A stretch of 64,000 nucleotides of DNA, taken from positions 1 through 64,000 of the forward strand of contig NBIV01000217.1 of NCBI GenBank assembly GCA_003194525.1. Direction: 5' to 3'. A program made the translations under genes and the position numbers. How positions within the stretch are numbered: position 1 is the first letter of the stretch; each line of letters opens with the position of its first letter. The notes below the pieces were generated by a model, which saw nothing but the letters and a program-made list of their open reading frames with translations, made no database searches and was not told where the DNA came from. Below, piece by piece: positions 1 to 64,000 of this stretch. Source of the stretch: Gracilariopsis chorda. Taxonomy: Eukaryota > Rhodophyta > Florideophyceae > Gracilariales > Gracilariaceae.

Positions 1-322
1 CATAGCGTAGCGCAACAAAAGTGGACGACACAATAACACCTGATGATCTCCTCGTTAATCAGAGTACTGCCTTCATTTGGGGGGCTTAAATATGCAGGTG
101 TGCTTAGCGTCCCGTCGTCAGTGCTTTTTCTAAATCTACATGACCATTAGTATTTACGTACAAGTAATGTCTAATTCGGACGTGACAGGCTAGTCCGACG
201 CCATGCTACTGGGCTGTCTTGGCAATGACGTCGCTGCCTGATGAAACGGCCTCATTAAAAGCAGCCATGTGATGGGGCTTATTCATTTGTTGGTCATGGC
301 CACAAACTTATACCTTTATTCT
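1..322. other. Non-coding start of window with a short LTR-like fragment
   Basis: No gene is supported here. A run of six G before TTAAAT lies near 79-90. Bases 181-238 match 14374-14434 in the same orientation (see the repeat entry). The rest resembles nothing else in the window. Confidence 0.5.
181..238 (+). repeat. Fragment of a gypsy-type LTR, second copy at 14374
   Basis: About 58 bases, starting near GTGACAGGCTAGTCCGACGC, match 14374-14434 with only a few differences and then diverge abruptly. The 14374 copy looks like a complete LTR because it begins TGT and is followed by a primer-binding site. This copy is therefore best read as a truncated LTR fragment. It lies in + orientation although the neighbouring gypsy remnant runs on the - strand, so the two need not belong to one element. 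Confidence 0.6.
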
Positions 323-1821
323 TCAGTCCGGTTTGGTAGCAGTGTGTAAAAAATCTTCGAGCATGCCTGGCAATTCCTCATGTACGGTTGTAAAAAGCCC
401 CCACGTTCGATCGACAGAGTCCGGTAGTCCTTGCCGTTCTACTAAGATCTGCAGTAGTCCGTCCCTCTCTGGAATTTCATGCAAACTCTCTGCGGTCTGA
501 TACACTCTCTCAGATTGTTTGCACACCAAAAAAGCTCTGAATGAACATCTTGGTTTTCCGACCAAAGACAAAATTTCAGACTGCTTGGCGTGCACAACTT
601 CATTCTTCTTTTCAAAAGATCTTTAACTTCATAGACTTATTTTGATTCTGATGCGATGATACGCTTTAGTCTCGGCCATCTAAACTGAAGCTTGTGATCA
701 TGTTCTGTAGCCTTACGCATCAAAACCAAATCGCTAATGTCAAAAACTGCAGTCACGACATTGGTGCACATGTTACGGGATTGGAGTGCCTGCTGTCTTT
801 GCTTCGACACCACTTTGGCTACATCAAGATGAATAGACTCAAGAGCGTTCTGGGTTCTGTGAATGTTCATGAGCTGTCGTGCCCATATCTCATCGATGCG
901 TGGTAGCGACATATGGTTCTCAATTGAGAGCTCACGGAGACGTGATAGAGAAGTTTTCGTGCCCATGAAAACTTCAAATGGTGACAGGTACACCCCAGGG
1001 CTGTTCTTTCGTGTCTCTAGGCAATTCAGGGAAGCGCTGTTCAGAATCGCTTTGGTGCATTCTGTGACTGTGGGCCAGTCGGCGACACCAAGTCCAAATT
1101 CGCGCATCAAAGCCTTGCAAGCTCGCAGAACTTTCGGTCAAACGCGTTCTACGGTGCCATCTGTCCACGTCTAGTAGGCAGAAGTGAGGTAGTGACTGAT
1201 ATTCAGGTCATGTGCGAGTAGGCAAAACAGCTCATTGTTCAATCGTGGTTCCTGATCCGAAACAAACTATTCCATTATTCCGAATGTAGCTATCCAGGTT
1301 GTCATGGCATCAGCGGCTGCAATGGCGGTAAGTCCTGCTGTGAGCCACAGCCAACCGAAAAATCCCAGATCATCTTTGATGATTAGGATATACCGTCCGC
1401 TGCTCGAACTTGACGAAATATACAAGAAGTCAAAGTGCACCACCTCATTTGGACTTTGTACATGTAGCGCAGAGCCAGGCGGCTTGGGCACTACTTGAAC
1501 AGTGCGAGTTACAATACATTGTAGACGCCCGCTTACGAACCCGAACCCAGACACGTCGTTGCTAAGAGCTCTCCATGTAACGTTTTTCTTCAGAATGCTC
1601 TTTGTAGCTTCGGCCTCACTATGCTCAGTCGTTTTTGCATGGGAAGGGATAAGGACCTTGAACTTCAGCTTTGTGGCACTTATTGGTATCCAGAAGTTCT
1701 TTCCTCGTTTCCGTAGCCCATCGAAATAATTTCTGAGATCATTTGGTACTGATTGTGACGCCTGGGCTCTGCAATAATCATCTAGCTCCAATGATTCAAT
1801 TTCATCAGTTGGTGGTGGCAC
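323..1821 (-). pseudogene. Gypsy integrase remnant with chromodomain-like tail
   Basis: The frame from 1821 to 1267 contains an integrase core start: VHFDFLYI, then ILIIKDDLGFFGWLW and a DAMTTWIATFGI stretch. The frame from 1110 to 637 continues with the typical later integrase segment (MMREFGLGVADWPTVTEC, then SPFEVFMGTKT) and the basic tail. The frame from 595 to 323 ends in a WGLFTTVHEELPGMLEDFL pattern, typical of the chromodomain-like end of such integrases. Frame changes between the pieces make it a pseudogene. In intact elements this enzyme inserts the cDNA into the genome, and the chromodomain helps choose the site. Confidence 0.7.
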
Positions 1822-2123
1822 TTGAGCAGCTGTATATACCAGGCTAGAATTAGTTCGAGTCGCGAGGGTCTGCTTTCCGGTATTCTTTTACCCAGTTGGT
1901 GACCATGTCAGCACATCCGGTATCCAACTCAGGGATGTGCTCGATGTTTTACTGGAATCGAGAAAGAAATACTGCCCATTGCTGCAATTTGGAGACAACG
2001 TGGCTGCCCAATGTGGGTTCTAGAGCATACGAAGCGAACAAAAAAGGAGGTCGGGGTGGTCCATGAATACGTGCACAAAAAGGTCACTGAGGAAAGATAT
2101 AGTATAGCTTCTCAAGTTTGTGC

Positions 2124-3090
2124 TCAATCACAAACTCTTCCTGCCCGCAGGTACTGTAGTTTTTGCTCTGCGCCCTTGACCCTGCCACCCAAGAATCCAA
2201 GTGGCTCATGGCGCTGTCCGTTGAACGGCCTCTCTAGCGATAAAGGGTCTGTTTGCGTAACAACCCCTGACGAATGATTGATGGAGGCATCAGTATACAG
2301 GCAGATAAAATTTCTTTTGCGCGGGTATCCTAACTCAGTTGTGCTGCAAAGATTGTCTTGTATATCCTTGAAACATGTGTCCTGCTCTCCGCCCCAAAAC
2401 AAACTGCGCAATGTAATTCCTTTGATTGAACGTCTAGTGTGTCTTCTGCGTTTGGCATATGACTCTTCTAGGGTGCTTTTCAGCGGAGCCACATGACGTT
2501 CAGAGTCAGGTATCGCACTGGCCATCCAGAGGCAGCACTAGAAAATTCAAAAATTTCATCCGCCGTCTCGGTAAGGTGCATATCTTTGAGTCCTTTTATA
2601 TATTTATCGGGTCCAGCCGGTACCCGATTTTGCTCACGAACATACCACACCACCGATCTCTTTGGCGAAGAATACAATTTTCTTGGCTGATATGTACAGT
2701 CCCTTCTCTTTGCATATTTCGAGGAATCTCCGCATCACGTCCAGCAGTTGTCGGCTTACAAGTCAAAGTCATCTAACCACGCTTTTATATTTTCTTTCAA
2801 TTGTTTAAAAAGAGGCTCGACGGAGGACTGGAAGTAGGCGTTAGTGGGACCAGAAATAACACATGTAGAGTATTTACTTTCTCGGCAGACTATTCTGCAA
2901 GCGAAGTACGAATTAAATGTAGTGGCAACTGCCAGTAGCCATGTACAAAGTTGATCACTGTAAAGCATGTGCTCTCAGAAAAGTCCTGTATCTCTGAGTC
3001 CAAGTGTGTCATTGGCCATGCTTGCCTGATCGTTCCGGCATTAACTGAACGTAAATCAATGAGTGCATGCAGCAATTCCATGTCGGTCAT
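2124..3090 (-). pseudogene. Gypsy reverse transcriptase-RNase H remnant
   Basis: From 3090 leftwards the frames give LIDLRSVNAGTIRQAWPM and INFVHGYWQLPLH (RT fingers and palm), then AWLDDFDL near 2770, the catalytic xxDD box. Around 2480-2677 there is thumb/connection sequence. The 2525-2124 frame shows CLYTDASINHSSGVVTQ and QRHEPLGFLGGRVKGAEQ, an RNase H domain with its first catalytic Asp. At least three frame changes separate the pieces, so no enzyme can be made. Confidence 0.75.
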
Positions 3091-3328
3091 TCGGTCAAAT
3101 ATTTGGCGGGGACCTCATGCGATTCAGAAATACATACATCACCGAAGGCGCCAAATAATGGCGCGAAACCCTCAACCGATACATCATGTCCCTACGCACT
3201 CCATGTAGATCACTGCCTATCAATCTCAGCATCTCACTGAGAACAACCTGACTTGCAACGTGCAGTTTTGCAATGAATACCCCGACATCCACCATTGTTG
3301 ATATAAACCATCAAGTTGCGCCCCATCA

Positions 3329-4057
3329 GTGTCCACCGCAACAAAGTTCGTCGTTACTACCTGTTCGCTCCAGCACGTCTTCCCGTTGTCACATCTCAAA
3401 AACCAACAAACAAAAGTGACAAAAAAGAACACAAAAGGTCGTACAGGAGCCCGGAACTATAATGAAGATGACATTACTGCTCTTTTAGATATCGTTGAAC
3501 GGATTGAACCAATAGGTGCGAACATGTGGGCCATAGTAGCGGAAGAGTTCGACATCTTGCGCAAGAGCAGTGACAGACCTTTCAGGGACCACGATTCTCT
3601 CAAGAACAAATTTGACAAGCTCTGCAACTCTAAAAAGCCTACCGGTGATCCTTTGTGTCCCGCTAATGTGCGAAGAGCTAAACATATTGCTCGAGATATT
3701 CAAGCAACAATTGGAGCCAAACTGCTTGAAGAAAAAAGTGACGACGAGGATGAAGGCATCTCTCCAAAGAAATATGTAGAAAGCGAAAAGAACGTGGCGG
3801 GAGTTGGAGCGCGTGAGAAACGTCGACCAGTTGCGTTTGCTGGGTTACACGGTAAGAAGCAGAAGACGGAAGATACGCTGGTAACAAGCGTGGAGTCTAT
3901 GTCGCAGTTTATGGGTGTCATTGCGAAGTCATTTTCTTCAGGCTCCGATGCTGCTTCGAGCTCTTGCGACCAACAAGCAGTGATGTCCAGCGCGCTCAAG
4001 AGCGAAATGGATTTATTTCGTAAGGAAGTAAACAAGAGCATCAGCGACACAAGGTAG
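3329..4057 (+). CDS. Myb/trihelix-like accessory protein of Harbinger-like element
   Basis: The open frame gives up to 242 residues. After a basic patch (TKGRTGARNYNEDD) comes an acidic-aromatic helix set (ALLDIVERIEPIGANMWAIV, then FRDHDSLKNKFDKLC). This is the W/F-spaced pattern of Myb/SANT or trihelix DNA-binding domains in Harbinger accessory proteins. A charged middle (KSDDEDEG) and nuclear-signal-like KKQK and EKRRP motifs follow, then a helical tail. The first in-frame codon is GTG, not ATG, and the first ATG lies inside the domain. The real N-terminus must therefore come from an upstream exon, or the gene is damaged. In the family this protein helps the transposase bind the ends and enter the nucleus; that role is inferred. 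Confidence 0.6.
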   Translation: MSTATKFVVTTCSLQHVFPLSHLKNQQTKVTKKNTKGRTGARNYNEDDITALLDIVERIEPIGANMWAIVAEEFDILRKSSDRPFRDHDSLKNKFDKLCNSKKPTGDPLCPANVRRAKHIARDIQATIGAKLLEEKSDDEDEGISPKKYVESEKNVAGVGAREKRRPVAFAGLHGKKQKTEDTLVTSVESMSQFMGVIAKSFSSGSDAASSSCDQQAVMSSALKSEMDLFRKEVNKSISDTR

Positions 4058-4084
4058 ATGCTGTGTGGCGTCAACAACACTCTA

Positions 4085-4240
4085 AACCTACTGGTTGGAA
4101 AACTCTCCGCGGTTAACCAAGAAGGAAATGATCAGTAATGCAACTGAACAGGACGGCGATTCACCTGTTTGGTTTTCCGCTCGCAAGCTCGCATTCGCGG
4201 ACTTTAGTCCTCGGGCTGCGCCCCACGCGAGCAAAGCGCA
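4085..4240. terminator. GC-rich palindromic spacer between convergent transposon genes
   Basis: The spacer holds GCTCGC...GCGAGC arms enclosing GGACTTTAGTCC and other short inverted pieces between two facing 3' ends. Similar GC-rich inverted stretches sit between the convergent genes of the other Harbinger-like copies (31140-31230 and 40855-40940). A bidirectional 3'-end or termination role is inference. Confidence 0.35.
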
Positions 4241-5446
4241 TCACTCGGAAGGGTTGTAGGTGCTGGCAATTCGGTTCCTTCCCAACGTGCGTGTTCGAAA
4301 ATTAAATAGCCGTACGCACAACTCCAGTATAATCCCACGCCGTATTGCGTCTGATGTTAGCGTAGCGCTAAGACGATTAAAAGGACCTTTGAGAGCCCGA
4401 ACTCCCCATTCTGCGCTTTGCCTTTCGCTTGGTAGGATGCGCTGCAGAATGAGATCAATCGCGGCTAGCTGCTCTGACTGCGGTATATCACTCGTTTCGT
4501 TCGTTTTGCGTGCGCCAACGATCTTTCTGTTGGTGCATCTCGTATTGTTTAGGAATGCAGAGTCTCCAAGAATGGCCATCCCTGGAGGGGTTCTTTCATC
4601 ACTTAGTTGTTTATGATACAGTCCAGAGACAGATGCAAGCCTTGTGTCATGCCAGCTTCCAGGATAATTTATGGCTGCATGTATGATCTCGCCATAACAG
4701 TTAAAGACAAACAAGTTGGTGACCTCTTCTTGTTGCGTGTAGCCCTCGAAGAACCCGTTTTGTAAGTTGGGGTCTCCATAGTTTTGGCAGCGAAATCGAC
4801 CTCCGTCTGTGATACCAAATACCCCCTCTAACAGTGGGCCAAATTTTCTATTGTTACGAAGTAAAGAAGCAGATGACTTTTGCTCTTCAACAGTTGGCCA
4901 GCGAACGTAAACTTTGTTCGCCTCAGGAAGCTTCGTCGCTTTTAGAAGCACAAATAAAGAGTAGTCGAGCTATACACTTAGAGTTGAAGGTACAATACCA
5001 AAGAAAGGACACAGCTGGTACGCTTTGCCTCCGGTTTTCAAATACGCAGGTGCCAACGCAAGCAAGTCAACGGACGACAGCAGAGCCTTTCTTCCTCTTT
5101 TGGACTGAGTCCTTCTGTAAGGGCTGCCAGAAGTTGTTGTCAAGCGGGCTTTGACAAATAGAGGAAGAAGCTCTTGTGTGTAGATTGATCTTGTAAAGTT
5201 GGTAGTGACGATGAAGTCTGAATCACAACCATGTTGTAGCACTTTCTGCCAAGGAGTGAGCTGTTTGGTGGTCTTTGGATGTATCAACCCTTTACGGGTA
5301 TGGTGGGCTGCGGTATGTGTCCGTTCATACGTTCTGCGGTTTGCATTGCGTTTCTTGATGATCAAAGTGACGCTTAGAGCGGCAGTATACGCAGCTACAC
5401 AAGCTGCTATTGCGGCTTTTCGAAGTCTCATGTTCATGATGGACAT
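4241..5446 (-). pseudogene. Harbinger-like DDE transposase with one in-frame TAG
   Basis: One continuous frame of about 400 codons is interrupted only by TAG at 4972-4970. The N-terminal part (5446-4973) is basic and helical. After the stop come GPLLEGVFGITDGGRF (first catalytic Asp), PGSWHDTRL, MAILGDSAF (second Asp) and SAEWGVRALKGPF (catalytic Glu). This is the DDE nuclease of PIF/Harbinger transposases. By comparison with the family motif SxSxWLD the stop sits at a Trp position (TGG to TAG). The otherwise clean frame means a recent inactivation, readthrough or RNA recoding cannot be excluded. The diverged copy at 23776 has TAG at exactly the same place. Confidence 0.75.
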
Positions 5447-5648
5447 GAGACATCAACTGGCGGGCGGTCTGGTGGTCTGAATCGACCCTTCGAGGCCCGG
5501 TTCTATCTGCCAAATTTGGAGCAGTGCATGCCAAATGAGTTACGACTTGGCTCCTTATTATTGGTGCAATTTTGACCAGGCGGCGATATGGCCAATTTCT
5601 GCATGCACTCAATCCCACAACGGTACTCAGCTTTTGATCCGATTGTCG

Positions 5649-5708
5649 GCACTAGTGTCTATCGGACCGGTGCGCTGACCTCATATGAGTTCAGCGCAAC
5701 GGCACGCA
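5649..5708 (+). repeat. Left terminal-type inverted repeat flanking piggyBac gene
   Basis: The sequence CTAGTGTCTATCGGACC is followed by a 26-bp near-perfect palindrome centred on CTCATATGAG (GCGCTGA.../...TCAGCGC). The inverted counterpart is at 8449-8493. The pair encloses the piggyBac gene at about 2.8 kb spacing. The expected TTAA target lies on the inner side of both copies, so whether these are the element's termini or subterminal sites is open. Confidence 0.5.
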
Positions 5709-5836
5709 AAATTAAAAAAAAATTGAAATCTGATCCGCATGGCCCCACATTTCAAATTTTGAACTTGAAACATGGCCTACCGGGTGGTCTTTCAACTATA
5801 AGTACTTGTAGAAGACGACCAATGAGCCATAACAGC

Positions 5837-5890
5837 AGCTCAGTGGTCGTCAGGTCACATGCGAGCAGCAAAACATGAGTTCGAACCTCG
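5837..5890 (+). repeat. tRNA-like A box/B box pair, possible SINE head
   Basis: AGCTCAGTGGTCGT resembles a tRNA A box with its D arm. GAGTTCGAACCTCG, 27 bp after it, fits a B box with a 7-nt TTCGAAC T loop and a 3-bp stem. The anticodon arm is not canonical, so this is not called as a tRNA gene. A relic or SINE head is more likely. Confidence 0.3.
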
Positions 5891-6174
5891 CTGAGTTTCA
5901 TAAAACTCCAAAACTCCTTCGGGAGCTCGACTAATTCTAAATATCTTTAAACTCTCAGAACGTTTATAACACCCACTTGAACAGCAGAAAGAATACGGTG
6001 ACATCTGTTAAAGGGGCAGTTTCGTAATAGAGTTTAAATAATCTAGCAAGTCTAAATAACGCGGATTGAATTAGTAGGGGGCTAAAGGTAAAATGAACTT
6101 ATTGTAAACTTTTGCATTTAAACATAGATTTTTAATATAAAAAACGAAGGTTGACAAGGTTGTGGACATCTTCG

Positions 6175-8277
6175 TCAGCTTCTGAACTTCATTATACCGT
6201 GACACTCTTCAATGTGTTTCATAAAACAATCTCTATTAGTACCAGTGTGACATAAAAACACTTCTTTTTCCTTTCTGATATAGCAGCCAGAACATAAAAA
6301 CTTGGACTTTGTATTACCTTTGCAGAAACTGCATCGTCCTTGATATAAAGCTTTTGTAATCTTGCCATCCTTGTTTTTTCTCCTTCTATTCGTCTGCATT
6401 AAATGCAAGCCAGTGCCTGCAAACATTGGCTTCTCATGATCATTTTCACATTCTTGCTCATCTCTGCTCATTAGACCTGTGGTATCCCATGTATTCTCAA
6501 TTAGTTTATCAGCCAATGGGCAATAGAAGTGGGGCGGAGTTTTCACGTTTCGGGTTCCATTTGCGGCTTTGTACAACTTCCAGGCGTCCACAATACAAAT
6601 CGATAAAAGAGAGCAGTTCACTCGAAATGACCACTCTTTCACTTCAATTTTCTTCTCCAGATTCAGATCATCTTGTCTGCATCTGTTATGGCGATCGACC
6701 ATTGAACAGTTTTTGTAATACTCTTCACACACTTCGGGAATTGCGACCTCCATTTCCACTTTCCTAGAAATATTTCCCTCCCGTCTCCACCTTTCTCGAA
6801 TAATAGGACAGCCAGGACTAACCGTGCCAGAGGTTGATACGAAATACCTTCTTTCTCTGTCCATCCACATTACGGCCATTATATCATTATTGATAATGCT
6901 TCCTTTCGATAGCATAAATACAAAATCTCCCCTGTCTGATAAAGTAGTTTCGGAGAGATGTGTCATGGGATATTCACGAGTAGCATTTTTGACAACTCCA
7001 GTAAACCTTAAATCTTTTTCCAGTAATGCTTTCGCTGTACTGACAGACGCAAAAAAGGATTCCGCACATACCAACCGTCCTGATCCAAACCATGGTTGCA
7101 CTAAGCGAAGTAACACTGCCGTTCCATGGGCGTTATCAGAATCAAAAAGTTGTTCCGGAATATTTGCACCCATATTGAGCTCAATGTTCAGCATTATGCC
7201 ACTTCGTGCACAACATACGGCCTTCATTTCAAGACCATTTTCCGGCTTTCTGTCTAATGCCGTATAGTGCGGAAGCCCGACATCAATCCAATTACCGCCT
7301 AATCCGTACCATCGTGACATTTTTTCGTCAACAAATAAGGCATGTGATGGCGTGACAAAAGACCGACGATGGTCATTGATTGCCTTCACAAAATCTGTTA
7401 CGAAGGACCAACGCGCGATTCCCTGCTCTTCAGTCACACCATTTCCGCTGAAGCATATTGAACTTCTAAGCATTTCAAATCTGTTCCGTGACATCACAAG
7501 ACCAATATTTGGCTGAGGAATAAACTTAGAAAAAGGCTCGAGGCTCCAAATATCCCGTCTGTTAGAGAACTCAATGCGAGTTATGAGGATAAGAACTCCA
7601 AAGAATTTGAGCAATTCTCCCCCTGAAGTCCTCCGAACGTCTTTGCTTTCTAACCGAACATTTGTTCTGTTCACTATGAACTGCAAATGCTGCATAGGGA
7701 ACATCCAAAGAAAGAAATTTAATGCACTCATGTTTGGAGGAACGTGACGCGGTGAGATAAAATCTCCAGCTGGGCCAACCACTTTCTACTGATGCATTTG
7801 CATACAACCATTCAGAGGACTCAACGTCGTACAGGTTTCACACACACGACCGTGAATCACAGTTGATTGGAAAGGTGCATTTTTGCTTAATAAACTTGTT
7901 TGCGGCTGCAAAACCTGAATCTGAGATGGTGTCAAATGAGCATCTTCCTCCACATTTTGCGTATTAATGGGTTCAACCTCGGTAATAGGCTCTTCTGCAG
8001 CATTCACGGCTTCGTCAACACCGGTACCTAGCTTGACACTAGATAGAGGTAGAGTTACTTCTTTTTCTCGGTTCGGTAGACGAAACTTCACAGTCAGAAA
8101 AGTGAGATTTCGATTGTTGATCTTACGTATGTCAACATTGAGGACAGAACCGCATACAGTTGTTGAATTCCATAGAGATCCGTAATAACGTTTGTATGCA
8201 GCGTCATTTGTAACCAGACGAGCACAGCTGTTGAAAGTTGTTCCAACAGTTCTGGGAAGATCTGTGGACGGGGCCAT
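6175..8277 (-). pseudogene. piggyBac transposase, split by one TAG
   Basis: ATG at 8277 opens a 163-codon frame that ends at TAG 7788-7786. The same frame continues without another stop to 6175, adding about 535 codons. The long part is a piggyBac DDE domain (NMSALNFFLWMFPMQHLQF; then FVDEKMSRWYG; CAESFFASVSTAKALLEKD; EYYKNCSMVDRHN) followed by a Cys/His-rich C-terminal finger (CSFCKGN..FLCSGCYIRK..FLCHTG). About 700 residues is a normal length for the family. In related transposases the residue in the CAES box is usually Asp, so the Glu here may be a further lesion. The enzyme would cut and paste at TTAA. The single stop suggests recent decay or readthrough. Confidence 0.8.
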
Positions 8278-8448
8278 TGTGTACGAATTTTGTTGACGAT
8301 AGGTCTTGATGTGACAGCTACGACTGTTGGTGATGTGTTGTGGACATGGTTCAGCGCTGCCGGCGTAGAAGACATGATGAGCAGATCAAAGCGAAAAAGT
8401 TTTTGGAAAAGTTTTAAGGTTTTGATAAAGTTCTAGAGTAATTAAGAT

Positions 8449-8493
8449 TGACCTCATATGAGGTCGCTGGTCAGATAGATACTAGCTATGGTG
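8449..8493 (-). repeat. Right terminal-type inverted repeat flanking piggyBac gene
   Basis: A perfect 16-bp palindrome (GACCTCATATGAGGTC) is followed by GCTGGTCAGATAGATACTAG. The reverse complement matches the left copy at 5649-5708 in both the CTAGT.TCTATC.GACC part and the palindrome, with a small gap. Confidence 0.5.
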
Positions 8494-8905
8494 CCACTTG
8501 CCATTCCGCGTGAGCATCGGGATTCAGAATCCCAATTCTACTAGGTTGGCGACGTATGCAATTTGGCCAGATTATTGACTTTCCACGGTAATATTCCGCG
8601 ACAAAGCCTCAGGTACCGTTCACAAAAGGCTAATTCTGGAAAAAGGTCGAAGTTGGAAACTGTCCTTCCAGACCTCATACCTTGGCCATACTGGCTCCGA
8701 TTTCAAATCTAATCATCTCATCACATTTGTCTCAATGAGACAAAGAGTTTGATATGAAAAAGGCGGAACCTTCAAACAGTAGACGCGCGATACCAATAAA
8801 AACGTACTGGACGGTGTCATCTTTATTGCACATGAGCTTCTTTCCATTCCCCGTAGGTCACTGTTCCACACTCTCGAGACCTTGTTCCCTCCACAAATCT
8901 TTGCG
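8494..8905. other. Spacer upstream of pogo-type gene, with 19-bp palindrome
   Basis: No gene is seen. A perfect palindrome, TTTGTCTCA-A-TGAGACAAA, lies at 8726-8744, about 160 bp before the first ATG of the pogo-type gene. It could be part of the transposon end or a regulatory site; no matching copy was found on the far side. Confidence 0.4.
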
Positions 8906-10897
8906 ATGGCTCTGTCCATGCGCAAACAAGCCAACCGACTTCAAAAAAGTCGAGTCAGAGCGGAGCATCAACGCAGAATGAAACAAAACGCCGTAGTAAT
9001 GCTCCAAGACAAAAACACTAAACACAAAATCCGCGATATCGTCACAGCCACCCATCTCAGCAAAAGCACAGTTTATAACCTCAAACACCTTATCGAGAGC
9101 AAAGCGTACGACCGATTAAACCAACAGCTTACTGACAATTCATGTTCACGCAAAGGAGCCCAAACGGTTTTAACTCACGAAGAAGAGAGTTTGATTGTTC
9201 ACAGGTTGAAAGAGGCAGCAGATCGCGGATTCGCAGTTGATAATGACACATTGAAGTATGTTATGGCTCGCGTAGCGGCCGACCGCAGAACAGGATGGAA
9301 AAATAATGTCCCATCAGACGATGCTGTTCGATCTTTTCGCGCCAGGCATAGAGATTTAACGTTCAAAACCCATTATCCGAAGGATAATGCAAAGCTGAAA
9401 GGAGAGACATACGAACACATTCAGACTTTCTTCGATGTGGTTGGTAAGATTGGTGAAGAAAATCGTGGTCTCCTTGATGATCCATCTCGGATATGGAACA
9501 TGGATGAAACGGCTGTGGATGCAACGTGGGGCAAGGCAACCAAAGCCTATGGCTCGAAGTCTTCAAAACAGGGCGGATGCAAGGTCGCCCAAAAGATGCA
9601 AGGTGTAGACAAACACATTACCGCCGTTCTTGTGTGCTCTGCATCCGGAAAGAAAGCCCCTCCATTCTATATCGTTGCCGGAAAAAAAGTAATGCAGCAC
9701 TGGATGGAACCCCTTCCCGGTATTTACAAGAAGAGCGCTGCAGTTTGTAACGAGTTCCAGCGGCCGAACTGGATGCCTGCGGATGCTGTGGTGAAGTGTA
9801 CAGAAAATGGTTCGATGGATAGTCAGATTCTAGAAGGTTTCATGAAACACGTTAACAACTTTGTTCGAAGGCATGTTCCAGAGTCGAGTTCTTACCTTCT
9901 AACGATGGATGGCCACTCGTCGCGAAAGGGCATTCGCTGGGTTATGGAATGTGAGAAAAACCGATGTATCCCAGTTATCAAGCCGGCAAACACCTCACAT
10001 ATACTCCAACCGTGCGACCGTCGTATCAACAAAACATTCAAAGAGTCGCTTCGATACCTAAGAGATCAGTTCGCACGCTCAGTAGTTCCTGAGACTCGTA
10101 CACCTCGATTCAACCTTGCGTGTGCAGTTTATGCACATCAGACAATCTCCCCTCCAATCATCAAGTCCTCTTTTGAAGACACAGGCCTGTTTCCGTTCAA
10201 CCCAAATTTTGCGAAAAGGTACAAACGAGAGGATCCGGAAGAGGTTAGTGTGAAGATCGCTTCGGTTGAAAACGTTGCGGACAGAACTCGCAATGTCCAA
10301 AAAAGACGAACAGATGCAGAAGTTTGCAGCAAAGCTCGTCACATTCTAGCAACGGAAACAAGCGATGTGATGGTATGCCACAAACTTTTCCAACTTCTTC
10401 GAAGCGCAGAAACAGCTAGTAGCATCATAATGAATACAATAACCCCGATTAAGACCGAGAAAGAGGTATTGGGAGACATTCATTTACAACGAAAGTTAGC
10501 CATGTTAGACTGTGGAGCGCCGGCGGAACACAAAACGGTAGCCCAAATGCTTGAAGAACGTCGAAAGAAAGAGGCTGATAAACTTGAAAAGGAAAAGAAA
10601 ACTCAGCTTGAAGTGCAGCGCAGGGCGATTGAACGCGAAAAGAAGGACGCTCAAAAAGTGCAAAGTCAAGCACAAAAGGTTGCACGACAAGCAGAACGTG
10701 CCGAAAAGAGAGCCCTTATGCACTCTTTAAAAGTTCGTGAACGTATTGTTAAGAGTGGAGTGCGAAGCGTTAGACGGATGCGGCGATCGGTTTGGGCTCG
10801 AAAGTTGCCGGGTGAGAAAGCGAGCTTGTTGGACGCTATGCAGACGGCTGCGGAAGTTGTGGCGGACTTGGTATGCGGTGCTATGGGTGTTGAGTAG
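8906..10897 (+). CDS. pogo/Tigger-type (CENP-B-like) DDE transposase, intact
   Basis: The frame runs 663 codons from ATG 8906 to TAG 10897; upstream in-frame codons lack an ATG. Order of parts: a basic N-terminal helix-turn-helix region (IRDIVTATHLSKSTVYNLKH), a CENP-B-like second DNA-binding segment, then the DDE_1 catalytic core with SRIWNMDETAVDATWG (first Asp), YLLTMDGHSSRKG (second Asp) and NTSHILQPCDRRINKTFKE (third Asp in LQPCD). A long Lys/Glu/Gln coiled coil (about residues 545-625) and a basic tail follow. All three acidic residues are present, so it may be active or domesticated. The family cuts and pastes at TA. No terminal inverted repeats were resolved. Confidence 0.85.
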   Translation: MALSMRKQANRLQKSRVRAEHQRRMKQNAVVMLQDKNTKHKIRDIVTATHLSKSTVYNLKHLIESKAYDRLNQQLTDNSCSRKGAQTVLTHEEESLIVHRLKEAADRGFAVDNDTLKYVMARVAADRRTGWKNNVPSDDAVRSFRARHRDLTFKTHYPKDNAKLKGETYEHIQTFFDVVGKIGEENRGLLDDPSRIWNMDETAVDATWGKATKAYGSKSSKQGGCKVAQKMQGVDKHITAVLVCSASGKKAPPFYIVAGKKVMQHWMEPLPGIYKKSAAVCNEFQRPNWMPADAVVKCTENGSMDSQILEGFMKHVNNFVRRHVPESSSYLLTMDGHSSRKGIRWVMECEKNRCIPVIKPANTSHILQPCDRRINKTFKESLRYLRDQFARSVVPETRTPRFNLACAVYAHQTISPPIIKSSFEDTGLFPFNPNFAKRYKREDPEEVSVKIASVENVADRTRNVQKRRTDAEVCSKARHILATETSDVMVCHKLFQLLRSAETASSIIMNTITPIKTEKEVLGDIHLQRKLAMLDCGAPAEHKTVAQMLEERRKKEADKLEKEKKTQLEVQRRAIEREKKDAQKVQSQAQKVARQAERAEKRALMHSLKVRERIVKSGVRSVRRMRRSVWARKLPGEKASLLDAMQTAAEVVADLVCGAMGVE

Positions 10898-11506
10898 ATT
10901 CCATATTTAACCTTGAAACCGGTGTAGAGTTGATGCGGCAATCGGGGGCGGTGTTCAGAGGCTAGAGGGGGTCACGAAAGGAGTGGAAGGTCGTGAAGTG
11001 GTCAGTCTAAGGAACGGAGTACGCCGGAGCGATTGCACAACATTTCAAAGGCCAAAATGAAATAGTTTCTGAGATATCTTGAGAACATTTGAAAAGTGTA
11101 CAATTCAAGCCTTTTGTGAAAGGTACCTCAGGTACGTCAATAAAGCCGTTAATTTTGTCACAAGCCGCCGTCAAGATGGCCTTTTGTATGGCCTTACTGT
11201 CAGCATCAACAGCAGCAAGGACCTGATGGCCGATGATCACATATTTCAGATTAGCATCAGCAATATACCAAAACATTCCACGTAGAATTAGTGTCGTTCC
11301 ATGTTGAATACGCAGAATAACATCGAAGATTACTTCTTCTTGCATACAAGCTTGCAGGGCGAGGGTAGGGTCGCATTTGTATGTGGAAAGATGGTGGTGT
11401 ATGTGTGTGGCAGATCCAATATAATGTGCTGACAGGGCACTTCACTCTGCTTGATGAGATCGTAGATGGTGGATGGAATGATATTGGTGTTCGCACCCTG
11501 GTCGCC
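10898..11506 (-). pseudogene. Gypsy aspartic-protease region remnant
   Basis: Between about 11500 and 11007 the minus strand encodes, in two frames, GANTNIIPSTIYDLIKQ and then HGTTLILRGMFWYIADANL with VIIGHQVLAAV. That is the DSGA...LLGxxVL pattern of a retroelement protease, with the active-site Asp followed by Gln instead of Ser. A frameshift near 11345 breaks it. The 110 bp next to the pogo-type gene show nothing. Confidence 0.55.
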
Positions 11507-11756
11507 TGAGACCCCTAACTTCTACAGCCCTTTTCCCAAAATAAGGGCTAGACTGCAATAGAATACTGCAAACCCGTTCATTCGAAATCACGACCCCCAA
11601 TTCAAATTCAAGAGTTCACGTCCATTCGAGAGGGAACTCTGACATAGTATTTAAAGAGGAGCTCTTTCTCCAAACACTAGCGGAGGAGAGAGGCAGACGC
11701 ATACCTTGTAAACTGACTTTTATTGAAACGAAAGACTCCTGCTGTCATCTCTTACA
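11507..11756 (+). repeat. Probable 5' LTR of gypsy element
   Basis: The sequence ends CTTACA just before a primer-binding site at 11759. It contains a TATTTAAAGAGG promoter-like box near 11650 and a TTTATTGAAA stretch near the end. The start near 11507 is uncertain because no second LTR copy remains for comparison. Confidence 0.45.
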
Positions 11757-11758
11757 AT

Positions 11759-11770
11759 TGGTAGCATTGC
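11759..11770 (+). promoter_or_regulatory. Primer-binding site, initiator-Met-tRNA-like
   Basis: TGGTAGCATTGC lies two bases after the LTR end. It matches the usual initiator tRNA-Met primer-binding sequence TGGTAGCA in its first eight bases, and fixes the + orientation of this gypsy element. Confidence 0.6.
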
Positions 11771-11802
11771 AACGGATTTCGGGACAACATACGCCTCCCG
11801 CC

Positions 11803-12840
11803 ATGCGTCGTTCAACTCAAAATCCAGATCCCACGGAATCTACATACAACATAGAACCTGCACAAAACACTGAGCCCTCTATGGCCCAGTTACAGCAGCA
11901 AGTTCAAACCACGCAGAATATGCTTGAACAACAAGCAGCCTTCATTAAAACACTGCAAAAAAAACAGTCAGAATCAGTCGACGGCATGCTCTCCATCAGT
12001 GTCAATGAGTTCGAGTTTTAAATCACCACCAGTCCGGATGTATTCCGGAAAACCAGCAGACAAAAACTCAAAAAAAGTGCAAAGCTTCTTTTATTCCATT
12101 AAGAAGTATGGTACACTTTGCAATTATTCTGCAGATAAATTACTAGCTTTGGCAGACTGTTATCTTCAGAATAAACTGCTACATGGATTACTAGAGTGGA
12201 ACGAGTGGGAAATAAGCCCACCACCCTGGACGATCTTCGTACTAAAATGACGCGAGAATTTGTGCCAGCCAACGAGATAGCTGAAGCTCGCATTCACCTC
12301 ATAGAAATGAAACGTGAGAAGTTCTCCAAGCTGCAAGATTTTATTTCGAAGTTTAAAGACTTGATTATGTTATTTGGCACTCCTACTAGCGGGGCATATA
12401 TTTATTTCTTCAATAGTATGCTGAGAGCTATGAAAGGGAAGTTCACGGAAAAAATTCCTACCTCACAGCCAATTGACCGCTTTGGTAATCCGAACATCCA
12501 AGCAGTGTTCGATTATGTGCGCACGCTGGAATTGTCTATGAAGATGTCTGGCGAAATGCAGAAATCCTCTCAGCGATCCCAACGCCATGGTGGAAAACGT
12601 GAGAATACGTCTAAAGCCAGAACTAACACGACGTATTCTAACATCTATAACGCCACCGAAAAGAAGGAGAAGGACCCACATCCGTTATCTTGGGGTCTGC
12701 TCAGAAGGGTGAAGGACGTCTCTACCGCAGTAATGGCAAATGCTGCATATGCGGCCAGAAGCCTTTCAGCGACCCTAATAATCCTTGTAGAAAGAAGATT
12801 CAGAGACGCAAAGAGGAAAGAGAGACAAAAAAACTAGCTG
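11803..12840 (+). pseudogene. Gypsy gag remnant with zinc knuckle
   Basis: Frame 1 (ATG 11803 to 12021) gives a Gln-rich N-terminus (MAQLQQQVQTTQNMLEQQ). A shifted frame to 12250 gives KKVQSFFYSIKKYGTLCNY. The next (12196-12837) gives the capsid-like part TKMTREFVPANEIAEARI and KFSKLQDFISKFKDLIML. A third frame, around 12735, holds CCICGQKPFSDPNNPC, a knuckle-like Cys cluster. At least two frameshifts are needed to join them. Gag packages the element RNA in intact relatives. Confidence 0.65.
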
Positions 12841-14368
12841 AGCCCAACGAAAGTGTGGCTGTACGGTGTGACTATCAGGAGTCATGTATCTTCCTCTCCG
12901 CTCTTACGATGGAACAGGACAAACGAGGGATATATAACAATTCTCTGAACAGCCATACAGTTAACACAGTCATTGATTCATATGCATCACACAATTTTAT
13001 AGCTCACGAAGACGCAAAAGAGTTGAGGAGTACTTATTAAGAACGTGCCAAACCTAGAGGTAGAACCTGGAGACAATTCGATCACATCTGTTACTGGACA
13101 AGTTACAGCCATTTTGAACCATAAGGGACACATATCTCACGAAAAACTTTTCGTTATTAATATGAATAAAGAGAACGAGCAACCACTTTTGATTCTGGGA
13201 AGAACGTGATTACAAGCACAAAATCCGTCCATTGATTGGAGGACCACCACTTTTTTCAAACACACGACAGGACGGGATTAAGGTCACGATATTCTCCAAG
13301 CAGGATTCAAAGAAGCAATCAAAGCCTTGCTTTAAAATGATGTCTTTCAGGAAGCTGAAAAAGGTACTGAAAAATGGCAACAGTGAGTTATTTGCGGCAT
13401 GGATTACAGAAGAAAATGCCGGCAGCCTACAATTTGTAGACTGTCCTGAATGCTTCAAGCCATTACTTAAGGAGTTTAAGGATATCTTTCGAGAAGAACT
13501 TTCACAGAAATTTCCACCTACACGCGTTATCGAGTTTGAGATAAATACAATACCAGGTTCAACACCACCAGCGAGACCTGTTATACGCCTATCGAATTCT
13601 GAAGTTAAGGAAATTAAGAGGCAACTAAGGATTCTTTTTGAAAAAGGTCGTTTACGTCCGTCGACCTCTCCATATGGGGCTCCAGTCTTTTTCATTAAGA
13701 AGAATGGCGATCTTAAAATGGTATGTAATAACCGTGGACTCAACGAAATTACTTTACCCGACGCCAACGCATTTCCCCTCATCATTGAAACGCTCGATCA
13801 AATCTCAGGTTCCAAGATAATCTCTTAAATCGACTTAATATAAGGATACCATCAGATGAGAATCAAGGATGAAGATTGCCATAAGACGGCAACACACACA
13901 CGCTTTGGGTCTTTTGAATGGAAGGTAATGTGTTTTGGCATTCGTAACGCACCAGCAGCTTTTACGAGAATGCTCTCGAATTTACTACACCAGCTATACG
14001 GCGAATGCATGGTTCCCTATCTCGACGACATACTTATATACAGCCAATCCAAACAGGACCATGTGAAACACCTCTGCAAGCTATTTACTATTCTTGGGAA
14101 AAACAAAATTTACATCAGACCAAGCAAGTGTAGGTTTGGAGCTACTGGGGTGGACTAACTCGGGTACAAAGTGAGCGCAGAAGGTATCAGCACAAAGGGA
14201 AGGTTGGTACACGCTATAACTGAATGGCCAATGCCAAGGTCAGTTAAAGATGTGCAACGCTTCTTAGGACTTACAAACTTCTTTAGAGGCTTCATACGCA
14301 ACTACGCTGCAATAGTACGTCCAATTTCAGACATCGTGCGGCTTAAGTCTTTCATGTGGAACAAATAA
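12841..14368 (+). pseudogene. Gypsy protease-reverse transcriptase remnant
   Basis: The sequence VNTVIDSYASHNFIAHEDA (about 12960-13010) is a decayed DSGATHNFI protease active site. From 13232 the RT reads LSQKFPPTRVIEFEINT, RLRPSTSPYGAPVFFIKK, FGIRNAPAAFTRM and the catalytic VPYLDDILIYS near 14010-14045. In-frame stops stand where family members have sense codons: SKIIS-stop-IDLI-stop-GYHQ near 13828 and 13843, and VD-stop-LGYKVS at 14157. After the last stop the frame runs SVKDVQRFLGLTNFFRGFI and ends at 14368. A dead element. Confidence 0.75.
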
Positions 14369-14373
14369 CACGA

Positions 14374-14693
14374 TGTGACAAGCTAGTCTGACGCCATGCT
14401 ACTGGGATGTCTTGGCAATGACGTCGCTGCCAGATAACAATCAGAAGCACGTGCCCGTAAACACTTATACACACTAAAGCCCTACTATCGACTATGTTCG
14501 GTGCTTCTTTATTGTTGTTGTCAGATAAACGTTTGTTGATCTTGATGTTTTGAGCGTGGTTGCTTTAGAACGGGGCGCGTTACCAGCCACAAGCACAATG
14601 CCTGGAGCGGGGCTCATGCGGTGCATTGCATAGAAGTCGCCTCAGACGGCGAGGACAAGGAGAAGAATAGCGGCTTGAGGTGATCATAGAGCA
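14374..14693 (+). repeat. Gypsy-type LTR (about 320 bp)
   Basis: It begins TGTGACAAGC and ends AGCA, one base before a primer-binding site. Its first ~60 bp recur at 181-238. Which element it belongs to is unclear: the preceding gypsy pol simply stops next to it, and only about 60 bp of internal sequence follow. Confidence 0.55.
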
Positions 14694-14694
14694 G

Positions 14695-14705
14695 TGGTGG
14701 CAGCG
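14695..14705 (+). promoter_or_regulatory. Primer-binding site after the 14374 LTR
   Basis: TGGTGGCAGCG differs from the initiator tRNA-Met site TGGTAGCAGCG by one base. It supports reading 14374-14693 as a 5' LTR in + orientation. A short ATG frame at 14740 (MEEIERRTAS, then stop) may be all that is left of gag. Confidence 0.5.
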
Positions 14706-15076
14706 CGGACTGTGCGCCGCAGCAGCATGCTCTGACTACGATGGAGGAAATCGAGCGAAGAACAGCATCGTGAGCAACTCGATTAGACGTGGATCGTAGT
14801 TTGGTTTCAACACAACTTTCAGTTGTTTACATCTTACATCGAGGCTTTCAAAAGTCAGCTCTTATCTATCTACAGAGTAACTGGGTTTTCGTTTATTCCA
14901 GTGGTTGCACCCGCTTTGCTTGGTCCCCATGTTGATCAGAGAAAGCAGATCGATACATGTCTCCGCCACATCGCCTCTGCGTCTGCCGTGTGTTTGAGCA
15001 AAGCGACAACACTGTCCAAAATAAAGCGAAACCTCTGTAGTATGTATTGGAGTTGGCTGTGATTACAGAGCACAAT
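14706..15076. other. Spacer between LTR and NLR-like pseudogene 3' end
   Basis: No gene is supported. It probably contains the 3' flank of the minus-strand NB-ARC-WD40 pseudogene. Confidence 0.4.
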
Positions 15077-16380
15077 TCATTTCAAAAGTTTACAAAACGG
15101 CAAAAAGCTGGAGCCGTGCTGCGTCGAAAAGTAAACGTCTCCAACTGGAGCAATTCCTCTGCCGGTACCGTCGATAGATGCCAGGACTTGCTGGTGTTCA
15201 GCACTAGTACTTGCCACAATTTCGGTAGGTGCATGTTCCCGAAAATGCCATTGCAATCGAGCAACTTCAAGGCGATGTAACGTTGAGGTCCATTTGGGGC
15301 CGCTGGATGTCATCACACACTTTCCAAGCTTCACGTCCCACAGCCGTCCGTAACGCCGTCCATCATACGATGCAATCATGGCACCACCTACGTCCGGTTG
15401 CACGTGAAGCACTTTGCAGTCGTGGACGAACGGGTGGCCGATCGCCTTCCCGCTGGCGACATCCCACACGCGAACTGTGTGGTGGTAAGACCCAGACACC
15501 AGTCGCTTCCCATCTCCACTGAACGCTAAACTTCGTACTTCCTCCGTGTGTTCCTCAAGAGGCGATCCCACGTGCTGTCCTGCGTGCACATCCCACACAA
15601 GCACGGAGGTACCGAATGGACAAAAGGCGATTCGCGCTCCACCAGCGCTCATCGCCACACACGTGTCCATCGGTGCATCACACGTGACAGAGGTCACCCC
15701 ACCGCTGTCCACGTCCAACACGTAAACCCATCTGTCAAAAGAAAACACCACTCGCTTGCCGTTGTCGTTGCCGGCCACATTCCCAAAATATCCGGCGCCT
15801 GCGAGATGCTCAGCAACGGCTTCGACGCTGTTCGCGTCCCACACTCGAACAGTACCGTCTCTCGATGCGGACTCAATGCGATTCGCGTCCGCGCTGACCG
15901 CAACACACTCCACCTCTTTCGTGTGAGCTGCCAGAGGCTGTCCAATGCGGTCGCCGCTCTCAGCGTCCCACAGCCGGACGCACCCATCAGTACACCCGCT
16001 AACTATTTTCGAGCCGCGACCACAGTACGCAACACACCGCACTTCCTCCGTGTACCGATCCGGACCATCGGCAGTGTCCGCGTTTTCCACGCTCCACACT
16101 CGAACAGAATCATGAGATACTTCAGTCACAACCTCGTGGCCATCTGCGCTCAGTCCGACCGTTTTTTTAATACTTTGCGTATCCTTCGAACGGCTCGATC
16201 TTCTCACCTGTCTCTGTGTTCCACACAAAAACCGTATCGTCCAAAGAGCTAGATACAAGACGATATCCATCTGCGCTCAGAGCGACGGACACTACAGATT
16301 CGGTGTGACCCCTTATCGTTACTACAGGCGTTTCGGCACTGCGCAACTTCCACACCCGAATGACACCAGACTCCGAACCG

Positions 16381-16413
16381 CTCACGAACCGCTCACGAAC
16401 CGCTCACGACCCG
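16381..16413 (-). repeat. 11-bp tandem repeat (3 units) causing a frameshift
   Basis: Units of CTCACGAACCG (+ strand) occur twice, followed by one CTCACGACCCG. The intact paralogue has a single unit at the matching site near 62695. Two extra units add 22 bp and shift the frame. Confidence 0.75.
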
Positions 16414-16559
16414 CCTTCCATCTCTACTTACCGTAGCACACGACACCTCATCATCCCGCACTTCAGGCGGCGTTGTCATCATCGCACCCCACTCTCTGTC
16501 CCAAATGCGAATACTATACCTCCACAACGGTTCCACGGACCGCTCAGAAGGAGTCTCAC

Positions 16560-16745
16560 CGCCCGATTCATCTTCACTGCCTTCATCACTTCTGTCGCTT
16601 TCATTGACCAATTCATCCTCCACTCTTACATCGCTGTGGCTGTTGTCCTCGATCAATTCATCTTCGTTTTCTTCATTTGGGCTCCCACTCTCATGGAGCA
16701 GCTCATCTTCTTTTCCATCGTTGCTGCACCTCTCACCGAGCGAAT
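16560..16745 (-). repeat. 45-bp coding minisatellite, acidic insert in WD40 domain
   Basis: The motif TTCATCTTC or its variants recurs at 16567, 16612, 16657 and 16702, exactly 45 bp apart. On the coding strand each unit gives about 15 residues beginning EDEL or EDES. The intact paralogue near 62590 lacks the whole block. Confidence 0.8.
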
Positions 16746-19629
16746 CCTCTTTCCTTCCTTCATCGCTGCTGCTACTCCCATTGGAGTAGTCACTGTTTGT
16801 TCCTACCTCACTGCTGCGATGCCATCCGCGACCACTGACACTAACAATCACGTTTCCGTCAAAGCTCACAGCGAGGCATTTCGTGTCTGTTTCTTCCGGA
16901 TTCCCTACAAGTTGATTTCCGACAGCGTTCTCACTGGATGCGTCCCAGACACGGACATAGTCCCTACGTGATGCACTCACGACTTTTTTTCCGTCACCAC
17001 TTATTGCAACATACTGGACGCGATCTGCACTTTCGAAACAGTTCTCAAACTTGTATCCAGAGTCTGCATTCCTCACGACTATTCTTCCATCACTGTACCC
17101 AATCACTACTCTTTTCTGGTCGTCCGAGAATGCACCACACGTACATTCCGTCCGACTTGTCGACATCGTTGGCGACGACCGCTGACCACCCGAGGTATCT
17201 GCATGATGCCCCAAGGAGGAAGCGTCGTCGAGATCGTTCAGATCCAGCCTGTGTACTTTCTGGCTTCCATCCATCTTATAATACTCCGTAACATGACAAT
17301 CTTCTTTCCGATCAGTCCAAAGGATTCTTTTAATATCTCCACCGTGAGATATGCATCGAATTAGAACGCAATTCCCAAACTGTATAGTTTCTGAAGCCGC
17401 ACCCCCGGCTTCTTCAAGGATCCCAACCGACGGTTTCACCCATGGTCTAGGCGCGTGTTCTTCTATCTCCGACAAAAAGATTTATGTGCGCTCGCAGTGC
17501 TTGGCGTACCATCCCATTCTTCCATACAGCTGGAACCAAGCCTCGTACGCATTCTCGTTAACAGCAATATAGCTCTTTCGAGCCGCACTTCCCACAAGCT
17601 TCAAATATCTTCCAATCCTTGTCTCATTACTCTTATCCTTCTCTGATACTTGCAGTCCGATCGCCAATTCCTGGTCTACTCCGCTGACCCCGACCTTCTG
17701 AAGACGCATCACAACCCATTGCGCCCTCTCCAAAAGCCATAAGAGTTCTTTGCTTTCTCCAGCCCCTTGCAGAATCCGGCAAACATTATCGTGGATAAAT
17801 CCGTCATCTTCAACGTTCCACCACGGTCTAAACGTGTATCCCTTTTCTATCTCATCCGTATTCCCCTGAGCATCATTTACTTCACTGGTAAAGCACCTTT
17901 TTGCCAATGCCATGAGACAACTGAACGCTTTTCGTGATTGTCGACTCCTCCTTGCATTATCTTGGGCTGCTTCCGCTTCATCACTCACAACGTCTGTGTT
18001 CGCATGTCGCTCCTTTGGCATGTAGTTGTCAACCAGTGTTCCAAACCACCGCCTCACTTCGTATATGTCCGAAGCCTTTCGCATTGCTATGTCTAGCACC
18101 AAGTCGTGCAGTTGCACATAAACCTTGTTCGAGCTTAACGTCATCTGTACAAGACACACCTCATCAAATCTTTCAGCAACTTCTCGAGCCTCTCGCAGCT
18201 CGCCCAAGTTCCATAATCTTTGCAGAACCTGCCCGCTCACCTTTTGTTGCTTCCGAACTACACAAAACCCTCGAAACATTTCTTCAAAACTCTTCGTGAA
18301 TCCTGTCCCCTTTTTCAGCACGTCCAGGGAGCTATCAACCACCAGTCGCACTTCCCCATACCGGTCTGCGCTTGCACCAATAATGTTCTCTTCCTTTGAT
18401 ATCAGATTGCGATAGTAATCGATCCATGCATCCTGTTTGTTCCTCTGTCGTCGGTCGTAATATTTCTTCACCGTAGCTCCAGCAATCCCGATAGCCAGAG
18501 GAAGTCGCTTGCATATGTCAAGAATGCCGTCAAATGCATTCCTGTTTTCGGAACACAGCTTAGTATCAGTGCCGAACCCCGCGTGCGTCAGTAACATATG
18601 TTCAGCAATTTGCCCATGCGCCGCTCTCGCTTCAAATGAAAGTTCCTTGTCCGCTCCCCTCAAGAAGCGCTTATCCCTCGTTGTATACACCAATAGGCTT
18701 TCGTTGTGCAAAATGATACCCAGATCTCCGAAAACATCCGACGTGCTTCCATTCACCCACCATATGTCATCAACTAGAAACACATATTTGTGTGGCTTAA
18801 ACCAACGTGCCGCCTTGTCGTATGCCTCTTGAACTTTTCCGACTCCCCTTATTGCGTTTGCTAATCGAACTCCCCCAGTTATTTCTACAGCCCGAGCGAT
18901 TTCGCTGATCATATCAGTCAGATGTGAGTCGTTTCCAAGAGAAATATACAGAACGCCATCAGAAAACCTACGTTTGACATCCTCCTCCCTCGCCAGTCCC
19001 CGCAAAGCGCATGTTTTCCCAACCCCTCCAAGTCCAGATGCCACGATTCCAACCAATCCGCTGCTACTCCCTTCCAAAACGGCAGCTTTCAGCCTCCCCT
19101 CACAAGTGTTCGTTGTAGTGTAATCTAACGTCAATCGAGGTGGATTCGGCGGTACATTGCTACCCGGTACATACGACTCTGGTACTTTCTGATCACTGGA
19201 GGCGTCTTCCTTGAGCCATGGTAGCACTGTCCCAGTCAAAAAGGTGTGGAAGCTTGTAACATGCTGACTACATTCTTATAGGATGTCGTTCACTCTCTTG
19301 ACGGGGTTCGTCACACCGACATTGCTTATTTCATCTCGGAGAGGTTCCAGCCTCTCTTTGTTGGCCTGCAGTTAGGACCACATCCTGTCCAGTCTACTCC
19401 GTACATATTCGTCGCGTAGAGGTACACCTCCGCCTAAATTGATATGTTGTCGCGCCACTACAATAAGCTGTAACGCCTCCTCATGTTCCTCCAGCAGACT
19501 TTCATGCAGGTCAACGGTGTTCGCAGCCATTTCCTTTCGCTCCACATACCGTTTCACGTACGATTCGGCCCTGTCAACCAATTCGAATGCTCCAGTTATT
19601 ACACCGATTATCGCATCTGGAGCCGCCAT

Positions 19630-20636
19630 GCTTCTGCAAGGAAAGGTTCGCGCTCAAGTAGTTATTGACCGGGGCGGGGAGGAAGAGGGGAGCTTTCGGC
19701 GACACTGGGCCGGGCAAACGCGGGATCTCACAAAGGTAAACAGTGCGGACGAAAACGCTTGTAAATGTGGCGATGGAAATTGGCTAAGCGTTCAAGAAGT
19801 GTGACCGTAAATTTCGAGGAAGACAGAGTTCACTTTTATTTGAGAACAGAGAACAACAAGCACGGATGAAGACCCTTGTAATCGTCTTTGTTGCGCTGAG
19901 AGGGTCGGTTTGGAATACGTACAAGCGTACCTTGGCAAAAGGGAGAGTGGTGAGATAGGGCGCTGGAGTGGGTTGGTTGGATGTGAGTGGCAATGAATTG
20001 GCACTTGATGATACTTGGATCTATGCTTTTCTTTGCTCTTGAGATCTGAGCCACCAGACGTCGCTGGCTCCTGCAGGTTACAATTCAGAACACTTTGTTG
20101 TATGGCGAGTCGCTATTCAACAAAGTGTGCTGAGCGGCAGCCAATGGAATTGTAGAAAATGGACTAGATCTCATAAAGGGTTACTGGGCTAGGCTGAATC
20201 TACACATGGTACAGTAGGAAGTGTAGCGTTCCATTGTCCACGATTTTGCGGTCGCTCAAAGAGCGACCCCACGGAAGAGACACTTCGGAATCGTTCTATC
20301 AGATTTGTTTTTAAATTTTCGGTAAGTAAACATGAATTATTTTTAATTCTTTTCCCGGTGCAGTGCCAAAAACCCCTGTCCATGTCCATATGTAGACAGG
20401 GCCTGACGCAAGACGGCCGCCTCTGGTTGCACACCACCGGCACCACCCCTCCTTCCACGGCCCTCCCTGGCTTCTTCATCCGCCCCGTCACTTGCTGCTG
20501 TTAGCGCCGTGGCGGGGCGGTTGGTTGGGGCGGGGAGGGTGCGCGGGTTGTGCAGCAGCAGATCCGCCACACCATGCCATGGTGCAACATCAAGGTACCG
20601 ACGTTTGCAATCGTACACATGTCTAGCAAACAATGT
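19630..20636. other. Intergenic region with an imperfect hairpin
   Basis: No gene is supported. It holds the 5' flank of the N1 pseudogene and the 3' flank of the bZIP gene. An 11-bp inverted repeat, ACACTTTGTTG...CAACAAAGTGT (20090-20100 and 20118-20128), sits inside a wider imperfect one with TACAATTC...GAATTGTA arms. This is MITE-like but too short to assign. Confidence 0.4.
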
Positions 20637-22456
20637 TCACTTCTTTACTGTCGCTAACCACTGCTGTTCTACTGAATCGAGCCTCTTCCTTTCTTCCCAC
20701 TCTGCAGCATCCCAAGTGCTAGGTCGCAGAATCTCTGAGGATTCTTCACATTCACCGTGTTTGATCTTCGCATCTTTCAGTTGCCGAGAGAGCTTGTGGA
20801 TCTGCAAGTCTCTGTCCAAAACTTTCTCTTGGAGTTGCTTCACCTGGTTCAAAATCTTCGACTCCTGTTGGATGCGATCCCGCACTGTTCGCAACTGGCT
20901 GAGTGGCATCAGTGCATTCTCCTTGGAAAGTGCTTCCACGCGCCGCTCAAGCTCTTTGATGTGCTGTTTCTTACGTTCGCGACTTGCAGCAGCATTTTGG
21001 CGGTTACGTTCGGCACGCATTGCCTTCTTTGCGTCATGATCTTGTTCTCCGTCGGGCCCTTGATCTGACGCGAAAACCTGTTGTGCAGATATCTGTTCGT
21101 CTTGTTCCACCTTGAGTTGCATAGGTACCACATCCACAGGAGTGGCAACATTGGCAGGGTGCACAGCTGTGGAATTACCGGCAACAGCGGTTGGAACATG
21201 ACGCTGCACAGCATTACGACCAGTCAACGGCTGGGCAGGGTTAGACTGGTTCGACGTTAGCGATGACGACGATGGCCGCTTGGTAAGCACGGAGGGTGGC
21301 ACGGTGTTGGCAGGTGCATTTGGTGCACGCTTCACTGCAGGGCTCGGGCGTTTCTGCCTGGTAACTCGCGATGGCGGTGTTTGCGGTTGTAAAGGAACCT
21401 GTGGCGGCGCCATAGTGGGCGCCACAGTAGATACCACCACGCGTGGAACAGGCGAACGCGAGCCAAGATAAGTCTGCGGTGTGGCCGACGCTCGCAGTTG
21501 CATTGAGCGTTGATGTGTATACGTTAGTGAAGGTGCACGTTGAGGGAAGCTTTTGGGCTGCATCGGATAAGCTGCATAGTGCGGATTAGTTGCGGAGCAG
21601 AGGTTATTTGCAGCGGCTGCGGCGGCAGCTGCAGCACCGGCCACAGCGGCGACTGCGGCGGCACTGTTCGGTTGCAGTGACGTCGACGTTGGCATAGCGC
21701 TACTGAGCCGGGCTGATGGTGGGAAATAACAGGGTTGCATGCTCATTTGGGAGTTGAGCTGTGGAACGTTTGACATGGCTCGAGCTTGTCGCAAAACTGC
21801 CATAAGCGCGGGATTCGGAACGGAAACCGGAATATGAGCGGAGGGCTTGGTGGGGGCTGCGGTGGAGTGCTTGAGATGCGGAACTGAGCGAGAAACGGGC
21901 GCAGTTGCATTTGCGCTGAAGTTTTGTAAAGCGGTAATCGGCACGGAAATGGCAGGCACAGAGGCTGGAGGCATGGAGGCAAAAGGGACGGAAGCCACGG
22001 GTAAGGAATTAACGCCGGGCACGGAAGCGACGACAGGCACGGCAGTGGCGGGGGCAGAGGCTGGCGGAGTGAAGGCTGGAACAGAGCTGATGGTTTGCAC
22101 GTCTTCGTCGAGATTAAGTGGAGAGTTGGCCGGAAGTGAATTAGAAGTGGCAGGGACGGATGGGTCGGCGACCTGTGGGAATTGGGGTGTTACAGCAGGA
22201 AAAACGGCAGGTGAGGGGTTAGAGAGTTGGTTGCGGTCTTGAGCAAGAAGACCCGAGTAGACTTGTGGGGTGTGGCATTTGACGTAGTCTAGGAGCTCGG
22301 GGTTTATTTCGTTGAGCAGGTCTGGTGTGGAGACGTCACCGAGGTCGAAGGCGAGGGCGGGGTTGAGTTAGTGGGCGTGGCGGCAGAGAAGACGTCAAAA
22401 GGCTGCGAAGAAGGGACGGGGGCTGAGGTGGTGATTGCTAATTGCATGGGATCCAT
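20637..22456 (-). CDS. bZIP transcription factor
   Basis: The main frame runs from 22367 (after an in-frame TAA at 22370-22368) to TGA at 20637. It contains an N-terminal acidic-hydrophobic stretch (FDLGDVSTPDLLNEINPELL), long Ala/Pro/Val/Ser-rich low-complexity sequence and a C-terminal bZIP. The basic region RAERNRQNAAASRERKKQ has the conserved N...R spacing and runs into a leucine zipper (LERRVEALSKENALM). It probably binds DNA as a dimer in the nucleus. The problem is the start: the only good upstream ATGs (22456 and 22447) are in another frame and overlap this one by about 60 bp. A small intron, a one-base sequence error or a true overlapping upstream ORF could explain this. The first ATG in the main frame lies after the acidic part. 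Confidence 0.8.
22304..22456 (-). CDS. Upstream overlapping ORF or out-of-frame 5' exon of bZIP gene
   Basis: ATG 22456 starts MDPMQLAITTSAPVPSSQPF and stops at TAA 22304, giving 50 codons. It overlaps the bZIP frame by about 60 bp in a different phase. It may be the real N-terminus joined by splicing or a corrected indel, or a regulatory upstream ORF like the overlapping uORF of ATF4. Sequence alone does not decide. Confidence 0.4.
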   Translation of the reverse strand: MDPMQLAITTSAPVPSSQPFDVFSAATPTNSTPPSPSTSVTSPHQTCSTK

Positions 22457-23053
22457 GGCGTATTGAGGACGGCGGACATGTTGTTGGTGAGGAAGAAACG
22501 GTGTTAGGGAGTGAGGAAATGGTGGGGTGAGGGAGAAACGGTGTAAGGGAGTAGGGGGGCGGGGCTGGTGAGCTCAAGAAGGGGTGGTGGGGGCAGTGGA
22601 ACTTGGAGAGCGGGGTGGGAAGAAGCAAGGGTGAAGGTGGTCCTCCTGGCGGCAACGGTGATGTTGGCGGTACGTTGGTGTTTATTTATGCGGAGGCCCG
22701 GGGGGACAGCGGCGAGGTGGAGGGGTTGAGGCCACACGCGGACGATGATTGGCTGTGCTGCTTTGCAATTCATTAGAGGTGCGCGGAGCGCGGCCGCGGC
22801 GCCAATGGCGTTGGGAGTTGGCGAGTGTGTTAGAAGTACGCCGCTGCGATAGTGGCCAGACGCGGCTCCGAGCGCTGCGACTGGCTGAGCAGCGCGTCGC
22901 AGATATTTGCCTTTCGTGCGCTTGCTACATCGCAATCGCGGAACGACGGGGGAGCAGGGGGAGCGGGGGGAGCGGGGGGGGGGGGAGAGGGGGGGCCGCC
23001 ATCATCCTTTCGAAAAAGTTCTAAGTTGCGATGCCTTCCATTTGTACGCTACT
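22457..23053. other. bZIP 5' region with a long G-rich tract
   Basis: This is intergenic between the bZIP start and the Rab7-like stop. Bases 22950-22997 contain several runs of 5-12 G separated by AGC or AGA, able to form a G-quadruplex on the + strand. No gene is supported. Confidence 0.5.
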
Positions 23054-23114
23054 CTAACAAGCGCATCCGTCCTCCGTAGCCTTTCCATAGATGTCGACCG
23101 TGTTGTCTGGAATG

Positions 23115-23261
23115 CTGTTCCAGTCCAATCCGCGGCCAGAGGAAGAACACAAAAGAACAAAAAAAAACACAAACAAAAGTCAGCATCCCCGTTTGAAGCA
23201 CGAACAAGTCTGCGGCGCCTGGCTGGCGTGCCAAAAGCACACCTGACATAAGCACACATAC
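23115..23261 (-). other. Spliceosomal intron 2 of Rab7-like fragment (147 nt)
   Basis: It starts GTATGT and ends GAACAG with a long T-rich stretch before the end. Splicing joins AT to C as an Ile codon, giving EQEDD-I-IPDNTVDIYG in frame with the CxC tail. Confidence 0.65.
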
Positions 23262-23416
23262 ATGTCGTCTTCTTGTTCCCCTCTTCTCAATGCAGCGCGA
23301 GCCACCGCTCCGAATGCTGTTTCCACGTTGATGTCCTCCATCGCGCTCGTTTCGAACCGCAGCAACGGGTTCACCCGGTTGGCCGCACACCACTCAATCG
23401 CTTTCTTCCTCGAACC

Positions 23417-23498
23417 CTAACAACAACGTCAGTGTCTATGAACGGCTTCTTAACGTGCCAACAGCTGCGTTGAAACAAAACGAAAGGGAGACACGTAC
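23417..23498 (-). other. Spliceosomal intron 1 of Rab7-like fragment (82 nt)
   Basis: It starts GTACGT and ends GTTGTTAG. Removing it joins RARK to GSRKKAIEWC in frame. Confidence 0.7.
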
Positions 23499-23689
23499 CT
23501 TTCTTGCTCGATCCACCACGTCAACCTTGTCTCCTCCCCTTATTGGCTGCTGCTGCATGTTGACTGCCGCTGCTGCCAAGTGGCTGGCACTACAGTGGGT
23601 GAAGCAGAAATTACCAGTTGGCCTTCTGGTCAAATATGAGCCAATAATTATAGGCCAAGTCGCTCAAATTTGGCCGGCTGTATTTCAGA

Positions 23690-23736
23690 TTTGGCGATCA
23701 GAATGGATCCTCCGTGTGTCCATTCTGATCGCCAAA
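23690..23736. repeat. Perfect 18-bp inverted repeat with 11-nt loop
   Basis: Arms TTTGGCGATCAGAATGGA (23690-23707) and its exact reverse complement (23719-23736) enclose TCCTCCGTGTG. It lies just before the decayed Harbinger copy and may be a MITE tip or transposon end. Confidence 0.8.
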
Positions 23737-23775
23737 CCGTCCGCCAAACCTCCTTAAAACGAAATTCAACCGAGA

Positions 23776-24905
23776 ATGCACTCAAGACCTCAGAGAGTCG
23801 CGGTAGCGGTTTGTGTACCTTTGTACTCAACTACTCTGGCGTCCTCACACATTTTATTCAAACACCGCAACCACAAAAATCGCTCACAAATCTTTGCTCA
23901 CTACACCCGCCATGGTTTTATACATTCTAACTTAAGCCACCAACTGACACCATGTCAGCGCATTCTAGCTCATAACACAGATAATGAGTTAATCATTACT
24001 GACTTTACCCAACAAGTTGTACTGAATGAAATATTATCTCTTTTTGTTATGGCTCAAACACATTGCAATTTAGTGAATTTGTATCGTCGAAAACAGTCAA
24101 GAAAATGTCACAAATTTCTTATGAAGTCCTTAGGTCATTTGAATACGTCTTTCTACTACATAATAACATCAGAAACAGTCTATCAGTGGCGTATTTTCTT
24201 TAGCGTACCCAATTCTTCCCTTAGCGTGTAGATTGACTGTGCATTACATTTAATTCTTAAAGCTAAAACGCCAGATCTAGAAAAGAGTTTTGGCGCATGT
24301 TCGCCCTTTTCTGAGAACAATAGAGCCACCTACTTCATTTCCTTGAGACAACAGACATTTCGGTCGGTTTATTAAAGGCATTTTTGCAATAAGCGATGGA
24401 ATCCGTTTCAAATGTCATGAGTAAGGTGATGCTAACCAGCCAAATGCTTACTTGGAAGGGTACCCGGTACAAGTGGAAATCACGAATCAGTTCGTTTTCA
24501 ACTTCTTTGGAGAGATCATCCGCGCCGCGATAAGCTTTCCAGAAAGCTGCCACGACACAAAATTCGCGAGTTCCTCCAGTCTATACTATCCAAAACTCTC
24601 AGGAAATATGACGCCTCCCGGTACGGCTATCCTCTGTGATTCTGCATTTGCTAATAGTATAAAATGCAATAATGGTAAGATTGTTCCGGCATGAAAGACA
24701 AACGAGTCACCCGACATTCCGGAGTCTGAAGAACTCGCAGCTATGAACATCATTCTGCGGCTTATAATGCCAAGCGAAAGGCAAAGTTCTGAGTGGTATA
24801 TAAGGCCTATCAAAGGTCCCTTCGCGCGACTGAAATAAGTGCTGGCAACAGAATTGAAGTGAAGTTCCATAATGATCGAGCTGTTTGTGCCTTTACTTAA
24901 CTTAT
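23776..24905 (+). pseudogene. Decayed Harbinger-like transposase, copy H1b
   Basis: This diverged copy of the transposase at 4241-5446 is in the opposite orientation. The first frame gives LTPCQRILAHNTDNELIITD and ends NSSLSV followed by TAG 24229-24231, the same position as the TAG of H1a. Beyond it lie GRFIKGIFAISDGIRFKC (first Asp), stop 24420, EITNQFVFNFFGEIIRAAI, ESCHDTKFASSSSLYY, TAILCDSAF (second Asp), stop 24692 where H1a has Arg, and RQSSEWYIRPIKGPFARLK (Glu). Many lesions make it clearly dead. The matching accessory gene was not found downstream. Confidence 0.75.
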
Positions 24906-25139
24906 GAACCCATACTATGGGTAGGAAACAAATCGAAAACACATAACGTTCGTCTACGCAGTGAATGCGGGACGCCCTAGGGAGTCAAATGCGCAAATCA
25001 GGGCGGAGCGAGTTGCAACGCGCCATTCGCTAGCATGGCAAGAGCCATGCGAGTATGGGCTTGAAAACCATGGTGAAAAGAAGGTCGGTTCTGTTACTGC
25101 GGTTCTTCTCTCTGCCCCGTAGCATAGATCTTTCCCACT
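24906..25139. other. Spacer between Harbinger relic and LTR
   Basis: No gene or known repeat is recognised. It may be the remaining end of the Harbinger copy. Confidence 0.4.
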
Positions 25140-25936
25140 TGTAGTGCAATGCCCGGATGCAGGAGTGCACCGAAAGATGTTCGGGATCCTTCCTCGTTAG
25201 AGATGAGCGCAGTTGGGTAGAGCCCTCCCAGAAGTGGCACGACTCTGTCGGGTGGTAAGGCCGAGGCCACCCGTCGCGACTTGCGCAGGGTTGTTGAGGC
25301 AAGAATCGGGTATCTGCAGGAGCGGTTTATGGGGGTGGTCGTCTTCTAGAGAGGTGAAGTTTCCACGTTAGTGACACGCACGAACACGAGCCGTGGGTAG
25401 CGGGAAAGCCACCCTTTAAAGGGAAAAGAGAAGGGGGAGTTGAGTCACGAGTGTGGTGACGAAGACTAACGGCAGTGCCGGTAAATAAACATTATACAAG
25501 GCGAACACGAAGAAAATTGGAGTAACAATCCGAATACTCGGGTTCTTTAGATAGGCAAGGGGGTTAGACTTCCCGTATGCGACGGTGCTTCCCTCCAAAG
25601 AGGAGTAGAGAACACGCGAAGGCGGTGAGGTCTAGAGCCAATTCCCCAGGTTAGGGTCCCTTGTTGGGGAAGTTTTACTTGTGCGACGGCAACCCGCCGG
25701 CGCACTAAGTACTAACCATCCCAGAAATGGGTGTAAAAATAATAAATAGAATTAACTAAATTACTTCACTTTGGTGGTTCATGCCCACTACTGTGGCCAA
25801 CCACCAATTGACTCTTCCGTGTCCCACGTGTCAAATCCACTATTAGTGGTCGTATTTCATGCAATGACTACATTACCGAAACATTCAGGAGATGAACCAA
25901 GTACCAAGAATCCCTCTCTGAGGGCATTGCACTTCA
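25140..25936 (+). repeat. LTR-like element L1 (797 bp)
   Basis: It begins TGTAGTGCAAT and ends ATTGCACTTCA, an 11-bp nearly perfect terminal inverted repeat with TG...CA ends. It is related along its length to 27611-28514, clearest in the first ~150 bp and in the last ~350 bp, which holds AATAATAAATAGAATTAAC. The flanks (CCACT before, TCAAC after) do not match, so it is either a solo LTR with lost duplication or the 5' LTR of the copia element that follows, with gag deleted. No clear primer-binding site follows it. Confidence 0.6.
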
Positions 25937-25967
25937 TCAACGGCAAAATATTGCACAAAACCTCAGC

Positions 25968-27322
25968 TCACACAGCACGCACGTTCTCTCGCTCCTGCCA
26001 TAAACGAACATTACCTCTCTCACCGACTCCTCGTCCCACGGGCGAGCCTTCCACGACAAGAAGTCCACCTCTACCCACCGGCAAGTCGAAAGCTCCACCC
26101 ATATCCCCCACGCACTCCCACGAGGTCCCCACCCCTACCCCCCACAGTCTATCAAACCCCATCAAAGCACGACACAACAGCATACTACAACTGGAAGCCC
26201 ATAAATGGCACCTGAAACTCAACCATACCAATCCGGGCAAATTACACCTCACGGCCGCCAAACGCCTAATACCCACCATGCCATCGCAACTACCCAGTGA
26301 CATCAAACTCAACTGCAGTGCGTGCGACCACGCTAAGCTTTACCCCTCGCCACACAAAAGAAAACAGCACGCTTACCCCAGGGGCTTACGTCAGCTCAGA
26401 CACGTGCGGCCCTGTGAAACCCACCTCGGCACACGGCAACAACCACATATTACTGATCGTATGTGCATCCAGCAAGTTCGCGTTCGCGTATTTTGTGCGG
26501 GAACGCAAACAAATCCCTCCATATATAGATCAAACTCTGCATCATATCCGACATGGCATTCACCATCCCATTCAGCACTTTCGCAGCGACAACGCAAAAG
26601 AATACCAATCCACAATAATGCACCAAATATATAACAAGCACGGAGTACAACTCCATCTCCGCACACCACACCAACCTCAAGAAAATGGCATAGCCGAACA
26701 ATTAAATCGCACCATCATGGAATTGGTACGTGCACTACTCAAGACGGCGGGCCTAGATGATACGTATTGGAAAGATGCCGCACGCGACACAGTCTTCAAA
26801 TACAATTTGCTGCACCACGACGCTACCAACAGCTCACCCCACGCCCTGTGGTACCACCACACCCCAACCCTCAAGCACATATACACATTCGGCCAAGTGG
26901 GCACCATCCCCGTGTATGGACCCAAAAAGAAGTTAAAACCTCGGGCCGATCCTGCCCGATATATGTATGCCACTTCATTAACCCAGATAGTGGTTCTGAA
27001 TCTCCGAACACGTCAATACCAGAACATACGAGCCAGCAACTTCCATCCGTACTCCACACACACCGACCCCACTGCCACAGCACCTAGGGCATTTATTGCA
27101 CGCAAACCTCACAAACAAGCCATCCCTCTTGAGATCACCATGGACACCGCACCACCTGCCAATCTAGCGCAAGCTCGCATGCATCCCGACGGACAGGCCT
27201 GGCAACAGGCCCATGACGCCGAACTGGACAACCTTGACAATCACAGCAGCATCAAATGGTTGCCAGCTCATCACCGGCCACCACTCGAAGCAGTCATACC
27301 GCTCATGATGCGATACAGGTAA
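25968..27322 (+). pseudogene. Copia integrase remnant
   Basis: The first frame (to 26634) shows a GAG-pre-integrase finger: WHLKLNHTNPGKLHLTAAK and LNCSACDHAK. A frameshift near 26350 moves to the frame ending at 27322: GAYVSSDTCGPVKP (first catalytic Asp), IQHFRSDNAKEYQS (second Asp), HQPQENGIAEQLNRTI (Glu), then YWKDAARDTVFKYNLL and the PDGQAWQQAHDAELDNL link to the RT. The three acidic residues persist, but the reading frame does not. Confidence 0.75.
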
Positions 27323-27610
27323 AACAGGCCGCCCAAGAACACATAATAGAACGCAAGGCCCACTGCAATTTGCACGGCGATCTAATGAAGCCCTAATTCC
27401 ACTACCTCCCACAGCACACGAAAAAATATACCGCGGACCGCACGACACAACGCATGATCATAGAATTACACGCCTTACTCCAACTACCCCTGGAACATTT
27501 TGAAATTTAGTCCACCTACCTTCACGAGCACTATCAACACGATCAGCCTATATATGTTAAACAAATGCAAAAATTTTAACGGCAATTACAAGCATTCCGG
27601 CCAATACGGC
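27323..27610 (+). pseudogene. Copia reverse transcriptase, 5' part
   Basis: Frame-shifted pieces read AAQEHIIERKAHCNLHGD, LHALLQLPLEHF, HQDQPIYVKQM-like and FNGNYKHSGQYG. This is the early RT of copia elements up to the point where the solo LTR is inserted. Confidence 0.6.
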
Positions 27611-28514
27611 TGTAGTGCAATACCCGCAAGCGGGACAACACACGAAGACGTTCGGAATCTTCCTCTCACGAGGGTAACACAGCGAACGGAGCCTCTCCGG
27701 ATGAGCACGACGAAGTCGGGTTGTAAAGCCGAGGCTCACCCTAACGCCAAGCGGGGAGAGTTGAAACGGTAGGATTAGGATCACCACGAATGGGAAAACA
27801 GCCCTTCCAAGAAGTACGAGTCCACGTAAGTGGGGGAAGACGTCACGGGATACCGGCACGAGAGACACGCGTCAGCGGTGACGAGCAACCACACAAAGGG
27901 GTAGGAACCACGAGAGTGGGGTAAGGGAAATACGGGGGATGCCCGATTGGGGGCGACGGGGGTGTAGGCCAACGGGACCACGGAAAAAGGTACAAAGGAA
28001 CCCTATACAGCGGCGAGAACACGGCGGTGTTGAATTAAGTGACAAGTGCCCAAGGCGGTGATACTCCTAGTGACGCAGGGTGGATAGGTCTACCGTTAGT
28101 AACGCGGCTTTACCTCCGAGGAGTGTAGAAGACTCGCGAAAGCGGAAAAGACTTAGAGCCAAGAATCCTGGTTGGGGAAGTTTACTCAGTGTCAGGGCGA
28201 GGTCGCCGAGCCACTATATAGTGTAGTAATCTCCCTACTGTAGCGTAGATAAATAATAAATAATAAATATAAGTTAACTAAATGTCCACACCGTGGTGCC
28301 AACCTCCTCTTGACTATCCGTGTCACACGTGGTCCACTCACGCCTTGGGCGGCACACGGCGCATGCACAGGTGTGCACCTGGCGCACAGCGCAGATCCGC
28401 TGAGGGCTGAGACACCCGTTAATAGCGGTAGTAATCATAAACACGCGAAAGCGTCAAAAAAACACCAAGTCCACAGGGCATCGCTGAGTCTTCCTCCCTG
28501 AGGATTGCACTTCA
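27611..28514 (+). repeat. Solo LTR L2 inserted in copia RT, 5-bp target duplication
   Basis: Ends are TGTAGTGCAAT and ATTGCACTTCA, flanked by ACGGC on both sides (27606-27610 and 28515-28519). Removing it with one ACGGC restores the frame across the junction (QYG-EPIGNLYGSP). A 5-bp duplication and TG...CA ends are hallmarks of LTR integration. Near the 3' part is a run of AATAAATAATAAATATAAG, a plausible polyadenylation/TATA region also present in L1. Confidence 0.8.
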
Positions 28515-29656
28515 ACGGCGAACCCATCGGCAACTTGTACGGATCACCTCCTGCAGCATACTACTATAAACACGGTCTCAAACAATTCCTTACAAGCATC
28601 GGCTTCAAGGCCTTCGAGCACGATCCGTGCCTCTATAGTCACTAAAACTACATCGGTTACATCGTCATCAGCACCACCATCGACGATTTCCTGTTCCAAG
28701 CTGCCCACCAATACCTTATACACAAGCTTTACACCCAACGGCTGCGCAAATACAAATTCAAATGACTGGGTACTCCGCGACGTTTCCTCAACTAGACCAT
28801 CACGCAGACCAAGGATGGGACACACCCCTCGCAACCCGATGCAATTGACGCGATCCTACACCAAACCGGGATGCAAAATTGCTACCCCACACAGACCGTT
28901 TACAACAACCTCACAGCCTTCGATCAACACCCCTCCACCAAACTACTCACAGCCGAAGAAGCAACGCGACATCGACAGGTTCTTGGTAAAATTCGTTATA
29001 TCACAGACAGTACCCGCCCTGACATTGCGCACGCCACTAATCGTCTCGCGCAACACATGTCTAAACCGCAACATCATCACAACCTCGCACTGACATTTCT
29101 GTTTCGCTATCTCAAGGGAACACGCACTCACGGCTTATTATACCCAACAGCAAAAACCAACGCACACACGAGAGCACCATTAACCGTATAAAGCAAGTCC
29201 TACTTCGCAAACGAAAAGAACCGCAAGTCAATAACAGGCACAGTCCACTTTATCAACTCCACAACTGTCTCCTGGGTCTCTAGAAAACAAAACATCGTAG
29301 CCCTCTCCACAACAGAAGCGGAGTACATTATGGCAACCGATGCAACGCGCCACACAACTTGGCTAACCAAACTTCTCAACGACGCCCATGCTCGCCTCAC
29401 CTACCCAACACCGCACCATGTGGATAACCCTTTTGCAATGCTGATAGCCCAAAATCAAGCGCCGAAGAAACAGCGCAAGTACATCCATCTACGGCATCAC
29501 TTTCTCCAACATCACATTGCGAATAACACCATCAGCATCCACCGCATTCTAACGACCGAAATGAAAGCAGATATCGTTATGAAGCCCTTGCATCGTGATC
29601 GGTTCACCTTCCTCCGCGCGGCGATAAGCATCGTTCCCCTTTCCACACAAAAATGA
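28515..29656 (+). pseudogene. Copia reverse transcriptase 3' part and RNase H
   Basis: It reads YGSPPAAYYYKHGLKQFLTS, EHDPCLYSH, stop, VISTTIDDFLFQA (the copia xxDD box), later GKIRYITDSTRPDIAHATNR and the RNase H motif VALSTTEAEYIMATDATRH, ending with ADIVMKPLHRDRFTFLRA. Several stops (near 28643, 28765 and 28795) show decay. The stop at 29656 is close to the normal end of copia pol. Confidence 0.75.
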
Positions 29657-30236
29657 GACGCATCAACCGCGGACTGTCAAACAACGACACATCTTGCTGC
29701 GTCACATTTTTGCAATGTCAAACAGCATTACAGTAGACCAACCATGCATAACCTAGACTACGACGGACGATGAAGTAAAGGGACAGTCAGTGCCTCTCAC
29801 TCACAAAAATAAAGGGTCGTCTTCTTTTTCAACTTGACGTGATTTATGAATTTCTATTAGTGGCAAATCTTTTATTCCCACCTGCACTTTCTCCCAATAT
29901 CGAGTGTATGCTGGTGCGTATTTCTTTTTCCTGGCAAAGAAACCTGACTGCGCTTATTAGTGAGCATATGCATTTAGAATTCTGCAGAGTACGAAGCAGA
30001 ATTCTGCCAAAATCATTACATTGAAATTTAGTTTGCAGAATTCTGTAGCGAATACTTCACGAATAATACTGAATAGTGCATCGTTATGGAAGTCGCGTGA
30101 GTAAAGCTAGGAGTACCACGTGTAATGTATTTTACGAATTTCGCGGAAAAGAGTTAACCTTACATGCACCACCCCGAGCACCATATGGCCCAGCAACGGC
30201 GACGCAGCCACGCCCAGCAACAGCGATGCAATCACG
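29657..30236. other. Spacer with GCAGAATTC motifs at Harbinger-like copy edge
   Basis: No gene is supported. The motif GCAGAATTCTG and variants occur at about 29980, 30000 and 30035 and again at about 32508 and 32590 on the far side of the next element, fitting subterminal repeats of that transposon. Confidence 0.4.
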
Positions 30237-31067
30237 ATGGGAGAAGTTTACGACGTTGAAGCTGTGCCCCTCACCCTCGAAAAGAGGTTGCTATACACAG
30301 CAGCGCAAGACCTTGTCATTGCGCGCGAAGTCGCAGCTGCGAGAGCGCATAGGCCTCCGTATGGCGAGACGAGGAAGCGGTTTGAAGAGGCAGCCACAAA
30401 GCTCAACGCAAAATCTGCTTTTGCTGGTGAACCTATAGGCTTGAAGCCACTTCAAGACCGCTACAAGCGTATGCAGGAACAATACTGCAAGCTTGACGAT
30501 GGTAATCAGCGGCTGTCAGGAGTGGGGGGAGGGGAGATGGGGGAGCTTGCTGATCTGCTCATGAAAATGCGGGAGGCAAAAGACGATTACGACTCACAGA
30601 AAAAGGCACTGAAAACAGCTGAGCGCAAGAACGAAGAAGATAAGGAAGGCATGGGTGCCGCTCTCGTGTCTGCCACTACAAAGCGTAAGACTGTAAGTGA
30701 TGCCGGAAGCAGCGGTTCGTCAGTAAATGGGGAGTCTTCGGACTCTGAGAAGGACAAGGGGAGCAGAAGCAGGAAGAGAGCCTAGAAGGGCATCCGAGGT
30801 CCGCCAGTTGTTGGGAGTGAGATGGATCGCTTTGGGTCTCATCTCAAAGAGGCTGATCTTGCTCGCGTAGACCTCGAACGCGAACGCTTGGTCTTTGAGC
30901 AGCAACGCGCAATTGCGGACCGTATCGAGCGCAAGAAGGAGCGCGAGGAAGCTCGAGAGGAGCGCCGCTTAGAGCGAGAAGAGCAACGTGAGGAGCGTCT
31001 CGAGCATACTAAGCTTGAGTTGGAGAAGCATAAAGCGCTACTGGACCTACTGGCTAAGCATAAGTAA
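30237..31067 (+). pseudogene. Trihelix-like accessory gene of H2a, one in-frame TAG
   Basis: ATG 30237 opens 182 codons (LTLEKRLLYTAAQDLVIARE, PYGETRKRFEEAATKLN, LKPLQDRYKRMQEQY: a Myb/trihelix-like three-helix pattern) ending at TAG 30783-30785. The same frame continues with a Glu/Arg-rich coiled coil (MDRFGSHLKEADLARVDLER, up to LLDLLAKHK) to TAA 31067. The H2b copy has the same coiled-coil tail, so the two parts probably form one protein split by the stop. Confidence 0.65.
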
Positions 31068-31229
31068 AAGTAACTTTTCGCTCTCCATCGCCCTTTTTGG
31101 AGTAACGGCCTGCATCTTTTACCATCAGAATCTCGCTAGCTTCTCTTCGCGGAGAAAGCCCGCTCGCTTTGTGCCCTCGGTGCCTTCGCGACGCGGACTT
31201 TGTCCTCGCTCCTCGGGACTCTCCGCGAG

Positions 31230-32411
31230 CTATTCTTTATGCGATACATACTCCTCAAGAGAGGGAGGGGGCACACCGAAGTACTTCGATATCTGGTTGG
31301 GATAGCAACAGTTGCGGAAGTTCGACAACAGCATCGATGCTATGTATAGCATACCGATAGGGGACTCGAAAACCTTCGTCTTGCGCTTGAAGTCCACTGT
31401 AGCAAAGTGCATTTTGAGCTCTTTGAAGACCCACTCTACGCTGATACGTACGCCTGACATAGCGCTGTTGAAAGCTTTCTGTGCTGATGATATGGTTGCA
31501 CCTTGAAAGGGCACCACCTTAAACCACCTTGCGTTCTAACCCGAGTCTTTTTATGTACAGTACGATACGTCTTGATGCTGCAGCACTTCTGGCAATTCGT
31601 CGTCCAGTCCGGAGCGAATGTATAAGATCCAGTCGTGTTTACGCCCTTCGAGTGGGCCGTGTAGGTGCATAATAAGTCCATCGGGAGTATTTACGGCTTA
31701 GTACTTAAGCGCATGCTTGCGCTTATGTTCGTTGTAGACGACACGCTGCGCAAGGTTACCCTTTGGCCGTGCTATGCCAAGCACAGTCCGGTCTATAAAG
31801 CCGACGCAGTTCGGCAACGTATTGGACCTTCTATTAATCGCTTCCGCGTACAAAGGAAGTCTTGCACTGAGACATTCGGCGCTGATAGGGCTGGTGAGCA
31901 AACGTTTTCTTGCATCAACCAAGAGCTCTATCGTTTGCCAAAAGATCTCGGAGAGCTGTGACGCGTGCTTGCTAAAGAGCTCTTTCAAGTCTACTCAACG
32001 CGCTGGAGTAGCAAGTCGACGAAGTATGACGCAAGTGGCTAGAACAGTTGTGCAGGCGTACCGATTACGGGTAGTTGAAGTCTTAACAGAGGGCCAAGCC
32101 ATAACAGAAACGAGCTTAGTAAGATTATCTTCACAAAAGCGAAATTGGGTTAGACAATCTAAGTCGCTAAGCGAATTGAAGTTATATGTACCGTGACTAA
32201 GAGATACACGGTTGCGACGGCGGAGGTGGTTGGTGTAGTTATCAAGATGGCGCATGTAGTATTGCACAAGCTGCAATAACGCGAGGTCCGAGCAAAAAGC
32301 AGCTTTGTGCACATTACGCTTGCGAACGACAGCTTGTAACGCGCGAGTAGAAGTGAGGAATCTAGTTGCAATTGCAACTAGACTGTGGTCTTTTTGGCGA
32401 TGACCAGACAT
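31230..32411 (-). pseudogene. Harbinger-like DDE transposase, copy H2a
   Basis: ATG 32411 (MSGHRQKDHSLVAIATRF) runs to a stop at 31995 in LATPAR-stop-VDLKELF, where the H2b copy has Trp. The next part reads PNCVGFIDRTVLGIARP (first Asp; the usual Gly after it is Arg), then KHALKY-stop where H2b has Gln, PDGLIMHLHGPLEG, further stops, and VPFQGATISS with VRISVEWVFKELKMHF (catalytic Glu). It ends at 31230. Most of the stops fit single transitions from the codon seen in H2b. It is dead as it stands. Confidence 0.7.
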
Positions 32412-32599
32412 GGTGGCTGCTCCCAGAGTCCCAGAGCATGACAGATGCTTAGGCCTTCCTGCGTAATACTTAAGAGTCAACTCGTGCGTGCTTGCGTAAA
32501 CCCTCCGACAACAGAATTCTGTATCAATTTTAGTTTACACATGGACATGAAAACTTGCCAGATTTCTGTGAGTGGCTCGCAGAATTCCGCGCAGGCGTA

Positions 32600-33208
32600 A
32601 GCTCTCTAATCTAGAGTTAGTCGAGGTGGGTTTGGAGGTACGTTACTGCCACGTACGTGCCGGTCTCATCCGGGCAAGATTACTGTTTCATTCCCATCAC
32701 GTGCGTCCTCAACGGCTGCATTTCTCTCACATGCACTATCCACATCTTCCGTCCTTTCAAGTGCTGGACGTACAGATATTTTGCAGTACTAACGCATCTC
32801 GGTAACAAACGCCTGACATTCTTCTATATCTCCCCGCATGCTCTTCACCTGAATCATGCAATTGGCCTGTTCCACTTTAGTAGTTTGTGACCACAGATCT
32901 TCAAGCCTGGCTCCCAGCCGCTCTTTGTACTCTCCAAGTCTCCGGTGTATGGTGTTATCAACCGAATCAATGTCATGCGAGCGGCTGCTCTCTGCTTCGT
33001 TAATGTCTTCTAGAGTGTTCTCGTACATACGTAGCAGATCACGTAAGAGTGTATTATTGGCAGCCACCAAGTCCCTGCGCTCAAAGAATTTCTTAAAGTG
33101 CGATTCCAGTTTGTCAGCCGCCTTACTCACTCCAGTAACAGCTGCTCCGGCCTTTTTAAATCTGCAGCAGGCGTAGACCTGAATCAATGAATCCAGATCT
33201 TCTTGCAC
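32600..33208 (-). pseudogene. NLR-like N-terminal fragment, copy N3
   Basis: From 33208 it encodes a helical module (KAADKLESHFKKFFERRDLV, then DLLRMYENTLEDINE) with the same pattern as the N-terminus of the pseudogene at 44848. After a stop the frame continues SVRPALERTEDV and SNVPPNPPRLTLD, matching the linker just before the P-loop of the intact gene at 59707. The match ends at about 32600, before any NB-ARC sequence, where the transposon begins. Confidence 0.65.
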
Positions 33209-33850
33209 AAAATGAATGTCACCGTATCACGGCATTGTTCTCCGATTGAAGCGTAAACCCACGAGCTTCAACTGAGCGAAACGATAACGTATGTTGACAT
33301 GGTGTTCAGCAAATTGAAAGCACAGCCGATCAATGTTGTGCCAGGACCGAGCTCAGGAAAACGGTCCAGCACCGTTGAACAGTGGTCAGCTTTGTATTAT
33401 CCGCGAAGGCTTGAGAACAAAATGGTGAAACCCACCGGAACTGTCAAGGTTTACACGTACTTGCCTGTGTCCAAGTACGCCGTGGTCCTTGGAGCTAGGA
33501 GAGGTGAGTGCGCAGCATATCTCAAGTCTTGGCAGTGCTCTCTTGGAGCACACAGGTGTAGCAGAGGTGAGGCTTGTAGGCATCCTACAGACTGGAGATT
33601 GCAACAACCCAGCAACATCGAGAGCTCTTAGATGACCACGGACAAAGATCAACCCGCAGCGTTGCCCTAATGCACGTGCAGCGGTAGATATAAGGGATGG
33701 CAGGCCCAGCGAGGCTGTGGGGCTCATCAAGAGGCTACCCAAGGGCACTTGGCTTGATGGCTTAGGAAGGACAAGCTCTAAGCGAGCCATGAGTGTACAG
33801 AATTTACAAAAGTGCCGCATGCGCTGCCCACCAAATGGGGGCCAAGGGAT
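33209..33850. other. Region without a supported gene
   Basis: Open frames on both strands (33299-33631 on +, 33859-33386 on -) show no recognisable domain and overlap each other. I cannot support a gene here. Confidence 0.4.
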
Positions 33851-34086
33851 AATCTCCATGGCGTAGCCGGCGTAGGAAGTTGACTGAAAAGGAACAGCTC
33901 AGCACGAGCTCTCCAAGAAACTTACCCAGCTCAATGACCCACATATGCACATTCTGCTTCGGGCAATCACAGTCCCCTATTGCCACAGTAGACCAATCAA
34001 ACAAAAATGAGCAATTCAAACCAGCAACAACGCACCCCTATGCGCCAAGTGTTCAACCACCTTTGATCTTTCATGGCGCTCACTGA
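33851..34086 (+). repeat. Left terminal inverted repeat of MULE
   Basis: The reverse complement of this segment matches 39228-39462 at roughly 90% by eye, starting at AATCTCCATGG on the outer side. Confidence 0.85.
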
Positions 34087-34822
34087 GGGCACACCACCCC
34101 ACAGTCTCTGCCGTCGTTGATTGTCAGATCTCTGGCGTCGCAGTCACGCACTAATCCTGCCTCTTCTTTCACCCATTTCTCTCACCATTTTCATTCCAGT
34201 GTGCTTCTGTGGACCAGCAATGCCACGTAGGCATACTTAAAGTACTCCAGTGTCAGTAATGGTAGTTTCTTATTAGACATTGTAGATTACCATTTAAAAA
34301 GATTTTATTGGCCGGTGTGTAGTACTACGCTGACTCAGCAAGTATACACTCCCTGAGCCATTTGCAGTCTTTATAAACTAAAATGGAATCGAGTTTATCA
34401 ATCAGCCACCTACTCATTCTTTCACCCTCTCTCGGCTCACCTCTCACCTCTCATCTTACTACTACTACCCGGACATGGACGACAAAGAATTCGACTTCTA
34501 CTACAATCTGCATCTTTTGGTCAGTTTGTAGGCGTGACTTGTTGCTTCATCGTCAAAAAGGTCTATCAGCTTTATCTTCATCCACTACTACTTCCACCAA
34601 AAATTATCTTTATAGCCAACATCTATTGCTGGTATCTTTTTCAACATCTATCTCAAGTTTTTCCTCAAATTTATTCAGTTTTATAGATCTATTTCAAGAT
34701 CCTTTCTATTCAGCCTCTATATACTACATCTTCAGTACATTTTCATACCTTCTTTTTCGACTACTGGCCGTGTGAATCAACACGTAACATCTTGTCATCA
34801 TTTTCAACGTTCCTCGACGCAT

Positions 34823-37268
34823 CTAGTAGGGAATATAAGAAAGGAAAACCGTCTTAGAGAAAATATATGCCTTATACCCGACATTGGGTGCCTCGTGGTA
34901 GCCAGTGCTTTGAACGAAATACCTCGAAGGAACGGCTAGGTCTTTGGAACAGCTCAAGACCATGTGCGGCTTCTTCAAGTAAAGATATGGATAGCAAAAT
35001 GGTGATCTTTCCTCGAAATGTTCAAAATACATCATTGGAAAGACTCCGTACGTCCTATAAAGGTTTGCACGGTTCGTGGTCTTCGTATAGAAAAAAGTCG
35101 CTCAACATATCGTCACACAAAGACTGGCATTCTTTATGGGCGCACCATCATGTCACGTTGCACATCTGGGTCTAGTTAAGATTCCATACACCTAAAGAAA
35201 TGAATGAACTATCAAACACCTTCTACAGCGTTGGTGAATGGAATGCTTTGGTCCATGGTTACCATTTCCAGCGACAATAGAATGATAGACCTGAAGCAAG
35301 ACAGCACCTCAACGAAGTCAGCTGTTGTTTTTCCTAAAATGAAACCCATAAAGAAAGTTAAGGTGAATCCATAGTTTGGTATTCCATTCACATTGAAGAT
35401 TGGATACCCATATTGATTTGGTATGGCTTTGCAATCAACTGATACACCAGGTACACTTCCAAAAATTTGGTAGTCCTCCAACCACTCTTTTAATCACCAG
35501 CAAGCATGCTTCATTCGTCCCGCGGAGTCACACTTAAAGAAGAACTTGTTTCTTGGATTCTTTTTATTCAGCTCAATAAGAATCTCGTTCAACTGCATGC
35601 ACTCCAAGTTGTTTGGGTTACTCACTGACGCTTCATATCCTAGTTGCTTTTGTGCAAAGTTGAGACTCATCAGCTTCTTGTATTTGTCTTCAATGTACCT
35701 CATTGTGTCCTGGAAAGACATAGGTAGCTTTGCCGTGATGTGAATTGCCTCAGCTCCCATTTTTGGGGCTAAATACTTCACAGCTTCGTCTTGGGTTGAG
35801 GGGTGTGTATGCCTCGCCGTTGTGAAGTCAGCGACGTAGCTTCGTCCACTAGTACTATCCGAAACCATTTTGATCGTCATCGAAAATGAACAACGGTCTC
35901 TCTTATCGTTGTCCTCCTGGCAATTCAAAACTCCTTTTTGTAGAACTCGCTGATCTCCAGCTCCTTCGTTAACTTTCCTTCATTCTCCTTAAAACCAACA
36001 TAGGTAGAAGTTCTCACAAATATGTAGAATCCCATAGAGTCGGCAGTATGTTGAAATTCCTTCAGAACATCATGGCCAGGGGAATTCAAAGGAAATGAAT
36101 GAAAAAATGCGAGAACAGCAGCCTTAAAGCACTCTTCTATATCCTCGTTCTGGTAGTACTCAACAGTCTGGCTGTTGTTTTCATCTTGTTTGGTATCCTC
36201 CCTGTCAGTTTCTGGAATCTCAATCTGGCCAGTAGCCCTACTGTTGCCGTCCAATTCTACTATAGGGACATGAAGTAGGTCAAGAGGGAGCTTCTCTTCA
36301 TCGTCGGGAAATCGTCCTATAAGCTCAATTGGATCTTCAGCACCTTCCGAACTTCTTTCCTTACCGAATTCAATACTTCGTGTGGAAAGTGACCCATCCT
36401 TTTCCAAGGGACCCCCATCGGTAGATACTACAGTTGTCATTGCAACACTCAAATTCAAGTTCTCCAGTGAAGTTTCCGGATAGCATTTTTCACGCTTCTC
36501 CAAAACCACAGGTCTTGCGTCTGCGGGCGATCCATTGTCAATCTCAAAAGGAACCTTCCCATTTGTCAAAACATCAGAGGGAATTTTAGAGCCAGGTAAG
36601 TCCTTTACAACACCTGCATTATGTCCGTGGTTCATTACCTCTGCTACAATGAGAGTGTTGTCATCATTTCCTCTCAGGTCTCGTACATCAGGCCCGATAG
36701 CATCTTCTCTGCACTCTCCAATCCCGAGATTTATATGAATAGAGGCTGTGTGAGTATTCTGCAGCGATGTGAATTGGTCAGAATCGCGATGGAAGCGCTT
36801 CGCATGGGATAAAGGTAGTGGACTCACTGCTATTTTAGACATCAGACCTGTGTGTGAACCAGGTTCAGAAGATTTCCCAACAGACACTCTTTCCAGTCTT
36901 CGATTATCCCATTGCAAAGGGCTTTCTGGTAATTGAAACCCTCTTCTCCACAGAAAACTGTTTTGCAACATCTTCGAATCTGGTTCAGTCATTCCTGTTA
37001 CTCCATCCTTTCTCCAGTTCCTAAAGTGCGAGATAAGAGATCCCCTAAGAATCTCAACTCGCTTGTCAATCTTCTTTTTGAAGCTTGATAAAGGGTTATG
37101 GTTGTGATTCAGACAATAAGATATATCCAATTTCCTTTTACGTATGATGAGGTTGAAAGAGATGTTCGAAGAACAATTCGAATTCATACAGCGCATCCCT
37201 CCCGTAGCAGCCCTATTGCTTCCCTTAACTCTCCTGCAAACTGTTCGAAAGTAGTGGGAACCATACAT
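34823..37268 (-). pseudogene. MULE transposase, fragmented
   Basis: The 37268-35925 frame starts with a Cys/His finger (RCMNSNCSSNISFN, then YCLNHNHNP) of WRKY-GCM1/FLYWCH type, as in FAR1-like MULE transposases. After a linker of about 300 residues it continues in another frame (35928-35494: TARHTHPSTQDEAVKYLAP) and a third (35481-35212). The third holds the catalytic domain: SVDCKAIPNQYGYPIFNVNG with the first Asp, FMGFILGKTTADFVEVL and MVTMDQSIPFTNAVEGV with the second. Weak similarity runs on to about 34823. Frame changes make it non-functional unless introns account for them. Confidence 0.65.
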
Positions 37269-38895
37269 TCAAACATTCGTTGTTGCCAATGACTGTAGAA
37301 TTCCTACTAAGTCGTCCACATGATCCACTTCATGTGGCAACTGCAGCTGTGGCACAGAACTGTTATGTACATTTCTCAAAGCTGTGAGAAGCAGGTCTTG
37401 AACTATGGAAGAAGCTGCATTGTAGCTATCTTCAAAGCATATCTTCCGAGGTACATGGTTCATAGGCACCATGGGGAGACGTCCATTCAGCAGCTCAATT
37501 TTCTCAAGACGAGCTTCCCTTCTCCACCGTTTCTCCTCTCTTCTTTCTTTATATATTCTGTAAGGCAACTTGGCGTAAACCACTGCGCTGTCGAATTTGC
37601 CGTTCCCAGTGCTCGACTTACTTCTACTAGATTAAAATGTCCCGAAGTCTGTAGAATTATCGGGTTGTTCTTCAATTGTTCTGACCCCAGAAGTGCTTTC
37701 ATTCGTAGGTTTCATACTCTGTGATGTTTTTGCCTCCTATCCTTTGTCTTTGGCGTCTTTACACGCCGGTTCGTACTCTGAACTCAGAGTTTTGCCTGTC
37801 TGGCTAGTCTGACTCTGAATTTCTTTCATTCGCGACACACTGCGAGCTCGAGCCCCAAACATGTGGTCTCGGTGATGAATTTGGTACTCTCTGACCGTTA
37901 TTTCCGTCAGTTTTACATTGCCAAAGTACTGACGTGCCATCAAAGTATGTACTGCCATTTCCTTATCGATATCCAACGATATCGCTTGGAGAGCTCAGAA
38001 CTGTATCCTTGTGCATAGGTTGTCTTCGGAGCGCATCCTCGATCGGAAGCATACTCGGTAAAGAACGAGATTACATAGCATCCAAAGCTGTAACTTTCTG
38101 CTCGACGGTAGTAATTGTTGATATCCAGTGCAACATTCTTCCGGGAAACGATAATTTCACGTTTTCATGAAGAATGCTGTAGTCAAATGCTTTCTTGAAA
38201 AGCTTCAAGACAGAGAGTGGACACGTAAAACGTAGAATATCCCGAGAGTACATCGTAAGCTCCTCTACCTCGTTTCCATCAAGATCCATATATCTTGTTC
38301 TTATTAGTAAACTGCAATGTTCATTTCGCAGATTCAAGGGAACAAGTACCGTTCGAATCTCATCAGAATGCCCAGATACATTAAGAGAAAAAGCTTTCGT
38401 CATCATTGACAAGAACGATTGTTCTTTCTCCTGAGATGAATTTTTTTGTCGTTTTGAAAACCGAAATGGCAGAATTTCTGTATCACATGGACAGAACTAT
38501 ACATTTTGCTTCGGTTTCATGTCTATAATCGCGCTAGTGATGAGATCTTTGCAATGATATAGTCTCATTTTTGAGCTTGGAACAAAAGAGACAGGATCTA
38601 ATTCTTTCTGTTTTGCATCTTCTATACAATATACATGATGGATAATCAACTTAAAGCGAGGTATGGAAGTTGTGATTTGCAGTCCGGTGTGTTTTTTTAC
38701 ATTAAGATAAAAAGATCTGCAAATATTGCTTACTCTTGTATCGACATAGCTTTTCAATAACGTATCAAGCCGCGATCTGGAAACCAAATTGGAATGTGTA
38801 TCGGAGGCAGAGTTGGACCCTATAGAAAAACATTGTGTTAGAATTAAATGCTTTTTTTGAGAATGAATTTGGTGTTTACTTACCAACATGCGCAT
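37269..38895 (-). other. Unrecognised ORF series inside the MULE
   Basis: Minus-strand frames 38895-38497 and 38412-38071 share one frame separated by TAG. Pieces at 37976-37737 and 37583-37269 follow in other phases, the last ending immediately before the transposase frame at 37268. They contain no domain I recognise (examples: RFTCPLSVLKLFKKAFDY, KLPYRIYKERREEKRWRRE). They may be the 5' part of the transposase, with introns, or a second MULE gene. Confidence 0.35.
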
Positions 38896-39227
38896 TGAGT
38901 TAAATCATCGCTTTCGAAGCAAGACCTGAAAAGAAAATGAAGCCCTCATCACCAAGGAAAAATATGAGGTAATTTTCTGTTTGTCAGATTAGAAGGTCTG
39001 TCAGTTTTCGTGGCGATTGAAAGCACCGCCGATATTCGCCAATATCCGTCTCCGCAAAGCTACAAAGGAAATAGATGAATATAATGGTGATAAGACATTG
39101 GTCGACGGAGACGCTGATAATTTGGCAAAGAGGTCTAGATAGAATGGAAGAGGCAGGATCAGTGCGTGACGGCGACGGCAGAGATCATGCAATCGACGAC
39201 GGCAGAGACCGTGGGCTGGTGTGCTTT

Positions 39228-39462
39228 CAGTGAGTGCCATGAAAGATCAAAGATGGCTGAAAACTTGGCACTCAGGGGTACGTTGTTGCTGGTTTGAGTT
39301 GCTCATTTTTGTTTGATTGGTCTACTGTGACAATACGGGGCTGTGATTACCCGAAGCAGAATGTGCATATGCGGGTCATTGAGCTTGGTCAGTTCTTTTA
39401 GGAGCTCGTGCTCAGCTGTTCCTTTTCAGTCAACTTCCTAGGCCGGGCACGCCGTGGAGATT
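39228..39462 (-). repeat. Right terminal inverted repeat of MULE
   Basis: Inverted partner of 33851-34086. Shared blocks include TTCCTTTTCAGTCAACTTCC, CATTTTTGTTTGATTGGTC and CATGAAAGATCAAAG. Confidence 0.85.
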
Positions 39463-39653
39463 TTAGGCTTTACGCAGTGAGAAATTTACAACCAGATATG
39501 ACGATATCTGTAAGCCAGAAAATCAGAAAAGGCGGGACCTGCGAATATGATGAAATCACCAACGACTCTTTACGCAGTAAGAAATCAGTTCGAGTTGTGA
39601 GTATTACCAACCAAGGTCTCCTTTACCGTGACAACACTATCCTTTTCCCAAAA
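39463..39653. other. Gap between MULE right end and H2b transposase
   Basis: A short direct repeat, CTTTACGCAGT(G/A)AGAAAT, occurs at about 39469 and 39573. Nothing else is recognised. Confidence 0.4.
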
Positions 39654-40841
39654 ATGCCTCTCGGTAGGCGGTCCGATCATTCCCACTCCCAGAGCAAAGC
39701 TCGACAGGTAGGGTGGGCAACTATACTACCTACCATTGCGCGTCGCAGACAGACAAGTCTAGTTACGCCTTCCACTTCTTCCCACGTCCTCTTGGCGATT
39801 GTCGCTCAGTATGTATCTGAAACAGAAGAAATAAAGCGCTACGAAACACGCAAGCGACATGTTTCAACTATCTCCTTCTCTTTCAAGTTCGGAAGCGTTA
39901 CTGATGCTACATGCCTTGCGCTGTTCAGGTTTCAGAAAAGCGACATCTCTTGTATGTTATTAGCTCTTGGATGGCCTAACAAGTCAAGAGTGACGTCTAG
40001 AAACAGATATTCTTGTAATCTGTTGCTGGTGACATGCGTTTTGTTACGTCGATTAGCATCTCCTGCAAGATGGTTTGACCTAGAGCTCCTATTTGGCAAG
40101 TACTATCCGCAACTATCCGAGTTGTTCTGGGAGGGCATAGAAGCGTTTCTAAACGCTCGTAGCCACCTCATCATGGGCAAGATCTCACCGGAATAAATGA
40201 ATGAGCGCGCTGACATGTATTCCAGAGCGGTTCATGAGAAAACTGGTGCACTAAATAGTTGCGTGGGTTTCATAGACGGAACGGTTCTTGGGATCTTGCG
40301 TCCAGGAGAGAGCGCGGAAAAGCTTGTGATGTACAATGGAAATAAGTGGAAACATGCACTGAAGTACCAAGTTGTCACTACTCCAGACGGCCTCATTTTG
40401 CATGCTGCTGGTCCAATTGAAGGACATCGGCACGAATGGACGTTGTATGTTCGTAGCGGACTGGAAGAGCAACTATCAGAGCTTCTGTTCATAGCTGAAA
40501 AGCAGTAGGTCATCTACAGTGACTCGGGATACAACGTCAGGTCGTTCATGGAAGTTCCGTTTCAAGGGTCGAATCTTTCTGCAGCCCAAAGGGCCTTCAA
40601 CCAAGCCATGTCAGCGGCAAGAGTGACCGTAGAGTGGCTCTTCAAGGAGGTTAAGTTGTACTGGAAAACTGTGAACTTCAGGAGGAAACGTCGCCTGTCG
40701 GAATCGCCAGTCGGAGCTTTGTATGCAGCTGCGTTACTGCTAACGAATTTGCGAGCCTGCTTGTACCCGAACACTATAGCAAATTACTTTAAATGCGACC
40801 CTTTGTTGCTGGAGGCATACATCGCACATAAAAATAGTTGA
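39654..40841 (+). pseudogene. Harbinger-like DDE transposase, copy H2b, two stops
   Basis: From ATG 39654 (MPLGRRSDHSHSQSKARQ) one frame runs to 40841 with only two stops: TAA 40194-40196 after GKISPE and TAG 40506-40508 after IAEKQ. Landmarks: CVLLRRLASPARWFDLELL, SCVGFIDGTVLGILRPGES (first Asp), PDGLILHAAGPIEGHRHEW, VIYSDSGYNVRSFM (second Asp), then VPFQGSNLSAAQRAFNQAM and VTVEWLFKEVKLYW (Glu). It is better preserved than H2a. A partner accessory gene faces it at 40979-41829. Confidence 0.75.
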
Positions 40842-40978
40842 ACGTAGAGCATTTGTCCTTGGTGCTCGAGCTTTCGCGAGAGCGGGGCAGATTTGAGATC
40901 CCGCAGGCCGTTCTCCGCTTTCGTGGCTCTTCAGAATCGCCAAAATGGATTCCTAAACGCCAATGAGCAGCCGACTAC
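40842..40978. terminator. GC-rich spacer between convergent H2b genes
   Basis: It contains CTCGAGCTTTCGCGAGAG and GCGGGGC...CTCCGC-type inverted pieces between the transposase stop and the accessory stop, like the spacers of H1a and H2a. Confidence 0.35.
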
Positions 40979-41829
40979 CTACTCACGTTTACTTGCAAAC
41001 GTTTCCATCATTAGCTTTAAATTGTCCAGTTCCAGCTTATAGCGCGCTTCGCGCTCCTTGCGACGGAGTTCTTTCTCCTTCTTGCGCTCGTCGTGCTCTA
41101 CCTTCAGCCGCTCGTGCTCTAGAACGAGGCATTCTTGTTCGACTTGGACCCGCAGCAGGTCCGCCTCCTTTAGAGCTTGTCCGATGGATGAGAGCTACCC
41201 TGCCATCCCAGCTCTTAGTCTGCCATAAAACTGCCTCCTCTTCGACAACGAACCTTCTTTTTCACCTTGAGTATCGACATTGCCCTCAACATCCGGGGCA
41301 TTTTTGCTTTTCTTACCAAAGATTGGGAAACCATTTCCTTCCCCATCTTCTACTTCTCAGCCTCCTTTCCACGCTTGTCGTCCTTCTCTGCGCTCTTTGC
41401 ACGTTGAATACCCTCCCTCGCTTCAGCCATCGCACCAAGCAAGTCATCCATTTCGGTATCCTCACAATCAACCCCGGACATCACGCGCTTTTGTGCATTG
41501 TGCTTGTCGAAGATGTCTTGTAGCTTCTTGTAACGATTTTGTATGCTCTTACTGCTTTTCTTGACAGTCAGCGCCTCATTCTCGTTCGCTTATTGAGACG
41601 CCACTGCCAACGCTGCCAAGATCTTGCCGTAAGGAGCGATGTGCGTGTTTGCCGCCGCTACTTCGCGCACGATTATGAGGTCATCAGTGGCAGAGAAGTG
41701 GTACGATTTCGCTTTAGGACTGTTAAAAGATGGCAAGGCTGATAGAGGACAAGATGTAGAGGGGGGTTCGCTGGGAACCATCGCGGAGGGCGAGGTCGGC
41801 GATGGAGTGGACGGTAAAACGGTAGCCAT
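40979..41829 (-). pseudogene. Trihelix-like accessory gene of H2b, decayed
   Basis: It starts at 41829 with a Pro/Ser-rich segment, then SATDDLIIVREVAAANTHIA and PYGKIL, homologous to DLVIAREVAAARAHRPPYG in H2a, and stops at 41590. After frame-broken sequence, the C-terminal coiled coil is recovered at 41190-40979 (IGQALKEADLLRVQVEQECL, ending METFASKRE), matching the tail of the H2a accessory protein. Confidence 0.6.
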
Positions 41830-42639
41830 ATCGGTGGGGGGAGAAGGAAAGTCCGGTATGTTCCCAGCCGTTTGGTATAAGAAGCTGCTATGCTAGCAAG
41901 TTTGTAGTGCACTTCCCGCCATTTCTGTGGATTTCATGGCCGCTTTTCAACGCGAAATCTTTGTGAAATCGCTTCACGAAATGGTCACATGTGACGGCCG
42001 TTTGCCATTTCCATACAGCGCTTTTCACAACGTGTACCAGTAATGTAAGGAGTACAGGAGAAATCTTCGTGAAATCTCCGTGAAAACCGACTGCGTAAAG
42101 TCACTATTATCCCTTAGCCGCCAATGGGCGGTAAGCGTTCAAACGCCGATAATGCGCCAAAGCGTACAAGTACACGCGCCTTTCGTAGCGCTGTCGAGTG
42201 AACCCGCCTTGACCGATCTGCCCCTCTCTCGTGCCCGCCGCGCGGCGCCTGCCGGGCGGGAATATGTTCTGCTGGCCCAGATCTCGCCGCCCCATTGCTT
42301 CCGACATCCGCCACCATCTGCTTTGGCGCCGCAACATATCCTCTGCGCGCTGCGCCATCACACCCATCCCGAGAAGCTCCCACAGCTCATACCAACCGCA
42401 AAGCAGCTTGCTTCTGCAAGCGGTTCCAGCTTTGCTCATTGTTGCAGCAGCGAATGACAAGCGTTCTCGCCGCTCCATGGCTTGTGCGACTCGCCAGCAA
42501 GCATCCAGTCTGTCTTAAGTGTTGTGACGCCTATATCGTCGCCGCGCGTCGTCCTCGTGCTTGACGTCGCCTTCGTATTCGTCGTCTTGCACTTCTAGCT
42601 CCACTGCCGGTTTTTCATGTCCTGCTCACTACTCGGTGT
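41830..42639. other. Outer end of H2b and unassigned sequence
   Basis: Bases 41950-42090 hold repeated GAAATCT(T)CGTGAAATC motifs, a plausible subterminal part of the transposon. The rest, to 42639, has only overlapping low-complexity frames on both strands; no gene is supported. Confidence 0.4.
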
Positions 42640-44848
42640 GTTGCACGCTTTACCGCCGTTGGTTCAGCTCTCCGGGAAGACGGCATACAACCCGCGTGAC
42701 GGGCGCCGCAAATGTCTTCGACAAGTACCGTCATCGCCTACAAGAAGTTTTACGATTTGTATCATACGCGGGCCAAGGTCTGCTAAGTGCATGATGTTTA
42801 TGCACTCGATGACCCTGCACAACGGCCCGGTAGTAGCGCTATGCATTGGCGAGAAGAACACGTCTCCAACTCGGAAAACACCGCTGTGCGCAGATGCCAA
42901 CGTCTGCTAGTGTTCGGCGTCTGCATGTCCTTCCCTTCGTATGGCTCTCATACCAACCATGTTTTTAGGCCGCTCATGCCAACAAAACCGAGCAACGCTA
43001 AAACGATGGAGAGTGGCTGTGCACTCAGCTTCTGAGGATGTCATCACGCATTGGCCGCCGCTCAGATCCCATAATCGTCCATGACCTCGTTCATCATACG
43101 CACAACCCGCAAGCCGTGTACTTTGGATGGCACATCATACACTTCGCAGGCGTGGAGGAAGGGGTCGCCGATCAACTCATATTTCATTTCGCAGTCGGTC
43201 GAGGGCAGGGGATATATTTGTGACTTGAAACGTTGGCGCTCTGAAGACACGCATAAGGCAGGTTTGAATTCATCCTGTCGTGGTGGCCCATAGTTTGCAC
43301 GGTCCCTCCCGTACTGTCCATATTCCACATCCGAATAGTGCCATTGTCAGATCCGCTCACCACCTGCCCGCCATCTGCTGATGGCCACACACCTCACATC
43401 GTCCTTCTGCATCTCGTCTGGCACCGCTATTTCGCTACCAACATTCCTGTCCCAGACGTATATAGCAGGGGTAATGTACATTCGGCAACAAACAATTCGC
43501 TTGCCGTCCAAGCTCACGTCAAGACCTCTGACTCGCCCGCCTACCTTCATTGTCTGAAATGGATGTCCGGCAGCCTCATGATTGTGAAGGTTCCAAATGC
43601 ACACACGCCCGTCCTCCGATCCGAAAACCGCGGTCCTTCCATCGCCACTAATTGCAACACAGGTGGCACGCCCAGTATCGTATGCTCCAGAAGAAACCGA
43701 TTCGCACCGGAAAAAACGACGAGCAACTGTTCCAGGGCATTCCACAGAGTGATTAACCTCATACCCAGAATCTATGTCCCACACGACAACTCTGCCATCG
43801 TGATGCCCAGTGACCAACTTCTTCAGGTTGCCCGAGAACGCACCACACCTAAAGTCACGTGACAACGGCAACACATTGTTTCGTCCAGAGCTCCCACGAC
43901 CTCCCGAAAGTTCGCTCTCAGTCACGGCTGAACCGAGCTTGTACGTTTTCCTGTTTCCATGGATTCTATTGTATTCAGTAACAAACCCCACCCGATTTCC
44001 ATCTGTCCAAAGAACCCTTATGACATCTCCGCCATGACATATATCGACTATTTTTCTGCAGGATTCACCAATTCGTAAGCTTTCCGACACTGGTCCTCCG
44101 GCTTCGTTGAGAACACCAACCGAAGGCTTCACCCAAGGTCGAGGCGCACATTCCTCCACCTTACATGTAAGCCTTCGTGTCCTTTCGCATTGCTCTGCGT
44201 ACCACATCACTCGACCATACATTTGAAACCACGCCTCATACGCGTTCTCCACCACGAAACCACAACTCATTCGAACTGCACTTCCAATCAGCCTCAAGTA
44301 TCTTACCAATTCTGCCTGCCCACCGCCGCTTCCCTCTGCAACTTGTATTCCTATCGCCACATCCTGTTCCACACCGTTGATTCCGCTTTTCTGAAGACGC
44401 ATTACGATCCATTGCGCCCTCTCTAGCAGCCACACAACCTCTTTCGTTTCACCGGCTGCATGCAGAACGTGGCACTCGTTGTCATGGATGTATCCATCAT
44501 CTTCCACTTCCCACCACGGTGTGAACATAACCCGCCCTTCGCTGCTTGCTTCGATTTCTGACCCAGCAGTCCCACGCTGTCTTGTATTGACTCTAGTTCT
44601 TGGTGTTCATCTTCTAGCCATTTTTGGTGCCCAGCTAGCCTTCGTTTGATATTCCTATCCTCAGAATCGATGCCATACAAACAAGTTTTGCGTAGTTCTT
44701 TAAGTTCTTCAAGGGCGTTTTTGTACATCTCCAAGAGATCGTGCAGCTGCTTCATGTTGTCAGTGAGAAGATGCCGTCTTTCGACGAGGTTCTTGAGGTA
44801 TAAATCGAGTTTGTCCAACCCTTTAAGAGCAGCAGAAGCTCCAGCCAT
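42640..44848 (-). pseudogene. NLR-like pseudogene lacking NB-ARC, copy N2
   Basis: ATG 44848 (MAGASAALKGLDKLDLYLK) opens the helical N-terminal module to about 44590. The frame then changes and joins directly to sequence that in N1 and the intact gene lies after the NB-ARC: MFTPWWEVEDDGYIHDNEC, ENAYEAWFQMYGRVMWYAE and APRPWVKPSVGVLNEAGG. WD40 repeats follow to 43347 (FGSEDGRVCIWNLHNHEA). Further WD40 and tail fragments (VSGSDNGTIRMWNMDS; GDVFFSPMHSATTG) continue in other frames to about 42640. About 1.3 kb encoding the P-loop and Walker B is missing, so it cannot act as an NTPase switch. Confidence 0.75.
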
Positions 44849-45265
44849 CCTTTAGTGAACCGTGGCGTTTCAGCCCGTAGATTAGAACTGGGCAATTATG
44901 AGCTGTGCGCAGCTGGATGGAAACGATTGCCGTGCTCTGGAAAACTGATTCTTGAAACGATAGAGCGATGTTGTTCAGCTGTTGGAAAATATTAAGACTA
45001 CGACGCTTTGTTTGCGCGGTCGCTGGTAGGGGAAGCAAAGTGCAAGTGAGCGCCAAGGATACGCACGGCAACCGGATGTGGGAATTTTTGTCATTTACTA
45101 ACGTCGTACCCTTTGCGGAGAGGCGGCATCGAGTTCGCCTTTGGTACCTCTTTCTTACGCATTGTGGGGAGAATCTCGAGCTCGAACAGCAACATCAAGT
45201 CAATCCGCGCTTGTTGCAGCGTGAAGTTAGGAGAACACGGAGATGAAGAGTTGTTGGAGTATGAA

Positions 45266-45350
45266 GTTACACGAATACGGAGGTGAGGAGTTGGCACGCC
45301 GCCAGCGGCGGAGCTTAGAAATTGTTGGGAAGGCCGTTGGAACGGAGGTA
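45266..45350 (+). repeat. Direct repeat, copy 1 of 2
   Basis: It runs from GAAGTTACACGAATACGG through GGAGTTGGCACGCCGCCAGC to GGCCGTTGG. The diverged partner is at 46457-46545, and a LINE fragment lies between them. Confidence 0.6.
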
Positions 45351-45374
45351 AAAGGTCGACAAATATAACCTGAG

Positions 45375-45452
45375 GATATCTCAGCGGTTTAGATAATATC
45401 TGGCTAGTAAAAGACGCGTATTATGGTTCTCTCACGTCATAGGTTCCGACCA
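45375..45452 (+). repeat. tRNA-like A box/B box pair, possible SINE head
   Basis: TATCTCAGCGGTTTAGATAA resembles a tRNA A box and D arm. AGGTTCCGACC, ~50 bp on, resembles a B box. There is no complete cloverleaf, so it is not called as a tRNA gene. Confidence 0.25.
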
Positions 45453-45593
45453 GCTCTATCAAAAGTTGCTGTGAAAGTTTGCTGCGCATAGAGAGGCACA
45501 ATCAGGTTTGCAACGGACTCTAGAAACTTAGTTTAAGGCCTGCAGACGTCCCAGCGCCGCCAAACACGTCAGCTTCAGGGCATCTCCGAATGC

Positions 45594-46130
45594 ATGACAC
45601 TGGTAACAAACTATTGTCACTGTCAAATTGTTTGGGTACCAGGACACTGTGGGTTTCCACAAAACGAGGCCGCAGACGACCTTGCGAAGAAAAGCCTTAA
45701 CCTTTCCATTGAACTGCAACTCCAACAAGAGATCAACCTTCTAGAAGTGAAGCAGAGAACGCGCGTCCGTTACACTAGCGCAGAGCCGGTAAGCGAATGT
45801 TTAGAGCCAGTGCCAAATGTAGTGATCTTAAGGAGAGCGCATGCTATTCTTGCGCTAATATTCACCGGTCAAGTCCAAACGATACATCCTGTTTCCACGT
45901 TTATGCACAACAGGAAATGTTTCTGTCCGCTCGGATGTGGGTTCAACATACTTAAATAGTATATACCATTTCGTCCACAGATGCCGCCTAAGAGCAGCAT
46001 CTCGACGTCGAGAGCTTCTACCTCTCCGAGAGAGGCAAAGATCTGACGCCGAAGCAATAGTAAGAACATGGCCAGAAAAGCTGTTGGTTTATCTAGAGAG
46101 AGAGGGATTCTTCTCAATGCAACCACTACG
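45594..46130 (+). pseudogene. LINE-type RNase H and C-terminal tail fragment
   Basis: The first frame contains IVWVPGHCGFPQNEAADDLA, the GHxGxxxNExAD box of RNase H domains in non-LTR retrotransposons, then RAHAILALIFTGQ and CFCPLGCG, ending at 45959. A shifted frame continues HFVHRCRLRAASRRRELLPL up to YLEREGFFSM near 46120, the usual LINE C-terminal tail. The RT and endonuclease parts are missing; this is a typical 5'-truncated LINE. Confidence 0.6.
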
Positions 46131-46456
46131 ATACCGTAGTGTTCGAATTGGAGACACGAGCTCACACACACCCTCCATCGGTGGTGATATCGGAAATTCC
46201 GATTCGGAATCATTTCTTTTCATTTCTCAAGCATTAGTGCCTTGCTGGTGATTGGCTGCGCGTCGGGCAACAGATCCAACGGTTGCACTCTGTAATGACA
46301 AACGCGTGCGATTACGTGTCACTCAAAGGTAAACGTTTTAATTTAATTGGTAGGGTTTACCTCGTCTATGGCCCAGGACCAATTTTGCCCCTTCTCTTGC
46401 CCCGTGATTCGCACTTGCTCGTTGATATAACTCATACTGGTCTATCAACACTTATT

Positions 46457-46545
46457 GCAACACGTGAAGTTACATGAAGATGTACGAAGGTAAGGAGTTG
46501 GCGCGCTGCTAGTGGCAGAGCCTGGTCGCAACCGTTAGCAGGGCC
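46457..46545 (+). repeat. Direct repeat, copy 2 of 2
   Basis: It is the diverged partner of 45266-45350: GAAGTTACATGAAGATG, GGAGTTGGCGCGCTGCTAG and GGGCCGTTGG align with copy 1. Confidence 0.6.
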
Positions 46546-46717
46546 GTTGGTATCAAAACCTAGCAGGGAGTTGACGGCTACGCGAGATGAAGACGGTGCA
46601 CAGCAAGCGGAAGCGCCGCGGTCCCATGCCACTGATCGTGGCGCAGCCCAGATGTAGCAGGAAGGTACGACGGTGCTGCTGTCATATTTCAAGCCTAGAA
46701 AAAGAGTTTCGTGACAG

Positions 46718-47149
46718 TCACTCTGGCGAGCAAACTCGTGCAGGCTTCCCGTTCATAAAACCACAATTACAACGCGACGCGGATACAGATTGCTTTTCCC
46801 ACGTTTTCGACCTACTCTTCTTGCTCCGCGAACTACCAGGGCTTAATGAGAGAGTCCCGATGCGCGTGAATTCGACTCGTGAAACGGTTTGGACACAGAG
46901 AGTACCTCTACAAATCGCATCAAACATCACTGAGTGGATTCTATTTATCATTTCATGAACATGTTCGATGCTACTCATTTGAGTAGCACTGCGATGCGAA
47001 TTGTCCACGTGAGAAGCAAAGTTGCATCTTTTCCAGGCGTGGTCGTTTTTGACGCACAGCACGTACCCCCTGACTTCCTCATTCTTTGATGCTTTTGAAT
47101 GAGAAAGGCGTTTTGTAGATGTGGAAATGGAAAGACGTTTCTTGCCCAC
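46718..47149 (-). CDS. Unrecognised ORF, basic with Cys/His residues
   Basis: This gives 143 codons. It has a basic start (MGKKRLSISTSTKRLSHSKA), then YVLCVKNDHAWKRCNFASHV with Cys and His spacing that could be part of a zinc finger, and a Ser/Lys-rich tail. An overlapping + strand frame (46587-46958) is equally long. No family is recognised, and it may be a transposon scrap. Confidence 0.2.
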   Translation of the reverse strand: MGKKRLSISTSTKRLSHSKASKNEEVRGYVLCVKNDHAWKRCNFASHVDNSHRSATQMSSIEHVHEMINRIHSVMFDAICRGTLCVQTVSRVEFTRIGTLSLSPGSSRSKKSRSKTWEKQSVSASRCNCGFMNGKPARVCSPE

Positions 47150-48402
47150 ATTAGCTCCGAGTGCAGTTTAGCTCAAAGCAATAAATCATACCCGATTTGA
47201 CGACCTACGTCAGAAGATCAGTGCAAGCAAGCAAAGCCGGAATGCTGTAATGCTGGCTCGTCCAACTCATGCTTCTCGATGTATATATTCTTGTGTTCTG
47301 AATCTGGTTTAACCTAGGTCTTAGTCCTTAAGATTCTGGCCCGACTGTTTTGGCCATACGTAACTGGACCAAGGAACAGCGGCCGTTTACAATGCTGCAA
47401 ACAGCAAGTGTACTGCGTCTGAACGCGGACATTGGAATAGCAAAAGAAATGAAGGCAAAAGATGTCCCAGAAGAAGGACGGGGATGCCCCAATTTCATCA
47501 TTGTTCTACTCGAATTCTGAAAATTGAGCGATCAACCTCTGAACAGATAGCTGCTGTGGCGACGGGCCAGTGGTTTGGTAGAAACCAAGTTCATTAACTG
47601 TTTGTGAAATACGCGGCGCTTAGAATACTGAGTCGATATCCAGCTGTTTATCGTGGAGCTGAAGGTGAGTTGCGTACTGCTGCATTAGCAGCGTCCGTAA
47701 CAACAAACAGTGGATGAACGCCTAAATAGAATCCCACCATGCTCAGCGCAGCACCTCGCACCATCGTAAAACACCGCCCGCTGAGCAGTGTAGCTGCAAA
47801 AACTGTTTTCCACGTTGAGTTCCCCGAGTCATGTGAGAAGTGGGCGCCACCCCTTCTTTTGTTCTGCCGATTCGCAGGAGCAAACAGGTCAGTAAGCAGA
47901 CGTAGTAGAATGTGAATTAGTTTGCCTCGAAGAGATTACGATGAACCACTTTCCTCAATAAATTTGTACGGGTGTGTTTAGAGCGCGCAACACGCTGGCT
48001 ACATTGCGTTGACCTATGGATAGGCGTTTAGTCAGTAGCTCAGCCATCAACATGTTTAAACGCACCAAATGGAACATGTGGACTTCGTTACACGTTCCGA
48101 TGAACGGCCGAAATCAATCCATTCAAAGTAGCGACGCAAGATATGAGGAAGGACGCATTGTTGCGCTGTAATGGTGCAGCAAAGTGATTAGGGTTAGCTA
48201 AGCTTTTAGCGCACGCCAAACATGCCCTCACAAATTATTGAAAAAAGTGGTTCATCGAATTTTTCTTATAGGCATGTTAACTTCGAGCTATTCAAACGCG
48301 TCTGCTTACTGCACCGTTCTGGTTCTTCGAATCGACAGTAACTAACTCTCCTTTCCCAAGTTATAACAGTGAAGGTCGCACTTGCAACGAGTAGTCGATT
48401 GA
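47150..48402. other. Region without a supported gene
   Basis: I see no long frame with recognisable domains and no clear repeat. Base composition is ordinary. Confidence 0.45.
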
Positions 48403-49102
48403 TTGGTACATGGGTTGAGCAAACTTGTTGCGGATTTACAGTTTGCCGCACTTGCGCATAATACGAGGAGATACCCTTACCCTTTTGAGGTTGTTTGCAT
48501 GCAAGGGGCTCATGCATCGATCGTAACTTACGATCAGCAAGTAACTGTTCAAAATAGAATTCGTCGCATCGGCTCCATTCTGTGGACCGCACAAATCTCA
48601 GAATGCAAAAACGCAGCTGGTGGTAGTCCGATTCACGCCCTTAAAGAATGGTATAAAAGCTTGTTGAGCAGAGAACAAGACACAAAAGTTTCAAGGCGCG
48701 CAGCGCAGTAGTTTGAAAGAGGGGTCAAGAACAATAGAGAGCTTCAAACAGTGCCAATTTCGGATATGAATCGAATTCGTGGCGCGTGTTGACAGCGTGC
48801 CAACAGCTCCAAAATCAATCAAAAACGTGCGTTACGAGTTGATGAAAATACATGCGTGGCGAGAGCTGACAGCGTTGTTTGTATACATTGTTGGTCCTAA
48901 AACGGACTGCAAAAGCAGCGATGGGCACACGTTGCTTTTTGAATTTAAAGGGGTACGTCACAAGCACATAAATGCAAAGCAGGAAGCAGGTGGCGGGGTA
49001 AAGTTAGTGTCACAAACTGTGCTGGTTGGCGTGCTTCCCCACGTTTACACGGACATGGAAGTGAAGGCGACCTTCCAGACAGAGCTGTGGATACCCGACT
49101 GA
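48403..49102 (+). other. Two unrecognised + strand ORFs
   Basis: Frames 48403-48711 (103 codons, YPYPFEVVCMQGAHASIVTY) and 48779-49102 (108 codons, with GGGVKLVSQTVLVGVLPHVY) lie in tandem in different phases. The second looks folded (alternating hydrophobic strands) but belongs to no family I recognise. They may be exons of one gene or remnants. Confidence 0.25.
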
Positions 49103-49707
49103 GAGGAAGCAAAACATAAAGGCGTAGCACGACAAGTAGAAAGCGATACTAGTGGTATATTAAGAATAGCGAAACGAAATAAAGCGATATGGGTTGAAAG
49201 CTGGTATTCCTTTGAACATGCGGTTACCTGATTACAATTTTCGACGCGCCAACCAAGTTGTCACTTGCTGGAGTTGTGAGGTGTGAGTGAGTTGTTTTGT
49301 CGTGTATGTGTGCGGTTGAATGGAGGTAATACAAAGGTTTAGATGAGGTGTTGTTGCTGCGGTACGTGCAAGCAGGGCTCTCGATGTTCACGAAGGTGGG
49401 ACTGGAGACTGTTGATAGCGTGCAGTGGAGCGTCAAAAGGAGGGTCAAAACAGCGGCGTACAGCATAACGATACAGACAAGAGTTTATTTGAACACGTGG
49501 AGGTGGGGAGCATAACAAGCAAGGCAGTGCGTACACCGGTTTAGCAAACTCAGCATGGAGAATAGCAGCAAGTCGCACCAGTGAAACAGGTTGAGACAAC
49601 AACAAAAGTGGCCAGGGGTGAGGATCGCGATGCCGCCCTCCCCCTCAACACACAGAACGAAAACAAGAAAGGAAGCGAGCGCGCCTCAAAACGGTGCCAA
49701 GCGCAAC

Positions 49708-50097
49708 CTAAAGCGGGGTGACATGATGGACCGGTTGTTCCGGCAAGTGAATGCACTTACAACGGGTGTCTTCGTGAGGTCGGGGACGAATGACGACGCC
49801 GGACTCGGATAACAAGCATTGGTAAGTGCCAATGGTGGTCTTTCTCGCGCACGTGTGGGTGGCCCAGCGCGGGTCGATGCACTCGTAGGAAGGGGCACAC
49901 AGATGGAAGGAACACCAGGACGGATCACCTTCCGGTTTGGCACAGATGGACAGTTTCTGCGAGGTTTGTTCGCGACAGGGGCAGGTTTGGGCTTGCTGGA
50001 TTGGGGTGCCGTTTGTTGGCGGCGTCAGCAGCAGCAGCAGCAGCAGCAGCAGCACGGGTAGCGTGCGCATGGGCAGTTGATCTGTGCGAATGGCCAT
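49708..50097 (-). CDS. Secreted Cys-rich protein, 129 aa
   Basis: ATG 50097 gives MAIRTDQLPMRTLP followed by nine to ten consecutive Leu, a clear signal-peptide core, with a probable cleavage near TNGTPIQ. The mature part of ~100 residues holds ten Cys in a CPC...C...C...C...C...C...C...CKC pattern, suggesting a disulfide-rich extracellular fold. No named family is recognised. The Leu run is encoded by a CTG microsatellite (CAG on +, 50026-50053). The next gene to the right is the divergent copper transporter. The open frame extends upstream of the ATG, but with Thr/Pro low complexity unlike coding sequence. Confidence 0.65.
   Translation of the reverse strand: MAIRTDQLPMRTLPVLLLLLLLLLTPPTNGTPIQQAQTCPCREQTSQKLSICAKPEGDPSWCSFHLCAPSYECIDPRWATHTCARKTTIGTYQCLLSESGVVIRPRPHEDTRCKCIHLPEQPVHHVTPL
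50026..50053 (+). repeat. (CAG)n microsatellite inside signal-peptide codons
   Basis: About nine CAG units on + are read as CTG (Leu) on the coding minus strand. Length change here would alter the hydrophobic core of the signal peptide without shifting the frame. Confidence 0.8.
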
Positions 50098-51046
50098 TTT
50101 GTTGGTCGTTTGAGTTGTTGTTTTCGTTGGTGGGGTAGTCGTGGTTGGGGTTGAGTTGTGAGGGGTGGGAAAGGTGGTGTGCCGGGGGGGAGGAAGGTTG
50201 GGCGGGGTTTTATAGGGGCGGGTGCGGAAGAAGGGCGCAAGCGACAAGGCGTAGCAGCAAGCATTTTGCGGCGGAAGGCGGCGAATGCAGCCGGCTAGTG
50301 CACGGGGAGGAAGGGCGGTGGCGCGCAGCGCGGAGCAGCGAAGGGGAGCAGCTGCGCCGAACGAACGCGAGCGCGCGCTTCGAGCGCTGTTGAGGGGTGC
50401 ATGTCACTACAGTTTGCACCGACACGCAAATACGTGCACGTGAGCTCCGAATAATCGGATGCATAATCCCTACTGTAGAATGCGACCCTTCCGGACCAAC
50501 GGATACCTACCGGATACTATATAGAGGCAAGCAGTCTCTCCTTCCTGAAGCAATAAACTTGGTAAGACATACCGACACATTGATACAACAGACACTTTAC
50601 ATTTCGCGCGCCATTCGCCCGCTACCGCTGAATCCAGCAACAGTGCAAACCAACGCGGCGGGAACACGTCAGCGCGCGCTGCGGTGCGGCGTCAGGCGCA
50701 AACGCGCGCCGCGCACGCGCACGGCGCGCGCGCGGCCGCCACACGTGGCGCAGCTGGCGCGCGCTGATTCGAAACCTCGTCGATGCATCGCGCGGTGGCG
50801 CCCAGCGCCAACGGCTGGCGGCGCCACGGCGGCGCGCGGCAGTGCAGCGGCGGAGCCAGTCATCGGGAGGGTGCGCGTTGTTGTTTACGCGTGCGGGTGT
50901 CGCCGATGCTGCTCTCGCGCCGCTGCATGTCGGGCGGTGCATAGCACTCCCCGCCTTAAAGGCGCGCGCCTGCGCGCCACAGCGCCGGCTCGCTGCACTG
51001 CCTCCACCCCCCGCTGAGTTGGCCTGCTTCTCGCTTCATCGGAATA
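50098..51046. promoter_or_regulatory. GC-rich divergent promoter region
   Basis: This lies between the start of the Cys-rich protein (-) and the copper transporter (+). Bases 50640-50960 are extremely rich in CpG and GCGC, with a GCGCGCGCGCGG stretch. Overlapping long frames here are an effect of the high GC content and are not called. A CpG-island-like promoter role is inferred. Confidence 0.45.
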
Positions 51047-51640
51047 ATGCAGAGCTTCTTCGTTCGTCAGCAAGGCGACATGGCCGCCATGGACGGCATG
51101 GACGGCGGCGATGGCGGAGACAGCGCCGGACATGCAGGCATGCCGCACATGGACAGCAACGACACCGCCGCCTCCCCCGACAACTCAACAGCCGGAACAG
51201 CCAACCAAGGCGCCGGCATGCACAACATGCCGGATCACAACGTGGGCGTGGCGCACCAAATGAGCCCCTTTCTGTTCACAAGAACCACAGGCTTCTTCGT
51301 GCTCTTCAAGGAGGCCGACATCCAATCGTCCGGCGCGTTTGCCGGTGCGTTTCTGCTATCGTTTGCATTCGCGCTGCTGGCCACCACCAGCTCGCAGTTG
51401 ATCCGATACCTGGAGGAGCGCGCCTTGACCAAGGGCGGAACCGTGTCCAAGTTCCTGGCCGGCTTGCATCACGCCGTGAGACTGCTGCTGCACTACGCCG
51501 CCATGCTCATTGTCATGACCATGAATGTGTGGATTATTCTGGCCGTTGTCATAGGACATGCGTTTGGGTGGATGCTTTACGCCTTTGTGCTGCATCCGCG
51601 CTTGAGGACACCCTCCACCAAACCGGCCTGCGACTGTTGA
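51047..51640 (+). CDS. CTR/SLC31-family copper transporter
   Basis: 197 codons from ATG 51047 to TGA. The N-terminus is Met/His/Asp-rich (DMAAMDGMDGGDGGDSAG, then HAGMPHMD and AGMHNMPDH), as expected for copper-capturing ectodomains. Three membrane segments follow. TM2 carries MLIVM, the MxxxM copper-selectivity motif. TM3 carries GHAFG, the GxxxG packing motif. The C-terminus ends CDC, a CxC copper hand-off motif. CTR proteins form trimers that import Cu(I) at the plasma membrane or export it from vacuoles. Metal-dependent control is likely but not visible here. Confidence 0.9.
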   Translation: MQSFFVRQQGDMAAMDGMDGGDGGDSAGHAGMPHMDSNDTAASPDNSTAGTANQGAGMHNMPDHNVGVAHQMSPFLFTRTTGFFVLFKEADIQSSGAFAGAFLLSFAFALLATTSSQLIRYLEERALTKGGTVSKFLAGLHHAVRLLLHYAAMLIVMTMNVWIILAVVIGHAFGWMLYAFVLHPRLRTPSTKPACDC

Positions 51641-51960
51641 GCTCGTGCCGCTGTGCTGCCTCTCTTGCTGCGATTAAACACTACCCATGTATCTATCTAC
51701 ATAGCCTTACATTCAATTCTTTGCAATTGTTAACCCTTTACCCCATCGTTGTGCGCTTGTGTCCACGCACAACTTGTCATCCCCTTCACGCAAAATTCCC
51801 CGAACATGCTACTGTACCTTCTCTCACTACCAACCTGTCCACGTACCCCCCGTGTTGTGCACATACCCAAAACAAACCCACACAACAGCGACAACTCCCC
51901 ATCGCCCACAACCACCAACACCCCGCCCCCACCCGCCGCCGCCAGCACGCGCCGCGTAAA
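51641..51960. other. Intergenic, CTR 3' end and U1-C 5' region
   Basis: It contains the CTR 3' flank and a C/A-rich leader just before the U1-C ATG. No gene is supported in it. Confidence 0.5.
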
Positions 51961-52512
51961 ATGGGCAAGTGCTACTGCGACTACTGCGACGTCTTCCTCA
52001 CCAACGACTCCGTCGCTGTGCGCAAGCAACACAACGACGGAAATCGCCACAAGTACAACGTGTGCGAGTACTACCGCCAGTACATTGGCCACCGTTTGCA
52101 ACGTCAAATCGACGCCATTGTTCAACAGTTCGAGGCCGATGTGGCCAACGGGCTGGTGCATGCCACTTACGCCCTTCCGCCCATTGCTAAGCCTGCTGCG
52201 GCGCCTGATGCTGGCGCAACCGCCCCGGCGCTGAGTCACGCGCCTGGCGTTGCTGCCGCTGCTCCTGCTCCTGCTTCGGCGGCTCCTGCTTCGCTCGCTC
52301 TTGCTGCGCCTGCGCCTGCGTCTGTGCCCGCGCACGCTCAAATTACTAAAACACATTCGCCGTCGCCGCCGCCGCCACCGCCGCCGCCGCCACTGCCCTC
52401 ACTCCAATCCCAGCCACCGCCGTCTCAACAACCACAGTCACAACAAGCACAACCACCACAACAAAAACAGCAAGTGCAAAACAACAACGCCGCTCAAATC
52501 CCAGCTCAATGA
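51961..52512 (+). CDS. SNRPC: U1 snRNP protein C (U1-C)
   Basis: 183 codons beginning MGKCYCDYCDVFLTNDS. The U1-C-type zinc finger is complete: CDYC, then QHNDGNRH, followed by the VCEYYRQYI helix. This finger helps U1 snRNP recognise the 5' splice site. After about residue 60 the protein is low complexity: Ala/Pro repeats, a run of nine Pro and a Gln-rich tail (QQPQSQQAQPPQQKQQ), as in many U1-C proteins. Its presence fits the introns seen in the Rab7-like fragment. It is convergent with SerRS, with 65 bp between stop codons, so the 3' ends probably overlap. The initial ATG is chosen because the zinc finger starts at it. Confidence 0.92.
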   Translation: MGKCYCDYCDVFLTNDSVAVRKQHNDGNRHKYNVCEYYRQYIGHRLQRQIDAIVQQFEADVANGLVHATYALPPIAKPAAAPDAGATAPALSHAPGVAAAAPAPASAAPASLALAAPAPASVPAHAQITKTHSPSPPPPPPPPPLPSLQSQPPPSQQPQSQQAQPPQQKQQVQNNNAAQIPAQ

Positions 52513-52577
52513 GAGCACAAACACACAAAAAAAGACATTTCTTTTACCAAATCTCTCTCAACAACAACCCGCTCACT
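52513..52577. other. 65-bp convergent spacer, U1-C / SerRS
   Basis: This is the space between the two facing stop codons. It contains CAAAAAAAGACATTTC and must hold or overlap both polyadenylation regions. Confidence 0.6.
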
Positions 52578-53972
52578 TCACTTCTTCTTCGAAGACTTGA
52601 TCTTAATCTTGGGCGCCTCTCTGACAAACGGCAGAAAGTCCATCCCCAAATAAGGCTGCAACACCTCCGGAACGGCCACCCCATCCTCCCGTTGATACGT
52701 TTCAAGTATGCAACAAATCGTTCTAGTTGTGGCACACAGCGTCGAATTCAGCATGTGCACGTATCGTTTATTCGTATCGCCCATTTTCTTCACCCCGCAT
52801 CTCGTCTCCAGCTTCCTCGACTGGTAGTCGGTGCAATTTGACGCAGACACCAATTCACGATATTCGCCTTTTCCACCACTGGCGGCAGGGAACCACGCCT
52901 CCAAGTCATACTTTTTCGAAGCCGCATCGTTCATCGCTTTAGACACAATGCTAATCGTCTGATACGTCAATCCAAGCGTTTGGTAAAACTCCTCCGCGTT
53001 GTGAATCATCGTTTCCAACATGTCGTACGAAGCGTTGTCGTCGGGCGACGTCACGCAGAACTGTTCAATCTTGTCAAACTGATGCACTCGGAAAATGCCC
53101 AGTTGATCGCGCCCATGCGAGCCCGCCTCCTTTCTGAAGTTGGTAGAAAAGCCCGCATACTTGCGGGGAAGTTCCTTCTCCTCCACCCATTCATCGGCGT
53201 GATACACGCATATCGGCTGTTCACTCGTGGCGATGAGGTATTTATCACCGTCGCCGGACACCTTGTAGAGCTGCTCATCAAAGTCATCCAGTTGCGCGCA
53301 CTTTGCCATTTGATCCTTCTCCATAAAGTACGGTGGTTGTATCGGGTTGTATCCTCGTTCGCTCAAAAATCGCAAACTGTATTGAATGATAGCCATGTTC
53401 AACATCACAGCTGGTCCCATCAGGTAATAACCCCTGCTACCAGCGCAGGTGACGCCTCGACTATACTCCACCCCGCCGATCATGTACAATAAATCAACGT
53501 GCGTAAGACGCTTGCCACCCGCCGCAGGGCGTTCTCCACTCTCCGGCCACACGCGTTCAACGCGGTTTTGCTCCTCATCTTCAGCGACAGGAACGGTATG
53601 GTGCAGCACGTTTCCAATACTCTTTAAAATTGTATCTCGTTCGTGCTCAGCCACAGCCAGTTTTTCCTTCAGATCGGCCTCATCTGCGACGAGTGTTTGC
53701 TTTTGTTCCTTGATGTTCGCCTCCTTGGATCCGTCGGGGTCAATGTTGGTTTCAGGCTTCTTGCCCTTGATTTTGATCTCCTTCAGTTGCGCGTTCAACT
53801 CGTTCCGCTTCTTGGATATGCAGTCCAGGTCGTATCGAACGGCGCGCCATTGTTTGTCCCATTTGATGACATCGTCTACGAGGCTTTCCTTCTTGAACCT
53901 TCTTCGTTGACTTTCTCGCACGATTTCTGGATTGCCTCCGCGATCCTCTCTGAACAGGTTGATGTCCAGCAT
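52578..53972 (-). CDS. SARS: Seryl-tRNA synthetase, cytosolic type
   Basis: 464 codons from ATG 53972 (MLDINLFREDRGGNPEIVRE), the standard eukaryotic SerRS start. An N-terminal long-helical arm for tRNA-Ser (about residues 40-110, KKRNELNAQLKEIK) is followed by the class II core. Motif 2 is FRKEAGSHGRDQLGIFRVHQ, and motif 3 is SNCTDYQSRKLETR with later AVPEVLQPYLG. A Lys-rich tail (KIKIKSSKKK) is typical of the eukaryotic enzyme. It charges tRNA-Ser with serine in the cytosol. The frame stays open upstream to 54326 without a stop; this could be 5' UTR or an N-terminal extension. It is divergent from the MadBub gene and convergent with U1-C. Confidence 0.95.
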   Translation of the reverse strand: MLDINLFREDRGGNPEIVRESQRRRFKKESLVDDVIKWDKQWRAVRYDLDCISKKRNELNAQLKEIKIKGKKPETNIDPDGSKEANIKEQKQTLVADEADLKEKLAVAEHERDTILKSIGNVLHHTVPVAEDEEQNRVERVWPESGERPAAGGKRLTHVDLLYMIGGVEYSRGVTCAGSRGYYLMGPAVMLNMAIIQYSLRFLSERGYNPIQPPYFMEKDQMAKCAQLDDFDEQLYKVSGDGDKYLIATSEQPICVYHADEWVEEKELPRKYAGFSTNFRKEAGSHGRDQLGIFRVHQFDKIEQFCVTSPDDNASYDMLETMIHNAEEFYQTLGLTYQTISIVSKAMNDAASKKYDLEAWFPAASGGKGEYRELVSASNCTDYQSRKLETRCGVKKMGDTNKRYVHMLNSTLCATTRTICCILETYQREDGVAVPEVLQPYLGMDFLPFVREAPKIKIKSSKKK

Positions 53973-54764
53973 TGCAACGTGCAAGAAGAAAGATGTGTTG
54001 CGCGTGTTTTTCAGAAGATGCGCACCTTGCTTGATGAGGCGGGAGAATGGTCTGCTACTCTCCTTCACCACGATGCGGCTGAGCGGGGCACAGGATGAAG
54101 ATGAAGTGGGTGGGCTCCTCTTATATGCAGGCAGAGTGTTCTCGTGGCAGGGACGAACAAGAGGCGTGAGGTGTTCACAATCGACCACCGGCAGGCTCCG
54201 AGCAGAAAAGTTACACACCGCGCCGTCTGCCGCGATGATCAACAGCGCCGAATTCGCCCCGCTTGCCAACGTCATGCGTTCACACATAGGGCAGCAATCG
54301 TGACGTGGTCCACGTGGCCGACACACCCAGCGATCACAGTTGTCGCCCCCTTCCCATCGCCCCCACCAGTAGCCTGTGCACTCCCTCGAGTAGCCCCACC
54401 GCCCCCGCGCTTCTTGGCTCTATGTGCATCCCGATCGCCTCTTCCGTACCCATCGCCGCGTGAAAAGACGGTTGCGTGTTGCATACGCGTACGAACGGTA
54501 GCGTTGGTATAACTCTCCCGTTTTGAACGCCGTGCAGCTTGCAGCTCGCATTCGCAACGCGGTTTGAAATTTCAAACGGCTTATATAGCCTCCGTTGATG
54601 CGGTACCCCTTCGTCCCCACCCACTCCTGAATCACGGTTCCGCTATTCTCAGCTGCTTTCCTTCTGCCTGCGGTTCAGCCCCATCACTTCCAACTGCGGG
54701 AACATCCCAACAGCCACCAACCACATTCTCGTCCCCCTCTTTCCAACCCGCCCCGCCTCACACC
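53973..54764. promoter_or_regulatory. Divergent promoter region, SerRS / MadBub
   Basis: About 790 bp separate the two start codons. On the SerRS side the minus frame is open to 54326 and encodes Ser/Arg-rich sequence (SSRPFSRLIKQGAHLL). On the MadBub side there is a C/T-rich leader directly before ATG 54765. No clear TATA box is seen. Confidence 0.5.
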
Positions 54765-57584
54765 ATGTCAGCCCCAGTCTGGGAAACCCACAAGGAGAAC
54801 ATTCAGCCCCTTCGTCGCGGCCGTCACACAAAGCTCCTCGAAAAGGCTCTCATAGGCTCCAAACAAGACATCGACGCCGAGCGACTTCACCGGGAAGACG
54901 CCATCAAACGAGCCGTTCAAGATAATGCCGCCCCCCAACAAATTTTGGATGCCTACTTGGAGGCCGCCTTCTTCATCTCCGACCACTATCCAGCCGGGTC
55001 CAAGCACTTGGTCAGCGTTGTGGAAGACGGGTGCAGAAAATATGCAAAGGACGATCGCTTTCGAGATGACATTCGCTTCGTGCGCTTGTGGGTTCTGTAC
55101 GCAGAGATGAGAAGCGATAAATTGGACGTCTTCAGCTACATGAAACGAAGACGCATTGGACAGTCGTGGACTCTGTTTTACGAAGCCTATGCTGCCACTC
55201 TTGAGGCGGCACGTCAGTATGAGCGCGCCGAAGACATCCTTGCGCTCGGGAAGCAGGTGAATGCACAGCCGCAAGAACGGTTGCAACGACGGGTACGCGA
55301 GTTTCAGAACCGTATGGCCGCGCGTGCCAGACGGGAGCAGAAGAAGAAGGAGGACGCCGAAGCCCGAAAAAACGACGACGCAAAACGAGAGGCCGCGCGA
55401 ATGCAGAGAAACACAATTCGTGCCGAACCGTCCTTAGCGTCCTCTATTCTTTCTCAACAGAATGCTGAGGGCAATCAAGCCTCCACCGCGAAGAACCAAC
55501 GCGTTCGTCCCGCTTTGGGAGAAATTTCAGAACGACAGGCCAAGTCTGGAATAAGACCGTTCTCTTCTCAACCTGTTCATCCTGCGTCGAGCTCACGAAC
55601 TCCCCTGCAGTCTGTTCAACTTAACCACGATGCGTCCCAGGGCGGTGCAAACAAATTTGAGATCTACTCTGATTCTGTCGAACCTTCGTCGCGTTCAGAG
55701 CCCCAGGACGACGAAGACAAGTTATCATTTGCAGCGCTTGGCAAACTTGATGACGTTGTTAAAGAAGATCATGGTCGTCTGCCCTCGAAATGGGCTGGAC
55801 ACACTTTGCCTCAGAATCAAGCCGTGGTTCAAAAGCTACAGAAGCGAGCTCTGTCTTCGGGACAAATGTCCTCCCGGTTCACCATTTTCCAGGATGAAAA
55901 CTATCAACGTGGGGCGTACAGTCCTGCAGGAAGTCCATCCCACCAAATTCCCGCGCTGCCCGAACATGCAGAGGAAAGAAATAACGCTGAGAATGTCAAT
56001 GCCCCATCCCCTGAACTGTCCAGGGGAGATCCAATTCCGCAACAAGCAGACAGGTTTAACCGGCCGCCATCTCCTACTATTAACACTAAGATTGCTATGC
56101 GCGAGATCGATGACATGTTTAACTCCTCGCTACCACTACAACAAGTCAACCTCAAAGTACCTTCGACACTGAATCCAGCACGGGCTGAGCGCCCTGATGT
56201 GCAAAGCTTCAATGTATTCAATGATGAGAATACAGCTCAGAACACTACCACTGGCGGCGAACCGAAGACCTCTGACGAACCCGTCAAAGACATGCGAAAA
56301 AGAGTTCTGCAACCCTTGGACCTCCACCATTCTGCAGCAGAACCTGCTACAAGTTCGACGAGCTTAGCCCCAACGTCTGAAAACCAATCCAACTTGAACC
56401 AACAATCGCAATCTCGAACCGAAGAGCACCATGGCGAAATGCTACCTCGCAGCGACACCACATACAGTGAAACCGAACTTTCTGAGTTTTTCAGAGCCTG
56501 GGTTATCGAACAGCCATCGTACCAATACATTGGTAGTACAAAGGTCGACATTGAACCCGATACCATAGTTGAGCTTCCATGGCGTGTACCCTTGACTTTT
56601 TGCGTTGATCCGTCCCAAAGCGCTGGTCGTTGTGGACGTTCGACGGTCTTCTTTGTGGAGGACATGGAAAATGAGCTCGGAGTATCAGGGGCCACGATGC
56701 CAGGGACACACGATGAAGATGAGATTCCTCTTTTGGTCCTGAAGCAATCATCTCCGCCGAACGTTTGGGAGTACTACATCTATCAGACTATCCAAAAACG
56801 GCTTCGAAAGAAGCTTATCCAGACCGATAGCATTCCACTGGCCTTGGGCTTTTCACAAGGGAAGAGAAGCTCATTCTTAGTGTTGGACACAAAGGGTATT
56901 AATTCTCTTTCGGATATTATGCCACACGTTCCGGATAGGGTCATCCCAGAGGCGGTGGCAATGCTCTTCACAGTGGATTTGCTGAAAACGTTGTGCATTC
57001 TACATGGTATTGGAATAATTCATTCTGACGTTACTCTTGAGAATGTTTTGTTCAGATGGAACACAGCTATTGAGTTGACGGCTGAGGCGTACTGCCCGTC
57101 TGGGGATGAAGGTTGGTCGGCATGTGGAATCCTCTTGGTCGATTTCAACAACTCGATTGACGCCCAGCACGAGCGCTTTGAAGGGAGTGGCATTGAAGCT
57201 GTGGTCCAGCATTCTTCAACCGTTGACCCGTCCTTCATTGATCAACAGTACCGAGAAGCGAATTCGAAGTCCTGGGGCTTCAGTGCTGACTGCTTCGGAG
57301 CAGCTGTTTGCGCGTCAAAAATGCTCGGCGTGACAACACAAAACTTGGTCTGTGGTCCTGTCGCCTTGAGACACTCTGAAGTGTGGAAGAACTTCTTCGA
57401 CGACGCATTGCAGCTGGGACAGCTTGCTACTCCGAATGAAACCATCGCGATGATGAGACGTAATTGTGAAGCGATGGAGCGCATTCTTGCGAACAATACC
57501 CACCTCGGTTTCGTGGTTAGAAAGCTGTACAGGGTGATTTCCTCCCTCGAAATAGACACAACGCGAGTAATGAAGGGCATATAA
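54765..57584 (+). CDS. MadBub (BUB1/BUBR1/Mad3) spindle-checkpoint protein
   Basis: 939 codons from ATG 54765 to TAA. A KEN box lies at residues 10-12 (HKENIQP), followed by the Mad3/BUB1 TPR region (LDAYLEAAFFISDHYPAGSK, RFVRLWVLYAEM, FSYMKRRRIGQSWTLFYEAY). The disordered middle has three ABBA-type motifs: FEIYSD (~298), FTIFQD (~372) and FNVFND (~482). The C-terminal third is a BUB1-like kinase: VLK lysine, IIHSDVTLENVLF (~753) and LLVDFNNSIDA (~792). The catalytic-loop Lys is Thr and the DFG Gly is Asn, so activity is doubtful. The protein should bind Cdc20 and inhibit APC/C at unattached kinetochores. One gene carrying both KEN and kinase parts is the undivided ancestral state. The GLEBS (Bub3) motif was not identified. 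Confidence 0.9.
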   Translation: MSAPVWETHKENIQPLRRGRHTKLLEKALIGSKQDIDAERLHREDAIKRAVQDNAAPQQILDAYLEAAFFISDHYPAGSKHLVSVVEDGCRKYAKDDRFRDDIRFVRLWVLYAEMRSDKLDVFSYMKRRRIGQSWTLFYEAYAATLEAARQYERAEDILALGKQVNAQPQERLQRRVREFQNRMAARARREQKKKEDAEARKNDDAKREAARMQRNTIRAEPSLASSILSQQNAEGNQASTAKNQRVRPALGEISERQAKSGIRPFSSQPVHPASSSRTPLQSVQLNHDASQGGANKFEIYSDSVEPSSRSEPQDDEDKLSFAALGKLDDVVKEDHGRLPSKWAGHTLPQNQAVVQKLQKRALSSGQMSSRFTIFQDENYQRGAYSPAGSPSHQIPALPEHAEERNNAENVNAPSPELSRGDPIPQQADRFNRPPSPTINTKIAMREIDDMFNSSLPLQQVNLKVPSTLNPARAERPDVQSFNVFNDENTAQNTTTGGEPKTSDEPVKDMRKRVLQPLDLHHSAAEPATSSTSLAPTSENQSNLNQQSQSRTEEHHGEMLPRSDTTYSETELSEFFRAWVIEQPSYQYIGSTKVDIEPDTIVELPWRVPLTFCVDPSQSAGRCGRSTVFFVEDMENELGVSGATMPGTHDEDEIPLLVLKQSSPPNVWEYYIYQTIQKRLRKKLIQTDSIPLALGFSQGKRSSFLVLDTKGINSLSDIMPHVPDRVIPEAVAMLFTVDLLKTLCILHGIGIIHSDVTLENVLFRWNTAIELTAEAYCPSGDEGWSACGILLVDFNNSIDAQHERFEGSGIEAVVQHSSTVDPSFIDQQYREANSKSWGFSADCFGAAVCASKMLGVTTQNLVCGPVALRHSEVWKNFFDDALQLGQLATPNETIAMMRRNCEAMERILANNTHLGFVVRKLYRVISSLEIDTTRVMKGI

Positions 57585-57674
57585 CGCCAGTGAACAAGAC
57601 TGGATCCTTTAATATGTAGACCATGATACGGTGTAAGATTGGAAACAGGGGTCGACAGGATAGGGGTAGCAGGG
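57585..57674. other. 90-bp convergent spacer, MadBub / SDR
   Basis: This is the spacer between two facing stop codons. It contains CCTTTAATATGTAG; the 3' ends of both transcripts must lie here or overlap. Confidence 0.55.
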
Positions 57675-58706
57675 CTAGAGCCGGGCACTTATCCCAGGCG
57701 GAACTCCTTTGGCTTGCGTAGATCCTGAAGGAACCCAAACACTGTCGGGAGGCGGCCATACCTTTCTAGGTTCGACACCGTCAACGCAGCGGTATTTCTT
57801 AAAGTCTGTTACTCCTCGACTTCGCAGGTAGTCTTCGTCGATTAGGGCCTGACCGTTGAGAATTTCTGGTGGCTCTTGCACAATCTTGACTACACTATCT
57901 GCAAGGATCGAAGCTTTCCGCCATTGACTGCGCTCGGACATTTTGAAGTTCTTGGTAGCGTAACTCTCAATTAAGGTAGCAGGCCACAAGGCGTTTATAG
58001 CGATTCCAGTTCCTGCAACTTCCTTCGCAAGACCTAGCGCGATCATGGTCATTCCGTACTTTGAGATGCTGTACGCCACTTTGCCCTGGAGCCAATTGAG
58101 TTCAATGGGCGGACTCATCACGATAATCCTACCAAATCCCTGCTTCTTCATGATTGGCAGCACTTGGTGAATACAACTAAAAGTGGCTCGCACGTTGACC
58201 TGATGAACTAGATCGTAACGCTGCATCGGCGTGTGTTCGACGTTCTTCCACCAAAGAGCGCCGCTATTGCAGATGAGGAAATCAATTCTGCCCAGTGTGT
58301 CGTGTGCTTTCGACACCATTCGACGGATGTTTTCGTCCTTGCGAACGTCGCATTGAATCGGGAGAGCCTTGACGCCGTACCCTCGAGCTTCCTCAGCGAC
58401 GGAGTGTATGGTGCCCGGCAACGTGGGTGATGCCTTGACGCTCTTCGCCGCTATTACTACATTGCAACCAAGTTTGGCGAGCTGCAGCACGATTTCGCGA
58501 CCAATACCTCTGCTTGCTCCCGTAACAAGAGCTACGCGCCCGTCGAATGGCTTGTACCAGGCAGTAGTTGAACCCATCTCCAAGCGCCCCGAGGGCGAAG
58601 AAGACTCGGTTCCACCTGCAATAGTGGCACAAAATGGGAAATGGATGGATTTGCCAGGAGTGCAAATCTGCGAGTATCTCAACGGTGCACGGCGAGTCCA
58701 CGCCAT
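57675..58706 (-). CDS. Short-chain dehydrogenase, HSDL2-like
   Basis: 343 codons from ATG 58706. The Rossmann fold starts VALVTGASRGIGREIVLQLA (TGxxxGIG), continues with FLICNSGALWW (NxGA) and VAYSISKYGM (catalytic YxxxK), and GTGIAINALWPATLIESYA. The last, NALWP, is characteristic of HSDL2-like enzymes, as is VEPRKVWPPP near the end. The C-terminus, SARL, ends in ARL, a PTS1-type peroxisomal signal. A 43-residue N-terminal extension rich in Arg, Ser and Pro (MAWTRRAPLRYSQICTPGKS) precedes a second Met (MGSTTAWYKPFDG) and may be a mitochondrial presequence. HSDL2 is linked to fatty-acid metabolism; the substrate here is unknown. No sterol-carrier domain is present. Confidence 0.88.
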   Translation of the reverse strand: MAWTRRAPLRYSQICTPGKSIHFPFCATIAGGTESSSPSGRLEMGSTTAWYKPFDGRVALVTGASRGIGREIVLQLAKLGCNVVIAAKSVKASPTLPGTIHSVAEEARGYGVKALPIQCDVRKDENIRRMVSKAHDTLGRIDFLICNSGALWWKNVEHTPMQRYDLVHQVNVRATFSCIHQVLPIMKKQGFGRIIVMSPPIELNWLQGKVAYSISKYGMTMIALGLAKEVAGTGIAINALWPATLIESYATKNFKMSERSQWRKASILADSVVKIVQEPPEILNGQALIDEDYLRSRGVTDFKKYRCVDGVEPRKVWPPPDSVWVPSGSTQAKGVPPGISARL

Positions 58707-59706
58707 TCTGGCGGCCGGCTGGGGGGTGACTCACCGCAGGTGGCAGCCCAAAAGAAATGGAAATACAGCTCTTGTACCAAGGGTAGCACGGGCTGACACC
58801 GCTTTCTTGTGATGTACGTGTACACTAGTTGTCAACAACTGCGGGAGTGAAGCTAACAAGGTTACTGCGCTCTAGAAGGATACTTTGTCACTGTGGCGCA
58901 GCAAAACGGGTGGGGTGCGCGTACCTTACAAGCGTCCGACCTGCAGGTGGCGGTGCGCAGAGGAGAAAGCCTAAAGGTTCTCAGGGTTTGTTTGGCCTTA
59001 CCATCTGTGATGTTTTGATGGTTAAGAAGGGTAGTCGCACCCAGCAATCATCCGTTCCGAAAGGCTACCGGATTAGTAAGGTTGCGCCTGTTCAGCTGTC
59101 ATTGTTGCCGAGATCGTGATCGGCTGTCCAATGAAACTGCTTCCACAACTCAATCACGGGCGCCATTTAATCTCGCTCCGCTTTGTTGTACACTCGTCAC
59201 AGAACTTCCGAAATCACACACTATACTGTACAACTCAACTAAACGCACCTAAGTTTTGTTCTCCTCCCCCGCGCTTGTAACTCCGCAAGAAAACTCCCAC
59301 GCTAAAGGACCGTAGAACGCTACCCGTCTCTAGCACGCTTAACGTTTGCAACGCGCAAACATCTTTGAGTTTCGAACACCGCTGCATTGTTTCAGAAAGG
59401 CAACCAACACTCGTCTTTGGAGCTTGTTTGGAGCGTCCTGCTCTCCCACAAACGTGCCGCGCTTGGTTCTTGCGCGTATTTTTCCGGAGTGCAATCCCTG
59501 CTTTCGCCGTGAGTTTCACGTATGCCTACCTGTTTTGAACGGAGTACCTTTGGCTGACTTGCTGATTGGATTTCTCCCTCAGTTGGAACCGAATTATACG
59601 CTCCGCCACCCGCGCACAATTACATTAACGCGGTTGAGGTCTGTTGTGATCAACAAGAATCCCGATCCATCATCCGTGAAGTGTTACGACGGCAGCATTA
59701 TCAACT
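58707..59706. promoter_or_regulatory. Divergent intergenic region, SDR / NLR-like gene
   Basis: One kilobase between the SDR start (-) and the NLR-like start (+). Open frames (58829-59119, 59346-59825) show no domain, and the second overlaps the NLR-like gene out of frame. No repeat was recognised. Confidence 0.45.
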
Positions 59707-62700
59707 ATGGTAGAACCGGCAAGCGCTGCGGCAGCGGCGAAAGCATGGGACATAGGCTTTTTAGGATTGTCCGAACTGGTCAAACGAATAGACTTGGTCG
59801 AGGACAACAAGGAGAAGCTGCCTGAGCTCTCAGAAATGTACGACAACGTCCTCAAAGAAGTAGACGATTTGGTTAAACATGACGTCTTTCATGATATAGC
59901 TATTTGCAACCAGAATGTAAAAAGCAGACTTCAAGACTACAAGAAAAGATTGCAAAACAATCGTGACAAGGTAAGGGCACTCGAGAATGAAGTGAAAAGC
60001 ACGAAGGTCTGGGAGTGCTGGAAACGAGTGGAAAAGCCGCGAAAAGTTATGGAAGAATGTCGAGCAGTGACCACCGAGTTTCGTGGATACTATGACGCAT
60101 CTGTGCGGCCTGCACTTGAAAGGACCGCAGAGGCAAAGGCAGCGCGCGAAAGGACTAATCTGGAGAGGGCACAAGAAAGAACTGCGGTTGTTTTCAGTTC
60201 CGAGCCAGACTCATATGTTGTGCGCAGCAACGTCCCTCCAAATCCACCTCGATTGACCCTAGACTACACTACAGAGAACACTTGTGAAGGAAGACTGAAA
60301 GCCGAAATCCTTCGTTCTCTACAAAGCAGCAGCAGGATTGTCGGAGTCGTGGCATCTGGACTTGGAGGGGTTGGGAAGACATGCGCTTTACGGGGACTGG
60401 CGAGGGAGGAGGATGTCAAACGTAAGTTTCCTGATGGCATTCTGTATATTTCCCTTGGAAACGACTCACATGTGAGTGATATGATCAGCGAGATCGCTTG
60501 GGCTGTAGAAATAACGGGGGGAGTTCGATTGGCAAACGCAGTAAGGGCAGTCGGAAAAGTTCAAGAGGCATGCAACAAGGCGGCACGTTGGTTTAAGCCG
60601 CACAAATGTCTGTTTCTAGTTGATGACATATGGTGGGTAAATGGAATCACGTCGGACGTTTTCGGAGACCTGGGTATCATGTTGCACAGAGAAAGCATAT
60701 TGGTGTATACAACGAGGGATAAGCGCTTCTTGAGGGGAGCGGACAAGGTAGTTTCATTTGAGGCAAGAGCGACGCATGGGCAAATTACTGAACATATGTT
60801 ACTGACGCACGCGGGGTTCGGCACTGATACTGAGCTGTGTTCCGAAAACAGGAAAGCATTTGACGGCATTCTTGACATATGCAAGGGACTTCCTCTGGCT
60901 ATCGGGATTGCTGGAGCTACGGTGAAGAAATATTACGACCGACGAGAGAGGAACAAACAGGATGCATGGGTCGATTACTGTCGCAATCTGATATCAAAGG
61001 AAGAGAACATCATTGGTGAAAGCGCAGACCGGTATGGGAAAGTGCGACTGATGGTTGATAGCTCTCTGGACGTGCTGAAAACGAGTTCAGGATTCACGAA
61101 GAGTTTTGAAGAAATGTTTCGAGGGTTTTGTGTAGTTCGGAAGCAACAAAAGGTGAGTGGGCAGGTTCTGCAAAGATTATGGAACTTGGGCGAGCTGCGA
61201 GAGGCTCGAGAAGTTGCTGAAAGATTCGATGAGGTGTGTCTTGTACAGATGACGGGAAGCTGGAACAAGTTTTATGTGCAACTGCACGACTTGGTGCTAG
61301 ACATAGCAATGCGAAATGCGTCGGACAGATACGAAGTGACGCAGTGGTTTGGAACACTGGTGGACAACTACATGCCAAAGAGGCGACGTGCGAACACAGA
61401 AGTTGCGAGCGATGAAGCGGAAGTAGCCCAATATAATCCAAGGAGTCGACATTCACGAAAAGGGTTCAGTTGTCTCATGGCATTGGCAAAAAGGTGCTTT
61501 ACCAGTGAAGAAAATGATGCTCAGGGGAATACGGGTGAGATAGAAAAGGGATACACGTTTAGACCGTGGTGGAACGTTGAAGATGACGGATTTATCCACG
61601 ATAATGTTTGCCGGATCCTGCAAGGGGCTGGAGAAAGCAAAGAACTCTTATGGCTTTTGGAGAGGGCGCAATGGGTTGTGATGCGTCTTCAGAAGGTCGG
61701 GATCAGCAGAGTAGAGCAGGACTTGGCGATCGGACGGAAAGTATCAGAGAAGGATAAGAGTAATGAGACAGCGATTGGAAGATATTTGAAGCTTGTGGGA
61801 AGTGCGGCTCGATTGAGCTTTGCGGCTGTTAACGAGAATGCGTACGAGGCTTGGTTCCAGATGTATGGAAGAATGGTATGGTACGCCAAGCACTGCGAGC
61901 GCACACAAATCTTTTTGTCGGAGATAGAAGAACACGCGCCTAGACCATGGGTGAAACCGTCGGTTGGGATCCTTGAAGAAGCCGGGGGTGCGGCTTCAGA
62001 AACTGTACAAATTGGGAATTGGTATCACATACTGTGCATATCGCACGGTGGAGGTGTTGTAAGCATCCTTTGGACTGATGGAGGACATGCTTATGTTACG
62101 GAGTATTATAAGATAGACGGAAGCCAGAAAGTACAAAGGCTGGATTTGAACGATCTTGCCGACGCATCCTCCTTGGGGCATCATGCCGACAACTCGGATG
62201 GTCAGCGGTCGTCGTCAACGATGTCCATAAGTTGTACGGAATGCACGTGTGGTGCATTCTCGGACGACCAGAAAAGGGTAGTGATTGGGTATAGTGATGG
62301 AAGAATAGTCGTGAGGAATGCAGATTCTGGATACAAGTTGGAGAACTGTTTCGAAAGTCCAGATTACTTGGAAGTGATTGCCATAAGTGGTGACGGAAGA
62401 ACAATCGTGAGCGCATCAAATAGGGACTATGTCCGTGTCTGGGACGCATCTAGTGAGAACGCTGTCGGAAATCAAGTGGTAGGGCATTGGGAGCAAGCAG
62501 ACACGCAATGCCTCGCCGTGAGCTTTGACGGAAACGTGATTGTTAGTGTCAGTGAGGGAGGAAGAGACAGTGACTACTCCAATGAGAGTAGCAGTATTCG
62601 CATTTGGGACAGAAAGATGGGTGAGATGATGACAATGCTGCCTGAAGTGCGGGATGATTATGTGTTGTGTGCTACGGTGAGTAGAGATGGAAGGCGGTTC

Positions 62701-64000
62701 GTGAGCGGTTCGGGGGATGGTGTCATTCGGGTGTGGAAGTTGGGCAGTGCCGAAACGCCTGTACTAACTATACAGGGTCATACCTGGGCTGTGAAGTCCG
62801 TCGCTCTGAGCGCAGATGGAAACCGTCTTGTCTCTAGCTCTGAGGATGGTACGGTTTTTGTGTGGAACACAGAGACCGGTGAGAAGATCGAGCCGTTCGA
62901 AGGATACGCAAGGCATGGAGAACGGGTCGGAGTGAGCGCAGATGGCCACGAGGTTGTGACTGAAGTATCTGATGGATCTGTTCGAGTGTGGAGCGTGGAG
63001 AACGCGGACACTGCCGATGTTCCGGATCGCTACAGAGGACGAGTGTGGTGTGTTGCGTACTGTGGTCGCGGCTCGAAAGTAGTTAGCGGGAGTGCTGATG
63101 GGTGCGTCCGGCTGTGGGACGGCGAGAGCGGCGACCGCATTGGCCAGCCTCTGGCAGCTCACACGGGAAAGGAGGTGGTGTGTGTTGCGGTCAGCGCGGA
63201 CGCGAATCGCATTGTGTCCGCATCGAGAGACGGTACTGTTCGAGTGTGGGACGCGAACAGCGGCGAAGCCGTTGCTGAGCATCTCTCATCCGCCCGAGGT
63301 TTTGGTATTGTGGCCGTCAACGACGACGGCACGCGAGTGGTGTTTTGTTTTGAAGAATGGGTTGACGTGTGGGACGTGGACAGCGATGGGGTGACCACTG
63401 TCACGCGTGATGCATGGTTGCGCACGTGTGTGGCGATCAGCGCTGATGGAGCGCGAATCGCCTTTTGTCCATCCGGTCACTCCGTAGTTGTGTGGGATGT
63501 GCACGCACGGCAGCAAGTGGGGTCGCCTCTTGAGGGACACACGGACGAAGTACGAAGTTTAGCGTTCAGTGGAGATGGGAAGCGACTGGAGTCTGGGTCG
63601 GGCGACCGCACAGTTCGCGTGTGGGATGTCGCCAGCGGGGGGGCGATCGGCCACCCGTTCGTCCACCACTGCGAAGTGGTTCATGTGCAATCGGACGTAG
63701 GTGGTGCCATGGTTGCATCGTATGATGAACGGGGTTACGGACGGCTGTGGGACGTGAAGCTTGGAAAGTGTGTGCTGACATCCAGCGACCCCACATGGAC
63801 CTCCACGTTACATCGCCTTGAAGTTGCTCGATTGCAATGGCATCCTCGGGTATTTCCAACAACCGAAATTGTGGCAAGCACTAGTGCTGAACACCAGCAA
63901 GTCCTGGCATCTATCGACGATACCGACAGAGGAATTGCTCCAGTCGGAGACGTTTACTTTTCGCAAAAGCACGGCTCCAGCTTTTGGCCGTTTTGTAAAC
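59707..64000 (+). CDS. NB-ARC-WD40 (NLR-like) protein, intact, runs off window
   Basis: From ATG 59707 one frame stays open to the window end (1431 codons, no stop). The last codons (HGSSFWPFCK) match the end of paralogue N1, whose stop follows about three residues later, so almost the whole gene is present. The N-terminal ~180 residues are charged helices (LGLSELVKRIDLVEDNKEKL; KSRLQDYKKRLQNNRDKV), perhaps a coiled coil or four-helix bundle. NB-ARC follows: GLGGVGKTCALRG, CLFLVDDIWWV, LVYTTRDKRF and GLPLAIGIAGA. After a helical middle (PWWNVEDDGFIHDN, APRPWVKPSVGILEEAGG) come about a dozen WD40 repeats (e.g. DGTVRVWDANSGEA). STAND NTPases of this layout are ligand-triggered switches; an immune or self-recognition role is inferred. 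Confidence 0.88.
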   Translation, partial: MVEPASAAAAAKAWDIGFLGLSELVKRIDLVEDNKEKLPELSEMYDNVLKEVDDLVKHDVFHDIAICNQNVKSRLQDYKKRLQNNRDKVRALENEVKSTKVWECWKRVEKPRKVMEECRAVTTEFRGYYDASVRPALERTAEAKAARERTNLERAQERTAVVFSSEPDSYVVRSNVPPNPPRLTLDYTTENTCEGRLKAEILRSLQSSSRIVGVVASGLGGVGKTCALRGLAREEDVKRKFPDGILYISLGNDSHVSDMISEIAWAVEITGGVRLANAVRAVGKVQEACNKAARWFKPHKCLFLVDDIWWVNGITSDVFGDLGIMLHRESILVYTTRDKRFLRGADKVVSFEARATHGQITEHMLLTHAGFGTDTELCSENRKAFDGILDICKGLPLAIGIAGATVKKYYDRRERNKQDAWVDYCRNLISKEENIIGESADRYGKVRLMVDSSLDVLKTSSGFTKSFEEMFRGFCVVRKQQKVSGQVLQRLWNLGELREAREVAERFDEVCLVQMTGSWNKFYVQLHDLVLDIAMRNASDRYEVTQWFGTLVDNYMPKRRRANTEVASDEAEVAQYNPRSRHSRKGFSCLMALAKRCFTSEENDAQGNTGEIEKGYTFRPWWNVEDDGFIHDNVCRILQGAGESKELLWLLERAQWVVMRLQKVGISRVEQDLAIGRKVSEKDKSNETAIGRYLKLVGSAARLSFAAVNENAYEAWFQMYGRMVWYAKHCERTQIFLSEIEEHAPRPWVKPSVGILEEAGGAASETVQIGNWYHILCISHGGGVVSILWTDGGHAYVTEYYKIDGSQKVQRLDLNDLADASSLGHHADNSDGQRSSSTMSISCTECTCGAFSDDQKRVVIGYSDGRIVVRNADSGYKLENCFESPDYLEVIAISGDGRTIVSASNRDYVRVWDASSENAVGNQVVGHWEQADTQCLAVSFDGNVIVSVSEGGRDSDYSNESSSIRIWDRKMGEMMTMLPEVRDDYVLCATVSRDGRRFVSGSGDGVIRVWKLGSAETPVLTIQGHTWAVKSVALSADGNRLVSSSEDGTVFVWNTETGEKIEPFEGYARHGERVGVSADGHEVVTEVSDGSVRVWSVENADTADVPDRYRGRVWCVAYCGRGSKVVSGSADGCVRLWDGESGDRIGQPLAAHTGKEVVCVAVSADANRIVSASRDGTVRVWDANSGEAVAEHLSSARGFGIVAVNDDGTRVVFCFEEWVDVWDVDSDGVTTVTRDAWLRTCVAISADGARIAFCPSGHSVVVWDVHARQQVGSPLEGHTDEVRSLAFSGDGKRLESGSGDRTVRVWDVASGGAIGHPFVHHCEVVHVQSDVGGAMVASYDERGYGRLWDVKLGKCVLTSSDPTWTSTLHRLEVARLQWHPRVFPTTEIVASTSAEHQQVLASIDDTDRGIAPVGDVYFSQKHGSSFWPFCK

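Follow-up and report, generated by a model that had tools for sequence, protein, structure and literature searches.

A candidate non-self receptor in the red alga Gracilariopsis chorda: an Apaf-1-like NB-ARC-WD40 gene from a diversifying family

INTRODUCTION

NB-ARC+WD40 and TIR-NB-ARC-WD40 proteins are on record from red algae (PMC6928737, PMC9806590, PMC8891106), and a sequence-only reading of the locus described here, which had called such a gene notable in an alga, was too strong in this respect. Their number is small in Pyropia, where the published table has seven NB-ARC+WD40 rows, and three Pyropia genes of this type are upregulated upon oomycete infection (PMC6928737). NBS-LRR receptors of the land plant type were not found in red algae (PMC6928737, PMC8307928). 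The red-algal passages deal with presence, domains, and expression and do not mention hypervariable positions, variable repeat numbers, or N termini that have been exchanged; in the papers searched, we found no fungal-style diversification of these genes. In cyanobacteria, WRAP and other STAND-WD40 proteins have been proposed to act in innate immunity (PMC9218822). Red-algal NB-ARC-WD40 genes as such are known already; what goes beyond the sequence-only reading is a hypervariable sensor and the differing histories of N terminus and NB-ARC domain.

RESULTS

A complete gene with the domain order of Apaf-1

The window, that is, the whole stretch of 64,000 nucleotides analyzed, ends within a gene whose open reading frame runs without a break from the ATG at 59707 to the window end (1,431 aa). 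On the contig, three more codons follow, the last ending at 64008, and the stop codon ends at position 64011, 11 bases past the window, giving a protein of 1,434 aa. The intact one-exon, 4.3-kb NLR-like gene seen in the sequence-only reading is therefore real. Its features are as follows.

59707..64000, plus strand: gene, complete but for the last 3 codons and the stop; single exon; helical module, NB-ARC, winged helix, arm, 12 WD40 repeats
59707..60225, plus strand: helical N-terminal module (aa 1-173), without known Pfam or PDB family; nearest loci L029 and L027
60226..60267, plus strand: conserved linker SNVPPNPPRLTLDY (aa 174-187), close to the boundary where N-terminal and NB-ARC histories diverge
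60310..60930, plus strand: NB-ARC domain (Pfam, aa 202-408)
60358-60381, plus strand: P-loop motif GLGGVGKT (aa 218-225)
60604-60636, plus strand: Walker B motif (aa 300-310)
60694-60723, plus strand: TTRD block, motif (aa 330-339)
60880-60903, plus strand: GLPL block, motif (aa 392-399)
61111..61302, plus strand: APAF-1-like winged helix (aa 469-532; Pfam E 2.8e-4, under the curated cutoff)
61273-61308, plus strand: motif LHD at the MHD position, inside aa 523-534
61579..61974, plus strand: helical arm, matching APAF1_C weakly at aa 625-695, with further stretches conserved within the family as far as HAPRPW
62194..63753, plus strand: 12 WD40 repeats (aa 830-1349; family-made profile); repeat unit of 43 residues, hypervariable at positions 16, 17, 19, and 35

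The NB-ARC domain matched PF00931 over the cutoff (E 2e-10). P-loop, Walker B, TTRD, GLPL, and LHD (MHD-type) motifs were all located, in line with the earlier statement that the NB-ARC landmarks are complete, and the gene belongs to the NB-ARC (AP-ATPase) class of STAND NTPases. The 12 repeats given by the family-made profile likewise agree with the earlier count of about 12. The arm matched APAF1_C weakly (E 0.085, under the cutoff), and that of the relative L016 scored over the cutoff. NB-ARC, winged helix, arm, and WD40 follow each other as in the Apaf-1 family; indeed, a profile over the part from NB-ARC to arm had Apaf-1 as its top match (E 2.8e-22), followed by plant NLRs such as RPP13-like 4. 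The C terminus is made of WD40 repeats, and no leucine-rich repeat, a trait of plant CNL and TNL proteins, was among the Pfam families listed (the best 25 where there were more). When prokaryote genomes were scanned by pattern for relatives of the gene, 28 pattern matches were obtained and 0 were confirmed; a prokaryotic origin was set aside since the scan had confirmed no relative, though there may be distant ones. PADLOC matches were not used (three of four proteins matched in the WD40 part, as HEAT-ARM_XIII, and there was one weak LeoBC match).

Relatives in the window and on the same contig

Three relatives of the gene lie in the window.

15080..19629, minus strand: N1, pseudogene with an L034-type N terminus; of all relatives, the closest to the gene in NB-ARC (88%) and WD40 part (about 80%)
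32576..33157, minus strand: N2, remnant consisting of the N-terminal module only, ending just after the linker; best match L009 (46%)
42805..44848, minus strand: N3, N-terminal stub joined onto the arm and WD40 part with the NB-ARC lost; frames broken

N1 is almost full length but has two in-frame stops in its N-terminal part and frame changes in its WD40 part. With these stops and frame breaks, the truncation of N2, and the loss of the NB-ARC domain in N3, all three are dead, as had been stated from the sequence alone. Transposon genes are found close to the gene. In blocks of 40 aa, gene and N1 are 25% identical at aa 121 to 160, the sole N-terminal block compared, and 78 to 95% identical per block over aa 161 to 720. 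L034, an older but intact relative on the same contig (about 118 kb), is 17 to 22% identical to the gene up to aa 160, 62 to 88% from aa 161 to 560, and 29 to 50% over aa 801 to 960 of the WD40 part. The contrast drawn earlier between differing N termini and close NB-ARC, linker, and WD40 parts thus holds against N1 and L034, except that the WD40 part is not close to that of L034.

A large family

Genome-wide, 54 NB-ARC matches were found, 32 of them in open frames of at least 1,000 aa, which contradicts the case of only one functional locus, the outcome that would have told against the sequence-only reading. By hand count, 25 of the 54 lie on 10 contigs with two or more each; three of the 54, on C151, C152, and C153, were left out of the locus set. 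A six-frame genome-wide search for NACHT (PF05729) gave no match at E 0.001; in a scan of the single protein, L030 had a NACHT match under the cutoff beside its better NB-ARC match. Of the 30 short loci, 6 were extended into their downstream WD40 parts, and one of these, L022, ends in a frame other than that of its relatives. L042 and L043 have about 380 bp of upstream DNA beside the gene in common and little further out; since the likeness stops there, we consider them paralogues and not allelic contigs. L006/L007 and L012/L013, nearly identical to the edge of the sequence compared, may be alleles and were therefore kept out of the argument for selection.

N-terminal modules have been exchanged

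A model made from the three window sequences has helices at aa 4 to 57, 65 to 98, and 101 to 162 and is modest (pLDDT 69, pTM 0.39); Foldseek found nothing for it at E 0.001 or better (best E 0.83). In a PDB search with a sequence profile of the N terminus, no match went below E 0.009, and none of the 43 matches listed was by name an NLR, MLKL, or HeLo molecule. Pfam matches to the N termini of 20 members were scattered and weak, each family (best 25 of 45) occurring in at most 3 of the 20. No CARD appeared in the full Pfam list for the gene or among the same best 25 of 45 families for the 20 members, and no HET domain was found in the gene, in nine further proteins, or among those 25 families. 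A WASH_WAHD match in 1 of 20 members (E 6e-4, under the cutoff) was discounted because it is probably a coiled coil matching by chance.

Of 38 N-terminal copies compared, 32 fell into one similarity group and 6 stood on their own; the compared stretch takes in the conserved linker, and the matches of L016 and L037 to the gene are only 57 to 58 aa long. The 38 proteins are those of 50 loci with the P-loop pattern in a frame of more than 300 aa, broken copies having been dropped. Judged by this similarity, most N-terminal modules are homologous copies of a single helical domain that have diverged. A few loci elsewhere in the genome have a TIR domain, a genuinely distinct effector, in place of the helical module; the TIR loci L017, L018, and L021 (P-loop GKK) lie outside the 38-protein comparison.

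The phylogenies of N termini and NB-ARC domains, a comparison suggested along with the sequence-only reading, conflict (AU test, P = 1.5e-4 and 5.5e-4 for the N terminus and 7e-61 and 1e-5 for the NB-ARC domain; L029, without a full NB-ARC domain, was kept out of the NB-ARC tree). These trees indicate that N-terminal module and NB-ARC domain of the gene have separate histories. The modular change of the effector domain proposed earlier is thus right in that N termini have been exchanged relative to the NB-ARC domain, but the modules in the window are one homologous domain and not different effector types. The 2 kb upstream of the gene matched none of the other upstream stretches compared (about 1 kb for short loci) and so do not point to a donor for its N terminus.

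Hypervariable WD40 positions and selection

Periodic variation along the repeats was first noticed in the five intact paralogues L041 to L045, and entropy was then measured in the L010 subfamily, from which repeat positions 16, 17, 19, and 35 were picked as hot; position 28, which ranks over 16 in that entropy, and the moderately variable position 37 were omitted. Positions 17, 19, and 35 are the WD40 top-face hotspots R1-2, R1, and D-1 (PMC3419727), and 17, 19, 35, and 37 correspond to the selected codons 7, 9, 25, and 27 described for HET-D and HET-E of Podospora (PMC1805685). The structural place of the variable residues was taken from the repeat register and what these two sources describe, not from a model (WD40 part and arm modeled from one sequence had a pLDDT of 45).

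Between gene and N1, a comparison not inspected before the positions were chosen, 31 of 47 residues differed at the hot positions and 61 of 430 elsewhere (Fisher's test, P = 6e-14, in a count in which 6 overlap residues entered twice). When the register was shifted by 1 to 42, the differing fraction was at most 0.37, versus 0.66 in the true register. Since N1 is a pseudogene, this difference may be partly neutral. In L041 to L045, 38 of 48 hot columns varied versus 69 of 412 others (P = 2.6e-18), a test that is not blind because this alignment had been inspected before the positions were chosen.

At the hot codons, dN exceeded dS in five of six paralogue pairs. In four L041-L045 pairs, dN was 0.35 to 0.63 versus a dS of 0.10 to 0.14, whereas at the remaining repeat positions dN was 0.036 to 0.047 versus a dS of 0.053 to 0.070; two non-overlapping pairs pooled gave a P value of 2.7e-5 for the hot codons. 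The pair L022-L025 goes the other way (hot codons, dN 0.13 versus dS 0.21), and in L010-L025 the dN of the non-hot positions (0.046) is slightly above the dS (0.040). Over the whole WD40 part, dN/dS is near 1 in L041 to L045; for L042-L044 it is 0.95, and the 1.21 of the NB-ARC domain in this pair does not agree with the other comparisons. The gene and L034 have a whole-WD40 dN/dS of only 0.52 and N1 is a pseudogene, and therefore the case for selection rests on L041 to L045. All values were obtained by a counting method from intact paralogues rather than alleles of the gene and are approximate because repeat exchange blurs the correspondence of repeats. Diversifying selection at WD40 top-face positions, a trait of HNWD genes, is seen here in intact paralogues by this method.

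At the DNA level, L042 and L043 are 99 to 100% identical over aa 0 to 700, and L042 and L044 are 100% identical in two repeats; these identities indicate that WD40 repeats move between genes. Six close paralogues of the L010 subfamily have 5, 6, 7, 9, 11, and 11 repeats, and the repeats of L019 have a mean identity of 81% in amino acids and 87% in DNA; such near-identical repeats may be misassembled. Near identity combined with varying number, as in HNWD genes, was seen in the L010 subfamily only, and the gene's own repeats are, by eye, visibly diverged.

DISCUSSION

We regard the gene, with a probability of about three in four, as coding for an intracellular receptor for non-self, of the STAND/NLR type, that is diversifying rapidly on an Apaf-1-like framework and whose propeller, judging from its variable residues, probably recognizes foreign molecules. 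The earlier reading as a gene of immunity or self/non-self recognition stands as far as an NLR-like (STAND) gene, a large family, and the evolutionary signatures of a recognition receptor go; it had overlooked the hypervariable WD40 face, which is the strongest evidence. At rest, ADP would be bound in the NB-ARC domain and the WD40 propeller(s) would hold the receptor closed. A foreign or altered-self molecule would bind to the top face, with the variable residues determining specificity, and nucleotide exchange would lead to a wheel-like assembly in which clustered helical modules, replaced by TIR in a few relatives, could start a defense or cell death response. Nucleotide switch, assembly, ligand binding, cell death, and expression are what we infer for such a receptor. 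Renewal of the repertoire would come from variation at a few sites of each blade, from repeats passed between paralogues, from gain or loss of repeats, and from the swapping of N-terminal modules.

A narrower role is rather unlikely but fares best among the alternatives: the gene could be specifically an allorecognition receptor for somatic fusion or parasite compatibility, like HET-D and HET-E of Podospora, and not a general pathogen receptor. Nearly the same hypervariable positions, repeat exchange, and repeat-number variation are described for the fungal incompatibility genes (PMC1805685, PMC2873952), and somatic fusion of Gracilaria into chimeras is reported (PMC5325190); however, a pathogen receptor would leave the same signatures, and the Pyropia relatives are described as responding to an oomycete (PMC6928737).

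We give little credence to an Apaf-1-like housekeeping scaffold of cell death or development, whose WD40 domain would bind a conserved internal ligand and whose copies would have multiplied without a recognition role. The WD40 domain of Apaf-1 itself binds such a ligand, cytochrome c. Apaf-1 is the nearest solved structure from NB-ARC to arm and has the same order of NB-ARC, winged helix, arm, and WD40, and the APAF1_C/WD40 gene of Ulva is described as the sole one there, with a null mutant lacking a phenotype (PMC8891106). However, a conserved ligand would be expected to keep the top face constant, and yet it is this face that varies most, dN exceeding dS in five of six pairs; many diverging copies, N-terminal exchange, and an N terminus without a CARD match also speak against a scaffold. 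Just as improbable is a decaying multigene family in which exposed positions drift under relaxed selection and gene conversion, for although the three window pseudogenes, nearby transposon genes, repeat exchange, and a whole-WD40 dN/dS near 1 in L041 to L045 would fit, relaxed selection cannot lift dN over dS at chosen repeat positions while dN stays below dS in the rest of the repeats (four L041-L045 pairs; L010-L025 is an exception), and 32 of the 54 NB-ARC matches lie in long open frames.

The family offers a specific candidate, one whose recognition surface can be tested, for how red algae recognize pathogens or foreign tissue, and the exchange of N termini means that receptor and presumed executor parts have been recombined in an alga. 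Tentatively, a non-self repertoire in the style of fungi could have arisen independently in red algae, in the form of an NB-ARC receptor family of the Apaf-1 type with exchangeable helical or TIR modules and a propeller diversified at nearly the same blade positions by repeat exchange between genes, possibly judging what enters via fused cells, be it conspecifics in coalescing thalli or parasite cells and nuclei. Another multicellular eukaryotic lineage besides fungi would then use the propeller face as a variable recognition surface.

Among known systems, the proteins described from Pyropia yezoensis and Porphyra umbilicalis (PMC6928737) and from Chondrus crispus (PMC9806590) have the domain order of the gene and come from the same phylum; they very probably belong to the same gene class. 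Apaf-1 (PDB 3sfz, 1z6t, and others) is the best solved match, with NB-ARC, winged helix, helical arm, and WD40, but the gene has no CARD match, is part of a multigene family, and has a variable rather than a conserved sensor. The APAF1_C/WD40 proteins described for Ulva, Tetraselmis, and Mesostigma show the same module in other algae; Ulva has one such gene, with 13 to 15 WD40 repeats and without NB-ARC, a domain that two Tetraselmis proteins and one Mesostigma protein retain (PMC8891106). Cyanobacterial WRAP and other STAND-WD40 proteins are reported to combine a STAND ATPase with near-identical WD40 blades, TIR partners, and many broken copies, as in the red-algal family (PMC9218822), but are prokaryotic. 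The HNWD proteins HET-D, HET-E, and HET-R of Podospora anserina (NACHT-WD40) differ from the red-algal family, which has NB-ARC instead of NACHT, a helical N terminus or TIR instead of HET, and an Apaf-1-like arm; in which position 16 varies and 37 does so only moderately; and in which only the L010 subfamily showed near-identical repeats, those of the gene being mutually diverged. They resemble it, as far as described, in a variable WD40 sensor with nearly the same selected positions, in repeat exchange between genes, in varying repeat number, and in broken copies (PMC1805685, PMC2873952), and this position-level match to fungal incompatibility genes points to convergence on the WD40 top face as a source of receptor diversity.

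Gene structure and genomic neighbourhood

The NLR-like gene opens with the ATG at position 59707 (+), and its frame is still open at the end of the window; the stop codon follows three codons later on the contig. The product has 1434 amino acids and is encoded by a single exon, in this order:

First ~170 residues: helical in a predicted structure of modest quality
aa 202-408: NB-ARC (Pfam, E 2e-10)
aa 469-532: APAF-1-like winged helix (under its curated cut-off)
APAF1_C arm (weak Pfam match)
aa 830-1349: 12 WD40 repeats (profile made from the family)

The NB-ARC motifs were found in the protein. The single exon, the NB-ARC landmarks and the roughly twelve repeats of the sequence-only reading were all recovered, as were the three dead relatives that it had placed in the window. 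A profile of the NB-ARC-to-arm region, built from 15 family members, matched Apaf-1 best (E 2.8e-22), followed by plant NLRs. Among the matches listed by Pfam, a PDB profile search and Foldseek, none assigned the N-terminal ~170 residues to a family. The other features of the window were as follows:

6175-7782 (-): transposase frame of a DNA transposon (DDE_Tnp_1_7, Pfam), a few kb from N1
8882-10897 (+): transposase frame of a DNA transposon (DDE_1, Pfam), a few kb from N1
15080-19629 (-): N1, dead relative
25771-27322, overlapping frames: retroelement integrase fragment (rve, just under cut-off)
32576-33157 (-): N2, dead relative, N-terminal module alone
42805-44848 (-): N3, dead relative, NB-ARC lost
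52578-54326: seryl-tRNA synthetase, adjoining the next gene
54564-57584: Mad3/BUB1-type gene in a single frame, weak kinase-like region close to the C-terminus

The last two genes make this a housekeeping neighbourhood. By eye, the WD40 part of N1 is interrupted by a long acidic repetitive insert (16393-17475, -) that is absent from the intact gene.

A many-copy family

A six-frame search of the genome (91.3 Mb, 1081 contigs) with PF00931 gave at least 54 matches, a lower bound, and so more than one locus; 32 of them sit in stop-free frames of at least 1000 aa. By hand count, 25 of the 54 share contigs, with two or more on each of 10 contigs. Seven of nine further proteins scanned (L005, L014, L015, L016, L028, L030 and L035) had NB-ARC with WD40 matches, weak in L014; in L003 the matches were limited to NB-ARC and other P-loop families, and L037, a short protein, gave no match in the domain scan. 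The L014 gene (199-1557) has an unusually long N-terminus (453 aa) with no known domain in it, and the N-termini of L015, L028, L030 and L035 were likewise not placed. Such a gene had been thought notable in an alga, but three papers already describe NB-ARC-WD40 proteins in red algae (PMC8891106, PMC6928737, PMC9806590).

Two loci outside the family mark the genome as a red alga's. One, on a nuclear contig, is a frame (L051, 1495-2373, -) with a phycobilisome-type domain towards its C-terminus; it possibly encodes a plastid-targeted phycobiliprotein-like protein. The other is a 414-aa stretch of alpha-1,4-glucan lyase; it matched PDB 2x2h, a protein from the red alga Gracilariopsis, with 831 bits (83 for the next entry).

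Exchange of N-terminal modules

Identity between the gene and N1 is 25% at aa 121-160 and then 78-95% across aa 161-720; with L034, a family member on the same contig, it rises from 17-22% to 62-88% across aa 161-560. The nearest N-termini to that of the gene are those of L029 (45%) and L027 (41%), whereas the nearest NB-ARC parts are those of N1 (88%) and L034 (77%). The trees conflict accordingly: that of 15 NB-ARC parts groups the gene with N1 (100/100) and joins L034 to both (99.9/100), whereas that of 16 N-termini groups N1 with L034 (97.8/100) and has the gene, L027, L029 and L009 together on one side of a split (95.4/98). AU tests rejected gene+N1 (p 1.5e-4) and gene+N1+L034 (p 5.5e-4) for the N-terminus, and gene+L027+L009 (p 7e-61) and N1+L034 (p 1e-5) for NB-ARC. 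The identity jumps, conflicting trees and rejected shared histories lend good support to a swapping of N-terminal modules relative to NB-ARC. The modular change proposed from the sequence alone thus stands as exchange, but mostly between homologous modules: of 38 proteins compared, 32 fall into one similarity group and 6 stand alone. N2 ends just past the conserved linker NPPRLTLD, and this break near the site of exchange is a possible trace of the mechanism.

Non-homologous replacement also happens, for in L018 and L021 a TIR domain replaces the helical module ahead of the same linker. PF01582 matched three times genome-wide (C152, C413 and C428), each time on a contig with an NB-ARC match as well; judged by eye, L017 is a fourth copy, with a broken frame. 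The TIR-NB-ARC copies of the family are:

L017, on contig C891
L018, on contig C413
L021, on contig C152
C428:21103-21426, TIR match

L017, L018 and L021 have GKK, not GKT, in the P-loop, and in all three the same stop interrupts the frame after ...TLIGN, where the variable linker follows the winged helix; therefore, a truncated TIR-NB-ARC protein may be made from copies with an open frame (L021, 611 aa).

Hypervariable positions in the WD40 repeats

In the L010 subfamily, six close paralogues, units of exactly 43 residues make up most of the WD40 part. By profile, the repeats number 5, 6, 7, 9, 11 and 11 across the six, partial repeats counted; the nine units of L019 have a mean identity of 81% (aa) and 87% (DNA). 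The subfamily's 38 units include 23 distinct ones, and across these, variation was greatest at positions 35, 17, 19, 28 and 16. We took 16, 17, 19 and 35 as the hot set, excluding 28 by choice. Because this followed a view of the L041-L045 alignment, the test on these paralogues was not blind: 38 of 48 hot columns were variable vs 69 of 412 others (p 2.6e-18), and each of the ten pairs leaned the same way. In the gene and N1, a comparison unseen before the test, 31 of 47 hot residues differed vs 61 of 430 others; other registers gave at most 0.37, vs 0.66 in the hot register. The same bias, less strong, was found in pairs of greater divergence, gene-L034 (67% vs 43%) and L033-L034 (73% vs 49%).

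Counting estimates of dN/dS in six L041-L045 pairs were 0.95-1.32 for WD40 and, in five of the six, 0.15-0.52 for NB-ARC (L042-L044, 1.21; 12 vs 3 changes). The older gene-L034 pair gave 0.52 and 0.20. Other paralogue groups had few changes and scattered ratios: three pairs had 1.7 for NB-ARC on 6 vs 1 changes, and the WD40 ratios that were defined spanned 0 to 3.67. In four L041-L045 pairs, the hot codons had dN 0.35-0.63 and dS 0.10-0.14, whereas dN was below dS at the remaining repeat positions. L010-L025 agreed at the hot codons (0.63 vs 0.34), although elsewhere in its repeats dN was 0.046 vs dS 0.040; L022-L025 did not agree (0.13 vs 0.21); two non-overlapping pairs pooled gave p 2.7e-5. 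At the DNA level, L042 is 99-100% identical to L043 over aa 0-700; despite this closeness, its repeats across aa 1019-1105 match those of L044 at 100%, and over aa 1149-1189 L043 is the same as L045, which indicates that WD40 repeats pass between paralogous genes.

What the WD40 face may recognise

If the ligand were internal and conserved, as for Apaf-1, the top face would by analogy be expected to stay constant, but in this family it changes faster than any other part, and the family has many copies, dead relatives and exchange of both repeats and N-terminal parts. On these grounds, the simplest reading is that the WD40 face would recognise changing non-self ligands, from either a pathogen or conspecific or parasite cells. 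Parasites of red algae can transfer nuclei into host cells, and on this the boldest reading of the family rests. Somatic fusion yields chimeras in Gracilaria (PMC5325190), and oomycete infection of Pyropia raises three NB-ARC+WD40 genes 1.5-2.2-fold (PMC6928737). No report of such WD40 diversification in an alga was found in the largely open-access literature that was searched.

The top-face binding residues of WD40 blades are given as R1-2, R1 and D-1, positions 16, 18 and 34 of G-beta (PMC3419727); we map them to positions 17, 19 and 35 here. In a second paper, positive selection is reported for codons 7, 9, 25 and 27, each pair enclosing a constrained codon, 8 or 26 (PMC1805685). The red-algal repeats have the same spacing, with 17/19 flanking the conserved V18 and 35/37 flanking D36; unlike 17, 19 and 35, however, position 37 varies only moderately (4/12 columns in L041-L045, 5/12 in the gene vs N1).
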